From positions 1 through 52,233 of IMG/VR virus record IMGVR_UViG_3300037151_000077: a stretch of DNA of 52,233 bases. One strand, written 5' to 3'. The translations under genes and the position numbers were made by a program. Positions 1-52,233 of this stretch are shown here, one piece after another. Numbering within the stretch: position 1 is the stretch's first letter; every line of letters begins with the position of its first letter. The notes below the pieces were generated by a model. That model made no database searches, was not told where the DNA came from, and saw nothing but the letters and a program-made list of their open reading frames with translations. Source of the DNA: a virus.

Positions 1-198
1 CTAGCCAGCCATATCCGCATCTTCAAGTTCGGCGAAGGCGCTCAGAGCGTCGAATTCTGAGAGGCCAGAGATTTTGCGGAAGGTTCGTAGTTGGACGGTT
101 CGCACATCCTGCCCTGGGTCCGGGTCCGGTAAACCATTTTCCAGGATGTAGAGAAAGAGCAGCGCTCGATCCGCGTTCTCTGAGATTCGCAGGCTCAC
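1..198 (-). CDS. hypothetical small protein, last gene of leftward operon
   Basis: 65-residue product of unknown function. I place the start at a GTG at 198 because it overlaps the TGA of the preceding gene in a GTGA junction (195-198) and a GGAG sits about nine bases upstream; the longer open frame further upstream only reads through the neighbouring gene. The sequence is acidic toward the end, with no membrane segment and no recognisable motif. The stop codon is the first three bases of the window, so the gene is complete. It is the most distal gene of the leftward operon. Confidence 0.6.
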   Translation of the reverse strand: MSLRISENADRALLFLYILENGLPDPDPGQDVRTVQLRTFRKISGLSEFDALSAFAELEDADMAG

Positions 199-362
199 AA
201 CTTTTTCTCCACCTGGTACGGGGTGTCTCCTATTTTCCGATACGAGCACGGATATCCGCACTTCGTACAGAGAGCATCGTCGCCCACCATCACCGGCGCA
301 TCGCAACACAATGATCTCAAGTCCTCACGCGTGACCCAAGGCTGGGTAATCTTTTCACTCAC
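195..362 (-). CDS. small Cys-pair (zinc-ribbon-like) protein
   Basis: 55-residue protein starting with GTG at 362 in a GTGA overlap with the upstream stop. It carries a CC pair, then CTKCGYPC, so four to five cysteines could bind a metal. The C-terminus reads TPYQVEKKL, nearly the same as the end of the next gene upstream (TPYQVEKKS). The DNA coding that tail also supplies the GGAG ribosome site of the following gene. Function unknown; tiny zinc-binding proteins are frequent in phage early operons. Confidence 0.6.
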   Translation of the reverse strand: MSEKITQPWVTREDLRSLCCDAPVMVGDDALCTKCGYPCSYRKIGDTPYQVEKKL

Positions 363-598
363 GACTTTTTCTCCACCTGATACGGGGTGTAGTTCCCCAG
401 CTCAACGGCAGCAATAATTTCTTCCGCCCGCCGCTTCGCTCCTGCAAAATTGTTCTCTACTCGACTGAAATGTCCTTCATGCCAATACACCGACAGTGCC
501 CACAGACAATTGGGACGATGCGCCCCAAACACAAACGCTTGAGCCTTTGGGAGGTTCAACTCGTAACTCCGCAGTCCGATTTTCTTCCACTTCGCCAT
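359..598 (-). CDS. hypothetical small protein
   Basis: 79 residues, ATG at 598, two bases downstream of the previous stop. Rich in Trp, Lys and Arg in the first half (MAKWKKIGLRSYE). It ends in TPYQVEKKS, the tail shared with the 195-362 gene and, in degenerate form (LYQVK), with the 601-795 gene. No family recognised. It ends in a GTGA overlap with the next gene, which implies translational coupling. Confidence 0.6.
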   Translation of the reverse strand: MAKWKKIGLRSYELNLPKAQAFVFGAHRPNCLWALSVYWHEGHFSRVENNFAGAKRRAEEIIAAVELGNYTPYQVEKKS

Positions 599-600
599 TT

Positions 601-795
601 TTATTTCACCTGGTAAAGGGTGTAGTTCGGGTTGCCCTGGTTGAGGCGGTTCATCAACTTCACAACTTCGGTATTGATCGGCCAGTCGTCATGCGTGCCC
701 GAGACGCTTGCGATTGCGAAGACTTCCATGAGCTTGGAATAGTCCAAGCGGCTCATGGTGAGGATCACGGAACCGTTCTCTTCGCGGTAGCTCAT
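601..795 (-). CDS. hypothetical small protein with duplicated N-terminus
   Basis: 64 residues. The first ten residues, MSYREENGSV, are identical to those of the adjacent upstream gene (792-992), and the DNA is identical over 33 bases (765-797 and 962-994). The rest is unrelated. The start lies in an ATGA overlap with the upstream stop. Function unknown. The shared start suggests that gene bodies have been exchanged behind a common initiation cassette. Confidence 0.6.
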   Translation of the reverse strand: MSYREENGSVILTMSRLDYSKLMEVFAIASVSGTHDDWPINTEVVKLMNRLNQGNPNYTLYQVK

Positions 796-992
796 GGTCT
801 TTTCTCCCGTTTGCCGCGTCTATAACCTGTCTCATTGGCGTGCCGCACGGCTGCATCAGTCCATTCCACTAATTCATCCCAGTCCCTATCCGCTAGGCTC
901 ACATTGAAGTGCTTCAGTAGTTTCACAATTTCTCGAGCGTCGGGATGCAGCGCTCGTTTTCTCACGGAACCGTTCTCTTCGCGGTAGCTCAT
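792..992 (-). CDS. hypothetical small protein with duplicated N-terminus
   Basis: 66-residue basic protein that begins with the same MSYREENGSV as its downstream neighbour and then diverges (KRALHPDAREIVKLL). It is predicted to be mostly helical, with an Arg/Lys-rich C-terminus (RRGKREKRP) that could contact nucleic acid. ATGA overlaps at both ends tie it to its neighbours. No family recognised. Confidence 0.6.
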   Translation of the reverse strand: MSYREENGSVRKRALHPDAREIVKLLKHFNVSLADRDWDELVEWTDAAVRHANETGYRRGKREKRP

Positions 993-1237
993 GGCTTTTT
1001 CCTCGTTCTTTTCCGCATCCGCATTTTGAGGATTCTTGGATCGCGCCGCATTTCGAGCACAAACTCTCGATCCAGTTTGTGCCGCCTCGCCGCTTCTGCC
1101 GCCGATATCGAACTCAGCATGACATCGTAGGCCGCTTGACCCAGGGGAGTTTTCCCGAAAGCCACGATATGACCGTCCTTGTCACGGATGGCACGAAGCA
1201 AGGCGGGATCACGGAAGGGCGAGGCTTCTTTTTTCAT
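989..1237 (-). CDS. hypothetical basic protein
   Basis: 82 residues starting MKKEASPFRD. I chose the ATG at 1237 because it overlaps the upstream stop as ATGA; the open frame further upstream only shadows the neighbour. The middle (SSISAAEAARRHKLDREFVLEMRRDP) looks like a helix-turn-helix-type segment of the kind that recognises DNA. The tail is extremely basic (KMRMRKRTRKKP). A small DNA-binding protein is a reasonable guess but is not demonstrated. Confidence 0.55.
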   Translation of the reverse strand: MKKEASPFRDPALLRAIRDKDGHIVAFGKTPLGQAAYDVMLSSISAAEAARRHKLDREFVLEMRRDPRILKMRMRKRTRKKP

Positions 1238-1491
1238 TGACGGCTGCCATTTCCGAGCCGCGGGGTTACAGTTACAGGGAGATCCGGGCCGAAAAACTTC
1301 TTGGCTCGCTCCTCGCCCTGCCCCGTAACTTCCATGTACTTCACTTCCACTCTCGCGCTGTCGATGATTTGACTCGCCGTCTGACAAACGGCTTTCGCCC
1401 GGTCAATATCCAGCGGATGCTCTTTGTCGCTCAGCGCTTCCAGTTGGGCAAACAGGTGATCCCGCAGATCCTGCAATGTGTTTTTTGCCAT
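1234..1491 (-). CDS. conserved phage small helical protein
   Basis: 85 residues (MAKNTLQDLRDHLFAQLEAL...). The pattern of two helices with AKAVCQTASQIIDSARVEVKYM recalls a small protein that is common in phages and prophages, always of unknown function. The start at 1491 has a good GAGAGG ribosome site. The gene begins 89 bases inside the end of the HNH gene in another frame, an unusually long overlap here, which suggests that the HNH C-terminus was extended by read-through into this gene. Confidence 0.65.
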   Translation of the reverse strand: MAKNTLQDLRDHLFAQLEALSDKEHPLDIDRAKAVCQTASQIIDSARVEVKYMEVTGQGEERAKKFFGPDLPVTVTPRLGNGSRQ

Positions 1492-2320
1492 TGAGTTTTT
1501 CCTCTCTGTCGCGAATTTTGCGTTTCAACGCGCCCGTTAGCTGGATAACCTGTTTGAGCTCCGGAGGGAGATTGTGAATGGTGTTGCGCCGCATGTTGTC
1601 GGCGAACGAGAGCAGCTTAAGATTTTCGATTGCGCAGTTGGAGCGATCGCGATCCTTGAAGATGACGATGTGCCCGGGCGGAATCGGCCCCTTGTGTTGT
1701 TCCCACACATGGCGATTGAGCAGCGGCCAGATTTTCATGTTGCCGAATCCGTAAGGTTCGCCCTTCGATCCCTCGCGCACTTTGATCCGGAGGAAGCCTT
1801 CGCCGTCGGCGAGAATGGTTCCGATCGGACGCCAGTTCTTAGCGGCGATTCCGGAGCGCTCGCCTTTTTTGAATTGCGTCTCGGCCATGCGTCCGCGTCC
1901 CACGGAATATCCCGGACGCCGCAACCCCTTGTTCTCCGGAGTGCGGCCTTTTTGGTAGCGTGATTTCACGCCCACCAGGCGAAGGCGCTGCGCCTCGATC
2001 TCCAGCAATTTCGCGATGTACTCGGCGCTTTTCCGAACGCCCAATTTCGCCGCGCGTTGACAGGTGCCGAGAACCGTTGTCCCAAATCGCTTGGCGAGCT
2101 CCGGAGTCTCAGCATCCGGATATTCCGCGCGCAGGATCTGATCCTCGGCGGCCGTCCACCGGTGATAGATGCGAAGCTTCTTGAGTCTCAACAATTTTGC
2201 GCGGCTCTTGATGGACGGCAGTGTTCGCCCGAACAGAGCAGCGATTTCGGGAGTCGAGATCTCGGGCCACGTCCAGCGGAGAATGGCTTCGTCGACGGGC
2301 GTCCATAGAGTGCCGCTCAT
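1403..2320 (-). CDS. HNH homing-type endonuclease with N-terminal Myb/HTH-like repeats
   Basis: 305 residues from the ATG at 2320, which overlaps the upstream stop as ATGA. The N-terminal 80 residues hold two tryptophan-led helix-turn-helix units (WTPVDEAILRWTWPE and WTAAEDQILRAEYPD). Next comes a linker with KGRTPENKG, similar to intron-homing modules, then the HNH core with LLNRHVWEQHKGPIPPGH, IVIFKDRD and NCAIENL around residues 205-250. Families of this build nick or cut DNA and often act as free-standing homing endonucleases in phage genomes. The C-terminal tail after residue 285 is low in character and overlaps the next gene by 89 bases. Confidence 0.85.
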   Translation of the reverse strand: MSGTLWTPVDEAILRWTWPEISTPEIAALFGRTLPSIKSRAKLLRLKKLRIYHRWTAAEDQILRAEYPDAETPELAKRFGTTVLGTCQRAAKLGVRKSAEYIAKLLEIEAQRLRLVGVKSRYQKGRTPENKGLRRPGYSVGRGRMAETQFKKGERSGIAAKNWRPIGTILADGEGFLRIKVREGSKGEPYGFGNMKIWPLLNRHVWEQHKGPIPPGHIVIFKDRDRSNCAIENLKLLSFADNMRRNTIHNLPPELKQVIQLTGALKRKIRDREEKLNGKKHIAGSAGSPVCPTGSAERQRASAGY

Positions 2321-2598
2321 TCCGTCACCGCCCGATAGAAGAAATAGTCTTTGCCCGGGAAAGGGTTTCGATTCACATAACCGAAGCGCTCGGATTCTTT
2401 TATGTGTTCCAGCCATTCTTCGTAAGTCGTTTTTGCGACAACCTGAAAGGGCTGCGCGGTTGACCACTCGCCAGCGAATTGGTTAAAGATCGCTCCGACT
2501 TCTACGGGATGATCCCATGCGACAACGATGTAGCCGTACACAGAGATCGTGTGCTTGAGTGCAGCGACGGCGGCCGGTGGCATCTCTCTTGTACTCAC
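2317..2598 (-). CDS. hypothetical protein
   Basis: 93 residues beginning MSTREMPPAAVAAL, coupled by ATGA overlaps to both neighbours. Aromatic-rich second half (EEWLEHIKESERFGYVNRN). No membrane segment, no metal motif and no family that I recognise. Its position next to the HNH gene suggests only that it belongs to the same early transcript. Confidence 0.6.
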   Translation of the reverse strand: MSTREMPPAAVAALKHTISVYGYIVVAWDHPVEVGAIFNQFAGEWSTAQPFQVVAKTTYEEWLEHIKESERFGYVNRNPFPGKDYFFYRAVTE

Positions 2599-2855
2599 GA
2601 AGCTGCCTCTCTTTCATGCTTGGCGAAGCGGACCTCGAGACCAGGATGACACCGGGAAAATTCTTGGACGTACAACTTGACGATCAGCTCGTAATCCTCG
2701 CGGCTGCACGCATCGAACCCGGCTTCTGGGAATTGCCGCTGCAGTTCGGCCAGGACTTCATCGGGGAACAAATGCGCGCAGCCGGCGGGATCGACGTAAC
2801 AGCCTGGCTGGATCATTTGCCAGCTTGCATCGCGCTTGTGAGGGTCGAAGCTCAC
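2595..2855 (-). CDS. hypothetical protein
   Basis: 86 residues, ATG at 2855 in an ATGA overlap with the upstream stop. It contains three spaced cysteines and a segment with DPAGCAHLFPDEVLAELQ, reminiscent of small acidic phage proteins of unknown role. No domain assigned. Confidence 0.6.
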   Translation of the reverse strand: MSFDPHKRDASWQMIQPGCYVDPAGCAHLFPDEVLAELQRQFPEAGFDACSREDYELIVKLYVQEFSRCHPGLEVRFAKHEREAAS

Positions 2856-3505
2856 GCGGCCCTCACAAAGCCATCAAGCATTCCAGTGCGATCTGCGACG
2901 AATGGATGTTTGGTCAGTTCGCGCAGATTGACGGTGAGGCCTGCGGCGAGCAGATTGTCTTTGACGTGGATTAGCGCGAACTTCAGCAGAACCACTTCCG
3001 AGGCGTGACAGGTGTTTGTGCGCGCAGGCGCTTCGCGCATGATGTAAACCGAGCGTCCGCGAAGCCAGAGGAGTCCGTGATCAGGGAAATGCTTGGCGAC
3101 GGCTTCCACTTTGATGACTTCGGAGGGACAGAGAAAATAACGCCGGTCGCCCATGCGCTGCACTTCTTCCTCAACCGTGGCCACTCCGCGCGCGATGGCG
3201 GCAGGGTGCGGCGGTGACGTCTTCGTCGCGGGATGAACGGAATCCAATCCAGCTTCGGCTTCACGCTGCCAGACCAGACGCGTCCTGATTTTCTTTTTCC
3301 GATCGCGATAGAAGTCGCTCATGCTGCGCTTACACTCCACCACAATCGAACCGTAGCCACCCTTACAGGAATTCGACCAGCCGATGGCGTCCGGAACTTC
3401 ACGGCACGATGCCACTCCGCCGAGGACGATCTTGCAGCCCATGGCATTGCGGAGCCAGCGCTCGGCTACGTCGCAGAGCGCGTAATGGACCGACATGCTG
3501 CTCAT
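2852..3505 (-). CDS. PD-(D/E)XK-like nuclease fold protein (predicted)
   Basis: 217 residues. A core reading GYGSIVVECKRSMSDFYRDRKKKIR (residues about 50-74) gives the E-x-K motif with a preceding Gly-rich strand, typical of restriction-endonuclease-fold proteins. Further on, MGDRRYFLCPSEVI and HGLLWLRGR are segments I recall from a widespread phage family with this fold that is often misnamed in databases. It probably acts on DNA, either as a nuclease or as a recombination accessory. No clear catalytic Asp could be fixed by eye, so activity is uncertain. ATGA junctions lie on both sides. Confidence 0.6.
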   Translation of the reverse strand: MSSMSVHYALCDVAERWLRNAMGCKIVLGGVASCREVPDAIGWSNSCKGGYGSIVVECKRSMSDFYRDRKKKIRTRLVWQREAEAGLDSVHPATKTSPPHPAAIARGVATVEEEVQRMGDRRYFLCPSEVIKVEAVAKHFPDHGLLWLRGRSVYIMREAPARTNTCHASEVVLLKFALIHVKDNLLAAGLTVNLRELTKHPFVADRTGMLDGFVRAA

Positions 3506-3879
3506 GCCACGTCCTCCCTTCGTGCCAAATGAAAAGCTTCCATCCGGTGCTCATCGATCGGACAATCTTCGGAGCGCTCGACTCTTGGCGGTTGAACATC
3601 CGGGAAATACCATTGGCCTTCCGGCGATCGCTCCTGAGAAATTCCCCGGACTGAGAAGTGGACGCGACAGGTGCAGGCGGAGGCTAGCTCGATACTTCCG
3701 TCGAGCTGGTGATAGACCGCTCTACGATGCTTTCCGATGATCCGAAAAAGAAATTCCTTCAAACTTGAGTTGAATCGAGCTGCGGTTAGCCTCGGCGTTT
3801 CACGGTGCGGCATCCGAACGAAGTTGCGCTGCTGCTCGTGCTGCCGGCGTTCCCGTCGCGAGTGAGAAATTCCGCTCAT
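3502..3879 (-). CDS. hypothetical basic protein
   Basis: 125 residues with an Arg/His-rich N-terminus (SRRERRQHEQQRN) and a central ACTCRVHFSVRG strand. No family recognised. It is coupled to both neighbours by ATGA overlaps, which is the main support that it is a real gene. Could be nucleic-acid binding because of charge; that is inference only. Confidence 0.55.
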   Translation of the reverse strand: MSGISHSRRERRQHEQQRNFVRMPHRETPRLTAARFNSSLKEFLFRIIGKHRRAVYHQLDGSIELASACTCRVHFSVRGISQERSPEGQWYFPDVQPPRVERSEDCPIDEHRMEAFHLARREDVA

Positions 3880-4064
3880 GCGCTTCGCTGCTCCGCTTTC
3901 GGTTCACAACGCTTGTGAATTTTGCAAAATTCCTTCATGGCAACCACCCAAACGCTCAGTGGGGCGGGCAGCCCCAGCGTGAACTTTTTCCCGCAATTCA
4001 GACAGTGCGCCGTCGCGCCATCGTTTTCGGCCACAACATGCTCGATCGCTCTTGAAGGTGACAT
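3876..4064 (-). CDS. small zinc-finger-like protein
   Basis: 62 residues with HCLNCGKKF near residue 20 and EFCKIHKRC near residue 47. This C-x2-C plus C-x2-H-x2-C arrangement fits a small zinc-binding fold seen in many phage early genes. Function unknown. The ATG at 4064 lies two bases after the previous stop. Confidence 0.65.
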   Translation of the reverse strand: MSPSRAIEHVVAENDGATAHCLNCGKKFTLGLPAPLSVWVVAMKEFCKIHKRCEPKAEQRSA

Positions 4065-4066
4065 GA

Positions 4067-4825
4067 TCAGGCCTCCCTTGCGCCCTCTGCTTCGCGCGAC
4101 GGAGAAGTGCTTGCCGCGCTAGCGGCGAGCACTTCGAGCAAAATTTCGGCGAGATCGGCGAGATAGGCGAGATCGGCGAGATCGGCGCGATAGGCGAGAT
4201 CGGCGAGATCGGCGCGATAGGCGAGATCGGCGAGATCGGCGCGATAGGCGAGATAGGCGAGATCGGCGCGATCGGCGCGATAGGCGAGATCGGCGAGATA
4301 GGCGAGATCGGCGAGATAGGCGCGATCGGCGAGATCGGCGAGATCGGCGCGATAGGCGAGATAGGCGAGAATCTTCGGTGGATCCGTCGGTGAAGGCTCG
4401 GCCACCCCCTCTTTCAGGAAATCGATGATTTCAAGTGTTTTCTTTTTCAGCTCGGCGTCCCGAGTTCGTCCGAGCAGCCCACGCTTCTCGTCGGCCAGAA
4501 GAGCCAGAACGAAGCGCTTGTTGACATGGCTCGCGCGAAGGTCAATGCCCACCGGAATCGCCTGTAAGAAGCGCTCTGGCCACAGGAGTGCTTTGCCATT
4601 CGGAAGGGTTTCAAAAATGCGATCTTCGAGATAGGCGAGCTCGATCGGAATTCCGAGTTCCGTCTCATAGGCGGCGTGGTCGCCGCTGTGAATCGTGCAA
4701 CCCACCGCGCACCCTTTGCCGTTTTCCCAATAAGTGCCATGCACCAGCTGGTCCGCCAGGCGATGCGCGCGCACCTGGGCAATTCGTTCGTCTTTGAGTT
4801 TTTCTTTTCCGTGGAAGGTCAGCAT
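4067..4825 (-). CDS. conserved phage protein with long (L/R)A(D/Y) tripeptide repeat
   Basis: 252 residues from the ATG at 4825, which has a GGAG upstream; the open frame further 5' lacks support. The first 165 residues (MLTFHGKEKLKDERIAQV, GCAVGCTIHSGDHAAYETEL, IPVGIDLR) match my memory of a phage and bacterial family of unknown function. From about residue 170 to 225 the protein consists of about 25 tripeptides of the form LAD, LAY, RAD or RAY, coded by 9-base units on DNA 4144-4372. Homologues often carry Ala/Asp/Tyr-rich low-complexity tails, but this one is very regular. A repeating helix or solenoid is plausible. Confidence 0.75.
   Translation of the reverse strand: MLTFHGKEKLKDERIAQVRAHRLADQLVHGTYWENGKGCAVGCTIHSGDHAAYETELGIPIELAYLEDRIFETLPNGKALLWPERFLQAIPVGIDLRASHVNKRFVLALLADEKRGLLGRTRDAELKKKTLEIIDFLKEGVAEPSPTDPPKILAYLAYRADLADLADRAYLADLAYLADLAYRADRADLAYLAYRADLADLAYRADLADLAYRADLADLAYLADLAEILLEVLAASAASTSPSREAEGAREA
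4144..4372 (-). repeat. 9-base minisatellite coding for tripeptides
   Basis: About 25 consecutive variants of a 9-base unit, read on the plus strand as GAT(C/A)GGCG(A/C)G, without spacers. Only two positions vary, switching Asp to Tyr and Leu to Arg. All changes keep the frame of the 4067-4825 gene. Its length is prone to change by replication slippage. Confidence 0.9.
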
Positions 4826-5043
4826 AGGCGTAGTTGCTCCGATCTTGCCGCAATTGGCGGTGCATTGACAGCCGGACTGGGAATGGATTTCAGTACAGTG
4901 AAAAAACAAGTCGAACAGAGCGGTTTACGAACGCCGCTTTTCAAAGCTACGAAACCTGAGGTCATGGCGCGGCAGTTTGTGCACCTGCGTTCGCGCCCGT
5001 GAGAAGAGAACGTCCACTCGAAGCTGCGGATGTGCATTTTCAT
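4819..5043 (-). CDS. small Cys-pair protein
   Basis: 74 residues with CTNCRAM near residue 21 and CSTCFF near residue 43, a two-knuckle zinc-ribbon arrangement. It starts in an ATGA overlap with the upstream gene and overlaps the next gene by seven bases. The C-terminus (SPAVNAPPIAARSEQ) is featureless. Function unknown. Confidence 0.55.
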   Translation of the reverse strand: MKMHIRSFEWTFSSHGRERRCTNCRAMTSGFVALKSGVRKPLCSTCFFTVLKSIPSPAVNAPPIAARSEQLRLC

Positions 5044-5300
5044 GCGCTGCGCTGCTCCTCCTCACCCGCCGACTGCAGATACAGATAGCGGACGAGATTG
5101 TATTTCCCAATCAGGATCAGCGTGAACGGCCGCAACAACATGAAATCCCGCCGCGTCGCCAAGAGCAGAGCTTCCGCATAGACCAGGACAAAGCTCAGCT
5201 CCCGGCCTTCGCGATAAACCTCCCGGCAGATCTGCAACAGATCATCGTCACTGAGGCGTCCGAGATGGGTGAGATGGCGCACGCGTTCAAAGGTGCTCAT
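5040..5300 (-). CDS. hypothetical protein
   Basis: 86 residues. The acidic N-terminal half (RLSDDDLLQICREVY) is followed by a hydrophobic, basic stretch (AEALLLATRRDFMLLRPFTLILIGKYNLVRYLYL) that could be a membrane-associated helix. The ATG at 5300 follows the previous gene by 22 bases. No family recognised. Confidence 0.55.
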   Translation of the reverse strand: MSTFERVRHLTHLGRLSDDDLLQICREVYREGRELSFVLVYAEALLLATRRDFMLLRPFTLILIGKYNLVRYLYLQSAGEEEQRSA

Positions 5301-5322
5301 AAGCGGATCCCCTCTTCGAAAC

Positions 5323-5748
5323 TCAAGCTTTCAATTCTTTCCTCGTGGCTGTCGGTAGGCGCTCGGGTTTTGACGCGGCGATATTCTGCATAACCGCGAC
5401 TCCGGTGCTGTAGCCGATGCGATAGTCCTGCGGCATTCCCCGCGAGTCGAGCGCAGCCCAGAAGCCGCGAAGATGATGCTTTGCCCGTTCATGCACTTCG
5501 GTTGGACCGTAGACCTCGATCCGAATCAAACCCCCATAAGTGTCATGTCCCCATTCCGGATGTTGCTTCCAGACTTCGCCGCGGTCTTGATTGACGCGTT
5601 CAGCGATACGCGCGACGAATCCTGCGCTGCGCAAGCTCTCGACGGACAAAGCCGCGCGCTCCGCTAAATCCCGTCGATGATTCACTCCCCACCATTTCAC
5701 CGAGAACCAGCGCGCTCCAGCGAGCACCAGGCCATCACCGTTTTTCAT
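5323..5748 (-). CDS. hypothetical protein
   Basis: 141 residues from the ATG at 5748, picked for its ATGA overlap with the HerA-like gene rather than the longer frame. It contains KWWGVNHRRDLAERA and GLIRIEVYGPTEVHERAKHHLRGFW. I do not recognise a family. Tight coupling to the ATPase gene suggests a partner or co-regulated function. Confidence 0.6.
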   Translation of the reverse strand: MKNGDGLVLAGARWFSVKWWGVNHRRDLAERAALSVESLRSAGFVARIAERVNQDRGEVWKQHPEWGHDTYGGLIRIEVYGPTEVHERAKHHLRGFWAALDSRGMPQDYRIGYSTGVAVMQNIAASKPERLPTATRKELKA

Positions 5749-7613
5749 GCCGCCTCCAGAAAAATCCACTTTTGCATGTACACCGTCTTGTCCGGCCCGT
5801 AATCGATCATGCCGGCGGAGCGCATGGCTCCTAGATTGTTGCCATAGGCGGAGCTGGTAGGAGACGCTCCAGCGGCCGCAGCCAGGTCCTCGCGGCTCAT
5901 TCCCTTCGGATACACGCTATAAAGCGCATCAAAGATCGCCTGTTGGGAGCTGGTAAGGAGTTGCTTGCAGGACGCCGCCATTTCTTCCTGATCGAGGACC
6001 TGCTTTTGTGGGCCTGCCGTTTCCATTCCTGCCGGCGTGAGATATACCTGGCCATTGCGATAGTCGAGCAGTCCGCGAGATCGCAATGCTCCAAGATTGT
6101 TTCCGTATGCACTCGACTTATGGCTCGCGCCCGCGCGTGCAGCCAGCCACTTCTTCGAAACGTCGGCGATGCCAACAGCGTGGAACTCAGCTGCGGCGGA
6201 GATGATCTTCATCTGTGATCGGCTGAGTCCGTCGACGCTGGGCGGTTCGCTGGTCGATCGAGAAGATCGGGGAGCTGGGATGGGGGCGCGATTTTTGACG
6301 GTGACGGGCTCATTCTTCACCACATCCACGGCGATTTTTACGATCTTGTCGTCTGCTAGCCGAGCTTGCATCTTCGAGAGCAGGCGATTCGCTTCTTCCT
6401 GCAGCCGTTCGAGTTCGCGGCGTTTGGTCAGGATCTTCTGGCCGGCAATCCTGCCCACTTCGGCAGCCGCCTTCTCGATCGCCGCGGCGATCTCCTCCGG
6501 CTTCACGTCCACACCTTCGAATCCGATCGCATTGATCTTGGCAATGATTTTCACGGCATCCTCCAGGGCGGTGCGGAGCTGCTGAATGGTTCGTGCCTGC
6601 TGCGGATCCACTTTGGTGGAGACGGTCTTCCCGGGTGATGGCGGCGCGGGCTGTGCTCTCTCTGCCGCTTTCAACTTCATGTGCAGCTCGCGGATCTCGC
6701 GCCGGAATTCCGCCTCGGTGCGGGCTTTGTCTTCCGCCTCTTTTGGGAGATCAGCCAGCTTGGGCAGTAGCAGCTTTACTTTCTCCGGCGCCGGCGGAGG
6801 CTCGGCCGAATACTTTCCCGAGCCTGCGGTCGGATGCGTGGTCTCGATTGCCCCAATTTTCACGAGCAGGCGCGTCTTTGATATCGCGCGGCCGAGAGCC
6901 CAGAAATGGCCTGGCGCTATGGTTTTCATCTGCTCATTGAAGGCAGCCTGGTCGCGCGGGACGATGCCCAGCGCTTTATGGGCGCGCTGGAGATCGATGT
7001 CGAGAAATGTGGGACCAACCAGGACGTTGGTTAGCTCAGATGCGCCGCTCTTGTCGAGCTTGGCCAGCCGCTGCGTCGCGTAGATGGCGCAGAAGCCGTA
7101 CTTGCGGCCATCCGCTGCGAGCGAGAGCATCATCTCTTTCGCTTCGGACTCGCCCTCACCTTTTTCCGGCATGAACTTGTGCGCCTCGTCGACGACGAAC
7201 AGAACCGGATGCCAGAGACGTTTCGGCGAGTTCATGACAGCCGTCAGGAATTTCTGCACCCACAGATGCCGCTCATGCGGCTTGAGCGAATAGAGATCGC
7301 AGACAGCCGAGGCGCGCAGCTCTAGAAGCTTTTCCGCCACCAGTCCCGCCGAGCGCAGATCCGCCGGCGTCTCGCCATGTTCGCCTACCAGCACGAAGCC
7401 AAACTTCTCGCGCAGCGTAGCGAACTCGCCGGCGACGTCGATGACGATTTCCTGCACCTTGCCGAAGCCCTGCTCCAATAGCCGGCGCAGTAGAAACGAT
7501 TTGCCGCCTCCGGAGTTGGCAGTGATAAGCAAACGTGAGACGAGCAGCTCCGCGATATCGAAGCCAACATTCTTTCCAGCGGCTTTGCCGATGACGATCT
7601 TGCTCACAGCCAC
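5745..7613 (-). CDS. HerA/DUF87-type P-loop ATPase with tandem C-terminal winged helices
   Basis: 622 residues. Walker A is ANSGGGKS at residues 32-39, Walker B is LFVVDEAH at 138-145, and a sensor-like YATQRLAKLDKS lies near 178-189. This is the layout of HerA/FtsK-related hexameric ATPases that pump DNA. A coiled coil spans about residues 290-430 (many Ala/Glu/Lys, ERLQEEANRLLSKMQ). The C-terminal 130 residues contain two winged-helix-like copies that both include SSAYGNNLGA followed by an (R/A)SxG(L/M)(L/I)DY segment. It probably loads on phage DNA for processing or recombination. The gene lies mid-operon, with ATGA coupling downstream and a ten-base overlap upstream. Confidence 0.85.
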   Translation of the reverse strand: MAVSKIVIGKAAGKNVGFDIAELLVSRLLITANSGGGKSFLLRRLLEQGFGKVQEIVIDVAGEFATLREKFGFVLVGEHGETPADLRSAGLVAEKLLELRASAVCDLYSLKPHERHLWVQKFLTAVMNSPKRLWHPVLFVVDEAHKFMPEKGEGESEAKEMMLSLAADGRKYGFCAIYATQRLAKLDKSGASELTNVLVGPTFLDIDLQRAHKALGIVPRDQAAFNEQMKTIAPGHFWALGRAISKTRLLVKIGAIETTHPTAGSGKYSAEPPPAPEKVKLLLPKLADLPKEAEDKARTEAEFRREIRELHMKLKAAERAQPAPPSPGKTVSTKVDPQQARTIQQLRTALEDAVKIIAKINAIGFEGVDVKPEEIAAAIEKAAAEVGRIAGQKILTKRRELERLQEEANRLLSKMQARLADDKIVKIAVDVVKNEPVTVKNRAPIPAPRSSRSTSEPPSVDGLSRSQMKIISAAAEFHAVGIADVSKKWLAARAGASHKSSAYGNNLGALRSRGLLDYRNGQVYLTPAGMETAGPQKQVLDQEEMAASCKQLLTSSQQAIFDALYSVYPKGMSREDLAAAAGASPTSSAYGNNLGAMRSAGMIDYGPDKTVYMQKWIFLEAA

Positions 7614-7780
7614 CCTCTTTTCGCGGTGGGATCCGGAGGCGGCGCCGGTGGCAGCTCTGGCGGTTTATCCCCCTCTTCCACCAGAAGCGGCAAGATGATA
7701 CGTAAGCAGTTCACTTGCTGCTGGCAGATTCGCAATTCGCGAAGCTTCTGCTCTAAGACCTGCTGGATATCTTTACTCAC
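7604..7780 (-). CDS. hypothetical small coiled-coil protein
   Basis: 58 residues starting with GTG at 7780, overlapping the upstream stop as GTGA. A helix rich in Leu and Gln (VLEQKLRELRICQQQVNCLRIILPLL) is followed by a proline-rich tail (PPELPPAPPPDP). It overlaps the start of the ATPase gene by ten bases, so it may be an ATPase accessory; that is inference. Confidence 0.55.
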   Translation of the reverse strand: MSKDIQQVLEQKLRELRICQQQVNCLRIILPLLVEEGDKPPELPPAPPPDPTAKRGWL

Positions 7781-8043
7781 GCGACATCCGTCCATTCCGC
7801 CCGCAGCGATCGATCGATCTGCTCCGCCAGTGGCCGCGCCTCGATATAGGCTTTCTCGACACAAACCGGGTTCGAGCAGACGTCGTCCAGTAGCCAGGCG
7901 CAGGGGACCAAGCGAGTCTTCACCCCCTCAGGGATGAGCTGAATTCCCGCGCCCAGGATGTGGCTCTCGGCATACTCTGTGATCTCGGTGATCATGCACG
8001 GCTTGTCTTCCGTGCAGTGACAGAATTTGCAAACGTATTTCAT
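7777..8043 (-). CDS. small zinc-finger-like phage protein
   Basis: 88 residues with KFCHCTEDKPC at the N-terminus and PCAWLLDDVCSNPVC in the middle. The C-x-C-x5-C followed by C-(A/S)-W-x5-C-x4-C arrangement is one I know from many phage-encoded small proteins of unknown function, presumably metal-binding. Overlaps both neighbours (ATGA upstream, GTGA downstream). Confidence 0.7.
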   Translation of the reverse strand: MKYVCKFCHCTEDKPCMITEITEYAESHILGAGIQLIPEGVKTRLVPCAWLLDDVCSNPVCVEKAYIEARPLAEQIDRSLRAEWTDVA

Positions 8044-8369
8044 GCCAGCTTCCCTCCGAGTGCCACCTGGTTCTCCGCGAAGAGAGGCCCTTTAACGGTT
8101 TTGCGGCGTCGGGCCGCTTTAAACCATTTCAGCATCGTGCCACCGTTGGCCATAATCATTTTTCTCCGCGCGGCCTGTAATCCTTCGATCAGATCAGGCG
8201 GTATGTGTTGGGCATCGGCTTCGGCTAGTTCGAGGAATGGATTGAGATCGATCTCGGACATCCAACCTTCACGGAAGAGCTCAATGGCGAATGACGCAAA
8301 ACCTTTCGCCGTGATTCGAAGACATAGGATCTCGTCCGGGTCTGTGTCGTCTACGACGGCTTTTCTCAT
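8040..8369 (-). CDS. hypothetical protein
   Basis: 109 residues, mostly helical by eye, with a long acidic N-terminus (VVDDTDPDEIL) and a basic patch (WFKAARRRKTVKG) toward the end. No family recognised. It is second in the leftward operon, coupled by ATGA to the HTH gene. Confidence 0.6.
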   Translation of the reverse strand: MRKAVVDDTDPDEILCLRITAKGFASFAIELFREGWMSEIDLNPFLELAEADAQHIPPDLIEGLQAARRKMIMANGGTMLKWFKAARRRKTVKGPLFAENQVALGGKLA

Positions 8370-9067
8370 GCGAGCATCCTCCGATACAACTCTTTCCCGC
8401 GACGCGTCGAAATTCCAGCGCGCTCGCAGGCTATGCGGAATAACGCCACCTGGTGGCTTTCGGCGTCCGCTGCTTCGGCTGATCCTACACCGGCCTCGCG
8501 CATCAAGTCGATTTCTCTTTGCAGTTTGCGCCAGTCCCGTTCGTCGAAGTCCTGCTGGGTATAGTTCTGGGGAGGGCGGCGCTCTTCCGCCCCCGTTCTT
8601 TTAGCTTTAGATCTTCTTGCTTCTTCCTTATTGCGGGTGCGATTTTGTCTGACGGTGAGGCATTTTTTGTCCGACGGACCCCCTTTTTCTTCCACAGATT
8701 GTGGAAGATTGAAGTGGAAAACATATTGTGCCGGCCCGACCTTGCCGCTAGCGACGGCGCGAATCTGCCCCGAGTGAAGTAGGCCCCAATCCCGAAACCT
8801 GGCGACCACGCGACCGACGGTCCGCACCGTTACATTGCAACTGGCGGCGATTGTAGACTGCTCCGGCCAGCAGCGGTCGGCGCTCAGTCTGCGATGCGCC
8901 AGCAGGTAATACATGACGGCCGTGTGCAATGCCTTCCATTCAGGGGCGTGCTGCCGCGCCAGGCGGGCGACAATTTTTACCTCGAGAGCTCCAAGCATGA
9001 CTTCGCGAACCTTAGCCTGCAGCTGGCTTTCCTCAGCCTGTGAATATCGGTGGAAGGCTGTGCACAC
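8366..9067 (-). CDS. helix-turn-helix replication/regulatory protein (predicted)
   Basis: 233 residues, first gene of the leftward operon. It starts with GTG at 9067 just after an in-frame stop. Residues about 45-105 form a winged-helix-type segment, with WPEQSTIAASCNVTVRTVGRVVARFRDWGLL giving the recognition helix. A Lys/Arg-rich linker (about 130-165) and a helical C-terminal part follow. This layout resembles phage replication initiators of the DnaD/O-protein class and MarR-like regulators; I cannot decide between them. An 8-base inverted repeat (9058-9122) flanks the start and could be its operator. Confidence 0.65.
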   Translation of the reverse strand: MCTAFHRYSQAEESQLQAKVREVMLGALEVKIVARLARQHAPEWKALHTAVMYYLLAHRRLSADRCWPEQSTIAASCNVTVRTVGRVVARFRDWGLLHSGQIRAVASGKVGPAQYVFHFNLPQSVEEKGGPSDKKCLTVRQNRTRNKEEARRSKAKRTGAEERRPPQNYTQQDFDERDWRKLQREIDLMREAGVGSAEAADAESHQVALFRIACERAGISTRRGKELYRRMLA

Positions 9068-9122
9068 ACTAGGAAAAGTCCCATCCGCCCAAGTTTTACG
9101 CGGGATTCACAAGCGTGCACAG
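9058..9122. promoter_or_regulatory. inverted repeat flanking the start of the leftward operon
   Basis: CTGTGCAC at 9058-9065 and its exact complement GTGCACAG at 9115-9122, 49 bases apart, bracket the start codon region of the leftward HTH gene. Each arm contains the palindrome GTGCAC. A pair of operator half-sites or dimer sites for autoregulation would fit. No strong -35/-10 pair was found nearby. Confidence 0.35.
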
Positions 9123-9178
9123 GATTTCAACCGCGCCACTATTGACCGTTCCGCAGACAGAGTTGTAAAACCGATCCC

Positions 9179-9385
9179 GTGAGAGGCAGTTCTCAGTTGT
9201 CGATTCTCCTGTGCTGGCTGTTGTGGGTTGCGCTGCCGGCGGGCTTCTTCGCCTACCGCGCCTGGCGCCTGTGGAAGCGAGGCTGGAGGATCTATATCCG
9301 GGCCCATGACGTCCAGGCCAATGAGTTGAACCGAGATCTGAGAGCTGCCTCTCCGAATCCCAACACACGGAAAGGAGGATGGTGA
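9179..9385 (+). CDS. small membrane protein
   Basis: 68 residues from a GTG at 9179. A clear hydrophobic segment (LSILLCWLLWVALPAGFFAY) is followed by a strongly basic stretch (RAWRLWKRGWRIYIRAHD), so a single membrane helix with the C-terminus inside is expected. No good ribosome site is visible. It is divergent from the leftward operon and is the first rightward gene. Function unknown. Confidence 0.45.
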   Translation: MRGSSQLSILLCWLLWVALPAGFFAYRAWRLWKRGWRIYIRAHDVQANELNRDLRAASPNPNTRKGGW

Positions 9386-9554
9386 GTGCAAGTTCGAAAG
9401 TAAGTAACAGTTTTCCCGTTGCAAAAGCGCCAGAGTCACGGGCGGGAGAGTGCCATCCAAAGGGAAGCCTGCTGGTGGCTCTGGTGTTTATTGAATGAAA
9501 CGGCGAGTACAATCGCGGTTGTAAGCCAATCTGTTCTGTGGGAGGACCCCAACC

Positions 9555-9872
9555 ATGCCTGAAGCGACGAAGACGAAAGTGTCCACCAACATGTCCGAAC
9601 TCACCAAGGAAGTCATCGGAGAGCTCTATATCGTAAGCATCGGAAATCCGGAGACGCGAAAGATGCATACCCGCCTCGCCGAGGCTCGTTCCGGTCCTAC
9701 GCCAGTGGCGCCGTCGGTGCATGACGCCGAACTCGACTTCAAGTGCTGGTATTCGGGGTTGCAGTCGCTCGCGCACGCTATCGATCCGGGCGTCGATTTA
9801 CCGCCAACCCAAAATATGGTCGGCTTCATCACCCAGAACTTCGAGCGCGTGAAAAGCTCAATCGCCGCCTAG
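9555..9872 (+). CDS. hypothetical protein
   Basis: 105 residues starting at an ATG with GGGAGGA well placed upstream. The sequence is soluble and mixed (SELTKEVIGELYIVSIG; LDFKCWYSGLQSLAHAIDPG), with no membrane segment and no recognisable domain. 9386-9554, upstream, holds only a dubious 38-codon frame and the ribosome site. Confidence 0.6.
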   Translation: MPEATKTKVSTNMSELTKEVIGELYIVSIGNPETRKMHTRLAEARSGPTPVAPSVHDAELDFKCWYSGLQSLAHAIDPGVDLPPTQNMVGFITQNFERVKSSIAA

Positions 9873-9962
9873 AAGGGGCAAAGTTGTTGCACATCGACGA
9901 GGGGGAATGGGCTGCCAGGATGTTCCGCGCGGCCCATTTTCAACTTTGGAGAAAGGGGCGGT

Positions 9963-10220
9963 ATGAGCATTGGACGGCGCGGTTTTCTGACCAAGATTTT
10001 CGGGGCCGGGGCGACCGTGACCGCTCTGCATGCCATCGCGCCTCTAGCCTTCAAGGATTTGAAAAGCGTCGAAGTTCGGCGAGATCGGCAATATATCTTC
10101 CGTCTCCCAGGACTTGTTTCGCAAGAGCACCTTGCAAACGTCGCGAAGCAGCTCGAGGAGCGAGGCCTGAATGCCATCGTCATCGATAGCAACGTAGAGA
10201 TCTTCGAGCTCAATGGGTAA
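9963..10220 (+). CDS. small protein with Tat-like signal
   Basis: 85 residues. The N-terminus SIGRRGFLTKIFGAGATVTA has a twin-arginine pair followed by a hydrophobic stretch and APLA, much like a Tat export signal (RR-x-F-L-x-K). About 55 residues remain (LKSVEVRRDRQYIFRLPGLV). The ribosome site GGAGAAAGGGG is good. If exported by Tat it would act outside the cytoplasm, which is unusual for a phage product. Alternatively the segment is an uncleaved membrane anchor. Confidence 0.6.
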   Translation: MSIGRRGFLTKIFGAGATVTALHAIAPLAFKDLKSVEVRRDRQYIFRLPGLVSQEHLANVAKQLEERGLNAIVIDSNVEIFELNG

Positions 10221-10236
10221 GCCAGGAAGGGAAACA

Positions 10237-10431
10237 ATGCCATCACCCATCATGAAATACTTCGCCTACGGTCACCTTCCGGAGAAGCTCATGGAAACCT
10301 CGAGAGCCATCTACGAACTGGCGGCAAAAATGGAAACCGATATCCCGGACAGCGCGGAAAAGTCTGCTGGCCTGAGAAAACTGTTGGAAGCCAAAGATTG
10401 TTTTGTGAGAGCGGCTCTACCGCCGGAATAG
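10237..10431 (+). CDS. conserved small phage protein
   Basis: 64 residues from the ATG at 10237 (ribosome site AGGAAGGGAAAC). The pattern KYFAYGHLPEKLMETSRAIYELA followed by SAGLRKLLEAKDCFVRAAL is very common in phages (Lys-Tyr-Phe start and GLRKLLEAKDA-type end), always without known function. A longer frame starting at 10213 overlaps the preceding gene and is less likely. Confidence 0.75.
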   Translation: MPSPIMKYFAYGHLPEKLMETSRAIYELAAKMETDIPDSAEKSAGLRKLLEAKDCFVRAALPPE

Positions 10432-10439
10432 GAGCACCA

Positions 10440-10748
10440 ATGCAAGATAGGAAGTTCGAAGAGCTAGAAGATAGAGCGTCAGCGTCAGAGCACATGGACT
10501 CATTGCGCCAGCTCGAGGCGCGCGGTCGCGTCCACAAAGAAATCGAGGCGATGAAGGCGGAAGGGAAAGCTCTAGAGCTCTCCGACGAGGAAGAGAAGAT
10601 GCTTCATTCGTTCCGACGCTTCAAACTCCGCATGAAGAAGAGAGTCGAGACCTTCACCTGGCAAACTCGCGTACCGGACGGCGTCGAACTCGCCAAAGAG
10701 TCTGGCTTGATCGCGCATCCAGACGAGGTAAATCCTCTCGCTATTTGA
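10440..10748 (+). CDS. hypothetical charged helical protein
   Basis: 102 residues from the ATG at 10440 with AGGAG just upstream, nine bases after the previous stop. Highly charged and helical (EELEDRASASEHMDSLRQLEARGRVHKEIEAMKAEGK). The second half contains MLHSFRRFKLRMKKRVETFTWQTR. No family recognised. Its 3' end overlaps that of the opposite-strand gene by eight bases. Confidence 0.6.
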   Translation: MQDRKFEELEDRASASEHMDSLRQLEARGRVHKEIEAMKAEGKALELSDEEEKMLHSFRRFKLRMKKRVETFTWQTRVPDGVELAKESGLIAHPDEVNPLAI

Positions 10749-10911
10749 GTGCCTCAGCCGCCGAGTGTTGCGGGAGCTTTTCCTGCTTGGCCCACCTAGC
10801 TTTGACGGCTTTCCGAGCCGCCTCTGCGCGTTCTTCCGGAGTGCGATTTCGGGCTGTAGCTTTCCCGCCTTTACGTCCAAGTGAGACTGCGGCTGCATTC
10901 TTCTGTGCCAT
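10741..10911 (-). CDS. small basic Ala/Lys-rich protein
   Basis: 56 residues beginning MAQKNAAAVSLGRKGGKATA and continuing with RTPEERAEAARKAVKARW. This GRKGGKA...PEER...ARKAAKARW pattern is a recurrent small basic protein in bacterial and phage genomes, probably DNA binding. It is one of the few minus-strand genes among plus-strand neighbours. The start at 10911 is chosen by similarity; no clear ribosome site. Confidence 0.6.
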   Translation of the reverse strand: MAQKNAAAVSLGRKGGKATARNRTPEERAEAARKAVKARWAKQEKLPQHSAAEALK

Positions 10912-11000
10912 GGGAGCAGTTTTACCATGAGGATCTACGTGCCTTATACGGACCGCTGCGAACTCCATGAAAACACGCCAAATAGAGTTGATCTTTTTCC

Positions 11001-11027
11001 TTGACATTACACAGCGCTGCGTATAGA
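11001..11027 (+). promoter_or_regulatory. candidate promoter, possibly leaderless transcript
   Basis: TTGACA at 11001-11006 and TATAGA at 11022-11027 with a 15-base spacer, slightly short. The ATG of the following gene lies only nine bases downstream of the -10, so the mRNA would start at or near the start codon. Confidence 0.4.
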
Positions 11028-11035
11028 GTGACAAC

Positions 11036-11251
11036 ATGGACGAAGAACTTAAGCAAGCACTGGAAGGCATGGAAGCCCGGCTCTTAGACCGTATCGAAGC
11101 CACCGAAACGAGACTTCTGAAAGCCTATATGGGTTGGGGCCAATCGGTGGATCTGAAGTTGAAGACGGTCCCGCTGATCGAGGCGCGGATGAACGTCGCG
11201 GAAGAACGGATCACTGAGCTGGAACGCAAGAATCTGCAACGGGGTTTGTAG
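11036..11251 (+). CDS. small coiled-coil phage protein
   Basis: 71 residues, almost wholly heptad-like (MEARLLDRIEATETRLLKAYMGWGQSVDLKLK ... EERITELERKN). Proteins of this type (an ME-x-RL-x-DRIE start and an ER-x-x-ELE end) are frequent in phages and of unknown role, likely self-associating. The candidate promoter immediately in front suggests independent expression. Confidence 0.7.
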   Translation: MDEELKQALEGMEARLLDRIEATETRLLKAYMGWGQSVDLKLKTVPLIEARMNVAEERITELERKNLQRGL

Positions 11252-11263
11252 CACGTTAGTTTG

Positions 11264-11295
11264 TTGACAGGGATCAGGCGGTAACAGATGATCCC
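11264..11295 (+). promoter_or_regulatory. candidate promoter with overlapping inverted repeat
   Basis: TTGACA at 11264-11269, 17-base spacer, GATGAT at 11287-11292. An exact 7-base inverted repeat, GGGATCA (11270-11276) and TGATCCC (11289-11295), lies across spacer and -10, an operator-like arrangement. A second short hairpin (CGGGT...ACCCG, near 11317-11332) follows in the leader of the 11370 gene. Confidence 0.35.
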
Positions 11296-11369
11296 AAACA
11301 GTAAAACGGGCCGAAACGGGTGTTCAGACCCGCTCCAGCCCTAACCAGATCGCCTTTACAGGAGGCAAC

Positions 11370-11612
11370 ATGGCTGCAAATACGGTATCAGTCTCTCGCC
11401 CATTCCCCAGTACCTACACCGGAACCTTCCTCGAAACCCTAATCGGGCAGGTCGAAAAAGCCGAACAAAAGAACCCTGATCATGCAACCGCGCGTGCGTG
11501 GTATGTGGGTATGGCGCAAGAGGCCGGGTATATCGCGATGGGCAAAGCCTTCACGTGTGCGTGGTATGAGGGTATGGAACTAGAGGCCAAGCGTTTCGCC
11601 GATCGCGCGTAA
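11370..11612 (+). CDS. hypothetical protein with internal repeat
   Basis: 80 residues with a strong ribosome site (CAGGAGGCAAC). Residues about 44-52 (AWYVGMAQEA) recur about 20 residues later as AWYEGMELEA, and the DNA is duplicated too (GTGGTATG-GGGTATGG blocks near 11500 and 11562). No recognised family. The repeat suggests recent local duplication. Confidence 0.65.
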   Translation: MAANTVSVSRPFPSTYTGTFLETLIGQVEKAEQKNPDHATARAWYVGMAQEAGYIAMGKAFTCAWYEGMELEAKRFADRA

Positions 11613-11638
11613 AAATCAGAAGTGGCAACAAGGAAGCG

Positions 11639-12160
11639 GTGACCAAAATGAAAACCTTATTCGCAGTCCTGATCTTATCCTTATCTTCCGCCATGTCGTT
11701 CGGGCAGACCGATTGCAACTCCACACCTGACCATACCAAGTGCACCGATCAACAGACGGGGCACTCGATCGAAACCATCTGCACCGGGGAGTCATGTCAT
11801 ACGCGGGACTACTACGGGGAAGGTATCTCAGGCCACGACTACCGCGCATGTTGGAAAGCCATCCACGTCTTGAAACACGAACATACCGACGTGGCCCAGG
11901 CGAAAGTGAACGATCTCTGCGCGGGCATGCACAAAGCGGAAAAGTGGATTACAGCTGATGCTCCGCCGACTGTAGCTCCCGCGGTTGAGGAACCGAAAGC
12001 GACTCCGAACCCACAGCAAGAGGTTGAAGCGAAGAAGCAACTGGAAGCGATCCGGGTCCTCCCTTGCCGGATCTGGGCTGACTATGCGGACGCGTACGGC
12101 AGGTGTGTCGCGAGCCTCCCACCGACCGAATCGAAGACCCGAGTCGAAGTAAAGCAATGA
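11639..12160 (+). CDS. secreted/periplasmic protein, unknown function
   Basis: 173 residues from a GTG at 11639, or 170 from the ATG at 11648. The N-terminus MKTLFAVLILSLSSAMSFGQ is a typical Sec signal peptide with likely cleavage after FGQ or nearby. The mature part has nine cysteines (DCNST, KCTD, ICTGESC, ACW, LCAG, PCR, RCV), suggesting disulfides, and a Pro/Lys/Glu linker around residues 110-135. Export of a phage product points to a lysogenic-conversion or envelope role; unproven. Confidence 0.65.
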   Translation: MTKMKTLFAVLILSLSSAMSFGQTDCNSTPDHTKCTDQQTGHSIETICTGESCHTRDYYGEGISGHDYRACWKAIHVLKHEHTDVAQAKVNDLCAGMHKAEKWITADAPPTVAPAVEEPKATPNPQQEVEAKKQLEAIRVLPCRIWADYADAYGRCVASLPPTESKTRVEVKQ

Positions 12161-12189
12161 ACCCCTTTTACGACTACTTTGGACCGCGG

Positions 12190-12441
12190 CTAGGTTGTCG
12201 TTTGCCCCCTGAAGGGCATCATCTTCCGGATCTCGGCCAGCTCGGCAGCGTGCTTCGCTACATCGTCCTGGTGCTCTTTCCCGATGCACTCCAATATCTC
12301 CGTGCGCAGCTGAACGACGAGTGTCTCGGCCCGTCCGCAGGCCTTGAGCGAAGTCATGTAATTGCCCTGTTCCATCGCTCCCAGAATGACCTGCAGCTCA
12401 TTGGCCATCTTGTGCGCGAGCGGCGCCACTTTCTTGCTCAT
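12190..12441 (-). CDS. small helical protein
   Basis: 83 residues from MSKKVAPLAHKMANELQVILG; an in-frame ATG three codons earlier (12450) is the alternative. The segment LAHKMANELQVILGAMEQGNY resembles the dimerisation helix of histidine kinases, but no kinase domain follows. The rest is a helix with REILECIGKEHQDDVAKHAAEL-like character. Convergent with the secreted-protein gene. Function unknown. Confidence 0.55.
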   Translation of the reverse strand: MSKKVAPLAHKMANELQVILGAMEQGNYMTSLKACGRAETLVVQLRTEILECIGKEHQDDVAKHAAELAEIRKMMPFRGQTTT

Positions 12442-12581
12442 TGATCCCATCCGGCTGTCTTTGGGCTACCTTAAGTAACTAGATCAATACTACCGCCGAG
12501 CCTTACTCTCACCCTGAACCCCACGTTTCCGTTTCAGCGTCCGCCCGTGCGCGCCTGCGGTGCCCCCCAAAGCCTCCCTCT

Positions 12582-12959
12582 ATGAATATCTACGTTTATT
12601 CGGCTGCGGTTAATCCCGCGATCGACAAGCCTCTGTGTCGCCAACCTCGCTCCTACATTCAAAATCTTCTCGACACCAATGCCGCGTTCCAGGTGGACAT
12701 GTTCGACTTAAAGGCTGGGGTCCAGCTTCGTCCGAGCGCTCCACACCCGCGAGAACTCGAAAATGCCTGTATGAATGACGCCGTGACAACACTAGGCGGG
12801 AGCAATCTTCTTCCGTTTTCTCGCGGAGCTCAAGGCAAGATCGGCAAACCCGATCCGATCAACTATCCGATACCAGCATGCGGCGCGCACAATCGGCCGC
12901 TCTGGTGCAGTGATATCAATTTCGTGCCGGAACTAGAGGCGGTCGAGGCGAGAGCATGA
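12582..12959 (+). CDS. hypothetical protein
   Basis: 125 residues, starting MNIYVYSAAVNPAIDKPL and ending in an ATGA overlap with the next gene. Cys- and Pro-containing, no membrane segment, no known family. The 140 bases upstream (12442-12581) separate it from the divergent small gene and must hold promoters, but I see no convincing -35/-10 pair. Confidence 0.55.
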   Translation: MNIYVYSAAVNPAIDKPLCRQPRSYIQNLLDTNAAFQVDMFDLKAGVQLRPSAPHPRELENACMNDAVTTLGGSNLLPFSRGAQGKIGKPDPINYPIPACGAHNRPLWCSDINFVPELEAVEARA

Positions 12960-13225
12960 AAGACACTAGCGTGGAATTCAATTCCGACCCGATCCCCGCG
13001 AGCTGGCGCAAAGCCTACGAGACTCGTCCCATCGAAAAGCTGCCGGGCGATATGCTCAAGGCCTGCGATGCGCTGCGGGCGCAGGGGCGAGAGATCAACA
13101 GTCTTCGCAGCCAGGTCCTCCGCTACAAGGTAAAAAACTTTGTGCTCGTGGGACTTGTCGGCGGCGCCGCAGCTGAGGGAGTCAAAACCCTGGTCATTCT
13201 CCTCTTCAAACATTGGGCGCATTGA
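12956..13225 (+). CDS. small C-terminally anchored membrane protein
   Basis: 89 residues. The N-terminal two thirds are soluble with a short helix (LKACDALRAQGREINSLRSQV). A hydrophobic segment (FVLVGLVGGAAAEGVKTLVILLF) ends the protein, so it is probably tail-anchored. ATGA overlap with the previous gene and TTGA with a possible start of the next. Confidence 0.6.
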   Translation: MKDTSVEFNSDPIPASWRKAYETRPIEKLPGDMLKACDALRAQGREINSLRSQVLRYKVKNFVLVGLVGGAAAEGVKTLVILLFKHWAH

Positions 13226-13230
13226 AACGG

Positions 13231-13368
13231 ATGCGAGACTGGCGATGGTACTGGTGGAAATTCGTGCACAACACCTTGATTCATCCGATGTTGGCATTCC
13301 CTTATGAACCGACATGGGTACAGCGGGCACACGATTGGACCGCGAAACGCTGCATAGGCGGCGGTTAA
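13231..13368 (+). CDS. tiny conserved-type phage protein
   Basis: 45 residues (MRDWRWYWWKFVHNTLIHPM ... WVQRAHDWTAKR). The pattern of an aromatic N-terminus, VHN-x-x-IHP-L and HDWTA is one I recall in small phage proteins, so I consider it real although short. An in-frame TTG at 13222 overlaps the previous stop (TTGA) and could be the true start. Unknown function; probably membrane-peripheral given its Trp content. Confidence 0.55.
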   Translation: MRDWRWYWWKFVHNTLIHPMLAFPYEPTWVQRAHDWTAKRCIGGG

Positions 13369-13468
13369 TGGGCAGTCGGTTAACTTCGACACGAGCAAGC
13401 CTGATATCGGGCAGGGCCCCCGAAGACACTTTCTCGAAGCGGCGAAGTCTAGAATAAAAAACTTTGTT

Positions 13469-13678
13469 ATGCCTCAGCCTGAAATCCCGAATGCTTTCTC
13501 TGACCCGTTACTGAAGCTCAATCATTCCGAAGAGTCCGCCACTTCCCCAGAGGAAATGGAATTCGCGCTGGGCAGGCAGATGATGGCAGCGGAGCGAGCG
13601 ATCAGAAACGCACTGTTTATAGGGCCACTTGCAGTTATAGTCATCCTAATGGGCCTTTTATGCGCAGTCGTGAAATGA
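13469..13678 (+). CDS. small C-terminally anchored membrane protein
   Basis: 69 residues; acidic soluble first half (EESATSPEEMEFALG) and a final hydrophobic helix (ALFIGPLAVIVILMGLLCAVV). No clear ribosome site, but an ATGA overlap with the following gene. The 100 bases before it (13369-13468) show no gene or strong signal. Confidence 0.55.
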   Translation: MPQPEIPNAFSDPLLKLNHSEESATSPEEMEFALGRQMMAAERAIRNALFIGPLAVIVILMGLLCAVVK

Positions 13679-13962
13679 GGAACTGTAAACAAGTGGATCC
13701 CACATATACCGCCGTTGTGACGCCGCGCAATGCCGACCCTGCGGACGAGGGCTTAACTATGGAGATCAGGTTTGCCGCTTCCAATCAGGCACAGGCAAAA
13801 AGACGCATCGCCCGCTACATGGCAGTTCATCTCGTCTCCGGGCCGAGCAAGGTTAAGCTCCCGAAGGGTTTTCTAACAGTCGATCAGGTTTGCGCCGCGG
13901 CAGACATGGTCGCTCTGGTCTATGCCACAGACGAGCTGCTCCCCGAAATCGAGGAACTGTAA
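13675..13962 (+). CDS. hypothetical protein
   Basis: 95 residues from the ATG at 13675, which overlaps the previous stop (ATGA); a start fifteen bases earlier is possible. Contains QAQAKRRIARYMAVHLVSGPSKVKLPKGF, a basic central part, and an acidic end (DELLPEIEEL). No family recognised. Confidence 0.55.
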   Translation: MRNCKQVDPTYTAVVTPRNADPADEGLTMEIRFAASNQAQAKRRIARYMAVHLVSGPSKVKLPKGFLTVDQVCAAADMVALVYATDELLPEIEEL

Positions 13963-13970
13963 GAAAGGCC

Positions 13971-14210
13971 ATGATAATCACTTTCGAAATCGTCCACGCC
14001 ACAGATAAAGACAAACTGCTGCTTCGACTTCGGGAGCTCGCCGAGGTGGTCGATATCTCGAATATTTCTTATGACAAATGGCGCGAAGTTGGATTCGCAA
14101 ATGAGCTGATCACGTCTGGTTTTGACGCCGAACGATTGATTGAAGAGCGCCCTGTTCTCGAACAAAAGCCACGCGAACCGCACGTCTGGCCACGGGTTCA
14201 ACAGAGCTAA
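13971..14210 (+). CDS. hypothetical protein
   Basis: 79 residues starting MIITFEIVHATDKDKLLLRL with AAGG just upstream. Looks like a small alpha/beta protein (IVHATDKDKLLLRLRELAEVV; ISNISYDKWREVG). No family recognised. It precedes a 119-base gap with palindromes in front of the serine recombinase. Confidence 0.55.
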   Translation: MIITFEIVHATDKDKLLLRLRELAEVVDISNISYDKWREVGFANELITSGFDAERLIEERPVLEQKPREPHVWPRVQQS

Positions 14211-14248
14211 TCTGTGCGCAAATGCGCTGTATTCCTTGCCGGTTCTCA

Positions 14249-14265
14249 GCAAAAACCGTTTTTGC
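14249..14265. promoter_or_regulatory. perfect palindrome upstream of serine recombinase
   Basis: GCAAAAACCGTTTTTGC, 8-base arms around a single C, followed at once by a second inverted repeat (TTTCAT...ATGAAA, 14268-14288). Two adjacent symmetric sites directly in front of a resolvase-type gene would suit a recombination (res/att) site or an operator for it. Confidence 0.35.
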
Positions 14266-14329
14266 CGTTTCATATCACCTGAAATGAAAGATCAGCAACT
14301 TACGAGCTTAAAGTACTACTTGATCAACA

Positions 14330-14848
14330 GTGAATCTGGCTTTATACGCAAGGGTTTCCAAAGCTCACACCCATCAGGACCCGGAAGCTCAGCTCCAACC
14401 GCTTCGCGCTATGTGCGCAAGTCGCGGCTGGGTGATAGCCAAGGAATATGTCGATCACGGCTGGAGCGGAGCCAAAGAATCAAGACCAGCGCTCGATTCA
14501 ATGATGGCGGATGCCCAGCGTGGCTTTAAGGACTTCGAGGCTGTCGCGGTCTGGAAATTTGACCGTTTCGCTCGTTCTACCAAGCATCTCCTCAAAGCGC
14601 TCGAAACCTTCCAGGGACTCGGAATTGCCTTCATCTCTCTCACCGAATCCGTCGACACCAGCACTCCCTACGGCAAGTTGGTTTTTACCATCCTCGGCGC
14701 CGTCGCAGAGCTCGAACGCAGTCTTATCGCTGAACGCATCAAGAACGGAATGAAGAAATCGGGCGCGAAAAAGCCCGGACGGAAGATCGGAAAATGCGGT
14801 CCTTCGAAGTCAACGCTGTGGAGACAGTCAAAACTGAATTCGTTGTGA
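14330..14848 (+). CDS. serine recombinase (resolvase/invertase type), short C-terminus
   Basis: 172 residues from GTG at 14330. The catalytic domain is clear: LYARVS with the nucleophilic Ser at residue 10, RGWVIAKEYVDHGWSG, FDRFARS with the expected arginines near 80-84, and a long helix E (GAVAELERSLIAERIKNGM). After PGRKIGKCG only about 15 residues remain (SKSTLWRQSKLNSL), where resolvases carry a full helix-turn-helix. DNA binding may therefore be weakened or supplied otherwise. Acts on DNA as a dimer or tetramer. A second, tyrosine-type integrase lies at 49489-50688, so this enzyme may invert or resolve rather than integrate. Confidence 0.85.
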   Translation: MNLALYARVSKAHTHQDPEAQLQPLRAMCASRGWVIAKEYVDHGWSGAKESRPALDSMMADAQRGFKDFEAVAVWKFDRFARSTKHLLKALETFQGLGIAFISLTESVDTSTPYGKLVFTILGAVAELERSLIAERIKNGMKKSGAKKPGRKIGKCGPSKSTLWRQSKLNSL

Positions 14849-15123
14849 TCCCGTGGATCGATAGACGTCCAACGGAGCCGTGGCAGGAACAATCGATGGC
14901 AAGTAGCGCCATCATCATCTGCCCAGACCTTTTTGTTGCGCAACTTCCGCAGATGGGTCCATCTCGCCGCCGAGCTCCTCGTCGCGCTCATGCATCGCGG
15001 CGCCACGCGTACAAGCAAACCTCGATGTGTCGAGCATGCCTCGACGGCAAGCATGCGACCTGCGTTTCGGCCGAGTGCAACTGTATCCATCGAGTAAACC
15101 ATTGGATTTGGAGCACAAATTGA
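14845..15123 (+). CDS. small Cys/His cluster protein
   Basis: About 92 residues if started at the GTG that overlaps the recombinase stop (GTGA); alternatives are ATG 14794 inside the recombinase or ATG 14896 behind AGGAAC. The C-terminus holds CRACLDGKHATCVSAECNCIH, a dense zinc-ligand cluster found in small phage and actinobacterial-type proteins. The middle is Arg-rich (SRRRAPRRAHASRR). Function unknown. Confidence 0.5.
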   Translation: MIPWIDRRPTEPWQEQSMASSAIIICPDLFVAQLPQMGPSRRRAPRRAHASRRHAYKQTSMCRACLDGKHATCVSAECNCIHRVNHWIWSTN

Positions 15124-15428
15124 GAATCGGACCCAGCAACTTCCGTAAGCACGTAGTGATCACGTGTATCCCGCTTGTCGGCCGTCGTGCTGTACGCCGC
15201 CGCGTCGCACCTGCAGGGCAGCTGATTACGCCGGAAGGTCTTGACGGCATCCTCGAGCAGGAAGCCGGAATCGTAGAGCGGTTCTTTCCTGGCGCGGAGT
15301 TTCGCCTGGTCGAGTTGCGCGATGGCAATTTCAATTTCATTCAGCTGACGCCAGCCGAGATACCAGCGGCCGATGGCGCCGCGGCCAGTGCGCTGCAGCA
15401 TGTAGAGCAAAGCGAACATGCCAGTTAG
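15120..15428 (+). CDS. hypothetical protein, probable TTG start
   Basis: 102 residues if it starts at TTG 15120, which overlaps the previous stop as TTGA; the open frame extends further upstream but without good starts. Sequence: RIGPSNFRKHVVITCIPLVG, then GLDGILEQEAGIVERFFPGAEFRLVELRDGNFNF. No family recognised. It ends eleven bases inside the HNH gene. Confidence 0.5.
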   Translation: MRIGPSNFRKHVVITCIPLVGRRAVRRRVAPAGQLITPEGLDGILEQEAGIVERFFPGAEFRLVELRDGNFNFIQLTPAEIPAADGAAASALQHVEQSEHAS

Positions 15429-15801
15429 AGCATTTCGTCCTTACGCCGTTGATCATGTGGTGCGTCGTCACGTGATCGATGTGCAGCGATCCAATGATCC
15501 GATTCGAAAGCTGTACCAGACAAAGATCTGGCGAGCCGTTCGCCGGATAGTGTTGGCACGCGACCCGATGTGCATGATGTGCACCGAGCGAGATCGGCTT
15601 TCGCCTGGGGATCAACTCATCATTGAGCTCAGCACAGTAGTCCACCACGTGATCCCAGCGCGCAAGTACATCGACCAGCACGGCGGCGATGAGAGCGTGT
15701 TCTATGACGACACTAACCTTGAGGGCGTCTGCAAGCCTTGCCATGATGCCCATACTGCAAAAGAAGTCGGCTTTGCCCCGCGGGTTAGCAATGGTGCTTA
15801 A
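15418..15801 (+). CDS. HNH endonuclease next to terminase
   Basis: 127 residues. It contains the IWRAVRRIVLARDPMCMMC zinc knuckle, VVHHVIPARKY (the HH of HNH, near residues 79-83), DDTNLEGVCKPCHDAHT (N and H plus the second Cys pair). This is the classic HNH family found directly upstream of HK97-type terminase genes, where the endonuclease assists TerL in cutting cos ends. Position and motifs agree. Confidence 0.9.
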   Translation: MPVRAFRPYAVDHVVRRHVIDVQRSNDPIRKLYQTKIWRAVRRIVLARDPMCMMCTERDRLSPGDQLIIELSTVVHHVIPARKYIDQHGGDESVFYDDTNLEGVCKPCHDAHTAKEVGFAPRVSNGA

Positions 15802-15818
15802 ACCCAATGGAATCTATA

Positions 15819-15840
15819 GGGGGTAGGGGGTTCAATCTCT
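15819..15840 (+). promoter_or_regulatory. candidate cos/packaging region
   Basis: Two runs of five G separated by TA (GGGGGTAGGGGG), followed by TTCAATCTCT, between the HNH and small-terminase genes. Phages with HNH-TerS-TerL order often have a G-rich cohesive-end site exactly here. No experiment or alignment supports the cut position. Confidence 0.4.
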
Positions 15841-15845
15841 AGGCT

Positions 15846-15876
15846 CGGCGCCTCCAAAACCGCTCGCCGGGTTTTT
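15846..15876 (+). terminator. possible terminator before small terminase
   Basis: CGGCG (15846-15850) and CGCCG (15865-15869) can pair around a 14-base loop, followed by GGTTTTT. The short stem and long loop make this a weak candidate. Confidence 0.3.
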
Positions 15877-15929
15877 GCGTGCGTCTCCCGTTCGCAAGAT
15901 TTTGGGCATTTTTAAATTTTTGATGATTT

Positions 15930-16337
15930 ATGCCGCAACGAAGAGTTTCAACCAAAGCTTTGAAAGCGCGCGGAGCTTTTCTCCGCCATCCCGAACGTGC
16001 GCGAGCGCGAGCTCGTGAGCCGAAGTACACAGGACCTCTTGGCGCTCCACCAGAAAAGATGTCTATCGCTCGCAAGGCATTGTGGGCCGAACTTTCCGCC
16101 ATTGTTCCTGAAGGCGTTCCCGAAAAATCCGATCGCTGGATGTTCGAGGTGCTGGTTTGTCTGATGGAAGACTTCCGAAAAGGAATAGCGCGCGGCGGGG
16201 ACGTAAGCCAGCTGCTAAACCTGCTCGCAAAGTTAGGAATGACGCCGTCCGATCGAAGCCGCGTCACACCAAACGCGCCGCCATCTCCGCAGAAAGACAA
16301 GTGGGCAGAATTCGCGCAGCCTGCGAAGACGCAGTAG
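15930..16337 (+). CDS. terS: terminase small subunit
   Basis: 135 residues. Basic N-terminus (PQRRVSTKALKARGAFLRHPERARARAREP), then PLGAPPEKMSIARKALWAELSAIVPEGV, typical of P27-like small terminases, and a helical oligomerisation part (DRWMFEVLVCLMEDFRKGI). It should form the ring that recognises the packaging site and recruits TerL. The gene lies between the HNH gene and TerL, as expected. Confidence 0.8.
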   Translation: MPQRRVSTKALKARGAFLRHPERARARAREPKYTGPLGAPPEKMSIARKALWAELSAIVPEGVPEKSDRWMFEVLVCLMEDFRKGIARGGDVSQLLNLLAKLGMTPSDRSRVTPNAPPSPQKDKWAEFAQPAKTQ

Positions 16338-18166
16338 AAACAGATGCTTCGCCACATGTCACTTCATCGCATCGCTACATCGCTGCTGTTCTTGACGGGA
16401 GCATTCCTTCCTGCAAGTGGGTGCGTCTCGCCTGCGAACGTCAGCTCCGCGATCTCAAGCAATCTGAAGACGAAGCTTTTCCGTATCGATTCGACAACGC
16501 TGCAGCAGAGAAGGTTTGCAGATTCGTTGAACTCAGTCCACACATTAAAGGTAAGCGGTTTGCCGGCCAGCTCATCCATCTCGAAGACTGGCAATGCTTC
16601 ATTCTCACCACGGTTTTCGGATGGCTCCACAAATTCACCAAGCTCCGTCGTTTCCGCCGGGCTTATTCGGAGATCGCGAAGGGAAACGGGAAATCCGCAC
16701 TCACGTCGGCCGTATCGAACTACATGGCCTTTGCAGAAGGCGAGCCCGGGGCTGAGGTCTACTCGGCAGCGACCAATCGAGACCAGGCTAAGGTGGTCTG
16801 GTCCGTATCCCACGCCATGCTTCGTGCGATGCCGGACTTCTGCGAACGCGCCGGCGTCCATCCAGCTGCGCACTCGATCGATCAGATTGCCACAAACTCT
16901 TTCTTCCGCGCGCTCAGTCAAGATGCCAACTCAGCCGAAGGGAAGATCCCCTATTTCGTCTGCGTCGACGAGCTCCACGCCCATCCTACCCGCGACCTCT
17001 ACGACAACCTCGACACTGCGAATGGCAAGCGCGACGGATCTCTGCTCTGGGCAATCACCACGGCCGGCAGCGATCGCGCCGGGATCTGCTACGAGGTCCG
17101 CAGCTACATCCTCAAGATTCTTGAATGCGTCGTACAGGACGACTCTGTCTTTGGAATCGTTTACACCATCGACGATGAGGACGAATGGTTCGCGGGCCCG
17201 GAAGTGTGGCGCAAAGCGAATCCGAACTGGGGCATCTCCGTCGACCCCTTCGAAATCGGAACGAAGATCCAGCGCGCGCTTCAGGTCAGCAGCTCTCAGC
17301 CTACGATCCAGACCAAGCACCTTAATAAATGGGTCAATGCCGATCACGCATGGATGGACATGCAGCGCTGGGCGAAATGCGCAGACGCTGCGCTCGAGGA
17401 AACCGCTTTCTCCGGGAAGCAGTCCATCCTCGGTCTCGATCTTGCTTCCAAGCTCGATCTCCTCGCCAAGCTCAAACTGTTCTGGAAAGACATTCCGCTC
17501 ACCGTCGCAACTGAATCGTGCGGGCAGGGCCAGTGCGACGCGAAAGATTGCAAGAATGTCGCCCTTCTTTTTCGCACCAGCAACGCAAAACACATCTGCG
17601 AGACTCACCGCAACCGGATCCTCGAGCACAAAACCTCGAAGCGTCATTACTACGCCTTTGGTGATTACTGGACTCCCGAGGAACGAGTCGAAAAGTCCGC
17701 GAATTCGCAATATAAGGGATGGGTCATCGATGAACACCTTCACACCTGCCCGGGCGAGACAAATGATTACGACATAGTAGAGGACTCGATCCGCGCCGAC
17801 TGCCGAGAGTTCGAGGTTCTCGAAGTTGCACACGATCAGTACCAGGCCGTGACCCTCGTGAATCACCTGGGACCCGAGGGAATCGTGATGGTCGAGGTCC
17901 CGCAGCTTCCGAAGTACCTTTCGGAACCGATGAAGGAACTCGAGGCCGCAGTCTATGACGGCCGCTTCCACTTCGACGGCGACCCGGTTCTTACCTGGGC
18001 GGTTTCAAACGTTGTCTGTCATCGCGATAAAAACGACAACTTGTTCCCGACAAAAGAGACTTACGACAAAAAGATCGATCCTGTGACGGCTCTTCTCACT
18101 GCGCTCAACCGCGTTATGGCCACACCCGACAGTGACGGCGGCGACGCGAAGTTTGTCTTTATCTAG
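16301..18166 (+). CDS. terL: terminase large subunit (HK97 type)
   Basis: 621 residues from GTG 16301 (37 bases inside terS); the frame is open back to an ATG at 16157, but the alignable part begins with RYIAAVLDGSIPSCKWVRLACERQL. Walker A is AKGNGKSA around residues 126-133 and Walker B is FVCVDELHAH near 219-228. The nuclease domain starts with GLDLASKLDL near 380. Within that domain lies a Cys/His-rich insert (CGQGQCDAKDC ... HICETH, DNA about 17515-17612) that I do not expect in the family. It powers DNA packaging at the portal and cuts concatemers. Confidence 0.92.
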   Translation: MGRIRAACEDAVETDASPHVTSSHRYIAAVLDGSIPSCKWVRLACERQLRDLKQSEDEAFPYRFDNAAAEKVCRFVELSPHIKGKRFAGQLIHLEDWQCFILTTVFGWLHKFTKLRRFRRAYSEIAKGNGKSALTSAVSNYMAFAEGEPGAEVYSAATNRDQAKVVWSVSHAMLRAMPDFCERAGVHPAAHSIDQIATNSFFRALSQDANSAEGKIPYFVCVDELHAHPTRDLYDNLDTANGKRDGSLLWAITTAGSDRAGICYEVRSYILKILECVVQDDSVFGIVYTIDDEDEWFAGPEVWRKANPNWGISVDPFEIGTKIQRALQVSSSQPTIQTKHLNKWVNADHAWMDMQRWAKCADAALEETAFSGKQSILGLDLASKLDLLAKLKLFWKDIPLTVATESCGQGQCDAKDCKNVALLFRTSNAKHICETHRNRILEHKTSKRHYYAFGDYWTPEERVEKSANSQYKGWVIDEHLHTCPGETNDYDIVEDSIRADCREFEVLEVAHDQYQAVTLVNHLGPEGIVMVEVPQLPKYLSEPMKELEAAVYDGRFHFDGDPVLTWAVSNVVCHRDKNDNLFPTKETYDKKIDPVTALLTALNRVMATPDSDGGDAKFVFI

Positions 18167-18173
18167 GTCCTCT

Positions 18174-18335
18174 ATGAACCGATTCACCACGATTTCCGCT
18201 CTTCTCGGCTTTGGACTGCTCGTCGCCGGCGCGGGCTGGATCTATTGGCCCGCGGCGCCGATCGTTGCCGGAGTGCTTTTGCTTGTCGCCGCGCATGGTT
18301 CGATGCGCATGCCTACCGCACCTCACGAAAACTAA
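18174..18335 (+). CDS. small two-helix membrane protein
   Basis: 53 residues from the ATG at 18174, ending directly before the portal start. Two hydrophobic segments (ISALLGFGLLVAGAGWIYW and APIVAGVLLLVAAHG) separated by a Pro turn. Tiny membrane proteins between terL and portal are common in siphoviruses. Function unknown. Confidence 0.7.
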   Translation: MNRFTTISALLGFGLLVAGAGWIYWPAAPIVAGVLLLVAAHGSMRMPTAPHEN

Positions 18336-20114
18336 ATGCCAAAAACCTTATCTGTACGCCGTGCGTTCAGCCAGTTCATCGGGAGCGCCGTTGGCTTTCG
18401 CGCCGATGCCGGGCTTGGAATTGTTGGCTCACCTTCGCCCGACTCCGATTACTGGTATCACGGTGTCGGGCAACGCAGCGCCGCCGGTCCTAATGTGTCC
18501 GCTGGTAGCGCTATTCGCCTGGCGGCCGTGTTTGCGTGTACCCGAGTTTGCGCGGAGACGCTCAGCTCGCTTCCGATTGCCATCTATCGCGAACTAAAGA
18601 GCGGAGGCCGCGAACCGGCGAAAGATCATCCAGCGCAGCAACTGTTTCTCGAACCAAATCCGTGGCAAACGGGCATGGAGTTTTTCGAGATGATGCAGGC
18701 CCACCTCGAACTCCGAGGCAATGCCTATGCGCTGAAAGTTACTGGCAACGGGCGGGCGATCGATCAGCTCATCCCGCTGCATCCGGATCGAGTACGGGTC
18801 TACTTATTGCCAGACAACCGGCTCCGCTATGAAGTGACGGCCTATTCCTCAGGGCAAATTGACCGTTACTCCCAGGATGAAATTCTGCATCTTCGCGGTT
18901 GGACCATGGACGGCATCATGGGCATGAGTACGATCAGTGCCGGCGCCGAAGTAATTGGCGTGGGACTCGCGCAACAGCAACATCGCGCCAGCTATTTCCG
19001 CAATAATGCCGTGCCGGGACTTGCTGTCGAGGGTCCCAAGGTAAATCCCGAGGCGGAGGAGTTAATGCGCAATTCCCTCTCCGAGGGATTCAACGGTGCG
19101 AACTCGTTCAAGGCGATGATCGTACCTCCGGGCAGGACGGTCAAAGTACTTGGGCTGACGAACAAAGATTCGCAGCTGATTGAGGCCTCCGGAGCCACAC
19201 GCACGGAGATCGCGGGAATGTTTCGCGTCCCGCCACACAAGATCGGCGATCTCTCTAGAGGTACGTTTTCCAACATCGAGCAACAAAATATCGAGTTCGC
19301 AACCGACTGCATGCGGCCGCGCATCGTGAGATTCGAACGGCGGCTGGATCGCGACATCGTAGCGTCGCTCGGTGCGTACGAATCGGCATCTGGTGAGTAT
19401 TTCGTCACCTTCGCCATGGACGCCCTCTTCCGCGGCGACATGAAGAGCCGATACGAGGCGTACCAGCTCGGATGTCAGACTTGGCTGATCCGCAATGAAG
19501 CGCGTGCTGCCGAGGGGTTAAACCCAATCGACGGATTCGACGAGCCGCTGGTGCCGGTCAACATGGAAACCGTCAGCCAGGCGCAGAAGCGGAGCGACGC
19601 AAATATCGCGGCGAAGACGTCTCCCGACGACACGCCGGACGATGCCGTGACGGAAAATAACATGGATGACGCCGGCGGATCGCCAGAAACGCCGGGACCT
19701 GTCGACACCATCGAGGACGAACAGAACGCGCGGCTAGTCGACACAAAACTCCGCGCGCTCGCGATTGCCTCTGCCAGCCGCATCGTGCGCAGAGAAGTGA
19801 AAGGGCTGACACGTCTTCTCGATCGCGGGCTTGGCTCGAATGATCACAACCAGGAGCAGCTGAATCGCGAGGTCATGCAGTTTTACGAGCTGCTGGCTCC
19901 AGTCATCGCCGATGCCATGGTGCTCCCATTGGCTAGGGCCACAGATTATTGCCGAGGGCATGCTGGGCTGATTACGGGCGCAAAAACGGGCGCCATCCCG
20001 ATGCTCATCGACGTTTTTGAAGAAGAAGAACCCGCCGCCCTGGCCGATCTAGTGATGGGCGAACGGCGAGAGACAAAAAAACCGAAATCCGAAAGAGGAG
20101 TCCTGATCTCATGA
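18336..20114 (+). CDS. portal protein (HK97 family)
   Basis: 592 residues. Hallmarks are SAIRLAAVFACTRVCAETLSSLPIAIY near 65-90, PNPWQTGMEFFEMMQAHLELRGNAY, QLIPLHPDRVRVY, and the C-terminal core with RTEIAGMFRVPPHKIGDLSRGTFSNIEQQNIEF. It forms the dodecameric channel at the head vertex. It is longer than HK97 portal because of an acidic linker and a helical tail after about residue 415 (TSPDDTPDDAVTENNMDD, then RIVRREVKGLTRLLDRG). ATGA-type overlap with the protease gene. Confidence 0.92.
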   Translation: MPKTLSVRRAFSQFIGSAVGFRADAGLGIVGSPSPDSDYWYHGVGQRSAAGPNVSAGSAIRLAAVFACTRVCAETLSSLPIAIYRELKSGGREPAKDHPAQQLFLEPNPWQTGMEFFEMMQAHLELRGNAYALKVTGNGRAIDQLIPLHPDRVRVYLLPDNRLRYEVTAYSSGQIDRYSQDEILHLRGWTMDGIMGMSTISAGAEVIGVGLAQQQHRASYFRNNAVPGLAVEGPKVNPEAEELMRNSLSEGFNGANSFKAMIVPPGRTVKVLGLTNKDSQLIEASGATRTEIAGMFRVPPHKIGDLSRGTFSNIEQQNIEFATDCMRPRIVRFERRLDRDIVASLGAYESASGEYFVTFAMDALFRGDMKSRYEAYQLGCQTWLIRNEARAAEGLNPIDGFDEPLVPVNMETVSQAQKRSDANIAAKTSPDDTPDDAVTENNMDDAGGSPETPGPVDTIEDEQNARLVDTKLRALAIASASRIVRREVKGLTRLLDRGLGSNDHNQEQLNREVMQFYELLAPVIADAMVLPLARATDYCRGHAGLITGAKTGAIPMLIDVFEEEEPAALADLVMGERRETKKPKSERGVLIS

Positions 20115-21394
20115 AATACGCACGCATTGTTGCCGAATTCTACCGAACCGAGTGGGCTCTCCGCGAAGAAACATGTTTCGCAATGCAAGAACTTATCCGG
20201 CTGCAGGCCTTCGAAGGCCTGAAGTGGACGGCTGAGGAAATTCGCGAACGCATCGAAGCGGCCAATTCCGCTAATGGATACGCGCAGGAACATGTGCTTG
20301 GCCCTTACTTCGTCGCGGGCGAAGGTCTCTGCACATCGATGCAGGCAGCCAACGGCAAGCGCGCTTCGGCGGCGCCCGGGAGCGTGGCCGTCATTCCCGT
20401 GTACGGAATTATTTCCCAGCGCATGAACATGATGTCCCAGATCTCCGGCGCCGGCGGAACCTCGATCGAGAAACTGACCGCACAATTTCGCCAGGCCCTC
20501 GGGGATACGAACTGCAAAGCCATCGTGTTCGATGTGGATTCACCCGGGGGAAGCGTCAACGGCGTAATGGAGCTGGCTACCGAGATCTTCAACGCTCGCG
20601 CCCAGAAGCCGATTACCGCGGTCGTGAACTCCATGGCTTGTAGCGCAGCCTATTGGTTGGCCTCGGCGGCGAGCGACGTCGTCTGCAGCCCTAGCGGGCA
20701 GGCCGGATCGATCGGCGTTTTCATGATTCACCAGGACGCCTCCGAGGCCTATGCCAAAGAGGGAATCAAGAACACGATCATCAAGGCTGGGAAGTACAAG
20801 ACCGAAGGCAACCCGTATGAGCCTTTGTCCGACGACGCGCGAGCGGCTCTGCTCTCGAGTGTGGAGGGCTATTACAGCATGTTCGTGAAAGCCGTGGCGC
20901 AAAACCGCGGAGCCACACAGGCGGCAGTTCGCGACGGCTTTGGCCAGGGCCGCAGTGTGCTCGCAACCGATGCGGTGAAACAGGACCTCGTCGACCGCGT
21001 GGGAACCATGGATGATGTTCTCGGAAAATACGGCGTGAAACCGGGCTCCTCCTCCTCCTCGATGGCGGCGGCCGAGGTTCAGCCAGACCCCGAAACGGAC
21101 GCGCCCGTTCCTACGAGTCGTGGAGAAAAACTCGCCGCTCGTATCAAAGCCGACGACGAGCTGGACGAAAATGACTCGCCATGCGGCTGTGATGCCCTCG
21201 GCGGGAAGAATTGCAAAGCCTGCCAGGCCTGCGAAAACGAAGACGCAGCGGACAAAGCTGACAACGAAATAGGCTGTGCCTGCGGCTGTGATGCCTGCAA
21301 GGCCTGCGAGGGTAAGGCGGAAGATATGGCTTCAGCTCGAGCACAGGCGGCCGTAAATATGGGCCGCCGGCGAAGACAGCTGCATCTTTTGTAA
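20111..21394 (+). CDS. S49/SppA-type capsid maturation protease with Cys-rich C-terminal tail
   Basis: 427 residues. The peptidase core includes GSVAVIPVYGIIS (90-102), IVFDVDSPGGSVNG (138-151), NSMACSAAYWLASAA with Ser178 as likely nucleophile, AGSIGVFMIH, and AGKYKTEGNPYEPLS with the general-base Lys at 228 or 230. In HK97-like phages this enzyme sits between portal and capsid and trims the capsid delta domain. Unusually, residues about 355-400 carry ten cysteines in two blocks (CGCDALGGKNCKACQAC and CACGCDACKAC), like a metal-binding module. Coupled to the portal gene by a four-base overlap. Confidence 0.88.
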   Translation: MKYARIVAEFYRTEWALREETCFAMQELIRLQAFEGLKWTAEEIRERIEAANSANGYAQEHVLGPYFVAGEGLCTSMQAANGKRASAAPGSVAVIPVYGIISQRMNMMSQISGAGGTSIEKLTAQFRQALGDTNCKAIVFDVDSPGGSVNGVMELATEIFNARAQKPITAVVNSMACSAAYWLASAASDVVCSPSGQAGSIGVFMIHQDASEAYAKEGIKNTIIKAGKYKTEGNPYEPLSDDARAALLSSVEGYYSMFVKAVAQNRGATQAAVRDGFGQGRSVLATDAVKQDLVDRVGTMDDVLGKYGVKPGSSSSSMAAAEVQPDPETDAPVPTSRGEKLAARIKADDELDENDSPCGCDALGGKNCKACQACENEDAADKADNEIGCACGCDACKACEGKAEDMASARAQAAVNMGRRRRQLHLL

Positions 21395-21417
21395 TCGCCT
21401 GAACAATTCAATTTTTC

Positions 21418-21450
21418 AAGGCTCCGACTGCCGACGCAGCGGGGCTTTTC
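21418..21450 (+). terminator. hairpin/terminator between protease and capsid genes
   Basis: AAGGCTCCG pairs with CGGGGCTTT (nine pairs, two G-U) and inside it CTGC pairs with GCAG around CGAC, followed by TTTTCT. A stable stem with a T-rich end in the 140-base gap before the capsid gene. No strong promoter seen between it and the capsid ribosome site at 21525. Confidence 0.5.
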
Positions 21451-21534
21451 TATTGCAGCAAAACCGCGGCTTCCAATCCATCGATTGAACGGTCTCCGGC
21501 GCTCTACCGAACAAAATTCGCAAGGAGACATCCA

Positions 21535-22980
21535 ATGAAAACGATAAGCATTGATGCCATCCGCCAGCGCAAGGTCGAAGTCGAGGCCAAAATCGCGGGC
21601 GTGATCGAAGCAAACCAGAAGCTGTATGACACTGCCAGCGCGGCAGGGCGCGATCTGACGGCGGACGAAGCCGGCCAGTTCGATGCCAACACTGCTTCCA
21701 TGAAGCCCTTGAAGGCCGAACTGGGCCGCCAGGACTTTTTCCTCACCGAAATCGCGAGCAAACTCGAACGCGAGAGAAACACGCCCGGCGTTGTTGTCCT
21801 TCCGGACGGCAAAACCGCTGCGGACCCGAAAGCGCGCAAGGACGGTTTCCGTTCCTTTGGCGAGCATTTGCAGTCTGTGGCGATGGCGGGACGCGGCGCA
21901 CGTCCGGATCCGCGCCTCATGTTCGGCGAACTCGACAGCCAGGGCAACTTCAAGGCTGCGGGCGGCTCCGATGGCGCCATGAACGAAGGCGTTCCTTCCG
22001 AGGGCGGGTTCCTGGTGGGTGCGGATTCGAGCGAGAAGATTTACCAACGCACCTATTCGACGGGCTCGATCGTCAGCAAGTGCCAACGTCAACCGATCAG
22101 CGCGGCTTCGAACCGCCTAAAGCTGAAAGTTGTCGACGAAGATTCACGTGCGGATGGCAGTCGTATGGGTGGAGTTTTGGCCTTCTGGCAGAACGAAGCA
22201 GATACGTTCCTGTCCAGCCGTCCGAAGTTTCGCCAGATCGAACTGGCCCTCAATAAGCTGACGGCCCTGGTTTACGCCACGGACGAACTGCTCGAGGATT
22301 CGGCCGCTTTGGAAGCTTGGATCATGAGCAACCTGCCGACCGAACTCAACTTCCGGTTGGAAGATGCGATCTTCAACGGAACCGGCGTCGGACAGCCCGA
22401 TGGAATTCTAAATTCCCAGGCGCTGCTCTCGCTGACTCCGGGCAACACCGCCACCGTGGTCACTGCTACGGATGTTCTGGCGATGTGGTCGCGCTTCTGG
22501 CATCCAGGGCTGCAAGGCTCCATTGCCGGTATCTCCACCGAGAACCTCACTGCCGGCAGCGTGGGCGGACAGCCCGGCGCAGCCTGGTTCATCGATCAGA
22601 GCGTAATTCCTCAGCTCTTCTCGATGACTTTGGGCAGCGGAACCGCGGTAATTCTGCTCTATCATCCGCCCGGGTACATGGGCTTGCCTGGTCAGTACGG
22701 CCAGTTGCTCGGACTGCCGGTGATCCCGACCGAACACAATGCCGCGTTGGGCACGGTCGGCGACATCGTCCTCGCCGACATGTCGCAATATCTGCTCGCG
22801 GACAAGGGCGCGGTGCAAGCGGCCGCTTCCATGCATGTTCGTTTCGTCTATGACGAAATGACGTTCCGCTTCACTTACAGGGCAGACGGAGAGACCACCT
22901 GGAAAAAGCCTTTGACCCCGAAGAACGGCGGCAACACGCTCTCGCCGTTCCTCGCACTGGCCAGCGGCGCCAACCGGTAA
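21535..22980 (+). CDS. major capsid protein (HK97 fold)
   Basis: 481 residues with a good ribosome site (GCAAGGAGACATCC). Residues 1 to about 100 are a helical delta (scaffold) domain (RQRKVEVEAKIAGVIEANQ). The coat part begins near EGVPSEGGFLVGADSSEKIYQ and shows classic HK97 features: FRQIELALNKLTALVYATDELLEDS, FRLEDAIFNGTGVGQPDGIL, and a C-terminal MTFRFTYRADGETTWKKPLTP. Expected to be cleaved after the delta domain by the upstream protease. Flanked on both sides by hairpins, suggesting separate control of its transcript. Confidence 0.95.
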   Translation: MKTISIDAIRQRKVEVEAKIAGVIEANQKLYDTASAAGRDLTADEAGQFDANTASMKPLKAELGRQDFFLTEIASKLERERNTPGVVVLPDGKTAADPKARKDGFRSFGEHLQSVAMAGRGARPDPRLMFGELDSQGNFKAAGGSDGAMNEGVPSEGGFLVGADSSEKIYQRTYSTGSIVSKCQRQPISAASNRLKLKVVDEDSRADGSRMGGVLAFWQNEADTFLSSRPKFRQIELALNKLTALVYATDELLEDSAALEAWIMSNLPTELNFRLEDAIFNGTGVGQPDGILNSQALLSLTPGNTATVVTATDVLAMWSRFWHPGLQGSIAGISTENLTAGSVGGQPGAAWFIDQSVIPQLFSMTLGSGTAVILLYHPPGYMGLPGQYGQLLGLPVIPTEHNAALGTVGDIVLADMSQYLLADKGAVQAAASMHVRFVYDEMTFRFTYRADGETTWKKPLTPKNGGNTLSPFLALASGANR

Positions 22981-22998
22981 CTCATTCGTTCGTTTCCG

Positions 22999-23024
22999 TA
23001 GGGGGAGAAAGCATTCTCCCCCTA
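22999..23024 (+). terminator. perfect hairpin downstream of capsid gene
   Basis: TAGGGGGAGAA, four-base loop AGCA, TTCTCCCCCTA: an exact 11-base-pair stem in the 86-base gap after the capsid gene. No T-run follows, so it is more likely an mRNA-stabilising or processing hairpin, or a partial terminator. Confidence 0.6.
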
Positions 23025-23066
23025 TCTCACCTCACAAAAAATTTCAGATCCAAGGAGATCATCACC

Positions 23067-23585
23067 ATGAACGGATTCAACGTTTCAGAAGCCGGGCACG
23101 TTGTACAGGTCATCATTCCCGCGAGCATCTCGGGTGGAGTGATTGGCCAGGCTTTCTCGATGGCCAACTACAAGCACGCCTCGATCATCATCTCGATCGG
23201 AGCGCAAGCTGCCCAGGCCACTAAAATTATTCTCAGCGTGGGCACCGCGACTGCCGCACAAGGCACAGCGGTCGCCAACGTAACCGCTATCCCCTTCAAC
23301 CTCTACAAACAGGAAAGCGCAAGCGCCGACGTCCTCACCGCGATCAATAACATCGTGGCGGCGGGCTATCAGCCTTCTGCGACCGCCGACATCTTCTATG
23401 TCATCGAGATCGATGCCAACGAACTGGAAGCGACCCTGGCGGGAGCTTTGACCGGCACTGACGGTCAATTCAACTACCTGCAGCTTTCCATCACCAACGG
23501 AGCCAATGCTGACTTCGTTTCCGCTGTCGCAATTCTTTCCGGTTCGCGCTATGCCGAGGCACAAAGCCCCACGGCGATCGCGTAA
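23067..23585 (+). CDS. putative head decoration or structural protein
   Basis: 172 residues, strong ribosome site (CCAAGGAGATCATCACC). Beta-rich and low in charge (VVQVIIPASISGGVIGQAFSM; ASIIISIGAQAAQATKIILSVGTA), the composition of a virion surface protein. No family recognised with confidence. Its place directly after the capsid gene favours a capsid-associated role. Confidence 0.6.
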   Translation: MNGFNVSEAGHVVQVIIPASISGGVIGQAFSMANYKHASIIISIGAQAAQATKIILSVGTATAAQGTAVANVTAIPFNLYKQESASADVLTAINNIVAAGYQPSATADIFYVIEIDANELEATLAGALTGTDGQFNYLQLSITNGANADFVSAVAILSGSRYAEAQSPTAIA

Positions 23586-23681
23586 GGAAAAGAAGCACCT
23601 TGGCGAATTGGCCTTCAGCTCCGCGGAGAACCTGCCCGGAGCTGGAGGCTGATCAGCTAAACGAAGAGAGGGTTTCCAAAA

Positions 23682-23924
23682 ATGCTTATACGAATGATCG
23701 ACGGCCGCGATGACGGCGAAGTGAAGGAATTTTCTTTCGACGATGCGCAGGCGCTGCTGAAAACCGGCAAGGCGCAACCCGTCAATTTCAACGAAGCGGA
23801 TCCTCTTGCGAAACGCATCGAGGTCGCGGAAGTCCCGACAGATCGAGTCGAGCCCGTGGTAGTGGCGCGGGCGGCGGAGCCTGTTGCGAAGTTTCTGGCA
23901 AAAAAGCGCTTCGGACGGACGTAA
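23682..23924 (+). CDS. small conserved-type head-region protein
   Basis: 80 residues (MLIRMIDGRDDGEVKEFSFD ... LLKTGKAQPVN). A short protein with a start of this kind, then an A-x-x-LL-x-x-GKA-x-PV segment, occurs after the capsid gene in many siphoviruses. Function unknown. The second half is Ala/Val-rich and ends KKRFGRT. AGAGAGGG upstream. Confidence 0.6.
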   Translation: MLIRMIDGRDDGEVKEFSFDDAQALLKTGKAQPVNFNEADPLAKRIEVAEVPTDRVEPVVVARAAEPVAKFLAKKRFGRT

Positions 23925-23951
23925 GCTGAAGCTAAGTTGGGCCTGGCCAAG

Positions 23952-24323
23952 ATGTTCAACAGAACCTACCAGCTGCGAGCACTTAAGCAGGGTAAAGAAG
24001 AGGCGCGCGATGCCAGTCTATGTTTGCCCTGGGCGGGAATTTTCCGTCCGCGCGAGGCCTGGCGATCGCTGGTCGTCGTGGCCGCGGCGGCGGAGAAGGT
24101 GGAGTCTCGGCAAACCTTCTATCGTCCGAAAAAGACACTTCGTGCTGGGAAAAAGAAACGCAGTAATCGGCTGCAGGGCACGCAACTGGATCTGTTTCCC
24201 GACAATGGTGCTCAAGAATTTACAGGGGCGTCAAATTTTTACAGGCCGGTGAAGAATTTCACGCCGGATCCCAGCCGTCCCTTGCTCGATGTGTTCCCCG
24301 AGGCCTACCCAGAAATCAAATAA
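23952..24323 (+). CDS. hypothetical basic protein
   Basis: 123 residues from the ATG at 23952 (a TTG at 23937 is in frame). Lys/Arg-rich (GKKKRSNRLQGTQLDLFPD) with two similar blocks, QTFYRPKKTL and SNFYRPVKNF, suggesting an internal repeat. No ribosome site stands out and another frame is also open here, so the call is moderate. Lies within the head gene series. Confidence 0.45.
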   Translation: MFNRTYQLRALKQGKEEARDASLCLPWAGIFRPREAWRSLVVVAAAAEKVESRQTFYRPKKTLRAGKKKRSNRLQGTQLDLFPDNGAQEFTGASNFYRPVKNFTPDPSRPLLDVFPEAYPEIK

Positions 24324-24326
24324 AAG

Positions 24327-24405
24327 TTTCGCCATAGAGACGCGGAGGCAGGGAGAGCGGCGACAGCTTCTCATCCCTCACTGCCTCCACGTGTCCGTGG
24401 CGAAG
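24327..24405. repeat. long imperfect inverted repeat (REP-like)
   Basis: The left arm (about 24327-24353) and right arm (about 24374-24405) are mostly complementary. Both read outward as TTCGCCA, then a GAGACG/GACACG-type block, then GGAGGCAG. The element fills the 110-base gap between two head genes. Its wording recalls a dispersed palindromic repeat of bacterial chromosomes built from CACGGAGACACGGAG; that memory is unverified. Confidence 0.55.
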
Positions 24406-24433
24406 CATCTGCCGTTAACAGCCAAAACAAAAT

Positions 24434-25675
24434 ATGAATTCCATCGTCCGCACCGCCACCATCTCCGCTGAGCCCGTCTCGCTCGCCTCCATGAAGAACT
24501 GGCTGCGCGTGCCGATTACGGTCACGAATGACGACGTCGATATCGCCGACCTCATCACGGAAGCGCGCACGCATTGCGAGCTGCTGACGAACTGCGCTCT
24601 GGTGCGCTCGACCTTCGTGCAATATCTCGATCACTTTCCAGGCTCGGGAAGCCGCGAATACGATTCTTTCGGGAATGGCGGCATTCGGGGCTCTGGTCAC
24701 GATGGCTATGGAACGGACAGTCATCATCGCTGGCATGGCGAGATTAAGATCAAACGGCCGCCGCTCGTCTCCGTCGAGAGCATCTGGTTTATCGGCACCG
24801 ACGGGCGCCCTTATACCCTGAATCCCGGGCAGGATTTTATCGTCGACGTTGCGAGTCAGCCTGGACGGATCCGGCCGATTCCTTTCACGGTATGGCCGCT
24901 GACGCTTCATGTACCAGCTGCGATCGCCATTCGTCTCACCGCCGGCTATGCTCCAAACAGCGACGGCGTTCTGGCGGGCCAGACGGCGATCAGTGAGCCG
25001 GAAACCGCGACCTCGGCGCTCAACCAGACGTGGGAACCTTCGCAGACCGTTCCGCAGTATGCCTTCCAGGTCGACGAAAACAACAATATCTGGATTCAGA
25101 CGACGAGCCCGAGCGGAGTTACGGGGTCCGGAGCTCGGCCGAATTTCGAAGCCGTGGCGATCGGTGGAACTCTCGCGGGAGATGGCACGGCAAACTGGTC
25201 GAATTGCGGTCCATTGCGAGGCTTTTGGACGCCCGGCACTCCCTATGTGGGTTTGAAGCAGTGCGTCATTCTCGATTTCAACAGCAACCTGCAGCTCTTG
25301 AACGTTGCTTCGCTGATTAGTCAGACGAACGCTCCCTACTCGCTGCAGCTTGTGGGCATGGAGCCGCTGCCCTGGTCGACGATGCTCGCCGGCCTCACCG
25401 CGGATAACGGCGTCGCCGCAGCCTGGCTCTGTCTCGGACCTTACAAAGGCCTCGGCAACAGCGGGCTCGTGAGTCCAAATTCCCCCGAGCAGCAAGCCGC
25501 CGTCACCGTCGATTGGACGCTGCCCAAAACCGTGAGCCGGGCGATCAAGGTCCTGGTTACGCACTGGTATCGCAACCGCGAGCCGGTGACGCAGGGCTCG
25601 GTCAGCAAGGTTCCTCTGCACGTCGAAGACATGCTCGGCTGCGTCACGATTCACGATTTCGCGCCAACGCCATAA
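24434..25675 (+). CDS. gp6-like head-tail connector split by a large insert
   Basis: 413 residues. The N-terminal 175 residues follow the HK97 gp6-like connector: VSLASMKNWLRVP, DDVDIADLITEARTHCELLT, LDHFP, IKRPPLVSVESIWFI, and IAIRLTAGY. The usual C-terminal helices (VSRAIKVLVTHWYRNREPV) come only at about residue 370. Between them sits an insert of about 185 residues, beta-rich by eye (QYAFQVDENNNIWIQTTSP; LKQCVILDFNSNLQLLN). The connector part docks on the portal ring; the insert might be a surface domain. No ribosome site is obvious. Confidence 0.7.
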   Translation: MNSIVRTATISAEPVSLASMKNWLRVPITVTNDDVDIADLITEARTHCELLTNCALVRSTFVQYLDHFPGSGSREYDSFGNGGIRGSGHDGYGTDSHHRWHGEIKIKRPPLVSVESIWFIGTDGRPYTLNPGQDFIVDVASQPGRIRPIPFTVWPLTLHVPAAIAIRLTAGYAPNSDGVLAGQTAISEPETATSALNQTWEPSQTVPQYAFQVDENNNIWIQTTSPSGVTGSGARPNFEAVAIGGTLAGDGTANWSNCGPLRGFWTPGTPYVGLKQCVILDFNSNLQLLNVASLISQTNAPYSLQLVGMEPLPWSTMLAGLTADNGVAAAWLCLGPYKGLGNSGLVSPNSPEQQAAVTVDWTLPKTVSRAIKVLVTHWYRNREPVTQGSVSKVPLHVEDMLGCVTIHDFAPTP

Positions 25676-25681
25676 AAACAA

Positions 25682-26515
25682 ATGCCTCTGAAAACCATCA
25701 ACGGCTATCAGCCGGTAGGCTCGCTCGATCGCCAGGTCGATATCTGGGACCAGCCGCCGAATCTGATGCCCGTGCTTGTTGTCGCCGGCGTCTGGGCGTC
25801 GATCGTCACCATTCCAAATACGACGCAGTCGCCGATATCGCCCGAGCTGGGTCAGAAGCAAGTTTGGCCGCGTCTGGTGGGCCAGGATGTCTCGCAGGTC
25901 GCGCACACCGTCACGATCGGCTACATGCCCGGCCTGCTGAGCCGGATGTTTCTCATCTACAACGATCCCGACAACGGCGCGCGCCGCTTCGATATCGATC
26001 ACTTCGTGGATCCGGACGAGCACAAGATGGAGCTGAGAATTCTCGCCATCGAACGCAAGGACGGCTCGGATGTTTTCGATGCCATGCTGAACACGACGGC
26101 CGACATTATGACCCGCGACACCTCGGCTGGAGACGCGCGTGGCATGTCGAATCCCGCTTTTACGACCATCGCCACGGGCATCGCAGTTCGAGTAGCCGAG
26201 GGCAATGAAGTTCCGCGCGGCAAGGAGCTGCTGGCGAAGGCGAAGATTGCCGTCGCCTATCGCGAGGTCTTCATGCGTCCCTGGTATCTCGATCAATCGC
26301 CCGATGGCTCATCCTTTCCTTTTTGGGTCTCGGGCGGGACGACTTACAACACCATGCCGCTGACGCACGATCACTGGATGCTGATCCCGTCCGCGACGGC
26401 AAAGAACGCGAACAACCAGGCGACGCCGGGCGCGATGTACGACATCTTCGACATCGACGATCCCGGAAAGACCCATCATCACCTCGAAATCTGGAGCCGC
26501 CTGGTCCTTGTCTAG
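25682..26515 (+). CDS. head closure/stopper protein, apparently duplicated
   Basis: 277 residues. The first half (LDRQVDIWDQP, VAGVWASIVTI, VAHTVTIGYMPGLLSRMFLIY, RRFDIDHFVDPDEHKMELRILAIE) is a head-tail joining (HK97 gp7/SPP1 stopper) pattern. After about residue 140 a second, more distant closure-like unit follows (IAVRVAEGNEVPRGKELLAKAKI, DHWMLIP, YDIFDIDDPGKTHHHLEIWSRLVLV), suggesting two stopper units fused in one chain. It follows the connector gene, as expected for the neck. Confidence 0.65.
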   Translation: MPLKTINGYQPVGSLDRQVDIWDQPPNLMPVLVVAGVWASIVTIPNTTQSPISPELGQKQVWPRLVGQDVSQVAHTVTIGYMPGLLSRMFLIYNDPDNGARRFDIDHFVDPDEHKMELRILAIERKDGSDVFDAMLNTTADIMTRDTSAGDARGMSNPAFTTIATGIAVRVAEGNEVPRGKELLAKAKIAVAYREVFMRPWYLDQSPDGSSFPFWVSGGTTYNTMPLTHDHWMLIPSATAKNANNQATPGAMYDIFDIDDPGKTHHHLEIWSRLVLV

Positions 26516-26531
26516 ATGGCGTCTAGATGGC
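26510..26531. repeat. tandem 11-base duplication across stop and start
   Basis: GTCTAGATGGC occurs twice in a row. The first copy carries the TAG of the closure gene, the second provides the ATGGC start of the next gene. The ATG in the first copy opens a different, quickly closed frame. Confidence 0.85.
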
Positions 26532-26925
26532 AACCAAACTCAAGTCGAGCAACACGGTCAGCGCCACATACGTGATCAACCTGCGCACGACCGAAGCCAT
26601 GTTCAACATGAATGAGGCCCTTCTCGCGGCAACGCAAGACGTCTTCGCCGAGATCAAGGTCACGGCCGCGGAGCGATCGCCCGTGCTCGACAAGGAGACT
26701 TCGGAGAGGTATCCGGGCGAAAACCGGGATTCCATCACCGTCAGTGCCACCCAGGTGAAAAAAGGCGTGAAAGCGAAACTGGCTACCCATTCCGGCTATG
26801 GCGGATGGCTTGAAACCGGCACGGTGAAGATGGCCGCCAGGCCTTACATTTTTCCGGCTTTCGAGGAGCACATCGGCGAACTGCCCGACGCGGTGAAAGA
26901 GCGGCTCGAGGAACTAGACCAATGA
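26527..26925 (+). CDS. HK97 gp10-like neck/tail-completion protein
   Basis: 132 residues. The C-terminal signature SGYGGWLETGTVKMAARPYIFPAFEEH is diagnostic of the HK97 gp10 family. The N-terminal part has SPVLDKETSERYPGENRDSI. Located between head closure and tail terminator genes, as usual. Acts at the head-tail interface. Confidence 0.85.
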   Translation: MATKLKSSNTVSATYVINLRTTEAMFNMNEALLAATQDVFAEIKVTAAERSPVLDKETSERYPGENRDSITVSATQVKKGVKAKLATHSGYGGWLETGTVKMAARPYIFPAFEEHIGELPDAVKERLEELDQ

Positions 26926-27170
26926 GCGATTCGCGATTTTACGTTCGACTCCCTTATGTCTGTCCCCAGAGTGGGATGGAACTTCTTTGGGAGAAATGGC
27001 CCGATCGCCCCGACAGCATGTGGCTTCGGCACCTTGGTCCTGCGAGCTGCTCTTTGTCGGGCAAGAAATTCTATGCGCCCGTACAGCAACTCACGGAAGT
27101 CCCGTTTGACTTCGAGAACTTCTTCCCCGCGCCGAAAGCGAGCAAACGCAAGGTGAAGCAACGTGGTTGA
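26922..27170 (+). CDS. hypothetical protein in neck gene series
   Basis: 82 residues, coupled by ATGA with the gp10-like gene. Contains LPYVCPQSGMELLWEKWPDR and PASCSLSGKKFY, with a basic C-terminus (ASKRKVKQR). No family known to me. It ends eight bases inside the next gene. Confidence 0.55.
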   Translation: MSDSRFYVRLPYVCPQSGMELLWEKWPDRPDSMWLRHLGPASCSLSGKKFYAPVQQLTEVPFDFENFFPAPKASKRKVKQRG

Positions 27171-27786
27171 TGCCGGGGTTCTGGTCCGCGAGTACTTGCT
27201 CGGCCAGGCGGAAGTGACGGCGCTATTCGGGACCAATGCCAATGGTTCGATTTATGTCGCCTATGATCTGCCGGAACATTTCAGCCCGACTCTTGGGCCG
27301 GCGATTCAGATGTTCCGCGCTGGCGGCCACTCGCACCCTGAAATCATGTCGCTGCTCGATGCGCGCGTGCAAATTCGCGCCTGGGCCGACGTCGAGGAAT
27401 ATACCGTGGCCTCGAAGCTCTACAGCGCGATCGCTGACGTCCTGCACGGACTGTGCGGCTATACGGTAGCGGACGGCACGATCGTTCGAGCAATCGAGGT
27501 CGACGGACCATTCGAGATGACCGATCCCGAGACCGGTTGGGTCGCTATGTACGCTTTTTATCAGGTCATGGCTCGACCAACCGCCGGCTCCAGTTTCGGA
27601 CCGTCAGGCAGTGGACCGCAGCCCTATGTCGGCGTCTGGTATCAGGGCGACGGCGCACCAACCGAGCTCCAGACCGACGGCGACTTCTATCTCAACCTCA
27701 CGACGGGCGATGTGTACTTACAGGTTTCCGGATCCTGGGGATCGCCGACCGGCAATATCGCGGGCGGGGAGTGGGGAACTTTCTAG
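27163..27786 (+). CDS. tail completion/terminator protein (DUF3168-like) with fibre-like C-terminal domain
   Basis: 207 residues from GTG 27163. Residues 1-140 match the tail-completion family (LVREYLLGQAEVTALFG, DARVQIRAWADVEEYTVASKLYSAIADVL, FYQVMARP). The last 60 residues (VGVWYQGDGAPTELQTDGDF, YLNLTTGDVYLQVSGSWGSPTGNI) are a repeat typical of collagen-like tail fibres. The fusion could hold the following fibre protein at the head-tail junction. The neck role is known for the family; the fusion role is inference. Confidence 0.7.
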   Translation: MVDAGVLVREYLLGQAEVTALFGTNANGSIYVAYDLPEHFSPTLGPAIQMFRAGGHSHPEIMSLLDARVQIRAWADVEEYTVASKLYSAIADVLHGLCGYTVADGTIVRAIEVDGPFEMTDPETGWVAMYAFYQVMARPTAGSSFGPSGSGPQPYVGVWYQGDGAPTELQTDGDFYLNLTTGDVYLQVSGSWGSPTGNIAGGEWGTF

Positions 27787-27808
27787 TCTTTATTTTAATG
27801 AGTGCGAT

Positions 27809-30202
27809 ATGGCTGTGACGAATAAATTTAATCGCGGGCTGCAGGCCAATCTGCCCCTGTTCGGGGTCGATGGCAACTGGTACTTCTGTGAAGATACGGG
27901 GGCCCTGTTCTCGAGCGTAGGGACCACGCTGGTGCAGGTGTCCGCGAACCTTGCCGCTTACGCGACGCAAGCCCAAGTTGCCGCGGCCATTGCGGTTGAG
28001 ACTTCGCGGGCCGAAGCGGCGGAATCTGCGGCCATCACAATCGCAGAGAATTTTGCAAGCACCGCTGTAGGCGTCGAGGCCGCTCGCGCGGAGACCGCGG
28101 AAGCTCTTCTTCAGCCGCTGTCCGCCAAAGGCCAACCCAACGGATACGCCCCACTGAACGGCGCGGGGCAGATCCCATCATCCGCGCTGCCGGCAATTGC
28201 GATCAGCGAAACTTACGTGGTGTCTTCGCAAGCGGCCATGCTTGCTTTGGCAGCGGATGTGGGAGACATTGCCGTCCGCACCGATCTCAGCGAATCGTTC
28301 ATTCTGCAAAGCGAACCAGCCAGCACTCTGGCCAACTGGGTGCAGCTATTATTTCCGCCAGCGAACGTCCTATCCGTATTCGGACGCACGGGCGCGATCG
28401 GAGCACAGTCCGGCGATTACTCCGCGTTTTACGACGCGCTTGGTGCGGCTACTACGGCACAAAGCACCGCGGAAGCTTTTGCCACGAGCGCGGTCTCCAC
28501 CGAGACTTCGAGAGCCGAAACTGCTGAGGCCGCTGCGATCTCGACAGCGGAAACCTTTGCCACTGCGGCTGTGGCCACAGAGGTCACGAATCGCAACGCG
28601 GCGATCACAACCGCGGTCGGTACAGAAACCACCAGAGCTGAAGCAGCGGAAGCGTTGCTCGTTCCTAAGACCACGACGGTCAACGGCAACGCCCTGTCCG
28701 GCAACATCGCTATTTCCGCTACCCAGATTACGACAGGCACGCTGCCGCATGCCCAGCTCCCCGCGCTCGTGAGCGGCGACATTCCAAACAACGCGGCGAA
28801 TACAACTGGGACGGCAGCAGGGCTCACGGGCACGCCAAGCATCAGCATCACCAACCTCACGGTTACTGGCACGACTTCGTTCGCTGCTGGCTCGATTGCT
28901 TACGCGGCGCTGAGCGGCACGCCGTCGATTCCTACTTCGTTCGCTTGGAACGTAGAAGGCAACGCGACCGGAAATCTCACGCTTGCGAACGCCGGATACA
29001 CGAGCACCTTCAATCAGACGAGCGCGGTTGCATGGCTCTGGGCCAACACGACAGCGGGCACCGCGAGCACGGTTAATGCTTCACCCTTGCTTGAACTGGC
29101 GGCTAATTACTACACAGGATCGGCATCCGCACAGGATACTTGGACAATAGGGAGTTCGTTGGCAGCGGGCACTAACGGCGCAAGCACCTTAACCATTGCT
29201 CACACGGGAAGCACTGGAACGGCTGCTGTCAGTCTGGGGACGACAGGTGTATTGAGTCTGGGCACTCTTGTGGTGGGCGCAACGACTACGCCTTCAACAA
29301 TCTCAACCAGCGGCAACCATCTATATTTTACAGGTTCGTCGGGTTGGTATTTCAACACAGGTACCACCAGCGGGAACTTCAACATAGTGGCCGCAGCGGG
29401 ACACCCTATAAACTTCAGCGCAGACAGCAGTCTGATTGGGATAGGTGCTGGTTCAGGAACTATCAATACAGGCATCACCGCCACTGCCGCTGGCGTAATA
29501 GCGATAGGCAACGGCACAGCAGGCGATTACACGGGCAGCTTGCAGCTCGGAGCAATCTCTCAGGTCAACGGCACGGTTGCTACTAGCAGCACTTCTAACG
29601 CTTCTCCGCTGCGCTCGCTTTCAGCTAACTATTGGACTGGCAGTGCGTCGGCTACCGACACTTGGACAGTTCAGTCGTCCTTAACTGCCGGTACGAACGG
29701 CGCAAGCACTTTGACATTTGCGCACAGCGGAACAAGCGGCGGTCTTCTTGTCGCCTTCGCTGGTGGCGCGACCTTAGCGGTAGGCTCGACAAGCGTAGGG
29801 CTTGCTTGCACAGGCGGCATCTATGCTGGGTTTTATGCTTGCAGTAACGGTACTAACTACAAGATTGGATTAGTTCCTAGTGTTCCGGCGCTGCGTCTGG
29901 CATCTGATACTCCGATTACTATTTCAAGCACGGTTGACGAGACTGGTACGGTAGACACTCGCATTTCCCGCGCCGCTGCTGGCGTGGTCGCCATCGGAAC
30001 GACGGGAGCGGTTGGCGACGTCACAGGGGCCATATCGTTAACCAAGGTTCTCATGGTGGCCTCGTCCGCTGCTCCCACCAGTGCAGGCACAGCGGGCACC
30101 TTCGGGCAAATTATCGTATTCGGCGCCCTTCTCTACTTCTGCTCCGTCACCGGCGCGGCGGGATCAGCGACCTGGAACAAATTGAGCATGACCGCGGTCT
30201 AA
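27809..30202 (+). CDS. large fibre/whisker-like structural protein
   Basis: 797 residues from the ATG at 27809. After residue 60 there are heptad-like stretches with ETSRAEAAESAA/ETSRAETAEAA motifs (trimeric coiled coil), then long Thr/Ser/Gly/Ala-rich beta sequence. Two copies of a block with NASPL...ANY(Y/W)TGSASA(Q/T)DTWT...LAAGTNGASTLT lie at about residues 420-470 and 595-645. The fold is fibre-like with no enzyme motif. It lies between tail completion and tail tube genes, an unusual place for a fibre. Confidence 0.7.
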   Translation: MAVTNKFNRGLQANLPLFGVDGNWYFCEDTGALFSSVGTTLVQVSANLAAYATQAQVAAAIAVETSRAEAAESAAITIAENFASTAVGVEAARAETAEALLQPLSAKGQPNGYAPLNGAGQIPSSALPAIAISETYVVSSQAAMLALAADVGDIAVRTDLSESFILQSEPASTLANWVQLLFPPANVLSVFGRTGAIGAQSGDYSAFYDALGAATTAQSTAEAFATSAVSTETSRAETAEAAAISTAETFATAAVATEVTNRNAAITTAVGTETTRAEAAEALLVPKTTTVNGNALSGNIAISATQITTGTLPHAQLPALVSGDIPNNAANTTGTAAGLTGTPSISITNLTVTGTTSFAAGSIAYAALSGTPSIPTSFAWNVEGNATGNLTLANAGYTSTFNQTSAVAWLWANTTAGTASTVNASPLLELAANYYTGSASAQDTWTIGSSLAAGTNGASTLTIAHTGSTGTAAVSLGTTGVLSLGTLVVGATTTPSTISTSGNHLYFTGSSGWYFNTGTTSGNFNIVAAAGHPINFSADSSLIGIGAGSGTINTGITATAAGVIAIGNGTAGDYTGSLQLGAISQVNGTVATSSTSNASPLRSLSANYWTGSASATDTWTVQSSLTAGTNGASTLTFAHSGTSGGLLVAFAGGATLAVGSTSVGLACTGGIYAGFYACSNGTNYKIGLVPSVPALRLASDTPITISSTVDETGTVDTRISRAAAGVVAIGTTGAVGDVTGAISLTKVLMVASSAAPTSAGTAGTFGQIIVFGALLYFCSVTGAAGSATWNKLSMTAV

Positions 30203-30213
30203 AAGGAAAATTC

Positions 30214-30609
30214 ATGAGCATCACCTTAACCACCCCAGTAGCGTTCACCATCCCAGGCGTCACCGAAACTGACACCATCGGAGCGGCAACCAGTCTATTG
30301 CAGGACTTCCAAGGCATGACCTACACCGCCGTTTATAAGATCGGCACTGCGCTTGCAGGGAGTCCGCTCGCCCTGAATCAAGGCCCCGTGGCTTTGGCAA
30401 ACGGATACGTGCTCACGGTGATATTCAACCTCAGCACGGGCGTCTACACCTGGACATACGGACCTAACAGCGGTGGGGGCACCGTAAGCGGGGCAGCATT
30501 GACCGCTCTTCAAACGACATTTATAGCGAACAGAAACGCAATTGAGGCGGACGTTTCCGTAGCCGGCGGCCTCATGCCCGGAACACAAGTCAACTGGACC
30601 GCGCTGTAA
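30214..30609 (+). CDS. hypothetical structural protein
   Basis: 131 residues, beta-rich and low in charge (SITLTTPVAFTIPGVTETDT; AAGGLMPGTQVNWTAL-like end). AAAAGGAAAATTC upstream serves as ribosome site. Likely a virion or fibre-associated part given its place between the fibre gene and a terminator. Confidence 0.55.
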   Translation: MSITLTTPVAFTIPGVTETDTIGAATSLLQDFQGMTYTAVYKIGTALAGSPLALNQGPVALANGYVLTVIFNLSTGVYTWTYGPNSGGGTVSGAALTALQTTFIANRNAIEADVSVAGGLMPGTQVNWTAL

Positions 30610-30641
30610 AGAGATCAGCCACCCACAAATTCAGATCGTTG

Positions 30642-30668
30642 AAGGTCGGGATTTCTCCCGGCCTTTTT
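30642..30668 (+). terminator. intrinsic terminator before tail tube gene
   Basis: AAGGTCGGGA (30642-30651), loop TTTC, TCCCGGCCTT (30656-30665): ten pairs with one G-U, running into TTTTT. It separates the neck/fibre genes from the tail tube gene. Confidence 0.75.
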
Positions 30669-30723
30669 CATTGCCCAAAAGTTTTCGTCATTCCCCTCGG
30701 GGAGAAAAAGGAGAACTACCGCT

Positions 30724-31284
30724 ATGCCCGCTCAACCTGATGTAACGCAAATCATCGCAGGCCCCGGACTGGTCTATATTGCCCCGTTGGGGACTGCGCT
30801 ACCCGCCATGACTGCTCCGCTCGTCTGGCCCGCCGGCTGGTTCGCCGTCGGCGATACCGAAGCGGGCATCGACGCCACCTACACGCCCCACATCACCCCG
30901 CAATATGTGGACGAACAAGCAGCTGCCGTTTTTGACATCCTCGACAAAGAGGAATACTCCGTCTCGATGCAGTTGGCCGAAGTCTCGCTCACGAACCTCA
31001 ACGTGGCCATCTCCGCCTCGAGCTATGTGCCGGGAGTAACTCCGGTGATCAGTGTCGGATCGCTGCCCTTGGTCTACTTCATGGTGGGCGTGGTCGGACC
31101 CTCGGTCGACACCTACACGAACCGCGTCATCATCATCCAGAAAGCGATCTCGATGGGCGCCGTTGCCGTCAAGATCACGCGCAAAAAGTATCAGACGTTT
31201 GCGGTGAAATTGGATGCCCGGCAACTTTCCGGCCAGCCCCTGTTCACGCAGACGGATATCGGAACCGGCTACGAAGCCAGCTAG
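30724..31284 (+). CDS. major tail (tube) protein
   Basis: 186 residues with an own ribosome site (AAAAAGGAGAACTACCGCT). It contains GPGLVYIAPLGTALPAM, WFAVGDTEAGIDATYTPHIT and YSVSMQLAEVSLTNLNVAI, a layout typical of siphovirus tube subunits. The position upstream of two chaperone frames and a tape measure strongly supports the call. Confidence 0.8.
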   Translation: MPAQPDVTQIIAGPGLVYIAPLGTALPAMTAPLVWPAGWFAVGDTEAGIDATYTPHITPQYVDEQAAAVFDILDKEEYSVSMQLAEVSLTNLNVAISASSYVPGVTPVISVGSLPLVYFMVGVVGPSVDTYTNRVIIIQKAISMGAVAVKITRKKYQTFAVKLDARQLSGQPLFTQTDIGTGYEAS

Positions 31285-31342
31285 TAGTCATTTCACAAAC
31301 CCACAACCCAAGCACGAAATCTAAGTACGGAAGGCGACCAGC

Positions 31343-31750
31343 ATGAAACCCCGCACCGAAGAAGAAATTCTTGCGCGCACTCCCTTGTCGGTGAAACTCG
31401 CCGACAAAGATTACGCGATCCCGCTCTTATCCGTCGGACCCCAGCGCGAGTGGCGAAAGAAACTATTCGCCGAACTCGTGCCCATTCTCGCAGCCTTCAA
31501 CTTCAACGCTGACGGCAAGAGTATGGCCGCGGGCCTGACCGCCGCCCTTCTCACTTTCCCAGAAAAACTCTGTGATCTGGTTTTTGCCTATGCGCCAGAT
31601 CTGCCGGAAGTCGAGATCCTCGCGAATGCCACGGAAGAGCAGGTCGCAACTGCCTTTTCGGCAATCTTTGCGGTCGCTTTCCCTTTCATCCCTCAGCTGG
31701 GGATGGTGACGACCATGCTGAGGGCGACGACGGCATCCTCGCCACAATAG
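31343..31750 (+). CDS. tail assembly chaperone, G-type
   Basis: 135 residues (MKPRTEEEILARTPLSVKLADKDYAIPLLS; REWRKKLFAELVPIL). Small helical protein in the slot between tail tube and tape measure. Near its 3' end lies the heptamer TTTCCCT (31678-31684) in the phase needed for -1 frameshifting into the T frame. Chaperones of this kind coat the tape measure during tail assembly. Confidence 0.75.
   Translation: MKPRTEEEILARTPLSVKLADKDYAIPLLSVGPQREWRKKLFAELVPILAAFNFNADGKSMAAGLTAALLTFPEKLCDLVFAYAPDLPEVEILANATEEQVATAFSAIFAVAFPFIPQLGMVTTMLRATTASSPQ
31678..31684 (+). other. slippery heptamer for -1 frameshift
   Basis: T TTC CCT in the zero frame of the G gene, matching X XXY YYZ. A -1 slip reads TTT CCC and enters a frame open from here to 32022. 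No downstream pseudoknot was defined by eye. Confidence 0.65.
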
Positions 31751-32022
31751 GCGAGTTACACGAGCTTGCGCTCTCGGAGTGGCACCTTACTCCGCACCAG
31801 ATCAACTATGAGTGGACAGAAGAGCAGTTGGCTCTGATGTTCAAGAAGCGGCACCACCGCCTGACTCGCCTGGCGGAAGAAATCGAAGCGCGGCGCTCAG
31901 GCGATCCCGGCCGCGCACCATCCCATTCCCCGACACCGCGGCGCGTATCGAACGATGCGTTCTTCGCACGCATCGCGGAGATGCGCGCCAAAGGCGGAGC
32001 TTGCGAAGTTTCCAAGACCTAA
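31684..32022 (+). CDS. tail assembly chaperone T extension (made by -1 frameshift)
   Basis: The frame has no good start, but reads FHPSAGDGDDHAEGDDGI, then GELHELALSEWHLTPHQINYEWTEEQLALMFKKRHHRL, the expected chaperone extension (YEWTEEQ...M). Joined to the first 114 codons of the G gene it gives a G-T fusion of about 226 residues. Ends ten bases before the tape measure gene. Confidence 0.7.
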   Translation, partial: FHPSAGDGDDHAEGDDGILATIGELHELALSEWHLTPHQINYEWTEEQLALMFKKRHHRLTRLAEEIEARRSGDPGRAPSHSPTPRRVSNDAFFARIAEMRAKGGACEVSKT

Positions 32023-32031
32023 CGTGAATTT

Positions 32032-34647
32032 ATGGCCCAATCAGTAGGCGACGCAGTCCTAACGTTTCTCGGCGACACGACGAACCTCGACCAGGCCTTT
32101 GCCATAGTTGCGTCCGGAGCGGAAAAGTCGATGTCCGCGGCCGCAGACAGCGTGGGTCAGGTTAGCGATTCTCTTCACGACATCAGTTTCGAACTGGACG
32201 CCACGGCCTCCAATGCGGCCTATGCCGGCGGTGAGATCAAAGAGGCAATGAACAAGGCGGCGGTCGCGACGGGCGAGGCGCGCGGGGAAGCGATGCTGCT
32301 CGGCGAAGCCTTCGGCGTTCACCTACCACGCCACGTAACCTCATTTGTGGCCACACTTCCGGGCGTGGGCGAAGCACTCGAGGGCGCATTCGCGGCCACG
32401 GCGGTGCTGTTCCTCATCGACGCCCTGGTGAAAGGCTCTGAGAAACTTTCCCAGTGGGTTGCCAATACTTTTATCTTCACCCAGGCGATGAAGGATTCTG
32501 ACCAGTCCGTCAAGGATCAGAACAAGTCCCTGATCCTGCTCGCCGCGCAAATCGATCAAGACAAACAAGCCCTGTCTAATTTCGGCAAGACACAGGCGGA
32601 GATTAAGAGCGACAAGGTCGCGGCACTCACGGCGGCGATCAAAGACAACGAGGCTAAATTCGCGACGGCCAAGGTAGCGGCTGCTGCCTATGCCACGGCG
32701 GTGAAACTGTCGAAGCCGGAAGAAGCGGCGGAGCAGCTCGGGAAACTTAACGGCGTTCTCGGCTCTGTCGCCTCCGCCTTCGCCAAGGTCGCGGTCGAGG
32801 AGAAAAGCGTCTTCGATTCCATTAAAGCGTTCTTCACCGGCGGTAAAAACCCCGCGGAATTGGCGGCGGAAGCCCAAAAGGCCGGGATGGCGGCCCAAGT
32901 GGCAACAATACAGACCAGCCAAACGATCATCGACGAGAAGGTGAAGCTCGCGCTCGCCGTCAAAGAGCTAACCGTTCAGGAGATTGCGGATCAGGAAGCG
33001 GCCGCAAAAGAGTCGATCAGCAATTCGGAAACGGTCGGGATGGCCAGGATCCAAGTCTGGGCAGCCGACGCGAAGTACCAAGCCGCGTTCGCCAAGGACG
33101 CCGCTGCGGCAACGCTGAAAGTTGAACAAGAGCAGGCCGAAAAAGAATACCAGCTCAAGCTTCAGACGCTGCAAAAAGAGAAGGCCGCCGAGCAATCCGC
33201 TGCCACAGCCTACAGCAAGGTCAGCCACGACCCGCAAACCGACGAAGAATTAACCCTCAAGAAGGACGCAGCGCTAAAGGAAGAAGCGCTGGTCAAGTCG
33301 ACCAACGCGAAGATCGAGGCTCTGGACGCCGAGCACTACGCGAAAGAAAAACAGATCGCCACGGCGGGCGATGAGGCGATCCTTAAGTTGCACGCCGACG
33401 CCGCGGTCCTGGCGTCCGCTGTTGCTAAGGGCTTCTTCCCCAGTCTCCCGGCAGACACGCGGGATCTTCTCAGTATGGACGACGCCGCGAAAAAGCTTGG
33501 CGTCACCCTCTCGAAGAACCTGGAGAAGGGCGCCAATGAAGCTCGATCTGCCCTCGCCCTGCTCGACAAAGAATACAAGGGCGGTCAAATTTCGCTCCGC
33601 GATTATCAGCAGGCTCAGATGGGAGCGTTAGCGGCGCAGATTGCCTATGACAAAGAAATCGGGGTGGCACCCAAACTGATTGCGGCCGAGCAGCATGCCT
33701 ACGATCTGCTCAAGGCGAGTGTCGACAAGGTTTATGCATCAGAGAAGCAGGAAAAGACTTTCTGGGATGGGTTCTCGACCGAGTTTGCCAAGAAAGCGAA
33801 GAACGTAGGCGACGAAGCCCAGGCGATGGGGCAAATGATGGCGAACGCCGCGGCGCAGATGGATCAGGCCTTCGCATCCGCCATTATGGGAGCGCTCAAG
33901 AGCGGCCAAAGCATCGGCGCGGCTTTAGAGAAGGCGACTGCGGAAGTTCTGATCAACCTCGCCACGCAAGCCGGTGCGCACGCCCTGTATTGCACGGCGA
34001 TGGGCATCGCAGAATTGGCATTGGGCGTGACCTCGTCCTCGGCAGCGGAATGGTTTACGGCCGCGGCCGAGTTTGGCCTGGTCGCTGGAGCCGCCGGCGG
34101 AGCGGGGATAGCGATGAGCGGTGGGAGCGGTGGTGGCGGCTCCAAGGGAAATAACGTTTCTGGTTCCAGCAATCCTGGCGGAGTTGGTCAGTCGAGCTCC
34201 TCGGGCGGCGGAGTCAATCAAACCGGGACCGTCCCTAAGCTTGCAACGGGCGGAATCGTGTCGAACCGGACGATGTTCATGGCGGGAGATAGTCCGTCGG
34301 GCGGCGATGCCGAGGAAGCGATTGTGCCGCTCTCGGATCCATCGGCTTTGGCGAAGATCTCAAATGCACTCGCGATGCGTGCGCCCTCGGCGGCCATGAC
34401 GTCTTCCGCGGCGGCAGTGGCCTCGGCTTCGGCGCCGTCATCTGATGCAAACTCGGGCGGCGGAGCAGGCGACTCTTCCTCTGGAGGTGGTGGCGGAGAT
34501 ACTCATCTCCACCTCAACGTTAAAGGCGGCGTGCTCGATTCCGGTACTCTGAAAAAGACGATGACCAAATATCAGCGCATGCTGCAGCAGAACCGCGCTA
34601 ACTTCACTTCCTCGAATTCGCTCCGCGTCACGAAAAGGTCCCAATGA
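32032..34647 (+). CDS. tape measure protein
   Basis: 871 residues, the longest tail gene besides the repeat protein. N-terminal VGDAVLTFLGDTTNLDQAFAIV, a hydrophobic stretch near residues 100-140 (FVATLPGVGEALEGAFAATAVLFLIDALV), long helical Ala/Lys/Glu repeats (about 150-610), and a Gly/Ser-rich C-terminus with VPKLATGGIVSNRTMFMAGD and EEAIVPLSD, a common end of tape measures. It sets tail length and takes part in DNA injection. Weak ribosome site. Confidence 0.9.
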   Translation: MAQSVGDAVLTFLGDTTNLDQAFAIVASGAEKSMSAAADSVGQVSDSLHDISFELDATASNAAYAGGEIKEAMNKAAVATGEARGEAMLLGEAFGVHLPRHVTSFVATLPGVGEALEGAFAATAVLFLIDALVKGSEKLSQWVANTFIFTQAMKDSDQSVKDQNKSLILLAAQIDQDKQALSNFGKTQAEIKSDKVAALTAAIKDNEAKFATAKVAAAAYATAVKLSKPEEAAEQLGKLNGVLGSVASAFAKVAVEEKSVFDSIKAFFTGGKNPAELAAEAQKAGMAAQVATIQTSQTIIDEKVKLALAVKELTVQEIADQEAAAKESISNSETVGMARIQVWAADAKYQAAFAKDAAAATLKVEQEQAEKEYQLKLQTLQKEKAAEQSAATAYSKVSHDPQTDEELTLKKDAALKEEALVKSTNAKIEALDAEHYAKEKQIATAGDEAILKLHADAAVLASAVAKGFFPSLPADTRDLLSMDDAAKKLGVTLSKNLEKGANEARSALALLDKEYKGGQISLRDYQQAQMGALAAQIAYDKEIGVAPKLIAAEQHAYDLLKASVDKVYASEKQEKTFWDGFSTEFAKKAKNVGDEAQAMGQMMANAAAQMDQAFASAIMGALKSGQSIGAALEKATAEVLINLATQAGAHALYCTAMGIAELALGVTSSSAAEWFTAAAEFGLVAGAAGGAGIAMSGGSGGGGSKGNNVSGSSNPGGVGQSSSSGGGVNQTGTVPKLATGGIVSNRTMFMAGDSPSGGDAEEAIVPLSDPSALAKISNALAMRAPSAAMTSSAAAVASASAPSSDANSGGGAGDSSSGGGGGDTHLHLNVKGGVLDSGTLKKTMTKYQRMLQQNRANFTSSNSLRVTKRSQ

Positions 34648-35054
34648 TTCAGGGCATGCTCATTTACAATACCGGATCGGGCGACGTAGAGTTCACGCCC
34701 ACCTACCCAGCACTCAAGAAACCATTCGGCGCTGGAGGACTGTCCGCCACACGCCACGACTCGATCGCCACTGCTGGAAATAAGCAGTCGGTTCTCGAAC
34801 GCATCGATACCTTGAACTCGCTGACGTTCCCGATCTGCCCGGAATCCGATATGCCGAGCTGGATCTTGTTCTTGAACTACGCGCTCGGTGGCGGGGTCTT
34901 CGCCTACCGGCCGAACGCGGCGGATAACACGGTTTGGTACGAGTACACGCTCGATTCGATGACTGCGCCTTTCAAGTTCGTGAGCTTTGGGGTGTTTGAG
35001 GTTGCTCTGCAGTGCCGGCTGTGGGTTGGGGCGACCGTGGTGTCAGGAAGCTAA
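34644..35054 (+). CDS. distal tail-type protein
   Basis: 136 residues, ATGA overlap with the tape measure gene. It has GDVEFTPTYPALKKPFGAGGL, FPICPESDMPSWILFLNYALGGG and FKFVSFGVFEVALQCRLW. The slot after the tape measure is normally taken by the distal tail (Dit) protein; the similarity is by position rather than clear motif. Confidence 0.55.
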   Translation: MIQGMLIYNTGSGDVEFTPTYPALKKPFGAGGLSATRHDSIATAGNKQSVLERIDTLNSLTFPICPESDMPSWILFLNYALGGGVFAYRPNAADNTVWYEYTLDSMTAPFKFVSFGVFEVALQCRLWVGATVVSGS

Positions 35055-35069
35055 GACCGGGTGTTTCAG

Positions 35070-35095
35070 GAGAGTTTAAATGGAAAAAAACTCTC
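35070..35095 (+). terminator. weak hairpin after distal tail gene
   Basis: GAGAGTTT and AAACTCTC pair (8 base pairs) around a ten-base loop. No T-run follows. Low-confidence terminator or attenuator in the 89-base gap. Confidence 0.25.
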
Positions 35096-35143
35096 TGTTC
35101 ACGCATCTCGCGTAACACCATGCCCGGCCCAGTGTAATTCTAG

Positions 35144-36529
35144 ATGATCTCCTCCACCTCCAATTTTCAAGCCGCGCTCGCCGCCTTCTCGAACGGCAAC
35201 ATCGTCGTCCAGGTGGTGATCGAAGGCTACTCGCGCGTCTTTACCGACTACCCCGACGGCATTGCCGGCCACTATCCGTGGATTGTTTCGGTCGACGACT
35301 TAGACCTGACCTTAAACGATCTCAGCGGAGGAGCCGACCAGCGCACTGGAGGCGTGACGGTGCAGGACGTGGCTGGATTCATCACCGGCGATTTTCCCGG
35401 TTTCGTGTTCGAGGGAAAGCAGATTCAGATCAACGTTGGCTTCCCAGGCCTGGCACAAATCGATTACGCGACCGTGTTCACCGGATTCATCGACACGGTG
35501 AGCTCCGCCAACGCCAACCTGGAATACTACATTCAGTTCTCCGACGTTCAGACCAAGCTCGCCGCGGTCATCTACCAGACGGGCGACGATGGCGGATCCA
35601 CCTCGTCGACCAACACGAAAACAGTAAGCGGGCATCCCCTGGCGATTCTGATGAACATCTGCCAGCAGCTCGGCGTTCCCTGCGACACCACGAAGATCAC
35701 GGCTTACATGAACGGACCGTTCGCCGGCACGATCTTCAGCTTCGAGCTGAACCAGGCGCCGGCCGCGGTCGACTTCATCAAAGCGCAACTGATGAAACCG
35801 CTCGGTGGCTACATGTGGGTCAACGCCGCGGGCCTGGTGACCGTCAATTTCTTTTATCCGCTCGCGGGGCCCGTCGCCGTGGGATCGTTCTCGCGCAATA
35901 ACTGGCTGGCCATCCCGGAGGCCGGCCAGACCGCCATGGTCAACACCGTGCAGATGCAGTTCGACCTCGATGACTCCAATGCCGACAGCTCCGGCAATTA
36001 CCTTTCTTCCGAAACCCTGAACTATGGGCCGAGTTATGCGCTCTACGGCAATCTCTCGAGCGAATCGACGATCAATGCAGATGGCGTCCGGAGCGCGTTT
36101 CAGGGCTTCTTCATTGCGGCGCTGACGAGCCGACTGATTTTCATGCGCTACGGCTTCAAGAATCTGACCTTCGACTCCGAGAGCTCCGGTGGATCGAACC
36201 CCGATTCCTTTTGGAACACGCTCCTCTACGAGCCTGGGGATATCGTCTCCGTGACGCATCCGCAGATCCCGGACCGCGCCGCCGGCGTGATGGGACTCAC
36301 CAACAAACTCTTCGAGATGCTGAATAAGACGATCAAGTTCAGCGAAGGCACGTTGGTGTACTCGATGATCGACGCCTCGTATCTCGAAGACTTCGGCGAC
36401 TACAAGATTGCACCGTTTGGCGAAGCCTACTACGCCGCGGCGAGCTCAGGCGATAAGACCGAGTACATGTTCTTCTGCAACGCCAGTGACCAATACTCGA
36501 ACGGCGATCCCGCGCATATTTTAGGCTAA
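35144..36529 (+). CDS. tail hub/baseplate protein
   Basis: 461 residues, beta-rich. Segments NIVVQVVIEGYSRVFTDY, FPGFVFEGKQIQINVGFPGL, TGFIDTVSSANANLEYYIQFSD and PGDIVSVTHPQIPDRAAGVMGL resemble phage tail hub proteins (gp27/Gp44-like). The order Dit then hub supports this. No peptidase motif seen. The ribosome site is weak. Confidence 0.6.
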   Translation: MISSTSNFQAALAAFSNGNIVVQVVIEGYSRVFTDYPDGIAGHYPWIVSVDDLDLTLNDLSGGADQRTGGVTVQDVAGFITGDFPGFVFEGKQIQINVGFPGLAQIDYATVFTGFIDTVSSANANLEYYIQFSDVQTKLAAVIYQTGDDGGSTSSTNTKTVSGHPLAILMNICQQLGVPCDTTKITAYMNGPFAGTIFSFELNQAPAAVDFIKAQLMKPLGGYMWVNAAGLVTVNFFYPLAGPVAVGSFSRNNWLAIPEAGQTAMVNTVQMQFDLDDSNADSSGNYLSSETLNYGPSYALYGNLSSESTINADGVRSAFQGFFIAALTSRLIFMRYGFKNLTFDSESSGGSNPDSFWNTLLYEPGDIVSVTHPQIPDRAAGVMGLTNKLFEMLNKTIKFSEGTLVYSMIDASYLEDFGDYKIAPFGEAYYAAASSGDKTEYMFFCNASDQYSNGDPAHILG

Positions 36530-36551
36530 AGGTTTAGGGGGTAAGACAAAT

Positions 36552-36722
36552 ATGAAACGCATTCCCGATGTAGGTCAGCTCTCGACGCTCGCGCTGATGG
36601 TTTACGGCGCACTGCCGGCGGCGGATCCGTTCCGCGCTCAAACCGCGGTGCAGGCCGCCCTCACCGTCTACGAGGAAGCCGAGAAGCAAGTGGAAGCGAT
36701 GGAGCAAAGTAATCGGCTTTAA
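36552..36722 (+). CDS. small protein between hub and large tail protein
   Basis: 56 residues (MKRIPDVGQLSTLALMVYGA ... EEAEKQVEAMEQSNRL), closed by TAA two bases before the next ATG. Helical C-terminus. It is well spaced and in a tight gene row, so probably real. Function unknown. Confidence 0.55.
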   Translation: MKRIPDVGQLSTLALMVYGALPAADPFRAQTAVQAALTVYEEAEKQVEAMEQSNRL

Positions 36723-36724
36723 AA

Positions 36725-39397
36725 ATGGGTCAGCCAACTTTTGTCCAGAAAATCGACGCTTCAAACGCGAACGCGAGTTCATTGACTCTCACTCCGTCCG
36801 CGGCCACAACCGCTGGCAACCTGTTGCTGGTCGGCATTCTGCTGAATGCGAACGGCGCCCAGACTCCAGCCGCGGTGGCGGGAATCATCGATTCGGCGGG
36901 CACTCCCGTGGTCGCCGGCATCTCGACCGGAGTCCCGGTCAATACCTGGACGCCTCTCGCGAGCAATTCCGACGACGGCGTTTTTCTCCAGTGGTGGATC
37001 TGTAAGGGGGCAGTCTCGATCACGGATCTCGTGATCAGCCTGACTTATCCGCAGTCGATCATCGCCTTCGCGATGGAATACAACTCGGCGAACGGGATCA
37101 CGAACCCGATCTTTCAGACGCTTTTGTCGAATCAGAACACGATCACAACCGAGTACATCAAGGAGACGGCATCGACTTTCCCGAACTCCGGGGCCCAGCT
37201 GATGATTGGCCTCTTCGCGATGCTCGGCGACACCTTCAACGCGACGCCGCTCGAGGGAACCAACCGCGCAACCAATGATCTGAACATCCCTCCCGCTCTT
37301 TCCTACCAGGTGCTCGAGAACGGAACGGTCGACGAGACTGGCCTGTTGAACTTAACCGCGGTGAGCGCAACCCAGCTCGCGACCGTGGCCAACGTCGGGA
37401 CGAGCACGATGCAGTGCTTTTATCTTTTGATCTCTGGCGGCCTGGTGCTGAATACGCCTCCCGGCTTGTCGGATCAACCGGACGCATCGCTGACAGTCGG
37501 CGAGTTCGCGCTTGGCATTCAGCTGGCAAAGATTTCAGGCAACGCCGCTCTCGGCATGACGAGGATGGAGTTCTTTCAAGGCGTGTACACGAACGGCGAG
37601 ACGGTTGACCTTCCGGTTTCACCGGTCGATGGCTACGAGTACCAGCAGAACGAGCTCACCTACGTCTGGGGAATCTATTCGACCTGCAATACCGGCAATG
37701 GGTGGATTACCGGGCCGCAGGCTCTTTGGTATGCCCAATGGGGCGTCGACCAGGAGACGGGCCTTGTCTCGAGCGAAGAGTGGTATCGCGCGGATGGCGC
37801 GGCCGGCATCTCGAACGACGGCTATCTCCAGGTCTTCACCATCGCGCAGCGCCAGCAGCAGACGCTGCAGCTGGCGGAGATTCCGACCTACACCGATCTT
37901 CCTGCGGCCATCTTCAAGACCGATCTGGCTTACTCCGAAGATCTGATGATCGACCTGAACAACAATTCAAAGTTCACGGTGGTCGGGCAAGAGTGCATCT
38001 CGATGGGAGAGTTCTACAACGGTCAAACCGTTCCGACGCCGGTCTCGCCCGCGGACGATTACGCCTATTCCTACGGGGAAGTGACGTTCATCTTTTCCTG
38101 GCGCTGGACGACGGGGCAGCTGGGGTATGTCCAGCTCGCATGCCCGCCGTACTATACCCTGGCTTCGCTCAACGCCGCGATCAGCTCAAGTGGCGTGGTG
38201 ACGTGCGCCGTCGGCATGATGGGCGATGGCGGCGAAAACTACACGTCTTACAACGCCCTCGGCCGAATCGCGGTCTTTGCACTCTGCCAGCGTCAACCGC
38301 GCTGGTCGGTGCCATGGAACGCCGCGCCGTGGGACAACGTCGGAGGCAAGAACGCATCGTTCATCATCGGCTCGGGTTTGACCGCGAACAATCCGGACGC
38401 TGGCGGTTACGGCGGTCCCTACTCTCCTGCAGGCCTCCAGATTGGCGGGCCGACCATCATCAAAGTCACAGCGGGACAGACTTACATCTTGAGTTACGTC
38501 GGGGGAACGATCCCGGTTCATAACTCCTACGGAACTTTGATCGGACCGCTTGGTGAGGTTGGAACGACAGAAGCCGGCGTGACTCCTTCTCCAGGCTCTT
38601 ATGTCTCCGGTGGACCGAACACCTCGCAGTCGTGCATCGGATGCTACACCGACGCTCTGGGGAACATCGTGGGATCTCCGTTTGTTGTGGGAACCGCTCC
38701 GCTCTCTTTGACGATCCCATCCGGCGCGACCCAGATCCAGCTCGGCAACAACGACTCCTATGGTTCCTGGCCGATCACTCCGACTTACGCGAATTACAAC
38801 CAGGGCGCGTGGCAGTTCCTCATCAACCGCTACGTCCCGGTCGTAGGGAACAAGTTCGCCGAGATCGACAACTCTCTGTTCTATCCCGGTGAAGCGATTC
38901 CCGCCGGCATCGCCGCACAGATCAATCAAAACATCCTGGAGGCCTCGCTCTCGCCGGAGTTCTTTGGACCGACACTCTACGCTCCGGGCGCCACGATCCC
39001 GACGCCAGTCTCTCCTCTCGACGGCTATGCGTATTCGAGAGCGGAGCTGACCTACATCTGGGAGTGGGCTGAGATGACGCCCGGCGGCTGGCCACCGAAT
39101 AGTGGCTCCAACAATCGCACAGCCATGTTCGCGGCGAACATCAACCAATCGACCGGCGTAATTACGAACACGGTGGTCAGCGGCGAAACCTCCTATGTCA
39201 TCTGGAGGCTCGAGCCCGGTGGACCGTACCAGGCGGAGACGACAAACGGGAAAATCTCGGTCACCGTCGTCGGCTTCCGCGCCGCGCAGCAGACCGCGAT
39301 CACGACGCCGGCAACAGTGAACACACCGCCGAGCGATACCGGTTCCGCGATCACCGATCAGCCGACTCAGACGCAAGTCTTCATCAATGGTGTCTAG
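36725..39397 (+). CDS. large tail protein with three-fold repeated domain
   Basis: 890 residues, beta-rich. The first 245 residues resemble a surface domain with SLTLTPSAATTAGNLLLVGI. A recurring unit with PVSPxDGYxYxxxELTYxW appears near 298, 438 and 757 (PVSPVDGYEYQQNELTYVW, PVSPADDYAYSYGEVTFIF, PVSPLDGYAYSRAELTYIW). Between the last two lies a Gly-rich domain (GGYGGPYSPAGLQIGGPT). Probably a tail-tip or fibre protein contacting the host. No enzymatic motif found. Confidence 0.65.
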   Translation: MGQPTFVQKIDASNANASSLTLTPSAATTAGNLLLVGILLNANGAQTPAAVAGIIDSAGTPVVAGISTGVPVNTWTPLASNSDDGVFLQWWICKGAVSITDLVISLTYPQSIIAFAMEYNSANGITNPIFQTLLSNQNTITTEYIKETASTFPNSGAQLMIGLFAMLGDTFNATPLEGTNRATNDLNIPPALSYQVLENGTVDETGLLNLTAVSATQLATVANVGTSTMQCFYLLISGGLVLNTPPGLSDQPDASLTVGEFALGIQLAKISGNAALGMTRMEFFQGVYTNGETVDLPVSPVDGYEYQQNELTYVWGIYSTCNTGNGWITGPQALWYAQWGVDQETGLVSSEEWYRADGAAGISNDGYLQVFTIAQRQQQTLQLAEIPTYTDLPAAIFKTDLAYSEDLMIDLNNNSKFTVVGQECISMGEFYNGQTVPTPVSPADDYAYSYGEVTFIFSWRWTTGQLGYVQLACPPYYTLASLNAAISSSGVVTCAVGMMGDGGENYTSYNALGRIAVFALCQRQPRWSVPWNAAPWDNVGGKNASFIIGSGLTANNPDAGGYGGPYSPAGLQIGGPTIIKVTAGQTYILSYVGGTIPVHNSYGTLIGPLGEVGTTEAGVTPSPGSYVSGGPNTSQSCIGCYTDALGNIVGSPFVVGTAPLSLTIPSGATQIQLGNNDSYGSWPITPTYANYNQGAWQFLINRYVPVVGNKFAEIDNSLFYPGEAIPAGIAAQINQNILEASLSPEFFGPTLYAPGATIPTPVSPLDGYAYSRAELTYIWEWAEMTPGGWPPNSGSNNRTAMFAANINQSTGVITNTVVSGETSYVIWRLEPGGPYQAETTNGKISVTVVGFRAAQQTAITTPATVNTPPSDTGSAITDQPTQTQVFINGV

Positions 39398-39435
39398 ATC
39401 TGGTGTGTAGCTCTGGCGCCTAGATCTGGTGTGTA
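39394..39435. repeat. duplicated 16-base stop-codon context
   Basis: CTAGATCTGGTGTGTA occurs at 39394-39409 and 39420-39435. The first copy contains the stop of the large tail protein, and both contain additional stops. Found in a 44-base intergenic gap. Confidence 0.8.
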
Positions 39436-39441
39436 AATAAA

Positions 39442-40257
39442 ATGTCAACCCAACCTCTGAACCTCAATTCGACGACGCCGGCGGCTCCTTCTGGATCCGT
39501 GAATCTACCATTCGCCGCGGATGCTCCGAATGCCGATCTCGCCATCGTGCGGAACGTCTCGATCTCGGCACCGGTGATGACGAATCTCATCGGAGGCCTG
39601 GTGCCGGCGCCTCCGAATCTTGCAACGGAGTATCTGGATGGGACGGGACATTTCTCGACGCCGGCGGGTGGCGGCGGCGGTGGCGGCTCTGCGATCGGGG
39701 GCAACGTCTGCGACCTTCCTTGGATCGGAACTCCCGGCTCGCCGAATACGTCATCGTTCAATATCAATGGGTACGCCTTCTGCCAGTTCATCGGCGGCAA
39801 CGCGATTCTCAATCCGTCTCTCAGTTGGACGATATCTTTCGACTACGCTGGCACGGGGGCTCAGGCGTTCATCGAGTTCACCTTGCTGCGGACGCTCAAG
39901 GGAAGCCTGGCGGTGACGGACGTGACGCGTATCACCTTCGCCTCGAGCGCCACTCCCACCTTCTCATCGCCCGGAGTGCAGACCTCGGACACGATGACGG
40001 TCACGATCGATGCCCTGCATGACTACTACTTCATCGTGAACGGCGGCTATACCGGGGTCACCAACGACATAGTCTCGAACAGCTACGGCGGCGGGAACCT
40101 GCCGACGATGCAGGGGTTCAATACGAACGTCGGCGGCGGAACCGCACTGGCCACGTCTTGGGCGAGCTTCATCGGCGGAGGCTCCGGTTCGTGGAGCGCA
40201 GCATGCCCGCTCGGGACTTCGCAGTTCTGGCTGTCGGACTGGATTAGAGAAAGTTAG
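39442..40257 (+). CDS. putative receptor-binding tail tip protein
   Basis: 271 residues. The N-terminus LNSTTPAAPSGSVNLPFAAD with RNVSIS is a pattern I associate with attachment segments of tail proteins. A Gly-rich linker of eight glycines (GGGGGGGS) near residue 76-83 follows, then a beta-sandwich-like domain (INGYAFCQFIGGNAILNPSLSWTISFDY; FLRT-like strands, HDYYFIVNGGY). Last gene of the tail block, immediately before the glycosyltransferases; a receptor-binding role is inferred. Confidence 0.55.
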   Translation: MSTQPLNLNSTTPAAPSGSVNLPFAADAPNADLAIVRNVSISAPVMTNLIGGLVPAPPNLATEYLDGTGHFSTPAGGGGGGGSAIGGNVCDLPWIGTPGSPNTSSFNINGYAFCQFIGGNAILNPSLSWTISFDYAGTGAQAFIEFTLLRTLKGSLAVTDVTRITFASSATPTFSSPGVQTSDTMTVTIDALHDYYFIVNGGYTGVTNDIVSNSYGGGNLPTMQGFNTNVGGGTALATSWASFIGGGSGSWSAACPLGTSQFWLSDWIRES

Positions 40258-40263
40258 TTCACC

Positions 40264-41751
40264 GTGCGGATCCTCATCGCCATCACCAGCTGTCACAATT
40301 TCCGCGATCGCGCGGACGCCGTGCGCCAGACCTGGGCCTCGGAAGTCGAAGGCGCCGACGTGCGTTATTTTCTCGGCCGAAGCGAAACGCCGGTGAAGTC
40401 GCAGTCGCATCCGGACGAGATCATTCTCGACTGCCCCGATGGCTATCACTATCTCTCGCAGAAAACGCAGCTCATCCGGCGCTGGGCCCTCGAGAACGGC
40501 TACGACTATCTCTGGAAAGTCGACGACGACACGTACGTACGCCCGGAGCGATTGCTTGCTGACTTTCAGAACCTCGATTATGTGGGGAGACTTCGCGGAT
40601 GCTCGGGAAGTTATCCCGGTCCCTACTGCAGCGGATTCACTTATGGCTTAAGCCGCAAGTCGCTGGAGCTGCTGGCACCGATCGAGTGGGGAGCAAGTGA
40701 CGATTTTTCGGAGGACCGCTGGACCGCAAACAAGCTGCTCTCGCTCGGCATCAGCCCGCACAATGAGCCGCGATTCGTAGTGCAGTCCTCGAAGGCCTGC
40801 GCCATCAGCGGCAGGGAAGCGCCGTTGGTTGGTAACGCTGTCATCGCATCTTGCGAGTATTCGCCGAAGGAGATGCGGCGGGTGCATGCGGAGTTCAAAT
40901 CCGGAAAACGATCGGCCCAGGGCGAATATCACAAACCAGCGGGATCTCTCTCGCGCGTGGCGGTGATGGTCAAGACTTTTCTCCGCGACGGTTATCTCAT
41001 GGCCTGTCTCGATGGCCTGGAAAAGAATTTCGCGGACACCAAGATCGTCGTCGTGGACGATGGTTGGGAGACCGGGGTTACATCGACCTTCAACAAAATC
41101 TCACGCGCAGCGGACATGCGGCGCAAGGGCCATGCCTGGATCAATATCCCCTTCGACTCCGGCTTCGGCGCCAAGGCGAACGTGGCGATCGGACATTGCG
41201 ATTCGGAATATGTGCTGATAGCGTCCGATGATTTTGATTTTGCGGATCCCGCGGTTCGCGCCGGCGTGGAGTCGATGCAAAGAGTTCTGGACGCTGTGCC
41301 GTCGCTTGCTCTGGTCAGCGGGCGCGTTGATCGCAATCTCTATGAGTTCTGTTGGGAAGCCGGCGAGAAGAGCCTGCGCGAAATCCCCAGATACCACGGC
41401 TCGGGCGAAGTGGACGGCACGAAGTATCACCTGTGCGATTTGACCGTGAACTATTCCCTCATCCGGACGAAAGTCTTTCAGCCGCAGCACGGGGGGATCC
41501 GCTGGGATGGCGGTAACGTCAAGATCGGCGGTGGAGAACACTCGGCATTCTTCATCGACCTGCAGCGCTCGTATTGGGGCGTCGCTTATGTGGAAGGCGC
41601 TAACATCAATCAGCTGCCCCGCAATTTTCAGTGGATGCACAAGAGCTACCCGACGATGCGGGCGCGCGCGCGAACTCCCGGAAGACCGTGCCTGAAAGCA
41701 CGCGGGATCGATCTTTACATTTTGGCGGATGGGACGGCGGAGGTATCGTGA
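40264..41751 (+). CDS. two-domain glycosyltransferase: GT31-like plus GT2-like
   Basis: 495 residues from GTG 40264. Residues 1-230: MRILIAITSCHNFRDRADAV, RQTWASE, and YDYLWKVDDDTYV with DDD at 87-89 as metal/sugar-nucleotide site, and DDFSEDRWTANKL as acidic catalytic motif: a GT31 (beta-1,3-galactosyl/fringe-like) pattern. Residues about 235-490: LSRVAVMVKTFLRDGYLMACLDGL, KIVVVDDGW, GFGAKANVAIGHCDSEYVLIASDDFDF: GT2-like. It may modify virion proteins or host surface polysaccharide. The fusion of two transferase folds is unusual for a phage of this size. Confidence 0.75.
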   Translation: MRILIAITSCHNFRDRADAVRQTWASEVEGADVRYFLGRSETPVKSQSHPDEIILDCPDGYHYLSQKTQLIRRWALENGYDYLWKVDDDTYVRPERLLADFQNLDYVGRLRGCSGSYPGPYCSGFTYGLSRKSLELLAPIEWGASDDFSEDRWTANKLLSLGISPHNEPRFVVQSSKACAISGREAPLVGNAVIASCEYSPKEMRRVHAEFKSGKRSAQGEYHKPAGSLSRVAVMVKTFLRDGYLMACLDGLEKNFADTKIVVVDDGWETGVTSTFNKISRAADMRRKGHAWINIPFDSGFGAKANVAIGHCDSEYVLIASDDFDFADPAVRAGVESMQRVLDAVPSLALVSGRVDRNLYEFCWEAGEKSLREIPRYHGSGEVDGTKYHLCDLTVNYSLIRTKVFQPQHGGIRWDGGNVKIGGGEHSAFFIDLQRSYWGVAYVEGANINQLPRNFQWMHKSYPTMRARARTPGRPCLKARGIDLYILADGTAEVS

Positions 41752-41975
41752 AGCTGGTTCCGGAGTCTGGCCTGGCGATCTTTTTCTCGGCTTATCCATC
41801 GCCCAATAAAGACCTCGGCGCAATTGAAGGAACAGAAATGCTTCTTTCCGGTCGACCTGCTGGAATCGAACCGTTCAATCGTAAAGGGACACTCGCCAGC
41901 CATCCAAAGACCATCCGGCCAGTGAATGTCAGCCTCCAACGGATGAGAGCAGATGTCGCAGGTGAAGTGCCGCAC
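41715..41975 (-). CDS. antisense small Cys-pair protein
   Basis: 86 residues on the minus strand between two plus-strand glycosyltransferases. It has FTCDICSHPLEAD at the start and KKHFCSFNCAEVF later, a two-knuckle zinc fold commonly seen in phage proteins. The opposite strand has no persuasive frame here. It overlaps the end of the two-domain transferase by 37 bases, tail to tail. Function unknown. Confidence 0.5.
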   Translation of the reverse strand: MRHFTCDICSHPLEADIHWPDGLWMAGECPFTIERFDSSRSTGKKHFCSFNCAEVFIGRWISREKDRQARLRNQLHDTSAVPSAKM

Positions 41976-41989
41976 TCTCGGACTCTAGC

Positions 41990-42625
41990 ATGAAAATTTT
42001 GATCGCAGTAGTCCAATGCACCCGTGACCTCTGGCGGATCCCCGCACACCGGGAGATGCTCGCCGGCCATGGCGCTGACGTGCGATTCTTTTACGGCAAT
42101 CAGAAGGCGGGCGCGCTCGATGTGGTCCGAAGCGACGAGATCGAGCTCGAAACGGATGATGCCTATTACGCACTGACCAAGAAAGTCTGCGGCATCTTCG
42201 AATGGGCTCTCCAGCGCGGCTACGATTTCGTTTTCAAGGTAGATTCCGATACCTGGCTCGACGTCCCAAAGCTTCTGACAGCGGGCTTCGAAGCGCATGA
42301 TTGGGTCGGTTTAATGGGGGACAAAGGGGCGAGCGGCGGAGTAGGACACTGCACTTCGGGCGGCGTGGGAATCTGGTTGAGCCGTCACGCCATGGAAACT
42401 TTTCTCCGTCACTATCCAACAATGCCGGGCGGGAAGATGCACTACTTCGATGACTGGGCATTGTCGCTGACGTTAGCGGATGCGGGGCTCAAGCCCGTGA
42501 ATTCCGATCTATTGTGGAACTTCGATCTCGGGCCGGCAGACAAGGAAACTCTTATAAGCTGGCACGGATGGACGCCGGACGCGGCCCATGTTGAGCAGCG
42601 CGGCGGCGGGGAGTGGGGAAAATGA
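41990..42625 (+). CDS. GT31-like glycosyltransferase
   Basis: 211 residues. Starts MKILIAVVQCTRDLWRIPAH, with HREMLAGHGADVRFFYG as in the other two copies, YDFVFKVDSDTWL with the DSD at residues 85-87, and HYFDDWALSLTLADAG as acidic catalytic segment. GT31-like fold by motif order. ATGA overlap with the next gene. Likely transfers a hexose from a nucleotide sugar; acceptor unknown. Confidence 0.7.
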   Translation: MKILIAVVQCTRDLWRIPAHREMLAGHGADVRFFYGNQKAGALDVVRSDEIELETDDAYYALTKKVCGIFEWALQRGYDFVFKVDSDTWLDVPKLLTAGFEAHDWVGLMGDKGASGGVGHCTSGGVGIWLSRHAMETFLRHYPTMPGGKMHYFDDWALSLTLADAGLKPVNSDLLWNFDLGPADKETLISWHGWTPDAAHVEQRGGGEWGK

Positions 42626-42918
42626 TCAAGGGGTTGATCTACCATCGGCGCTGGTTCGTTCCGAATTTCGTGGCCGCGCGCTTGTTCGATTACGCTGCCC
42701 ATGATCGGCTTCCGTTATGGCAGTTGTTCTTTGCGCCCAGGAGCTTCCGGAGCTTCGCAAAGGGTCTGTGGTGGAATTGCTCTACGTGGACGCTCGACAG
42801 ACTCCCTTGGTTCGCACGCAAGCATGCCATTAACGCGCTCGTCGGCCGAGAACTGCTCAGAGACTTCAGGGCGCTTAATCACGATCACCCGAATTTCGAT
42901 CTGTGCATCAAGTGGTAA
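42622..42918 (+). CDS. hypothetical protein in glycosyltransferase cluster
   Basis: 98 residues, starting inside the transferase stop (ATGA). Very rich in aromatic and basic residues (YHRRWFVPNFVAARLFDYAAH; GLWWNCSTWTLDRLPWFARKH). It could be a peripheral membrane protein. No family recognised. Confidence 0.5.
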   Translation: MIKGLIYHRRWFVPNFVAARLFDYAAHDRLPLWQLFFAPRSFRSFAKGLWWNCSTWTLDRLPWFARKHAINALVGRELLRDFRALNHDHPNFDLCIKW

Positions 42919-42922
42919 AGCC

Positions 42923-43540
42923 ATGGAAACTTCAGAACTAATTCGCAGGGCGCTCGATCTCGGAGCCGTGCAAGTCCCGGAAGAAATATCCGCGCTCGTC
43001 GACCTTCTCAAAAAGCATCAGCCGCGGAACATTCTGGAGATCGGATCCGAGTCCGGAGGAACGTTCTATCTCTGGTGCCAGTTGGCGAAGATTGGCGGGC
43101 TAAAGATTTCGCTCGATCTACCGAGCGGCGATTCGGGGAGCGGCACCTATCGTGATCCAGTCGCACTCGCCGAGCGTACCGCACAGTTCAAGGGATGGTC
43201 GGCCAACGTCCGCGTCGTCACGGGAGATTCGCATGCGCTTGAAACGTGGCGGGAAGTGAACAAATTCCTAGGTCCGCATGCACCCACGCTCGATTTCCTT
43301 TTCATCGACGGAGACCACTCCTATGAAGGCGTGAAGAAAGATTTCGAAGACTATCGCTGCTTTGTGCGACCAGGTGGATTGATCGCGTTCCATGACATCG
43401 TGGACAGCGAGTTTCACCGGAAGCGTGGATGCCAGGTGGCTAAGTTCTGGGAAGAACTGCGGCGCCAACCCGTAACTTTTCCCGCTCAGGAATTCGATCA
43501 TGGGTTGGAATGGGGCGGGATCGGCGTGGTCACCGTTTAG
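42923..43540 (+). CDS. SAM-dependent methyltransferase (Methyltransf_24-like)
   Basis: 205 residues from the ATG at 42923. The SAM-binding motif NILEIGSESGGTFYLW is at about residues 34-49, an acidic strand LDFLFIDGDHSYEGVKKDFEDY follows, then RPGGLIAFHDI. This is the O-methyltransferase/CmcI-like pattern used on sugars and small molecules. In this cluster it probably methylates the glycan made by the transferases; inference from context. Confidence 0.75.
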   Translation: METSELIRRALDLGAVQVPEEISALVDLLKKHQPRNILEIGSESGGTFYLWCQLAKIGGLKISLDLPSGDSGSGTYRDPVALAERTAQFKGWSANVRVVTGDSHALETWREVNKFLGPHAPTLDFLFIDGDHSYEGVKKDFEDYRCFVRPGGLIAFHDIVDSEFHRKRGCQVAKFWEELRRQPVTFPAQEFDHGLEWGGIGVVTV

Positions 43541-43759
43541 GTAGCGGAGCGCGCCCATCATACAAATTTCCAGACAGGCGTGGCAAACGGGGTACGGTCC
43601 GTACCGCGCCGAGGGCGGAGCGTCATCCGGCAGCCAGAAACCTTCGCCGCAATCGATGCAGACTTTCCACACACACGGCGCCGGCTCGCTGGTGAACGCG
43701 GTCTGAACGAGCGGCGGCAATCGAAGAAAAACTCGAATCCTGTTCCGCAACCAAAACAC
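43268..43759 (-). CDS. possible antisense Cys-pair protein
   Basis: Open minus-strand frame of 163 codons that covers the otherwise empty 230 bases after the methyltransferase and 270 bases of its 3' end. The part outside the methyltransferase reads KVCIDCGEGFWLPDDAPPSA and YPVCHACLEIC, a zinc-ribbon-like pair. The rest may be only the antisense of the methyltransferase. Reported with low confidence. Confidence 0.35.
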   Translation of the reverse strand: MFWLRNRIRVFLRLPPLVQTAFTSEPAPCVWKVCIDCGEGFWLPDDAPPSARYGPYPVCHACLEICMMGALRYLNGDHADPAPFQPMIEFLSGKSYGLAPQFFPELSHLASTLPVKLAVHDVMERDQSTWSHKAAIVFEIFLHAFIGVVSVDEKEIERGCMRT

Positions 43760-43773
43760 ACCCGAACTCTAAC

Positions 43774-44037
43774 ATGACCCTCTTCACCAGAATTGCTCTT
43801 CTCGAATTCTTTTCTGCTCTGCTCATCGTCGCAGCGACCAGAGCCTATGTCCTGGGGAACTACCGGGCGACGGCCGTTGTCGAGGTTGCATTCATCACGC
43901 AATGGTTCTACGCGCGCGGGATCTCTTTCGATGATGCGGGATCGAGAAGCTGGAAGCTTGGATATCCGGCCTATCTCCTCGGCGCCGTGGCTGGCACGCT
44001 GATCGGGCTTTTCCTCTCGAAACGGTTCACCTCATGA
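43774..44037 (+). CDS. small membrane protein in glycosyltransferase cluster
   Basis: 87 residues with hydrophobic stretches LLEFFSALLIVAATRAYVL, VVEVAFITQWFYARG and YPAYLLGAVAGTLIGLFL, so two to three membrane helices. ATGA overlap with the downstream transferase. A flippase- or anchor-like partner is conceivable; no family match by eye. Confidence 0.6.
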   Translation: MTLFTRIALLEFFSALLIVAATRAYVLGNYRATAVVEVAFITQWFYARGISFDDAGSRSWKLGYPAYLLGAVAGTLIGLFLSKRFTS

Positions 44038-44810
44038 AAGCACTGATCGCAATCTCTTCGTGCGGCGACTTCGAAGCGAACGGGAACAACCAGGCTATGA
44101 GGGATACCTGGCTTAAAGATGTAAATATATTTACAAATCTCGACTACAAGTTCTTTTTCGGAGTAGGCCAGAACGCTCCCCAGCTCGAGGACTCAGTCCT
44201 CTTGCCCGACGTCGACGATGGCTACGGATCCCTCACCTACAAAACGAGGGCGTCGCTGCGCTGGGCGCATGAACGCGGATACACGCATGTCTTCCGCTGC
44301 TTTCCAGATACGTTTGTCAGCGTCGATCGGCTGATGGCCTGCCATCCTCACGAATTCGATTTCTATGGCGACTTCAGAAGCGAAGAAGGCGGACGCCCCG
44401 ATGGTGGAACGGGGAAGCAGATGCCCACTCTTCAGGAAGCTCAGAACTATGCATCCGGTGGCGCAGGGTACTGGTTGAGCCGCAGAGCTTTTGAATACCT
44501 GCTCGATGCTCCAATCCTCGGAGTCTGGCGAGATGAGCTGATGACCTACGTCGAGGATCTGTGGGTTGGAAACATCTTGGGAAAATGCGGGACGGTGCTG
44601 CGCTACTTCGATGACACAAGATTCTGTAACCATGGCTCCCGTATGTGGCCGAACCTGCGAAATGACCAGATCACCGCGCACCTGTCCTGCCCGGAGCGCT
44701 TCGACAAAGCCTTCATGTATGCGGCCCACGCGGCGTTCAGCATGAAGCTCACCATGGAAGAAGTCGAGCGGCTCAGGATCAGCTTCCTTCGAGACATCCC
44801 GAAATCTTAA
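44034..44810 (+). CDS. GT31-like glycosyltransferase, altered DXD
   Basis: 258 residues. Starts MKALIAISSCGDFEANGNNQ, with MRDTWLKD as in GT31 enzymes, YTHVFRCFPDTFV in place of the DXD (the first Asp is Phe90, the middle is Pro91, only Asp92 remains), GGAGYWLSRRAFEYLL and YVEDLWVGNILGKCG (the EDVWVG-type motif). The loss of two metal-site residues suggests altered metal dependence, a changed donor site, or inactivity. Last gene of the cluster. Confidence 0.7.
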   Translation: MKALIAISSCGDFEANGNNQAMRDTWLKDVNIFTNLDYKFFFGVGQNAPQLEDSVLLPDVDDGYGSLTYKTRASLRWAHERGYTHVFRCFPDTFVSVDRLMACHPHEFDFYGDFRSEEGGRPDGGTGKQMPTLQEAQNYASGGAGYWLSRRAFEYLLDAPILGVWRDELMTYVEDLWVGNILGKCGTVLRYFDDTRFCNHGSRMWPNLRNDQITAHLSCPERFDKAFMYAAHAAFSMKLTMEEVERLRISFLRDIPKS

Positions 44811-44911
44811 CAATTTATTAAGTTCGCGGACCCTGGGCTGTTCGGGCTTGGTCGCCTTCCCAGTTCCGGGGTTTCGTGATTCACCCCTGCACACCCGAGG
44901 CAAATCCCAAA

Positions 44912-45355
44912 ATGAATATTCCTTACGACGACAACGACCTCCAGAGCCTCGCCCTGTGCGCGTGGAAAGAAGCCCGCGGCGAAGGCTCCGATGGAATGCG
45001 AGGGGTCATGCACGTCATTTTGCATCGCGCCATCAAGTGGTATGGCGATCATGCGGAGAGCGTTCACACCGCGGTGTACGCAAAGAACCAGTTCACCTCG
45101 ATGTCGGTGCCAAGCGATCCCGAATTCAACCTGCAGCCGAAAGATGGCGACGCTCAGTTCGCCTACTGCGCGCAGCTCGCTCCCACAATCTTGAATGAAC
45201 AAGATGAGGACATTACGCACGGCGCGCTCTATTACGGCGACCTGAAGTACTGCACGTCGGGCTGGTTCTCCGAAAACATCTCCGGACCTGATGGACAAGG
45301 GACGCCGGCCCATCCGCTGAAGGCCTCGATCGGGCGCCAGGTGTTTTTCGGATAA
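44912..45355 (+). CDS. cell wall hydrolase, SleB/Hydrolase_2 type (endolysin)
   Basis: 147 residues from the ATG at 44912. It has CAWKEARGEGSDGMRGVMHVILHRA, where the glutamate of EARGE is the usual catalytic residue, and later FTSMSVPSDPEFNL and YYGDLKYCTSGWF. The family hydrolyses peptidoglycan. With the holin-like gene at 45632 it forms the lysis cassette. The region before it (44811-44911) shows only a short AT-rich inverted repeat. Confidence 0.8.
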   Translation: MNIPYDDNDLQSLALCAWKEARGEGSDGMRGVMHVILHRAIKWYGDHAESVHTAVYAKNQFTSMSVPSDPEFNLQPKDGDAQFAYCAQLAPTILNEQDEDITHGALYYGDLKYCTSGWFSENISGPDGQGTPAHPLKASIGRQVFFG

Positions 45356-45367
45356 AGCGTTTTTCGG
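45343..45367. repeat. duplicated 9-base stop-codon context
   Basis: GTTTTTCGG at 45343-45351 (before the endolysin TAA) and again at 45359-45367 (before a TAG). Third place in the window where a gene end is copied just downstream. Confidence 0.7.
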
Positions 45368-45571
45368 CTAGCTCAGTCTCGGGCGCTCATCTCGACGATC
45401 GGCGCGTGGCGGAATTTTCGCGGCCACTGGCGACCCAGCGGCCGCCAACTGTTTATCCATCTTCTCGACCATCGAGATGAGCCAGGCCAGATCTTTCAGC
45501 GTGGCGCCGTACTGGGCCTTGCGACGAATGTCGGCGAAGCGGGTTGCGTCCGTTTTGTTCATGGCTTCCAT
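45368..45571 (-). CDS. small helical protein, minus strand
   Basis: 67 residues from 45571, or 64 from an ATG at 45562. Helical and charged (TRFADIRRKAQYGATLKDLAWLISMVEKMDKQL), with a Pro/Arg-rich end. Convergent with the endolysin gene. No ribosome site stands out. Function unknown. Confidence 0.45.
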   Translation of the reverse strand: MEAMNKTDATRFADIRRKAQYGATLKDLAWLISMVEKMDKQLAAAGSPVAAKIPPRADRRDERPRLS

Positions 45572-45631
45572 GGCCTGAGATTTTTACACCGCGAGCGGAA
45601 AACTGACAACTGCAAAAGGAGAAATCAAAAT

Positions 45632-45931
45632 ATGAATCCAAACACCAGTCCGAACTTTGCCCTGCGCCTCTGGTGCGGGCTGCGCGACTTTGTCCTGCCC
45701 ATCTGGCGCAGTCTTCCAATTTACGTACAGACCGGAATCGTGATTTTCGCCTCGGCCGCCGGCACTTTTCTCGGAGGCTGGCTCTGGGACGGGCCTTCCT
45801 GCTGGACGTGGCTCTGTCTCAAGCACACCCTCGGCGCAGCGTGTGCGGCCGGAATCGCCGCGGAACGGACCTTCAAGATGAGGCCTGGATGTGGACCTCA
45901 CGCCGATGAGACGCCCTATACGGGTTCCTGA
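45632..45931 (+). CDS. holin-like membrane protein
   Basis: 99 residues with a strong ribosome site (AAAAGGAGAAATCAAAAT). Hydrophobic segments LPIYVQTGIVIFASAAGTFLGGWLW and WTWLCLKHTLGAACAAGIAA, then a polar tail. Two membrane helices beside an endolysin gene fit a holin. No direct family match. Confidence 0.6.
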   Translation: MNPNTSPNFALRLWCGLRDFVLPIWRSLPIYVQTGIVIFASAAGTFLGGWLWDGPSCWTWLCLKHTLGAACAAGIAAERTFKMRPGCGPHADETPYTGS

Positions 45932-45994
45932 CTAAGCTTAACGACCCTTCCACAATCAACCCCGCCATCGCGCGATGGCAGAAAAGAGCAATTC

Positions 45995-46312
45995 ATGAAG
46001 ATCGCAATTTTAGAAACCAAAGCACTGGCCTATGCCAAAGACATCAAAGACGGCATTGAAGCGGCCGGCGAAGATGCCGTGAAGCTTGCCACGTTCATGC
46101 AGAACAACCAGGCGAAGATCGTCGCGCTGGCGAGCCTGGCAGGACCGGAAGCGGCTGCCGTCACGAGCGCCGGCACTGGGCTCCTCAACCTGGCGATCAC
46201 AGCGGTCAAGGGTGCGGGCGATGCAGCCTCCGCCAATGGCGTGAACGTCAGTCTGGATGCGGCGGCGGTTGCCGAAGTCAAGGCAGCCATCACGGCGGTC
46301 GAGAAGATCTAA
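45995..46312 (+). CDS. hypothetical small Ala/Val-rich protein
   Basis: 105 residues (MKIAILETKALAYAKDIKDG; IVALASLAGPEAAAVTSAGTGLLNLAITAV; VNVSLDAAAVAEVKAAI). Weakly hydrophobic middle. Located in the lysis region; possibly membrane-active or an accessory protein, but no evidence beyond context. Confidence 0.55.
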   Translation: MKIAILETKALAYAKDIKDGIEAAGEDAVKLATFMQNNQAKIVALASLAGPEAAAVTSAGTGLLNLAITAVKGAGDAASANGVNVSLDAAAVAEVKAAITAVEKI

Positions 46313-46422
46313 ATCCACTTCCTGCTGCGGCAACGGAACCGACTCTAACTTTGGCTCGGCCAGCAGGGATTTTCCTCAAGCATAAAGTTCAGTTTGCCGA
46401 AAAGGCCGAATTCGCATATTCC

Positions 46423-47079
46423 ATGAAAACCGTACTATTATCAGCGTTACTGCTGCTCACGCTCGTTCTATCGGGCGGGGTCCTGGTGCTCGTGAAAGAC
46501 GTTCATCAGGACCTCGCGGCGGTGCACCAGAACCTCTCCTCGCTTGACCAGGTCCTCGGGCAGGCCTCCGCCACGGCAAAACATCTCAATCAAACTGTGG
46601 GGAAGGTCGATGGGGTTGTGAGCACTCTCAATGACGCAGCCACCGAAGAGAAAGCAAACTGGCAGGCAACGAGCAAGGAAACGGCCAAGACCGCAAGAGA
46701 CGTCCGGGCCCTCGTGGATGACTTTAGAAAATCAGCGCTCCATGTGAACCTTGTAACCCTGCCGTCGATCGACTCGCAGATTTCGGCGAACGGCGATCAG
46801 CTCAGGATGACAGTTGAGAAGTTGGGAGAATCGGCCGACGGCGTTACAGCGATCGCCGGCACATTGAATACTCGACTCGGCGATCCGCAAGTGACCGAAT
46901 TGCTGGCCCACGCCAATGTAATCGCTGGGCACTTCGAAACCATCGCTGCGAATTCCGCCCTCATGTCCGCTGATATGCAGTTAGCTGTACATCGCCTGGC
47001 GGCGCCGCCGACAAAGTTTCACCAGTTCCTAGACGCGACCTGGACCGCGGCGAAGGTCGGTTCCCTCTTTATCCCGTAA
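46423..47079 (+). CDS. membrane-anchored coiled-coil protein
   Basis: 218 residues from the ATG at 46423. One N-terminal membrane helix (LLSALLLLTLVLSGGVLVLV), then a long periplasmic coiled coil with repeated HQDLAAVHQNLSSLDQVLGQASATAKHLN, TVGKVDGVVSTLNDAATEEK, and TVEKLGESADGVTAIAGTLN. The outline suits a spanin-like or structural envelope protein in the lysis cassette. No lipobox or second spanin partner was found, so this is a guess. Confidence 0.5.
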   Translation: MKTVLLSALLLLTLVLSGGVLVLVKDVHQDLAAVHQNLSSLDQVLGQASATAKHLNQTVGKVDGVVSTLNDAATEEKANWQATSKETAKTARDVRALVDDFRKSALHVNLVTLPSIDSQISANGDQLRMTVEKLGESADGVTAIAGTLNTRLGDPQVTELLAHANVIAGHFETIAANSALMSADMQLAVHRLAAPPTKFHQFLDATWTAAKVGSLFIP

Positions 47080-47232
47080 ATCTTCCCCCGCATTTATTTC
47101 GTCGAAAATTTCCGCCGCTAGTCGCAGTACGCTGCTGAAGGGGGCATTCTTCCCCAGCCGCTTTTTCGCCCGACGGAGAGCCTCGTTATGCAGATCGCTC
47201 GAGGCGTGCGTGTTGGGATCCGGTGCGCCCAT
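47029..47232 (-). CDS. small charged protein, minus strand
   Basis: 67 residues with a good ribosome site (TTGAGGAAATGAA). Contains EALRRAKKRLGKNAPFSSVLRLAAEIFDEI. Its end overlaps the preceding plus-strand gene by 50 bases. It diverges from the 47331 gene across an inverted repeat. Unknown function; a regulator would fit its place. Confidence 0.5.
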   Translation of the reverse strand: MGAPDPNTHASSDLHNEALRRAKKRLGKNAPFSSVLRLAAEIFDEINAGEDLRDKEGTDLRRGPGRV

Positions 47233-47246
47233 TTCATTTCCTCAAA

Positions 47247-47265
47247 GAGTTGGATTGTACAACTC
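47247..47265. promoter_or_regulatory. inverted repeat between divergent genes
   Basis: GAGTTGgattgtaCAACTC, six-base arms around seven bases, in the 98-base gap between divergent genes. The minus strand holds a TACAAT (-10-like) overlapping it. Candidate operator. Confidence 0.4.
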
Positions 47266-47330
47266 CCTAACGCCACCGGCTGGCTTTAGGGCTCTTACGG
47301 CATAGAATCAAAATCAAGAGGTACCCAGCC

Positions 47331-47825
47331 ATGAGTCCGATTCCAGACGTCGCCCCGAAACCGGAGGCGGTGGATCTTCAGGCCATCGAATACGCCCGTC
47401 TGCAGAAATTGTTGGCCGACGCCACGGAAGCGGCCGAGGCCGCGGCGACTCCCGTCAAGAACCTCAAACTGGAACTGATCGAACTGGTGCGCAAGTTTGG
47501 CGGCGTGCACCGGGAAAAATCGAAGCTGCTCCACGGCATCGTCTGGGAGATGATGGCTACCTTTGGGCAGTCGACGTCACAGGACGCGGCGGCTGTGGAG
47601 CGGCTTCGCTTGGCTCTGGTGAAGGCAAAAAAGGCGCGGATTCTCAAGAAGCTCTTCACCAAGCAGATCAGCTGGCGGTTCAACTCCGACGCCTCCGAAG
47701 TGATCAAAGGCGAGAAACTGACGCCGAAACAAATGGCGCTCGTGCTGCAGTGCTTCGATACCGAAGACCGCACACCGACGCTCGATGTCCGCGAGAAGAA
47801 AAAAGCCGCCGCCGCCGGCGCATGA
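47331..47825 (+). CDS. hypothetical helical protein
   Basis: 164 residues, helical and charged (LQAIEYARLQKLLADATEAAEAAATPVKNLKLELIELVRKFGGVHREK). The second half (WRFNSDASEVIKGEKLTPKQMALVLQCFDTEDRTPTLDVREKKKAAAAG) has a small alpha/beta look. Good ribosome site (AAGAGGTACCC). ATGA overlap with the DUF3467 gene. Confidence 0.6.
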   Translation: MSPIPDVAPKPEAVDLQAIEYARLQKLLADATEAAEAAATPVKNLKLELIELVRKFGGVHREKSKLLHGIVWEMMATFGQSTSQDAAAVERLRLALVKAKKARILKKLFTKQISWRFNSDASEVIKGEKLTPKQMALVLQCFDTEDRTPTLDVREKKKAAAAGA

Positions 47826-48166
47826 TTTCAGGAATGGTGCAAACTATGTCGCTGAGGAGAATGCCGAACCCACCGAATCCGCCGAGCATGAAGTCCGTCC
47901 AAGCTCCCGACTACCGCGAAGCCTATGCCAACAGCGTGCAGATCCGGGTCAATCTCTGGGATTTCTTTCTCATGTTCGGAACCATCCAGGGCTCGGATGC
48001 CGAGCTTGAGCTGCGAAATTTTCAGGGAATCTATTTCAGCCCGCAACAGGCCAAGGCGCTCACCGCGCTCCTGCAGCAGAACCTCAAGAATTACGAGGCT
48101 GCGTTTGGCGAGATCAAGCTGGACCCACGAGTTCCCGCGGTTGTCCCTCCGGCGCTCCCTTCCTAA
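47822..48166 (+). CDS. DUF3467-type protein
   Basis: 114 residues starting in an ATGA overlap. The signature YANSVQIRVNLWDFFLMFGTIQ followed by FQGIYFSPQQAKALTALLQQNLKNYEAAFGEI fits the DUF3467 family, small proteins of unknown function that are widespread in bacteria. The Pro-rich N-terminus (MPNPPNPPSM) is an extension. Confidence 0.75.
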   Translation: MISGMVQTMSLRRMPNPPNPPSMKSVQAPDYREAYANSVQIRVNLWDFFLMFGTIQGSDAELELRNFQGIYFSPQQAKALTALLQQNLKNYEAAFGEIKLDPRVPAVVPPALPS

Positions 48167-48228
48167 TAGAATTGCTTCGTATTGCTCCCCGCCGGATTCA
48201 GCGATGGCCCTTCCCAACCGAGGGAACG

Positions 48229-48259
48229 TTGACTCCGGCCTTTTCTTTTTTGCTATACT
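48229..48259 (+). promoter_or_regulatory. candidate promoter for the ASCH-like gene
   Basis: TTGACT at 48229-48234 and TATACT at 48254-48259, spacer 19. The GTG start at 48271 lies twelve bases downstream, again hinting at a leaderless or near-leaderless mRNA. A T-rich run fills the spacer. Confidence 0.4.
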
Positions 48260-48270
48260 CCGATCCCGTC

Positions 48271-48678
48271 GTGGGTCTCTATAACTTCCAGCCGCGGTTC
48301 GTGCCCTTCGTGAAAGATGGATCGAAGAGGCACACCATCCGCGCCAAGCGTGTACATCCCGACAAACCCGGCAACACGCTGCATCTCTACATCGGCCTCC
48401 GAACCCGGGGCGTCGAACTCATCGGCCGCTCGACCTGCCTCCACGTGGAAGATATTGTTATCAGCGAGGCGCTCCAAGTGTTCGTCGACGGCGTGGAACT
48501 GTCGGCCTCGGAAAAGAACGCGCTGGCATTCTGTGATGGGTTCCGATCTCGCGGCGTCGAGCACGCCTTCGAAGAAATGATGGAGTTCTGGGAAGGGCGA
48601 CTTCCGTTCGTGGGCGACATCATTCACTGGAGCAAGGATCTGCAGCAAGGAAAGGAGAGGTGTCATGTACCGAAATGA
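48271..48678 (+). CDS. ASCH-domain-like protein
   Basis: 135 residues from GTG 48271. It reads VGLYNFQPRFVPFVKDGSKR, HTIRAKRVHPDKPGNTLHLY, GLRTRGVELIGRSTC and MMEFWEGRLPFVGDIIHW. This is a phage family I know with an ASCH-like fold (RNA-binding or modified-base recognising). The end overlaps the following gene by 14 bases. Confidence 0.75.
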   Translation: MGLYNFQPRFVPFVKDGSKRHTIRAKRVHPDKPGNTLHLYIGLRTRGVELIGRSTCLHVEDIVISEALQVFVDGVELSASEKNALAFCDGFRSRGVEHAFEEMMEFWEGRLPFVGDIIHWSKDLQQGKERCHVPK

Positions 48679-49000
48679 AGCTCAGCAATGCCAAGCAATC
48701 CGCATTCTGCTTTCCTCGCTCAACCTCCAACATCTCTGGACTGAAAAAGGTCCGACGCAACGCGCCTGCGAATGGCTCGAAAGTTCTCCGCTTTCCTCCG
48801 GAGAACAGGTTCTCTTGCGGTGCGCCTTCGATTTCTGGAATGGCGAAGGGAAGGTCACACTGTACCGCGATCTGTTAGGCACACTCGACAGCCCGCGACT
48901 CGGAAAAGTTCTCACACTGGCAATGGCTGTCAATAGCGGAAGCGAAACAGTGGATCGCTGGATCTCGCAGGAAGGCCCATTCGAAGACATCGCATCATGA
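48665..49000 (+). CDS. hypothetical phage protein
   Basis: 111 residues with a strong ribosome site (AAGGAAAGGAGAGGTGTC). It includes LRCAFDFWNGEGKVTLYRDLLGTLDSPRLGKVLTLAMAVNSGSETVDRWI, a segment common in small phage proteins near HU or integrase genes. Function unknown. Confidence 0.65.
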   Translation: MYRNEAQQCQAIRILLSSLNLQHLWTEKGPTQRACEWLESSPLSSGEQVLLRCAFDFWNGEGKVTLYRDLLGTLDSPRLGKVLTLAMAVNSGSETVDRWISQEGPFEDIAS

Positions 49001-49066
49001 TCGGGGACCGAGTGCCGTTGCGTGTCCGGGTTCCGGTCCCGCCGTGCTCGCGCAGTTTCTTCGATC

Positions 49067-49399
49067 TTACGCCGCCTTCGCTGTTTTTCCTCCCGGCGGT
49101 GTGATCGCATCCTTCGCGGCTTTGGCCATGCGGAATTTTACGACCGTCCGCGCCTTGATCTGAATCGCTTCGCCGTTCTGCGGGTTGCGGCCGATGCGGG
49201 CCTTGCGATGCGCCTTCACTAACCTTCCAATTCCAGGCAGCACGAAGACGCCGTTTTTCTTCGTCTCTTTGATGGCTATGTCGGCGAGCTCCTCGAGGAA
49301 CGAGGCGGCCGTCTTATTGTTCACTTCAAGTTCCTCGGCGAGATGCCGGGTCAGTTGCGTCTTGGTCATCGTCAGCGTTGTCATTTTTAGCGTGGTCAT
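49067..49399 (-). CDS. HU-family DNA-binding protein
   Basis: 110 residues from the ATG at 49399 with GGAGG nine bases upstream. After a Met/Thr-rich start it follows the HU pattern: TKTQLTRHLAEELEVNNKTAASFLEELADIAIKETKKNGVFVLPGIGRL, RKARIGRNPQNGEAIQI and VKFRMAKAAKDAI. HU proteins bend and compact DNA and often help integrase complexes. Diverges from the integrase gene with 89 bases between. Confidence 0.9.
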   Translation of the reverse strand: MTTLKMTTLTMTKTQLTRHLAEELEVNNKTAASFLEELADIAIKETKKNGVFVLPGIGRLVKAHRKARIGRNPQNGEAIQIKARTVVKFRMAKAAKDAITPPGGKTAKAA

Positions 49400-49488
49400 T
49401 CGGGGAAATCCTCCGACCCGCATACTAACTGAGTTTTCCACCGCTTTCCACAGACCGCACAGGAGAGATCGGCGCTACGATCCCGCCG

Positions 49489-50688
49489 ATGCCCGCTTTA
49501 GCCCAGCTGCTGGCTTTCCCCTCGAGACCGAAACAGCGTCTCGCCATATTGCCAGTCGAAGCGGCCGCTCCGGATCTGATTCTCACCCCGCCCGTTCCAC
49601 CCCCTCCGAAAAAACCTCGCCGCCGGCGCAAGCCTCCGGTCTCGCTCTCGGACGCGCAGCTGCTGGCTTTGCTCGAGCGGGCAAAAGCTCATCGCGAGCG
49701 CGACTGGGTCATGATTCTGGTGACCTACTGGCACGGGCTGCGGGCTTCTGAGACGATCTCCCTGCGCGAGCGCGACTTCGACCTGGCGGAAGGGACGGTC
49801 AAATTCGTCCGCGGCAAGGGGTCGGATGGCGGAGAGCAGACGCTGCAGGAGCACGAGAATCCGCTGCTCAATGAGCGCGCGGCGATCGCAGCCTGGCTGA
49901 AGGACCGCGGCCAGTTCGGAGTGAAGGGCGGAGCGAAACGGCAAGTTGGGAGGAACCATGCGCACAATTCAGATTCTTCTGTGGATTCTGGTCGTTCTCG
50001 AAGTGTCGGAGTGGATCACGTTTCTAATCATCAAGCCGTGGAGGCAGCGCTAGCCGCGAATTCGGCTGAAGGCAAGCAGCCAGCCGGTGGCGATCAAGCC
50101 CATGATCAGCCAGCCGTACCAGGGTATAGCGACGACGACCGAGGCCGCGCATACGCCGAAGGTCAAAACGACGACGGCGATCGCCTGCCAGTGGGACATG
50201 AGAAAAAGATTACACCCTCAAAAACCAGACAAAGTAATGAGATTGTCAGAAATTTGGGGGGTCCCACGAAAGTGCCACCTGGGGATATCTGGGCTTGGCC
50301 GCCTGATAAGCCAGCTGGTGGCTGCAAACCCTCACCCGACCCCTCGCGTGCTGCCCTAGAGCCTCCAGCGCCGCCGCAAACCCCCTCGGATCGTCTCTTC
50401 CCAATCACCCGGCAGCATTTCTGGGCTATCGTTCACGGTTACGCCCTGGCTGCAGGGATCCCCAGGCGCAAGTGTAAAACCCACATGCTGAAGCACACGA
50501 TCGCCAAGCACTTAGTCCGGGCCGGACACCCCTTGAATGAGATCCAGGAGTGGATGGGCTGGTCATCGATCGAGACGATGAACTGGTACACGCGTGCCGA
50601 CGAGGAAGAGCTAGGTCATCGGATCGGTGATAGCATTCGGGCGAAGCAAGGCCTGCGCCAGGTGCAGCAGGGGAGTTTGTTCTCGTGA
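49489..50688 (+). CDS. int: tyrosine recombinase/integrase interrupted by an in-frame insert
   Basis: 399-codon open frame. N-terminal half: SLSDAQLLALLERAKAHRERDWVMILVTYWHGLRASETISLRERDFDL, with the first catalytic Arg in GLRASE near residue 85. C-terminal half: SDRLFPITRQHFWAIV, CKTHMLKHTIAKHLVRAGHPLNEIQEWMGW with the second catalytic site (HMLKHT in place of HxxRH), and NWYTRAD with the nucleophilic Tyr. Between residues about 145 and 300 is a hydrophilic, unrelated stretch. The same DNA codes two tiny membrane proteins (49958-50053 plus, 50050-50199 minus). The integrase may be a functional enzyme with a loop, or two halves of a disrupted gene. Confidence 0.75.
   Translation: MPALAQLLAFPSRPKQRLAILPVEAAAPDLILTPPVPPPPKKPRRRRKPPVSLSDAQLLALLERAKAHRERDWVMILVTYWHGLRASETISLRERDFDLAEGTVKFVRGKGSDGGEQTLQEHENPLLNERAAIAAWLKDRGQFGVKGGAKRQVGRNHAHNSDSSVDSGRSRSVGVDHVSNHQAVEAALAANSAEGKQPAGGDQAHDQPAVPGYSDDDRGRAYAEGQNDDGDRLPVGHEKKITPSKTRQSNEIVRNLGGPTKVPPGDIWAWPPDKPAGGCKPSPDPSRAALEPPAPPQTPSDRLFPITRQHFWAIVHGYALAAGIPRRKCKTHMLKHTIAKHLVRAGHPLNEIQEWMGWSSIETMNWYTRADEEELGHRIGDSIRAKQGLRQVQQGSLFS
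49958..50053 (+). CDS. tiny membrane protein embedded in the integrase frame
   Basis: 31 residues (MRTIQILLWILVVLEVSEWI then TFLIIKPWRQR), a single membrane helix with basic end. The ribosome site GGGAGGAACC directly precedes the ATG. It lies in the +1 frame relative to the integrase and ends with a TAG that shares a CTAG palindrome with the stop of the opposite gene. Too short for family assignment. Confidence 0.5.
   Translation: MRTIQILLWILVVLEVSEWITFLIIKPWRQR
50050..50199 (-). CDS. tiny two-helix membrane protein, antisense in the integrase frame
   Basis: 49 residues (MSHWQAIAVVVLTFGVCAAS, VVVAIPWYGWLIMGLIATGW, LLAFSRIRG): two hydrophobic helices split by IPWYGW. Its TAG (50052-50050) overlaps the TAG of the plus-strand peptide in a CTAG palindrome. 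Such hydrophobicity on an antisense strand is not expected by chance from the hydrophilic integrase frame. Function unknown. Confidence 0.5.
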   Translation of the reverse strand: MSHWQAIAVVVLTFGVCAASVVVAIPWYGWLIMGLIATGWLLAFSRIRG

Positions 50689-51023
50689 GCAAACGCAAGA
50701 AAAATCCGCGCGATCTCGCCGCACGAGGCTTCTGTCCCTCTTGCAGCAAATCCACAAAGCAAGGGCCGTATCTGCGAGGCGCCAACGTTTTCCTCTATGT
50801 CTGCGATAGATGCCCTGAGACCATGTTGCTCGCGACCTCGCCGGATCAAGACTTCATTGAACTGAGCCCGGGGCAGTGGCGGGCGATCGAGAACTGGCAC
50901 GCGGAACACATGGGAGCTATCTATGAATTCGAGGAGCGGACGATGGCCTCGATTCATCAAGAGTTCCCCAAAATGCTTGTGCGGATCTTGACACCGCGCG
51001 GCGCTCGGACCGGGACTGCATGA
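50685..51023 (+). CDS. zinc-ribbon-like protein
   Basis: 112 residues from GTG 50685, overlapping the integrase stop (GTGA). It has FCPSCSKSTKQGPYLRGANVFLYVCDRCPETMLL, a CxxC...CxxC ribbon in the first half, and a soluble helical C-terminal half. Unknown function; co-transcribed with the integrase. Confidence 0.6.
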   Translation: MSKRKKNPRDLAARGFCPSCSKSTKQGPYLRGANVFLYVCDRCPETMLLATSPDQDFIELSPGQWRAIENWHAEHMGAIYEFEERTMASIHQEFPKMLVRILTPRGARTGTA

Positions 51024-51026
51024 GTC

Positions 51027-51251
51027 ATGACAGGTAAATTCACGCTCGAGCTTACGCTCTCGGAAAAGATGGCGCTCACCGATGCCCTGGTCGAGCACAT
51101 CCGCTGCCCCAACTCGACAGAAGTTTTCGTCAACTGCTCAGAGGCGCCACCGGTCGAGACCACGATCGGCGAACTGATACGGCTCGTCACCGATGCGAAG
51201 TATGTCCCGGCACCGGAAGAAATCCCCGATCCGAAAACCCGCGCAGTTTAA
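51027..51251 (+). CDS. hypothetical small protein
   Basis: 74 residues (MTGKFTLELTLSEKMALTDA; VEHIRCPNSTEVFVNCSE). Acidic alpha/beta composition. ATG four bases after the previous stop. No family recognised. Confidence 0.55.
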   Translation: MTGKFTLELTLSEKMALTDALVEHIRCPNSTEVFVNCSEAPPVETTIGELIRLVTDAKYVPAPEEIPDPKTRAV

Positions 51252-51285
51252 ACTAAGCCACCGGCTGGCTATCTGCATTTGTCCC

Positions 51286-51314
51286 TTGACCAGTATTCCC
51301 TGATCCACTAAAGT
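51286..51314 (+). promoter_or_regulatory. candidate promoter in the 51252-51442 gap
   Basis: TTGACC at 51286-51291, 17-base spacer, TAAAGT at 51309-51314. It points into a GC-rich, gene-free stretch that ends in a terminator-like sequence. Confidence 0.45.
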
Positions 51315-51319
51315 CTGAT

Positions 51320-51440
51320 CCCGTTGTTGGCATTCAGCGCGGGCCGCGAGCAGGCGGGCGCGCTTGAACGAGCTGGGGTCGGGAGCACGACGCGCAAAGC
51401 GGGCCAGATCGAGGGGGTGCGCAGACCGGCCCCGTTTTTC
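51320..51440 (+). ncRNA. candidate structured small RNA or leader
   Basis: About 120 bases without a gene, downstream of a promoter-like pair. Several arms can pair, for example GCGCGGGCC with GGCGGGCGCGC (51339-51365), and CGGGCC (51400-51405) with GGCCCCG (51428-51434), the latter followed by TTTTT (51435-51439) like an intrinsic terminator. No known RNA family recognised. It could equally be the regulated leader of the 51443 gene. Confidence 0.35.
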
Positions 51441-51442
51441 AA

Positions 51443-51691
51443 ATGTTAGCCGTCAAAGCGAAATACGTGCGACGCTCGATCTGCGATTGTGGCTTCTCCG
51501 TAATGCGTGATGAAGTACCGCTCGGCAAAATCTATCTCGCTTACCCGGCCACGATCGAACGGGACTGGCGTATGCGCTGCGGCGGCTGCGGCGAAACATC
51601 ACAGCTTGCCAGCATTGTGGTGGACGATGGGCAACGGCCGGTGGGAAGACTCCCGTTAGGCATTCTCGAACTGGATGAGGAGGTCGCATGA
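51443..51691 (+). CDS. small zinc-binding-type protein
   Basis: 82 residues (VKAKYVRRSICDCGFSVMRD; ERDWRMRCGGCGETSQLASI), with a CxC and a CxxC knuckle about 38 residues apart. Starts right after the terminator-like sequence and ends in an ATGA overlap with the final gene. Function unknown. Confidence 0.6.
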   Translation: MLAVKAKYVRRSICDCGFSVMRDEVPLGKIYLAYPATIERDWRMRCGGCGETSQLASIVVDDGQRPVGRLPLGILELDEEVA

Positions 51692-52233
51692 ACTGTCAAT
51701 TCCAGGACGAAGTCGAGATGGCACTCGCCATGACGCGGCGCGAGATGGTCGAGGATCCCGGCGAGATCTGGCCGCGCGTGCTCGCCTTCGAGTGCGGTCC
51801 GGAGAGAAAACTGGTTTGGTCGCACATCGATCCCCGCATGATGGCCGACTGGCGCAGTAAGAACGTAATCGGAACCCGGATCGTCCGGGACTGTTTCATT
51901 TCGAAGGTTGTGGTCTTTCTCTCCGATGGCTTCCACAACTCGCCAGCGCCAGGCAAAACATTCGCCGATTATCCGCGCAGCTTCGCCGAGTGGCCGAAAG
52001 AGCTCATTCACGAAACCCTGCTGGTATGGGTCAATGCCCAGGGCATGGGGGGATTCAACCTCGAGCATCCCTATACCCGTGACGAGAAGGGCCGGCGCGT
52101 TTTCGCTCCGGAGCCGGAACTGTGCCCTGCCAAGCTCTTCAGCCGCTTCAGTTTCGATCTCAGCACCGCGACCGAGGAGGAGGCTGCCATCGAAGCGCTT
52201 CTTTCGGGCGTACAGATTCAAAAGCGGGCCTGA
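51688..52233 (+). CDS. hypothetical protein, last gene of window
   Basis: 181 residues, ATGA overlap with the preceding gene; its TGA is the last three bases of the window. Contains VLAFECGPERKLVWSHIDPRMMADWRSKNVIGT and FHNSPAPGKTFADYPRSFAEWPKELIHETLLVWVNAQGMGG. Soluble alpha/beta composition, acidic tail (TATEEEAAIEALLSG). No family recognised. Confidence 0.6.
   Translation: MNCQFQDEVEMALAMTRREMVEDPGEIWPRVLAFECGPERKLVWSHIDPRMMADWRSKNVIGTRIVRDCFISKVVVFLSDGFHNSPAPGKTFADYPRSFAEWPKELIHETLLVWVNAQGMGGFNLEHPYTRDEKGRRVFAPEPELCPAKLFSRFSFDLSTATEEEAAIEALLSGVQIQKRA

Follow-up and report, generated by a model that had tools for sequence, protein, structure and literature searches.

The window analyzed in this work is a 52,233-nucleotide stretch of viral DNA (IMG/VR record IMGVR_UViG_3300037151_000077). 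According to the ORF calls, positions 40264–44810 hold a cassette composed of gtA, gtB, a methyltransferase gene (MT), a small membrane protein gene and gtC; all five ORFs of the block proposed in an earlier, sequence-only reading are present. The carrier phage is of soil type and has never been grown, and its cassette sits between the tail-tip genes and the lysis genes. The region contains the following features:

36725–39397, + strand: tail-tip protein and candidate acceptor of the glycan, 890 aa; its 'PVSPxDGYxYxxxELTYxW' domains are repeated
39442–40257, + strand: second tip protein, 271 aa, variable and rich in Ser, Thr and Gly; likewise a candidate acceptor
40264–41751, + strand: gtA, GT31 domain (Pfam match at aa 16–103, DXD = KVDDDT) plus GT2 domain (aa 234–405)
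41990–42625, + strand: gtB, GT31-like glycosyltransferase, 211 aa, KVDSDT
42613–42918, + strand: 101-aa ORF of unassigned function, overlapping the gtB stop; its reality is uncertain
42923–43540, + strand: MT, SAM-dependent methyltransferase, probable sugar O-methyltransferase (Methyltransf_24; weak RMNT_CmcI)
43774–44037, + strand: small membrane protein, 87 aa
44034–44810, + strand: gtC, GT31-like, 258 aa, RCFPDT instead of DXD, acidic EDLW motif kept
44915–45355, + strand: cell wall hydrolase (Hydrolase_2, PF07486, E 3.2e-9), first of the lysis genes bounding the cassette

The gtA gene starts 6 bp past the end of the second tip gene (40257), so that the block indeed directly follows a probable tip gene, and the cell wall hydrolase gene lies directly after the cassette. 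The start of gtC overlaps the stop of the membrane protein gene by 4 bp. The repeats of the 890-aa tail-tip protein were seen as multiple self-similar tblastn matches; its homologs occur in phages of the same tail group, most of which carry the cassette downstream of it. The N-terminal part of the second tip protein is conserved in several relatives. The 101-aa ORF had no match in Pfam and PHROG scans, and in the relatives gtB and MT lie too close together to accommodate it. A longer MT frame, starting at 42701, is present in the ORF list. A minus-strand ORF (43268–43759) considered as a Cys-rich gene was rejected: its apparent conservation falls on the strand opposite to the MT frame, so it was taken as a shadow of MT. 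No promoter or terminator signals above chance were revealed in the cassette region.

The gtA product exceeded the Pfam cut-offs both for Galactosyl_T/GT31 (PF01762, 35.3 bits with a cut-off of 23) and for Glycos_transf_2 (PF00535, 24.9 bits with a cut-off of 23.3); by these matches it is a true GT31+GT2 fusion, as had been suggested for one of the genes. The GT31 scores of gtB (22.5 bits) and gtC (19.9 bits) were just under the cut-off of 23. Despite these scores the two proteins are clear paralogs within the GT31 set (36% identity between gtB and gtA, E 1.3e-20; 38% between gtB and gtC, E 6e-11), and on this BLAST relationship, to gtA or to one another, they were counted as GT31. The joint phage GT31 profile matched GT31 structures in the PDB, namely human B3GalT6 (E 7.6e-17) and also B3GNT2 and C1GALT1. 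The opening pattern shared by the three genes, noticed earlier, corresponds to strand beta-1 of GT31. An 'R-x-T-W' motif is found in gtA and gtC, and gtB has 'HREML' at this place. The sequence-only reading had assigned a DXD-type site to all three proteins, which was correct for gtA (DDD) and gtB (DSD) but not for gtC, which reads FPD and retains just the last Asp.

The AF2 model of gtC was built from 37 sequences (pLDDT 86.9); an earlier model from 5 sequences (pLDDT 51.5) was discarded in its favor. The structures nearest to it are those of solved human GT31 enzymes (Z of 19.3 for B3GalT6, 19.0 for B3GalT5 and 17.6 for C1GalT1, with a range of 19.3–16.1 for GT31 chains), so a fold unrelated to GT-A can be dismissed for this protein; the best non-GT31 row had a Z of 13.2, and the GT-A domain A064R-D1 a Z of 13. 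In the gtC motif 'RCFPDT' Phe replaces the first Asp; an aromatic residue occupies this position in every ortholog, and the last Asp is kept. Among 73 phage GT31 domains, 19 have an aromatic residue instead of the first Asp and 72 retain the last one. It is possible, though rather doubtful, that gtC is not itself catalytic and scaffolds gtA or gtB in the manner of CHPF, the less active partner in the CHSY3–CHPF chondroitin synthase; this might extend to the entire [F/Y/W]-x-D subtype. The aromatic replacement would fit such a role, as would the presence of CHSY3–CHPF complex chains among the structures closest to the model, but the nearly invariant last Asp, the preserved EDLW acidic motif and the purifying selection on gtC, similar to that on gtA, argue against it, and GT-A enzymes often have metal sites in which one acidic position varies. 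This reading covers gtC only and is compatible with virion glycosylation.

The MT product matched Methyltransf_24 (PF13578, E 1.8e-15), in agreement with the SAM methyltransferase proposed for the block, and, just over the cut-off, RMNT_CmcI (E 3e-5). The profile of its orthologs matched PDB 6g7d (E 8.5e-6), which we take to be mycobacterial MeT1. Mannosides are methylated by MeT1 (PMC9883506), and MT is a probable sugar O-methyltransferase. The membrane protein expected in the block is present, but it is only 87 aa long and its likeness to the GtrA profile (E 0.046) is below the cut-off. Its homolog in G004 (53%) is located between gtA and gtB, and a similar protein was read by eye at L016:12463–12765; in most relatives no tblastn match to it was found within the cassette. 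The NCBIfam scan of gtA, gtB, MT, gtC and the membrane protein gave no match above the cut-off.

No BLAST (tblastn) relative of gtA, gtB or gtC was detected in 50,697 deposited phage records, six of which contained BLAST matches to MT. Likewise, the membrane protein, the tail protein encoded at 35144–36529 and a GT31 of L016 had no BLAST match among deposited phages. The search of plasmids with gtA revealed only two weak matches, both from Shinella. GTDB genome scans with the gtA and terminase alignments found no relative, so no host was assigned. No relevant paper on phage GT31 was found among the open papers of the library searched; within this scope, this and the BLAST result bear out the earlier remark that such a pathway is little described for GT31-like enzymes.

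Comparison with related phages revealed gtA after the tail-tip gene in 12 phages, namely the window and 11 further uncultivated ones (L042, L045, L057, L049, L052, L023, L047, L056, L060, L064 and L066), and after the major capsid gene (phrog_10, E 1e-57 to 1e-65) in three, L062, L065 and L059; since these contigs are relatives of one another and include fragments, the 12 and 3 placements are not independent events. In every phage with the full set the order is gtA-gtB-MT-gtC. Because gtA lies next to tail-tip or capsid genes, the cassette tracks virion genes and not lysogeny genes; the linkage to tail tips recurs in the relatives and the genes are not scattered. Five gtA orthologs show 68–74% identity (tblastn) and the others 39–48%. 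The nearest gtB ortholog (65%, tblastn) is that of L023/G012, and the gtB type common to the window and L023 differs from that of the other phages. Between relatives, 41–77% of four-fold sites differ while the amino acids are conserved. Judging from this pattern the cassette is under purifying selection, gtC like gtA, and its recurrence in the same order with conserved amino acids is far beyond chance.

The relatives also differ in their gene content. An NDP-sugar epimerase gene is inserted in the cassette of two of them (L047 and L059), and a collagen-like gene is located just before gtA in L023 and inside the cassette in L059. GT31 is absent from four phages that share the tail module (L041, L044, L054 and L055). 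As L044, L054 and L055 have this tail and are devoid of the cassette, the tail can work without it. In L041, whose tail is the closest, 39 bp separate the tip gene from the transglycosylase gene, with no tip cassette; three GT2 genes and a methyltransferase gene, unrelated to the GT31 cassette, are located between its capsid and connector genes.

We consider it probable that the block is a late virion-glycosylation cassette providing an O-methylated short oligosaccharide for a phage structural protein, the acceptor probably being the tail-tip protein. Decoration of the virion, one of the two roles proposed at the outset (there for its tips), fits best among the readings; the enzymes are GT31/GT-A, and the cassette is tied to virion genes in relatives. 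The cassette would be transcribed late, together with the tail and lysis genes. Its soluble cytoplasmic enzymes would build the short oligosaccharide before or during assembly, most likely on a Ser/Thr-rich tail-tip protein encoded just upstream. Sugars would be added by gtA (GT31+GT2) and gtB, from presumed donors and in a presumed order; gtC may add, or help to add, another sugar via its atypical [F/Y/W]-x-D metal site, and MT would cap a sugar with an O-methyl group. The tip might thereby gain protection or altered adsorption. The GT31/GT2 enzymes, the sugar-methyltransferase likeness, the late-gene position and the virion-gene linkage in relatives speak for virion glycosylation, as do the epimerase and collagen-like genes of L047, L059 and L023, the different enzymes in the capsid-side slot of L041 and the mycobacteriophage precedent; the variation of tip proteins between phages, which yielded no shared acceptor motif, the non-canonical DXD of gtC and the same-tail phages lacking the cassette (L044, L054, L055) speak against it.

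The other proposed role, remodelling of the host surface, would imply that LPS, capsule or a cell wall glycan is altered late or in the prophage state, with receptor masking (superinfection exclusion) or reduced sticking of virions to debris as the outcome. The phage encodes an integrase and is therefore probably temperate, its small membrane protein has the length of GtrA and a weak, sub-cut-off match to it, and the cassette borders the lysis genes. However, no flippase, bactoprenol glycosyltransferase (lipid carrier) or membrane GT-C as in gtr clusters could be recognised, promoter signals in the block did not exceed chance, gtA and its associated genes lie beside the major capsid gene in some relatives, and the membrane protein shifts its place (in G004) or is unmatched in the cassettes of most relatives. 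Host-surface remodelling is thus not supported, because of the late-run position, the lack of a lipid-carrier or membrane glycosyltransferase and the capsid-side relatives; we regard it as improbable and less likely than virion glycosylation.

Glycosylation of hydroxymethylated bases by phage enzymes is classical (PMC9614988), and T4-like glucosylation of a modified base might be considered here, but neither a base hydroxymethylase nor a thymidylate synthase homolog or dNTP-modifying enzyme was found among the window proteins scanned (a subset of ORFs), three or four different transferases with a methyltransferase fit an oligosaccharide better, and the genes are located in the structural/lysis run. 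This makes DNA hypermodification very improbable; it was set aside, like the gtr-type reading, as the companion genes are lacking. Decay of a recently captured, non-functional cargo (moron) could account for the presence of the cassette in some relatives and its absence in others, and for the gtB type of the window and L023 differing from that of the other phages. The intact ORFs, the conserved order, the tight or overlapping genes and the strongly constrained amino acids, kept despite heavy divergence at synonymous sites, are at odds with decay, and with this selection pattern against it we give the cargo reading scarcely any credence.

More tentatively, it can be hypothesized that uncultivated soil-type phages possess a swappable glycosylation slot, capsid- or tip-adjacent and occupied by GT31+MT or GT2+MT, in some cases with an NDP-sugar epimerase. 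GT31 enzymes, including the aromatic-x-D subtype, would attach O-linked sugars directly to capsid or receptor-binding proteins in the bacterial cytoplasm, the sugar coat being an exchangeable trait, and a second, larger phage set would couple GT31 to the GDP-fucose pathway. If true, virion glycosylation would be a recurrent trait of environmental phages, instead of a special feature of mycobacteriophages linked to the evasion of animal antibodies, and it would employ enzymes akin to animal GT31 whose genes are placed beside the structural protein probably modified. The purpose of phage glycans (adsorption, protection, assembly) would become testable, glycosylated virions could be predicted by a rule based on gene neighbourhood, and small soluble GT31 enzymes, including the subtype with the altered metal site, would be available for mechanistic and glyco-engineering work.

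Several known systems resemble the cassette. The gtr serotype-conversion operons of temperate phages also combine phage-borne glycosyltransferases with a small membrane protein, but they contain a flippase/bactoprenol transferase/GT-C set and lie in a lysogenic region, whereas the genes described here lie in the late structural region and the only counterpart of GtrA, GtrB and membrane GtrC is the 87-aa protein with sub-threshold GtrA likeness. The animal GT31 enzymes (B3GalT5/6, B3GNT2, C1GALT1, CHSY/CHPF, Fringe) share with the phage proteins the profile or fold match, R-x-T-W (gtA and gtC), DXD (gtA and gtB) and the acidic motif; unlike them, the phage-encoded enzymes are soluble and unanchored in the membrane, with a GT2 domain added in gtA and aromatic-x-D in gtC. 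In the chlorovirus PBCV-1, the virus transferases and methyltransferase A064R/A061L build and O-methylate the terminal part of the capsid glycan (PMC9614988). A064R-D1 is of GT-A type like gtC, but PBCV-1 is a eukaryotic algal virus with an N-glycan and other GT families, and there the domains are joined in a single protein.

Mycobacteriophages already provide examples of virion glycosylation encoded by the phage itself, with an O-methyltransferase gene in the same operon (PMC4351075, PMC12363180), and glycosylation of their capsid and tail tube proteins has been reported (PMC12363180). Corndog, a Cluster O mycobacteriophage, encodes the O-methyltransferase gp35 and gp36–38, three proteins of glycosyltransferase type, between the portal and protease genes (PMC4351075). 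Common to Corndog, Che8/Myrna and the phage described here are several glycosyltransferases and an O-methyltransferase inside the virion structural run. In comparison with Corndog as described there, the enzymes of the window belong to GT31 (with a GT2 fusion) and mostly follow the tail tip; the Corndog cassette is located beside head genes, like those of L062, L065 and L059 in the present group.

The 52,233-base window is a complete IMG/VR virus record and belongs to a tailed phage, presumably of soil type. Its terminase, portal, protease, major capsid protein, connector, tail and tip genes are all co-directional, and a tyrosine integrase gene lies close to the right end. The cassette is organized as follows:

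40264-41751, gtA (GT31-like glycosyltransferase), beginning 6 bp past the tip gene that ends at 40257
41990-42625, gtB (GT31-like glycosyltransferase)
42613-42918, uncertain orf of 101 aa
42923-43540, methyltransferase gene MT
43774-44037, membrane protein of 87 aa
44034-44810, gtC (putative GT31-like glycosyltransferase), with a 4-bp overlap with the membrane gene
44915-45355, cell wall hydrolase (PF07486 match), the right border of the cassette

The number of promoter- and terminator-like sites between 39300 and 46500 did not exceed that in shuffled sequence. An 86-aa Cys-rich orf lies antisense in the gap between gtA and gtB (41715-41975, minus strand); it resembles YacG-like small zinc-ribbon proteins below the cut-off (E 0.009) and may be a real gene.

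Several other features of the window were revealed. The terminase large subunit (16157-18166) contains a Cys-rich insert of ~48 residues (about residues 446-494) between two conserved parts, which is missing from the closest relative, G004. Relatives matched the integrase (49489-50688) solely over residues 53-138 and 289-373; these segments are contiguous in contigs G004 and G006, and therefore the window copy carries an in-frame insert of ~150 residues (about residues 139-288). A serine recombinase (Resolvase, E 8e-42) is additionally encoded at 14330-14848. At 4146-4370, within a minus-strand orf (4067-4909), a 9-base unit is repeated 25 times in tandem, with 87-92% matches and a higher unit of 27 bases.

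Pfam matches of gtA exceeded the cut-off for both GT31 (35.3 bits) and GT2 (24.9 bits), while the GT31 scores of gtB and gtC were slightly below it, yet both are clear paralogs. When compared with known structures, an alignment of 37 GT31 sequences matched human B3GalT6 (E 7.6e-17), followed by B3GNT2, C1GALT1 and B3GalT5. The first part of the gtA profile matched GT31 structures and the second part other glycosyltransferase structures, including B4GALNT1. The AF2 model of gtC (pLDDT 86.9, pTM 0.86) aligned with B3GalT6 over 206 residues (Z 19.3); in the structure search every GT31 row had Z of at least 16.1, and the next family reached 13.2. Putative folds of gtA and gtB are assigned by homology. 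MT is a Methyltransf_24/RMNT_CmcI-type enzyme, and its profile matches PDB 6g7d, which we take to be the mycobacterial mannoside methyltransferase MeT1. MeT1 itself has been described (PMC9883506).

The sequence-only reading had assigned a DXD site to all three glycosyltransferases. This holds for gtA (DDD) and gtB (DSD) but not for gtC, where the site is Phe-Pro-Asp, invariant among close gtC orthologs. Of 73 GT31 domains from phages, 72 retain the last Asp, 48 show the D-x-D pattern, and 19 have an aromatic residue in place of the first Asp. The aromatic site is a subtype rather than a product of random decay, since constraint on gtC is similar to that on gtA.

The order gtA-gtB-MT-gtC after the same tail module was found first in loci L005-L008 and also in G004 (L011/L042) and G012 (L023). 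L008 has an additional 226-aa gene between MT and gtC. In five of these phages gtA is 68-74% identical to that of the window (tblastn); the corresponding range for the tail protein (35144-36529) is 41-74%. The gtA, gtB and gtC paralogs form old, largely separate clades, and 41-77% of four-fold sites differ, against 52-83% identity of the proteins compared. The G004 homolog of the small membrane protein (43774-44037; 53% identity) occupies a different cassette position, between gtA and gtB. A protein similar by eye is encoded outside glycosyltransferase genes in an unrelated phage (L016:12463-12765); possibly, these proteins form a separate phage membrane-protein family.

A scan with the tail protein recovered this tail module at 17 loci, and two wider scans gave further GT31 phages. 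In this set of contigs, which are related and in part fragments, gtA comes after the tip gene in 12 phages and directly follows the major capsid gene in L062 (= L050) and L065; in L059 an HNH-like orf separates capsid gene and gtA. The capsid genes of these three loci match phrog_10 (E <=1e-57). An NDP-sugar epimerase lies between gtA and gtC in L047 and L059. Collagen-like proteins (PF01391), encoded immediately before gtA (L023:5870-6412) or within the cassette (L059:11435-12622), are possible glycan acceptors.

GT31 was absent from four long contigs that share the tail module (L041, L044, L054, L055), and the last three had no GT2 match either. The L041 phage (contig G013) has the tail closest to that of the window (tail protein identity 75%); 39 bp separate its tip gene from a transglycosylase gene downstream, and three GT2 enzymes and a methyltransferase are encoded between its capsid and connector genes. 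This set (L092:6190-11614), unrelated to the GT31 cassette, also includes an unknown 424-aa protein and is flanked by the major capsid gene on one side and connector genes on the other.

The linkage of gtA to a tail tip or capsid gene, the replacement of the cassette by an unrelated, capsid-adjacent glycosyltransferase-methyltransferase set, the solubility of the enzymes and the late gene run together point to modification of virion proteins. Modification of the host surface instead is less likely but possible, given that this phage carries an integrase gene and that a small membrane protein is encoded in the block. DNA modification by these enzymes is unlikely, as no enzyme for the base chemistry was recognized among the window proteins that were scanned. 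If virion proteins are the target, gtA, gtB and perhaps gtC would build a short sugar chain that MT would methylate, and a tip protein, judging by gene adjacency, would be the candidate acceptor.

GT31-like enzymes were also revealed in a second group of uncultivated phages (L009, L010, L080, L081, L082, L085, L087, L071, L072, L016), accompanied by a GT11-type (fucosyltransferase family) gene, GDP-mannose 4,6-dehydratase, a second NDP-sugar epimerase and often a DegT aminotransferase. The gene set varies and is not complete in all members; in several cases it immediately follows a tail-fibre-like gene. Apparently, it represents a phage-borne GDP-fucose-type pathway.

No BLAST relatives of gtA, gtB and gtC were found among 50,697 deposited phage records, no match among the PHROG families searched, and no paper in a literature search on phage GT31. 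GT31 in viruses per se is already known, since a viral-model structure search lists Fringe-like or GT31-named proteins in a myovirus, giant viruses and a herpesvirus. In mycobacteriophages, glycosylation is reported for capsid and tail tube proteins (PMC12363180). Corndog offers a published parallel, as its portal-protease interval holds an O-methyltransferase gene and three genes of glycosyltransferase type (PMC4351075). The same logic as proposed here, viral transferases plus an O-methyl cap, is represented by A064R/A061L of the algal virus PBCV-1 (PMC9614988).

Follow-up and report, generated by a model that had tools for sequence, protein, structure and literature searches.

The int gene examined here encodes a phage tyrosine recombinase whose catalytic domain is interrupted by a long, disordered linker, and the corresponding loop of most members of its clade accommodates a conserved palindrome. 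This linker anatomy is real and unusual. The likely explanation, which is given about even odds (a probability of roughly 0.5), is a variant in bacterial phages of the strategy adopted by archaeal suicidal integrases, in which integration at a site within int separates the gene (PMC8371274). By analogy with those systems, there is about an even chance that the palindrome serves this recombinase as its own core site and that the site has come to lie within int. A fuller version of the proposal, in which the clade consists of self-splitting integrases with the site in the middle of the catalytic domain, a disordered linker kept open and small membrane genes carried at the future prophage ends, is advanced more tentatively, at somewhat short of an even chance.

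The window, that is the whole stretch of 52,233 nucleotides of viral DNA analysed, harbours int on the plus strand at positions 49489–50688 as a single open frame of 399 codons without a stop (frame list, Pfam), as the first-pass annotation of this DNA had stated. The 399-residue product is a minimal, catalytic-domain-only tyrosine recombinase of bacterial tailed phages. It matches PF00589 in two separate stretches (E 5.3e-23), scoring 82 bits against a curated cut-off of 27.1; this is its sole Pfam match, PF16795 (Phage_integr_3) being absent. The folds of XerA, XerH and IntI are structural matches to this compact recombinase family. Nine related recombinases were gathered from IMG/VR scans, giving ten sequences with that of the window. 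The alignments place Arg I (HGLRASE) and the beta-hairpin Lys (RGKGS) in an N-terminal half of the catalytic domain (49630–49935, plus strand) and the HMLKH motif, GW and Tyr367 in a C-terminal half (50395–50688, plus strand). Arg I, Lys, His II and Tyr are invariant across all ten, the Arg II position of the R-K-H-R-H/W-Y set is occupied by Lys in 10/10, and a core-binding domain is absent throughout, the compact members beginning directly with the catalytic domain. An HU-like DNA-bending protein gene (49067–49441, minus strand; PF00216, 9.1e-23) adjoins int here and in L038, and a conserved neighbour, phrog_8581 (48235–48678, plus strand), also adjoins int in L002. The hosts are probably Acidobacteriota, judging from the Tunturi_3 integrase, a distant match that is compact and devoid of the loop palindrome, and from host-like genes in the related record G009. 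Two scans for relatives in genomes found none; L012, considered as a genome relative, was rejected as a histidine kinase matching METMNWY.

Between the two catalytic halves lie some 450 bases (49936–50394, plus strand) that align with no integrase domain, which bears out the earlier description of a recombinase in two parts. The encoded linker is unconserved at the protein level and has no predicted structure: an AlphaFold model of the window enzyme, built on four sequences and poor (pLDDT 44), was used for this point only and displays no secondary structure in the linker. In another, good model (mean pLDDT 83) the loop, residues 96–112, is the sole segment with pLDDT below 50, and it sits on the surface, flanked by the hairpin that bears the Lys and by the helix of the His-x-x-Lys motif. 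Over the left linker the codon-position GC of the int frame is.75/.47/.47, versus.72/.44/.82 in the N-terminal half, and is not coding-like; the linkers of the relatives are likewise irregular. The frame is nevertheless kept open in the window and in three relatives, with probabilities of encountering no stop by chance of.003 and.016–.024, respectively. The search for uninterrupted versions that had been recommended was successful, as compact integrases of 184–270 aa were found. Linkers exceed 100 aa in four enzymes (window, L001, L002 and L005), measure 25–39 aa in L032, L033 and L038, and shrink to 6–12 aa in the outgroups L054, L056 and L057. The seven loop-bearing integrases, including that of the window, group together in a single clade (support 90/90); the loop is at the same place in all of them and spans 25–162 aa. 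The window linker is no simple insert: a long linker is common to L001, L002 and L005 and the membrane frames described below occur in the window only, so the part that bears them appears from these comparisons to be a late addition.

A clear palindrome, GCAACAATC-N6-GATTGTTAC and variants, is present in the loop DNA of five of the six other clade members. L001, L002 and L005 share identical arms around differing centres (AAAATGCAACAATC-N6-GATTGTTACATTTT), and L032 and L033 carry AAAATGCGACAATC-N6-GACTGTCGCA and AAAATGCGACATTC-N6-GAGTGTTGCATTTT. The arms pair at 10/11 positions in the first four of these genes and at 9/11 in L033. At an arm length of 11 the palindrome is the top inverted repeat of each gene, tied in L033, and in the records of L001, L002, L005 and L032 only ∼0.007–0.012 repeats of 10/11 would be expected at any one place of this kind; L038 contains a different, weaker palindrome (9/11, tied for top). 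Where the residues encoded by the palindrome are conserved, the same codon is used in 8/8, 9/10 and 8/8 cases, compared with fractions of.63,.50 and.51 elsewhere (p =.024,.010 and.0045), a pattern that points to conservation at the DNA level beyond the needs of the protein. The first-pass annotation had set against its own proposals the case of a loop conserved as protein alongside unconserved membrane frames; the comparison did not yield that outcome, and what the relatives keep of the loop is mainly the codons of the palindrome, where it is the DNA that is conserved. The motif occurs once in each of the whole records G001–G003, and a repressor operator, which would recur, was rejected on this ground; a tRNA-type attP was discarded too, as there is no tRNA and no Rfam match.

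In the window itself the palindrome is a weak remnant, CAGACAAAG-TAATGA-GATTGTCAG (50219–50257; 8/11, RNA z −2.1), which retains GACAA/TTGTC at the aligned position and little else. The window enzyme is nearer to that of L001 than the L005 enzyme is, yet its palindrome is weak; the site therefore does not track the relatedness of the enzymes in any simple way, and in the window it has either diverged or changed in function. A separate near-palindrome, AAGCCAGCNGCTGGCTT, recurs at window positions 9013, 47270, 50308 and 51255 and in relatives; some copies are followed by T runs and are terminator-like, and one copy lies within the int linker.

The window linker also contains two small membrane frames, which are window-specific; as previously reported, they are disposed tail to tail, with stops overlapping in CTAG: a 31-residue single-helix peptide on the plus strand (49958–50053) and a 49-residue two-helix protein on the minus strand (50050–50199). 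The ribosome-binding-like site of the former, GGGAGG (49948–49953, plus strand), is a good motif whose distance of 4 nt upstream of the ATG is slightly short; the minus-strand frame has no clear ribosome site. Of 246 ATG frames of 28–80 aa in the window, five reach a hydropathy of at least 2.0, and both small frames are among these five. Synonymous recoding of the linker yields both in 1/20,000 trials (5e-5) and codon shuffles in 0/20,000, with thresholds set post hoc at the observed values. Their codon-position GC (.48/.32/.71 and.55/.51/.86) is coding-like. An origin of both by chance is unlikely, and the two genes are presumably expressed. No homologs were detected in phages, PHROGs or Pfam, nor, for the 49-residue protein, in IMG/VR, and neither frame was seen in the nine related recombinase genes.

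The mechanism that would connect these features runs as follows. In this clade a surface loop would have become a disordered linker, and the palindrome in its DNA, with its 6-nt centre, would serve the recombinase as core site. As long as the phage is free, int would be whole and the enzyme produced. Recombination between the attP-like palindrome and a host site would leave the N-terminal half at one end of the prophage and the C-terminal half at the other, and this separation of int upon integration would switch the enzyme off. The DNA beside the palindrome would thereby come to lie at the edge of the prophage, a position in which, provided no stop closed the frame, linkers might grow and cargo accumulate. 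Prophage ends often hold accessory genes, and the membrane frames of the window fit such a place: the two convergent genes would be cargo beside a site whose palindrome has partly decayed. A split integrase, one of the possibilities raised at first pass, would hold only in the sense that integration at the embedded site would divide the gene; in the free phage each of the seven loop-clade members has an unbroken frame. Among the whole-int records listed, phage genes flank int on both sides. A lysogeny switch, also raised then, is possible as a consequence of splitting. Because no split or integrated copy of int, and no attB, was found in the viral and genome scans, the mechanism has the standing of a prediction. 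The compact enzyme may, moreover, be not the only, or not the actual, integrase: a further tyrosine integrase, of full size, is encoded near it both in G004, the record of L032 (L048, 8303–9427), and in G009 (33523–34527).

The outgroup records G008 and G009 bear on the role of the motif. Their int genes have no loop palindrome, and the best counterparts of the motif in the whole genome are located 3′ of int, at distances of 52, 18 and 442 bp (GTAACAATTCCTAGTTTTGTTAC versus GCAACAATCTCCTAGGATTGTTAC). This immediate proximity suggests that the recombinase family uses the motif as a core site, located 3′ of int in the outgroup and within int in the clade of the window, in which case the motif would be the crossover site. 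Two copies in G008 have 17 bp in common (ATTTCGTTTTGTTACCT) and disagree in the left arm, the pattern expected of att half-sites; the left arm is missing or poor at G008 34526 and at G009 32123. The sites form arrays 3′ of int with small ORFs in between, three sites in G009 (L061, 13990–14700) and two in G008 (L059, 15640–16400), and three small-ORF stops (33872, 31943 and 32126) abut a site. Integron-like cassettes are one possible identity of these arrays, remnants of att sites in tandem another, and the sites also fit terminators between convergent genes. Beyond its sites, G009 continues into host-like genes at its right end (OMP barrel/PDZ) and the second integrase. A long repeat of G008 (L058/L059; 1–98, 31402 and 33139), which precedes int and one other gene and is identical to the start of the contig over 98 bp, was rejected as an att and looks like an upstream repeat element.

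A different interpretation, judged unlikely, is that the palindrome works at the RNA level in the int message, as a hairpin or some different regulatory element, for instance slowing or attenuating int expression, with attP elsewhere. Strong predicted folds in five relatives (z −3.6 to −6.4) agree with it, as do the two DNA mismatches of L033, both of which become G-U pairs in RNA; however, a C-A mismatch is retained in three relatives, and outside int the motif recurs at the two sites with a deficient left arm, where no hairpin is possible. It is similarly improbable that the linker is an ordinary disordered one in which the small frames are incidental, low-constraint sequence with at most a spacing role. 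The weak palindrome of the window, the absence of conservation at the protein level and the lack of homologs of the small proteins are all in keeping with such a linker, but it leaves unexplained the DNA conservation of the palindrome in relatives and small frames that lie far above the recoding nulls and possess coding-like GC.

Very doubtful, finally, is an integron-like mini-cassette, according to which short genes are captured at recombinase sites and the two-ORF segment was caught inside int. The confinement of that segment to the window and the outgroup arrays, with their three ORFs ending at a site, speak in its favour, whereas site centres differ within one array and tandem att remnants account for the arrays equally well, given the host-like right end of G009. 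A clean form of the mobile cassette envisaged at first pass is unsupported, as no direct repeat above chance flanks the window segment. An integron is defined by an IntI that has an insert of its own, an attI and cassettes that each carry an attC. G008 and G009 have site arrays with small ORFs, the window has no cassette boundaries and IntI4 is only a distant match.

The self-splitting reading finds its closest counterpart in the SSV-type integrases (SSV1, SSV2, pTN3, pT26-2), for which a site within int has been described (PMC8371274) and which a 2021 review regards as exclusive to archaea. The likeness lies in a candidate site within int where integration would split the gene. In contrast with those archaeal viruses and plasmids, the present genes belong to bacterial tailed phages; the catalytic domain is whole on Int(C) in the SSV type, whereas here the candidate site falls between catalytic motifs, PF00589 is matched without PF16795, no tRNA-like site was seen and the split form is a prediction. 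In mycobacteriophage BPs, integration-dependent immunity relies on an attP within the repressor gene (PMC4557955); there, too, attP lies in a phage coding gene and integration alters the encoded protein, but the candidate site here is in int rather than in a repressor gene, which places it outside the BPs type. Xer, IntI and IntBrujita are classed as simple tyrosine recombinases (PMC8138268), with which the compact enzymes share the fold, the catalytic layout and, in the candidate site, a simple palindrome; XerA, XerH and IntI4 rank with the best matches by sequence and by structure. The compact enzymes differ in the Lys replacing Arg II and in the long linker with its embedded candidate site, and, as both simple and complex classes have a core-binding domain preceding the catalytic one, its absence here leaves the family outside either class. 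FimB and FimE are of similarly small size and ∼30% identical, but the present enzymes are phage-borne, have Lys for Arg II and are associated with no invertible segment with paired sites that could be found.

If the self-splitting reading is correct, a site between catalytic motifs in bacterial phages would imply more than one origin of the strategy. The system would also amount to a compact one-way integration module, rendering the question of how such phages excise testable, and a single coding region would host a recombination site together with overlapping small genes.

Further features were recorded in passing. Besides the tyrosine recombinase, the window encodes a serine resolvase (PF00239) at 14330–14845. 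Galactosyltransferase/fringe-like and glycosyltransferase genes cluster with a methyltransferase gene beside tail genes at 40264–44807, and a protein with YLADLAYRADLADL repeats and no Pfam match is encoded at 4070–4909 on the minus strand. Just 3′ of int in L005, at 8319–8459, stretches of major capsid gene sequence appear in altered order (VRFVQDEMTFRF, DSRADGSRMG).
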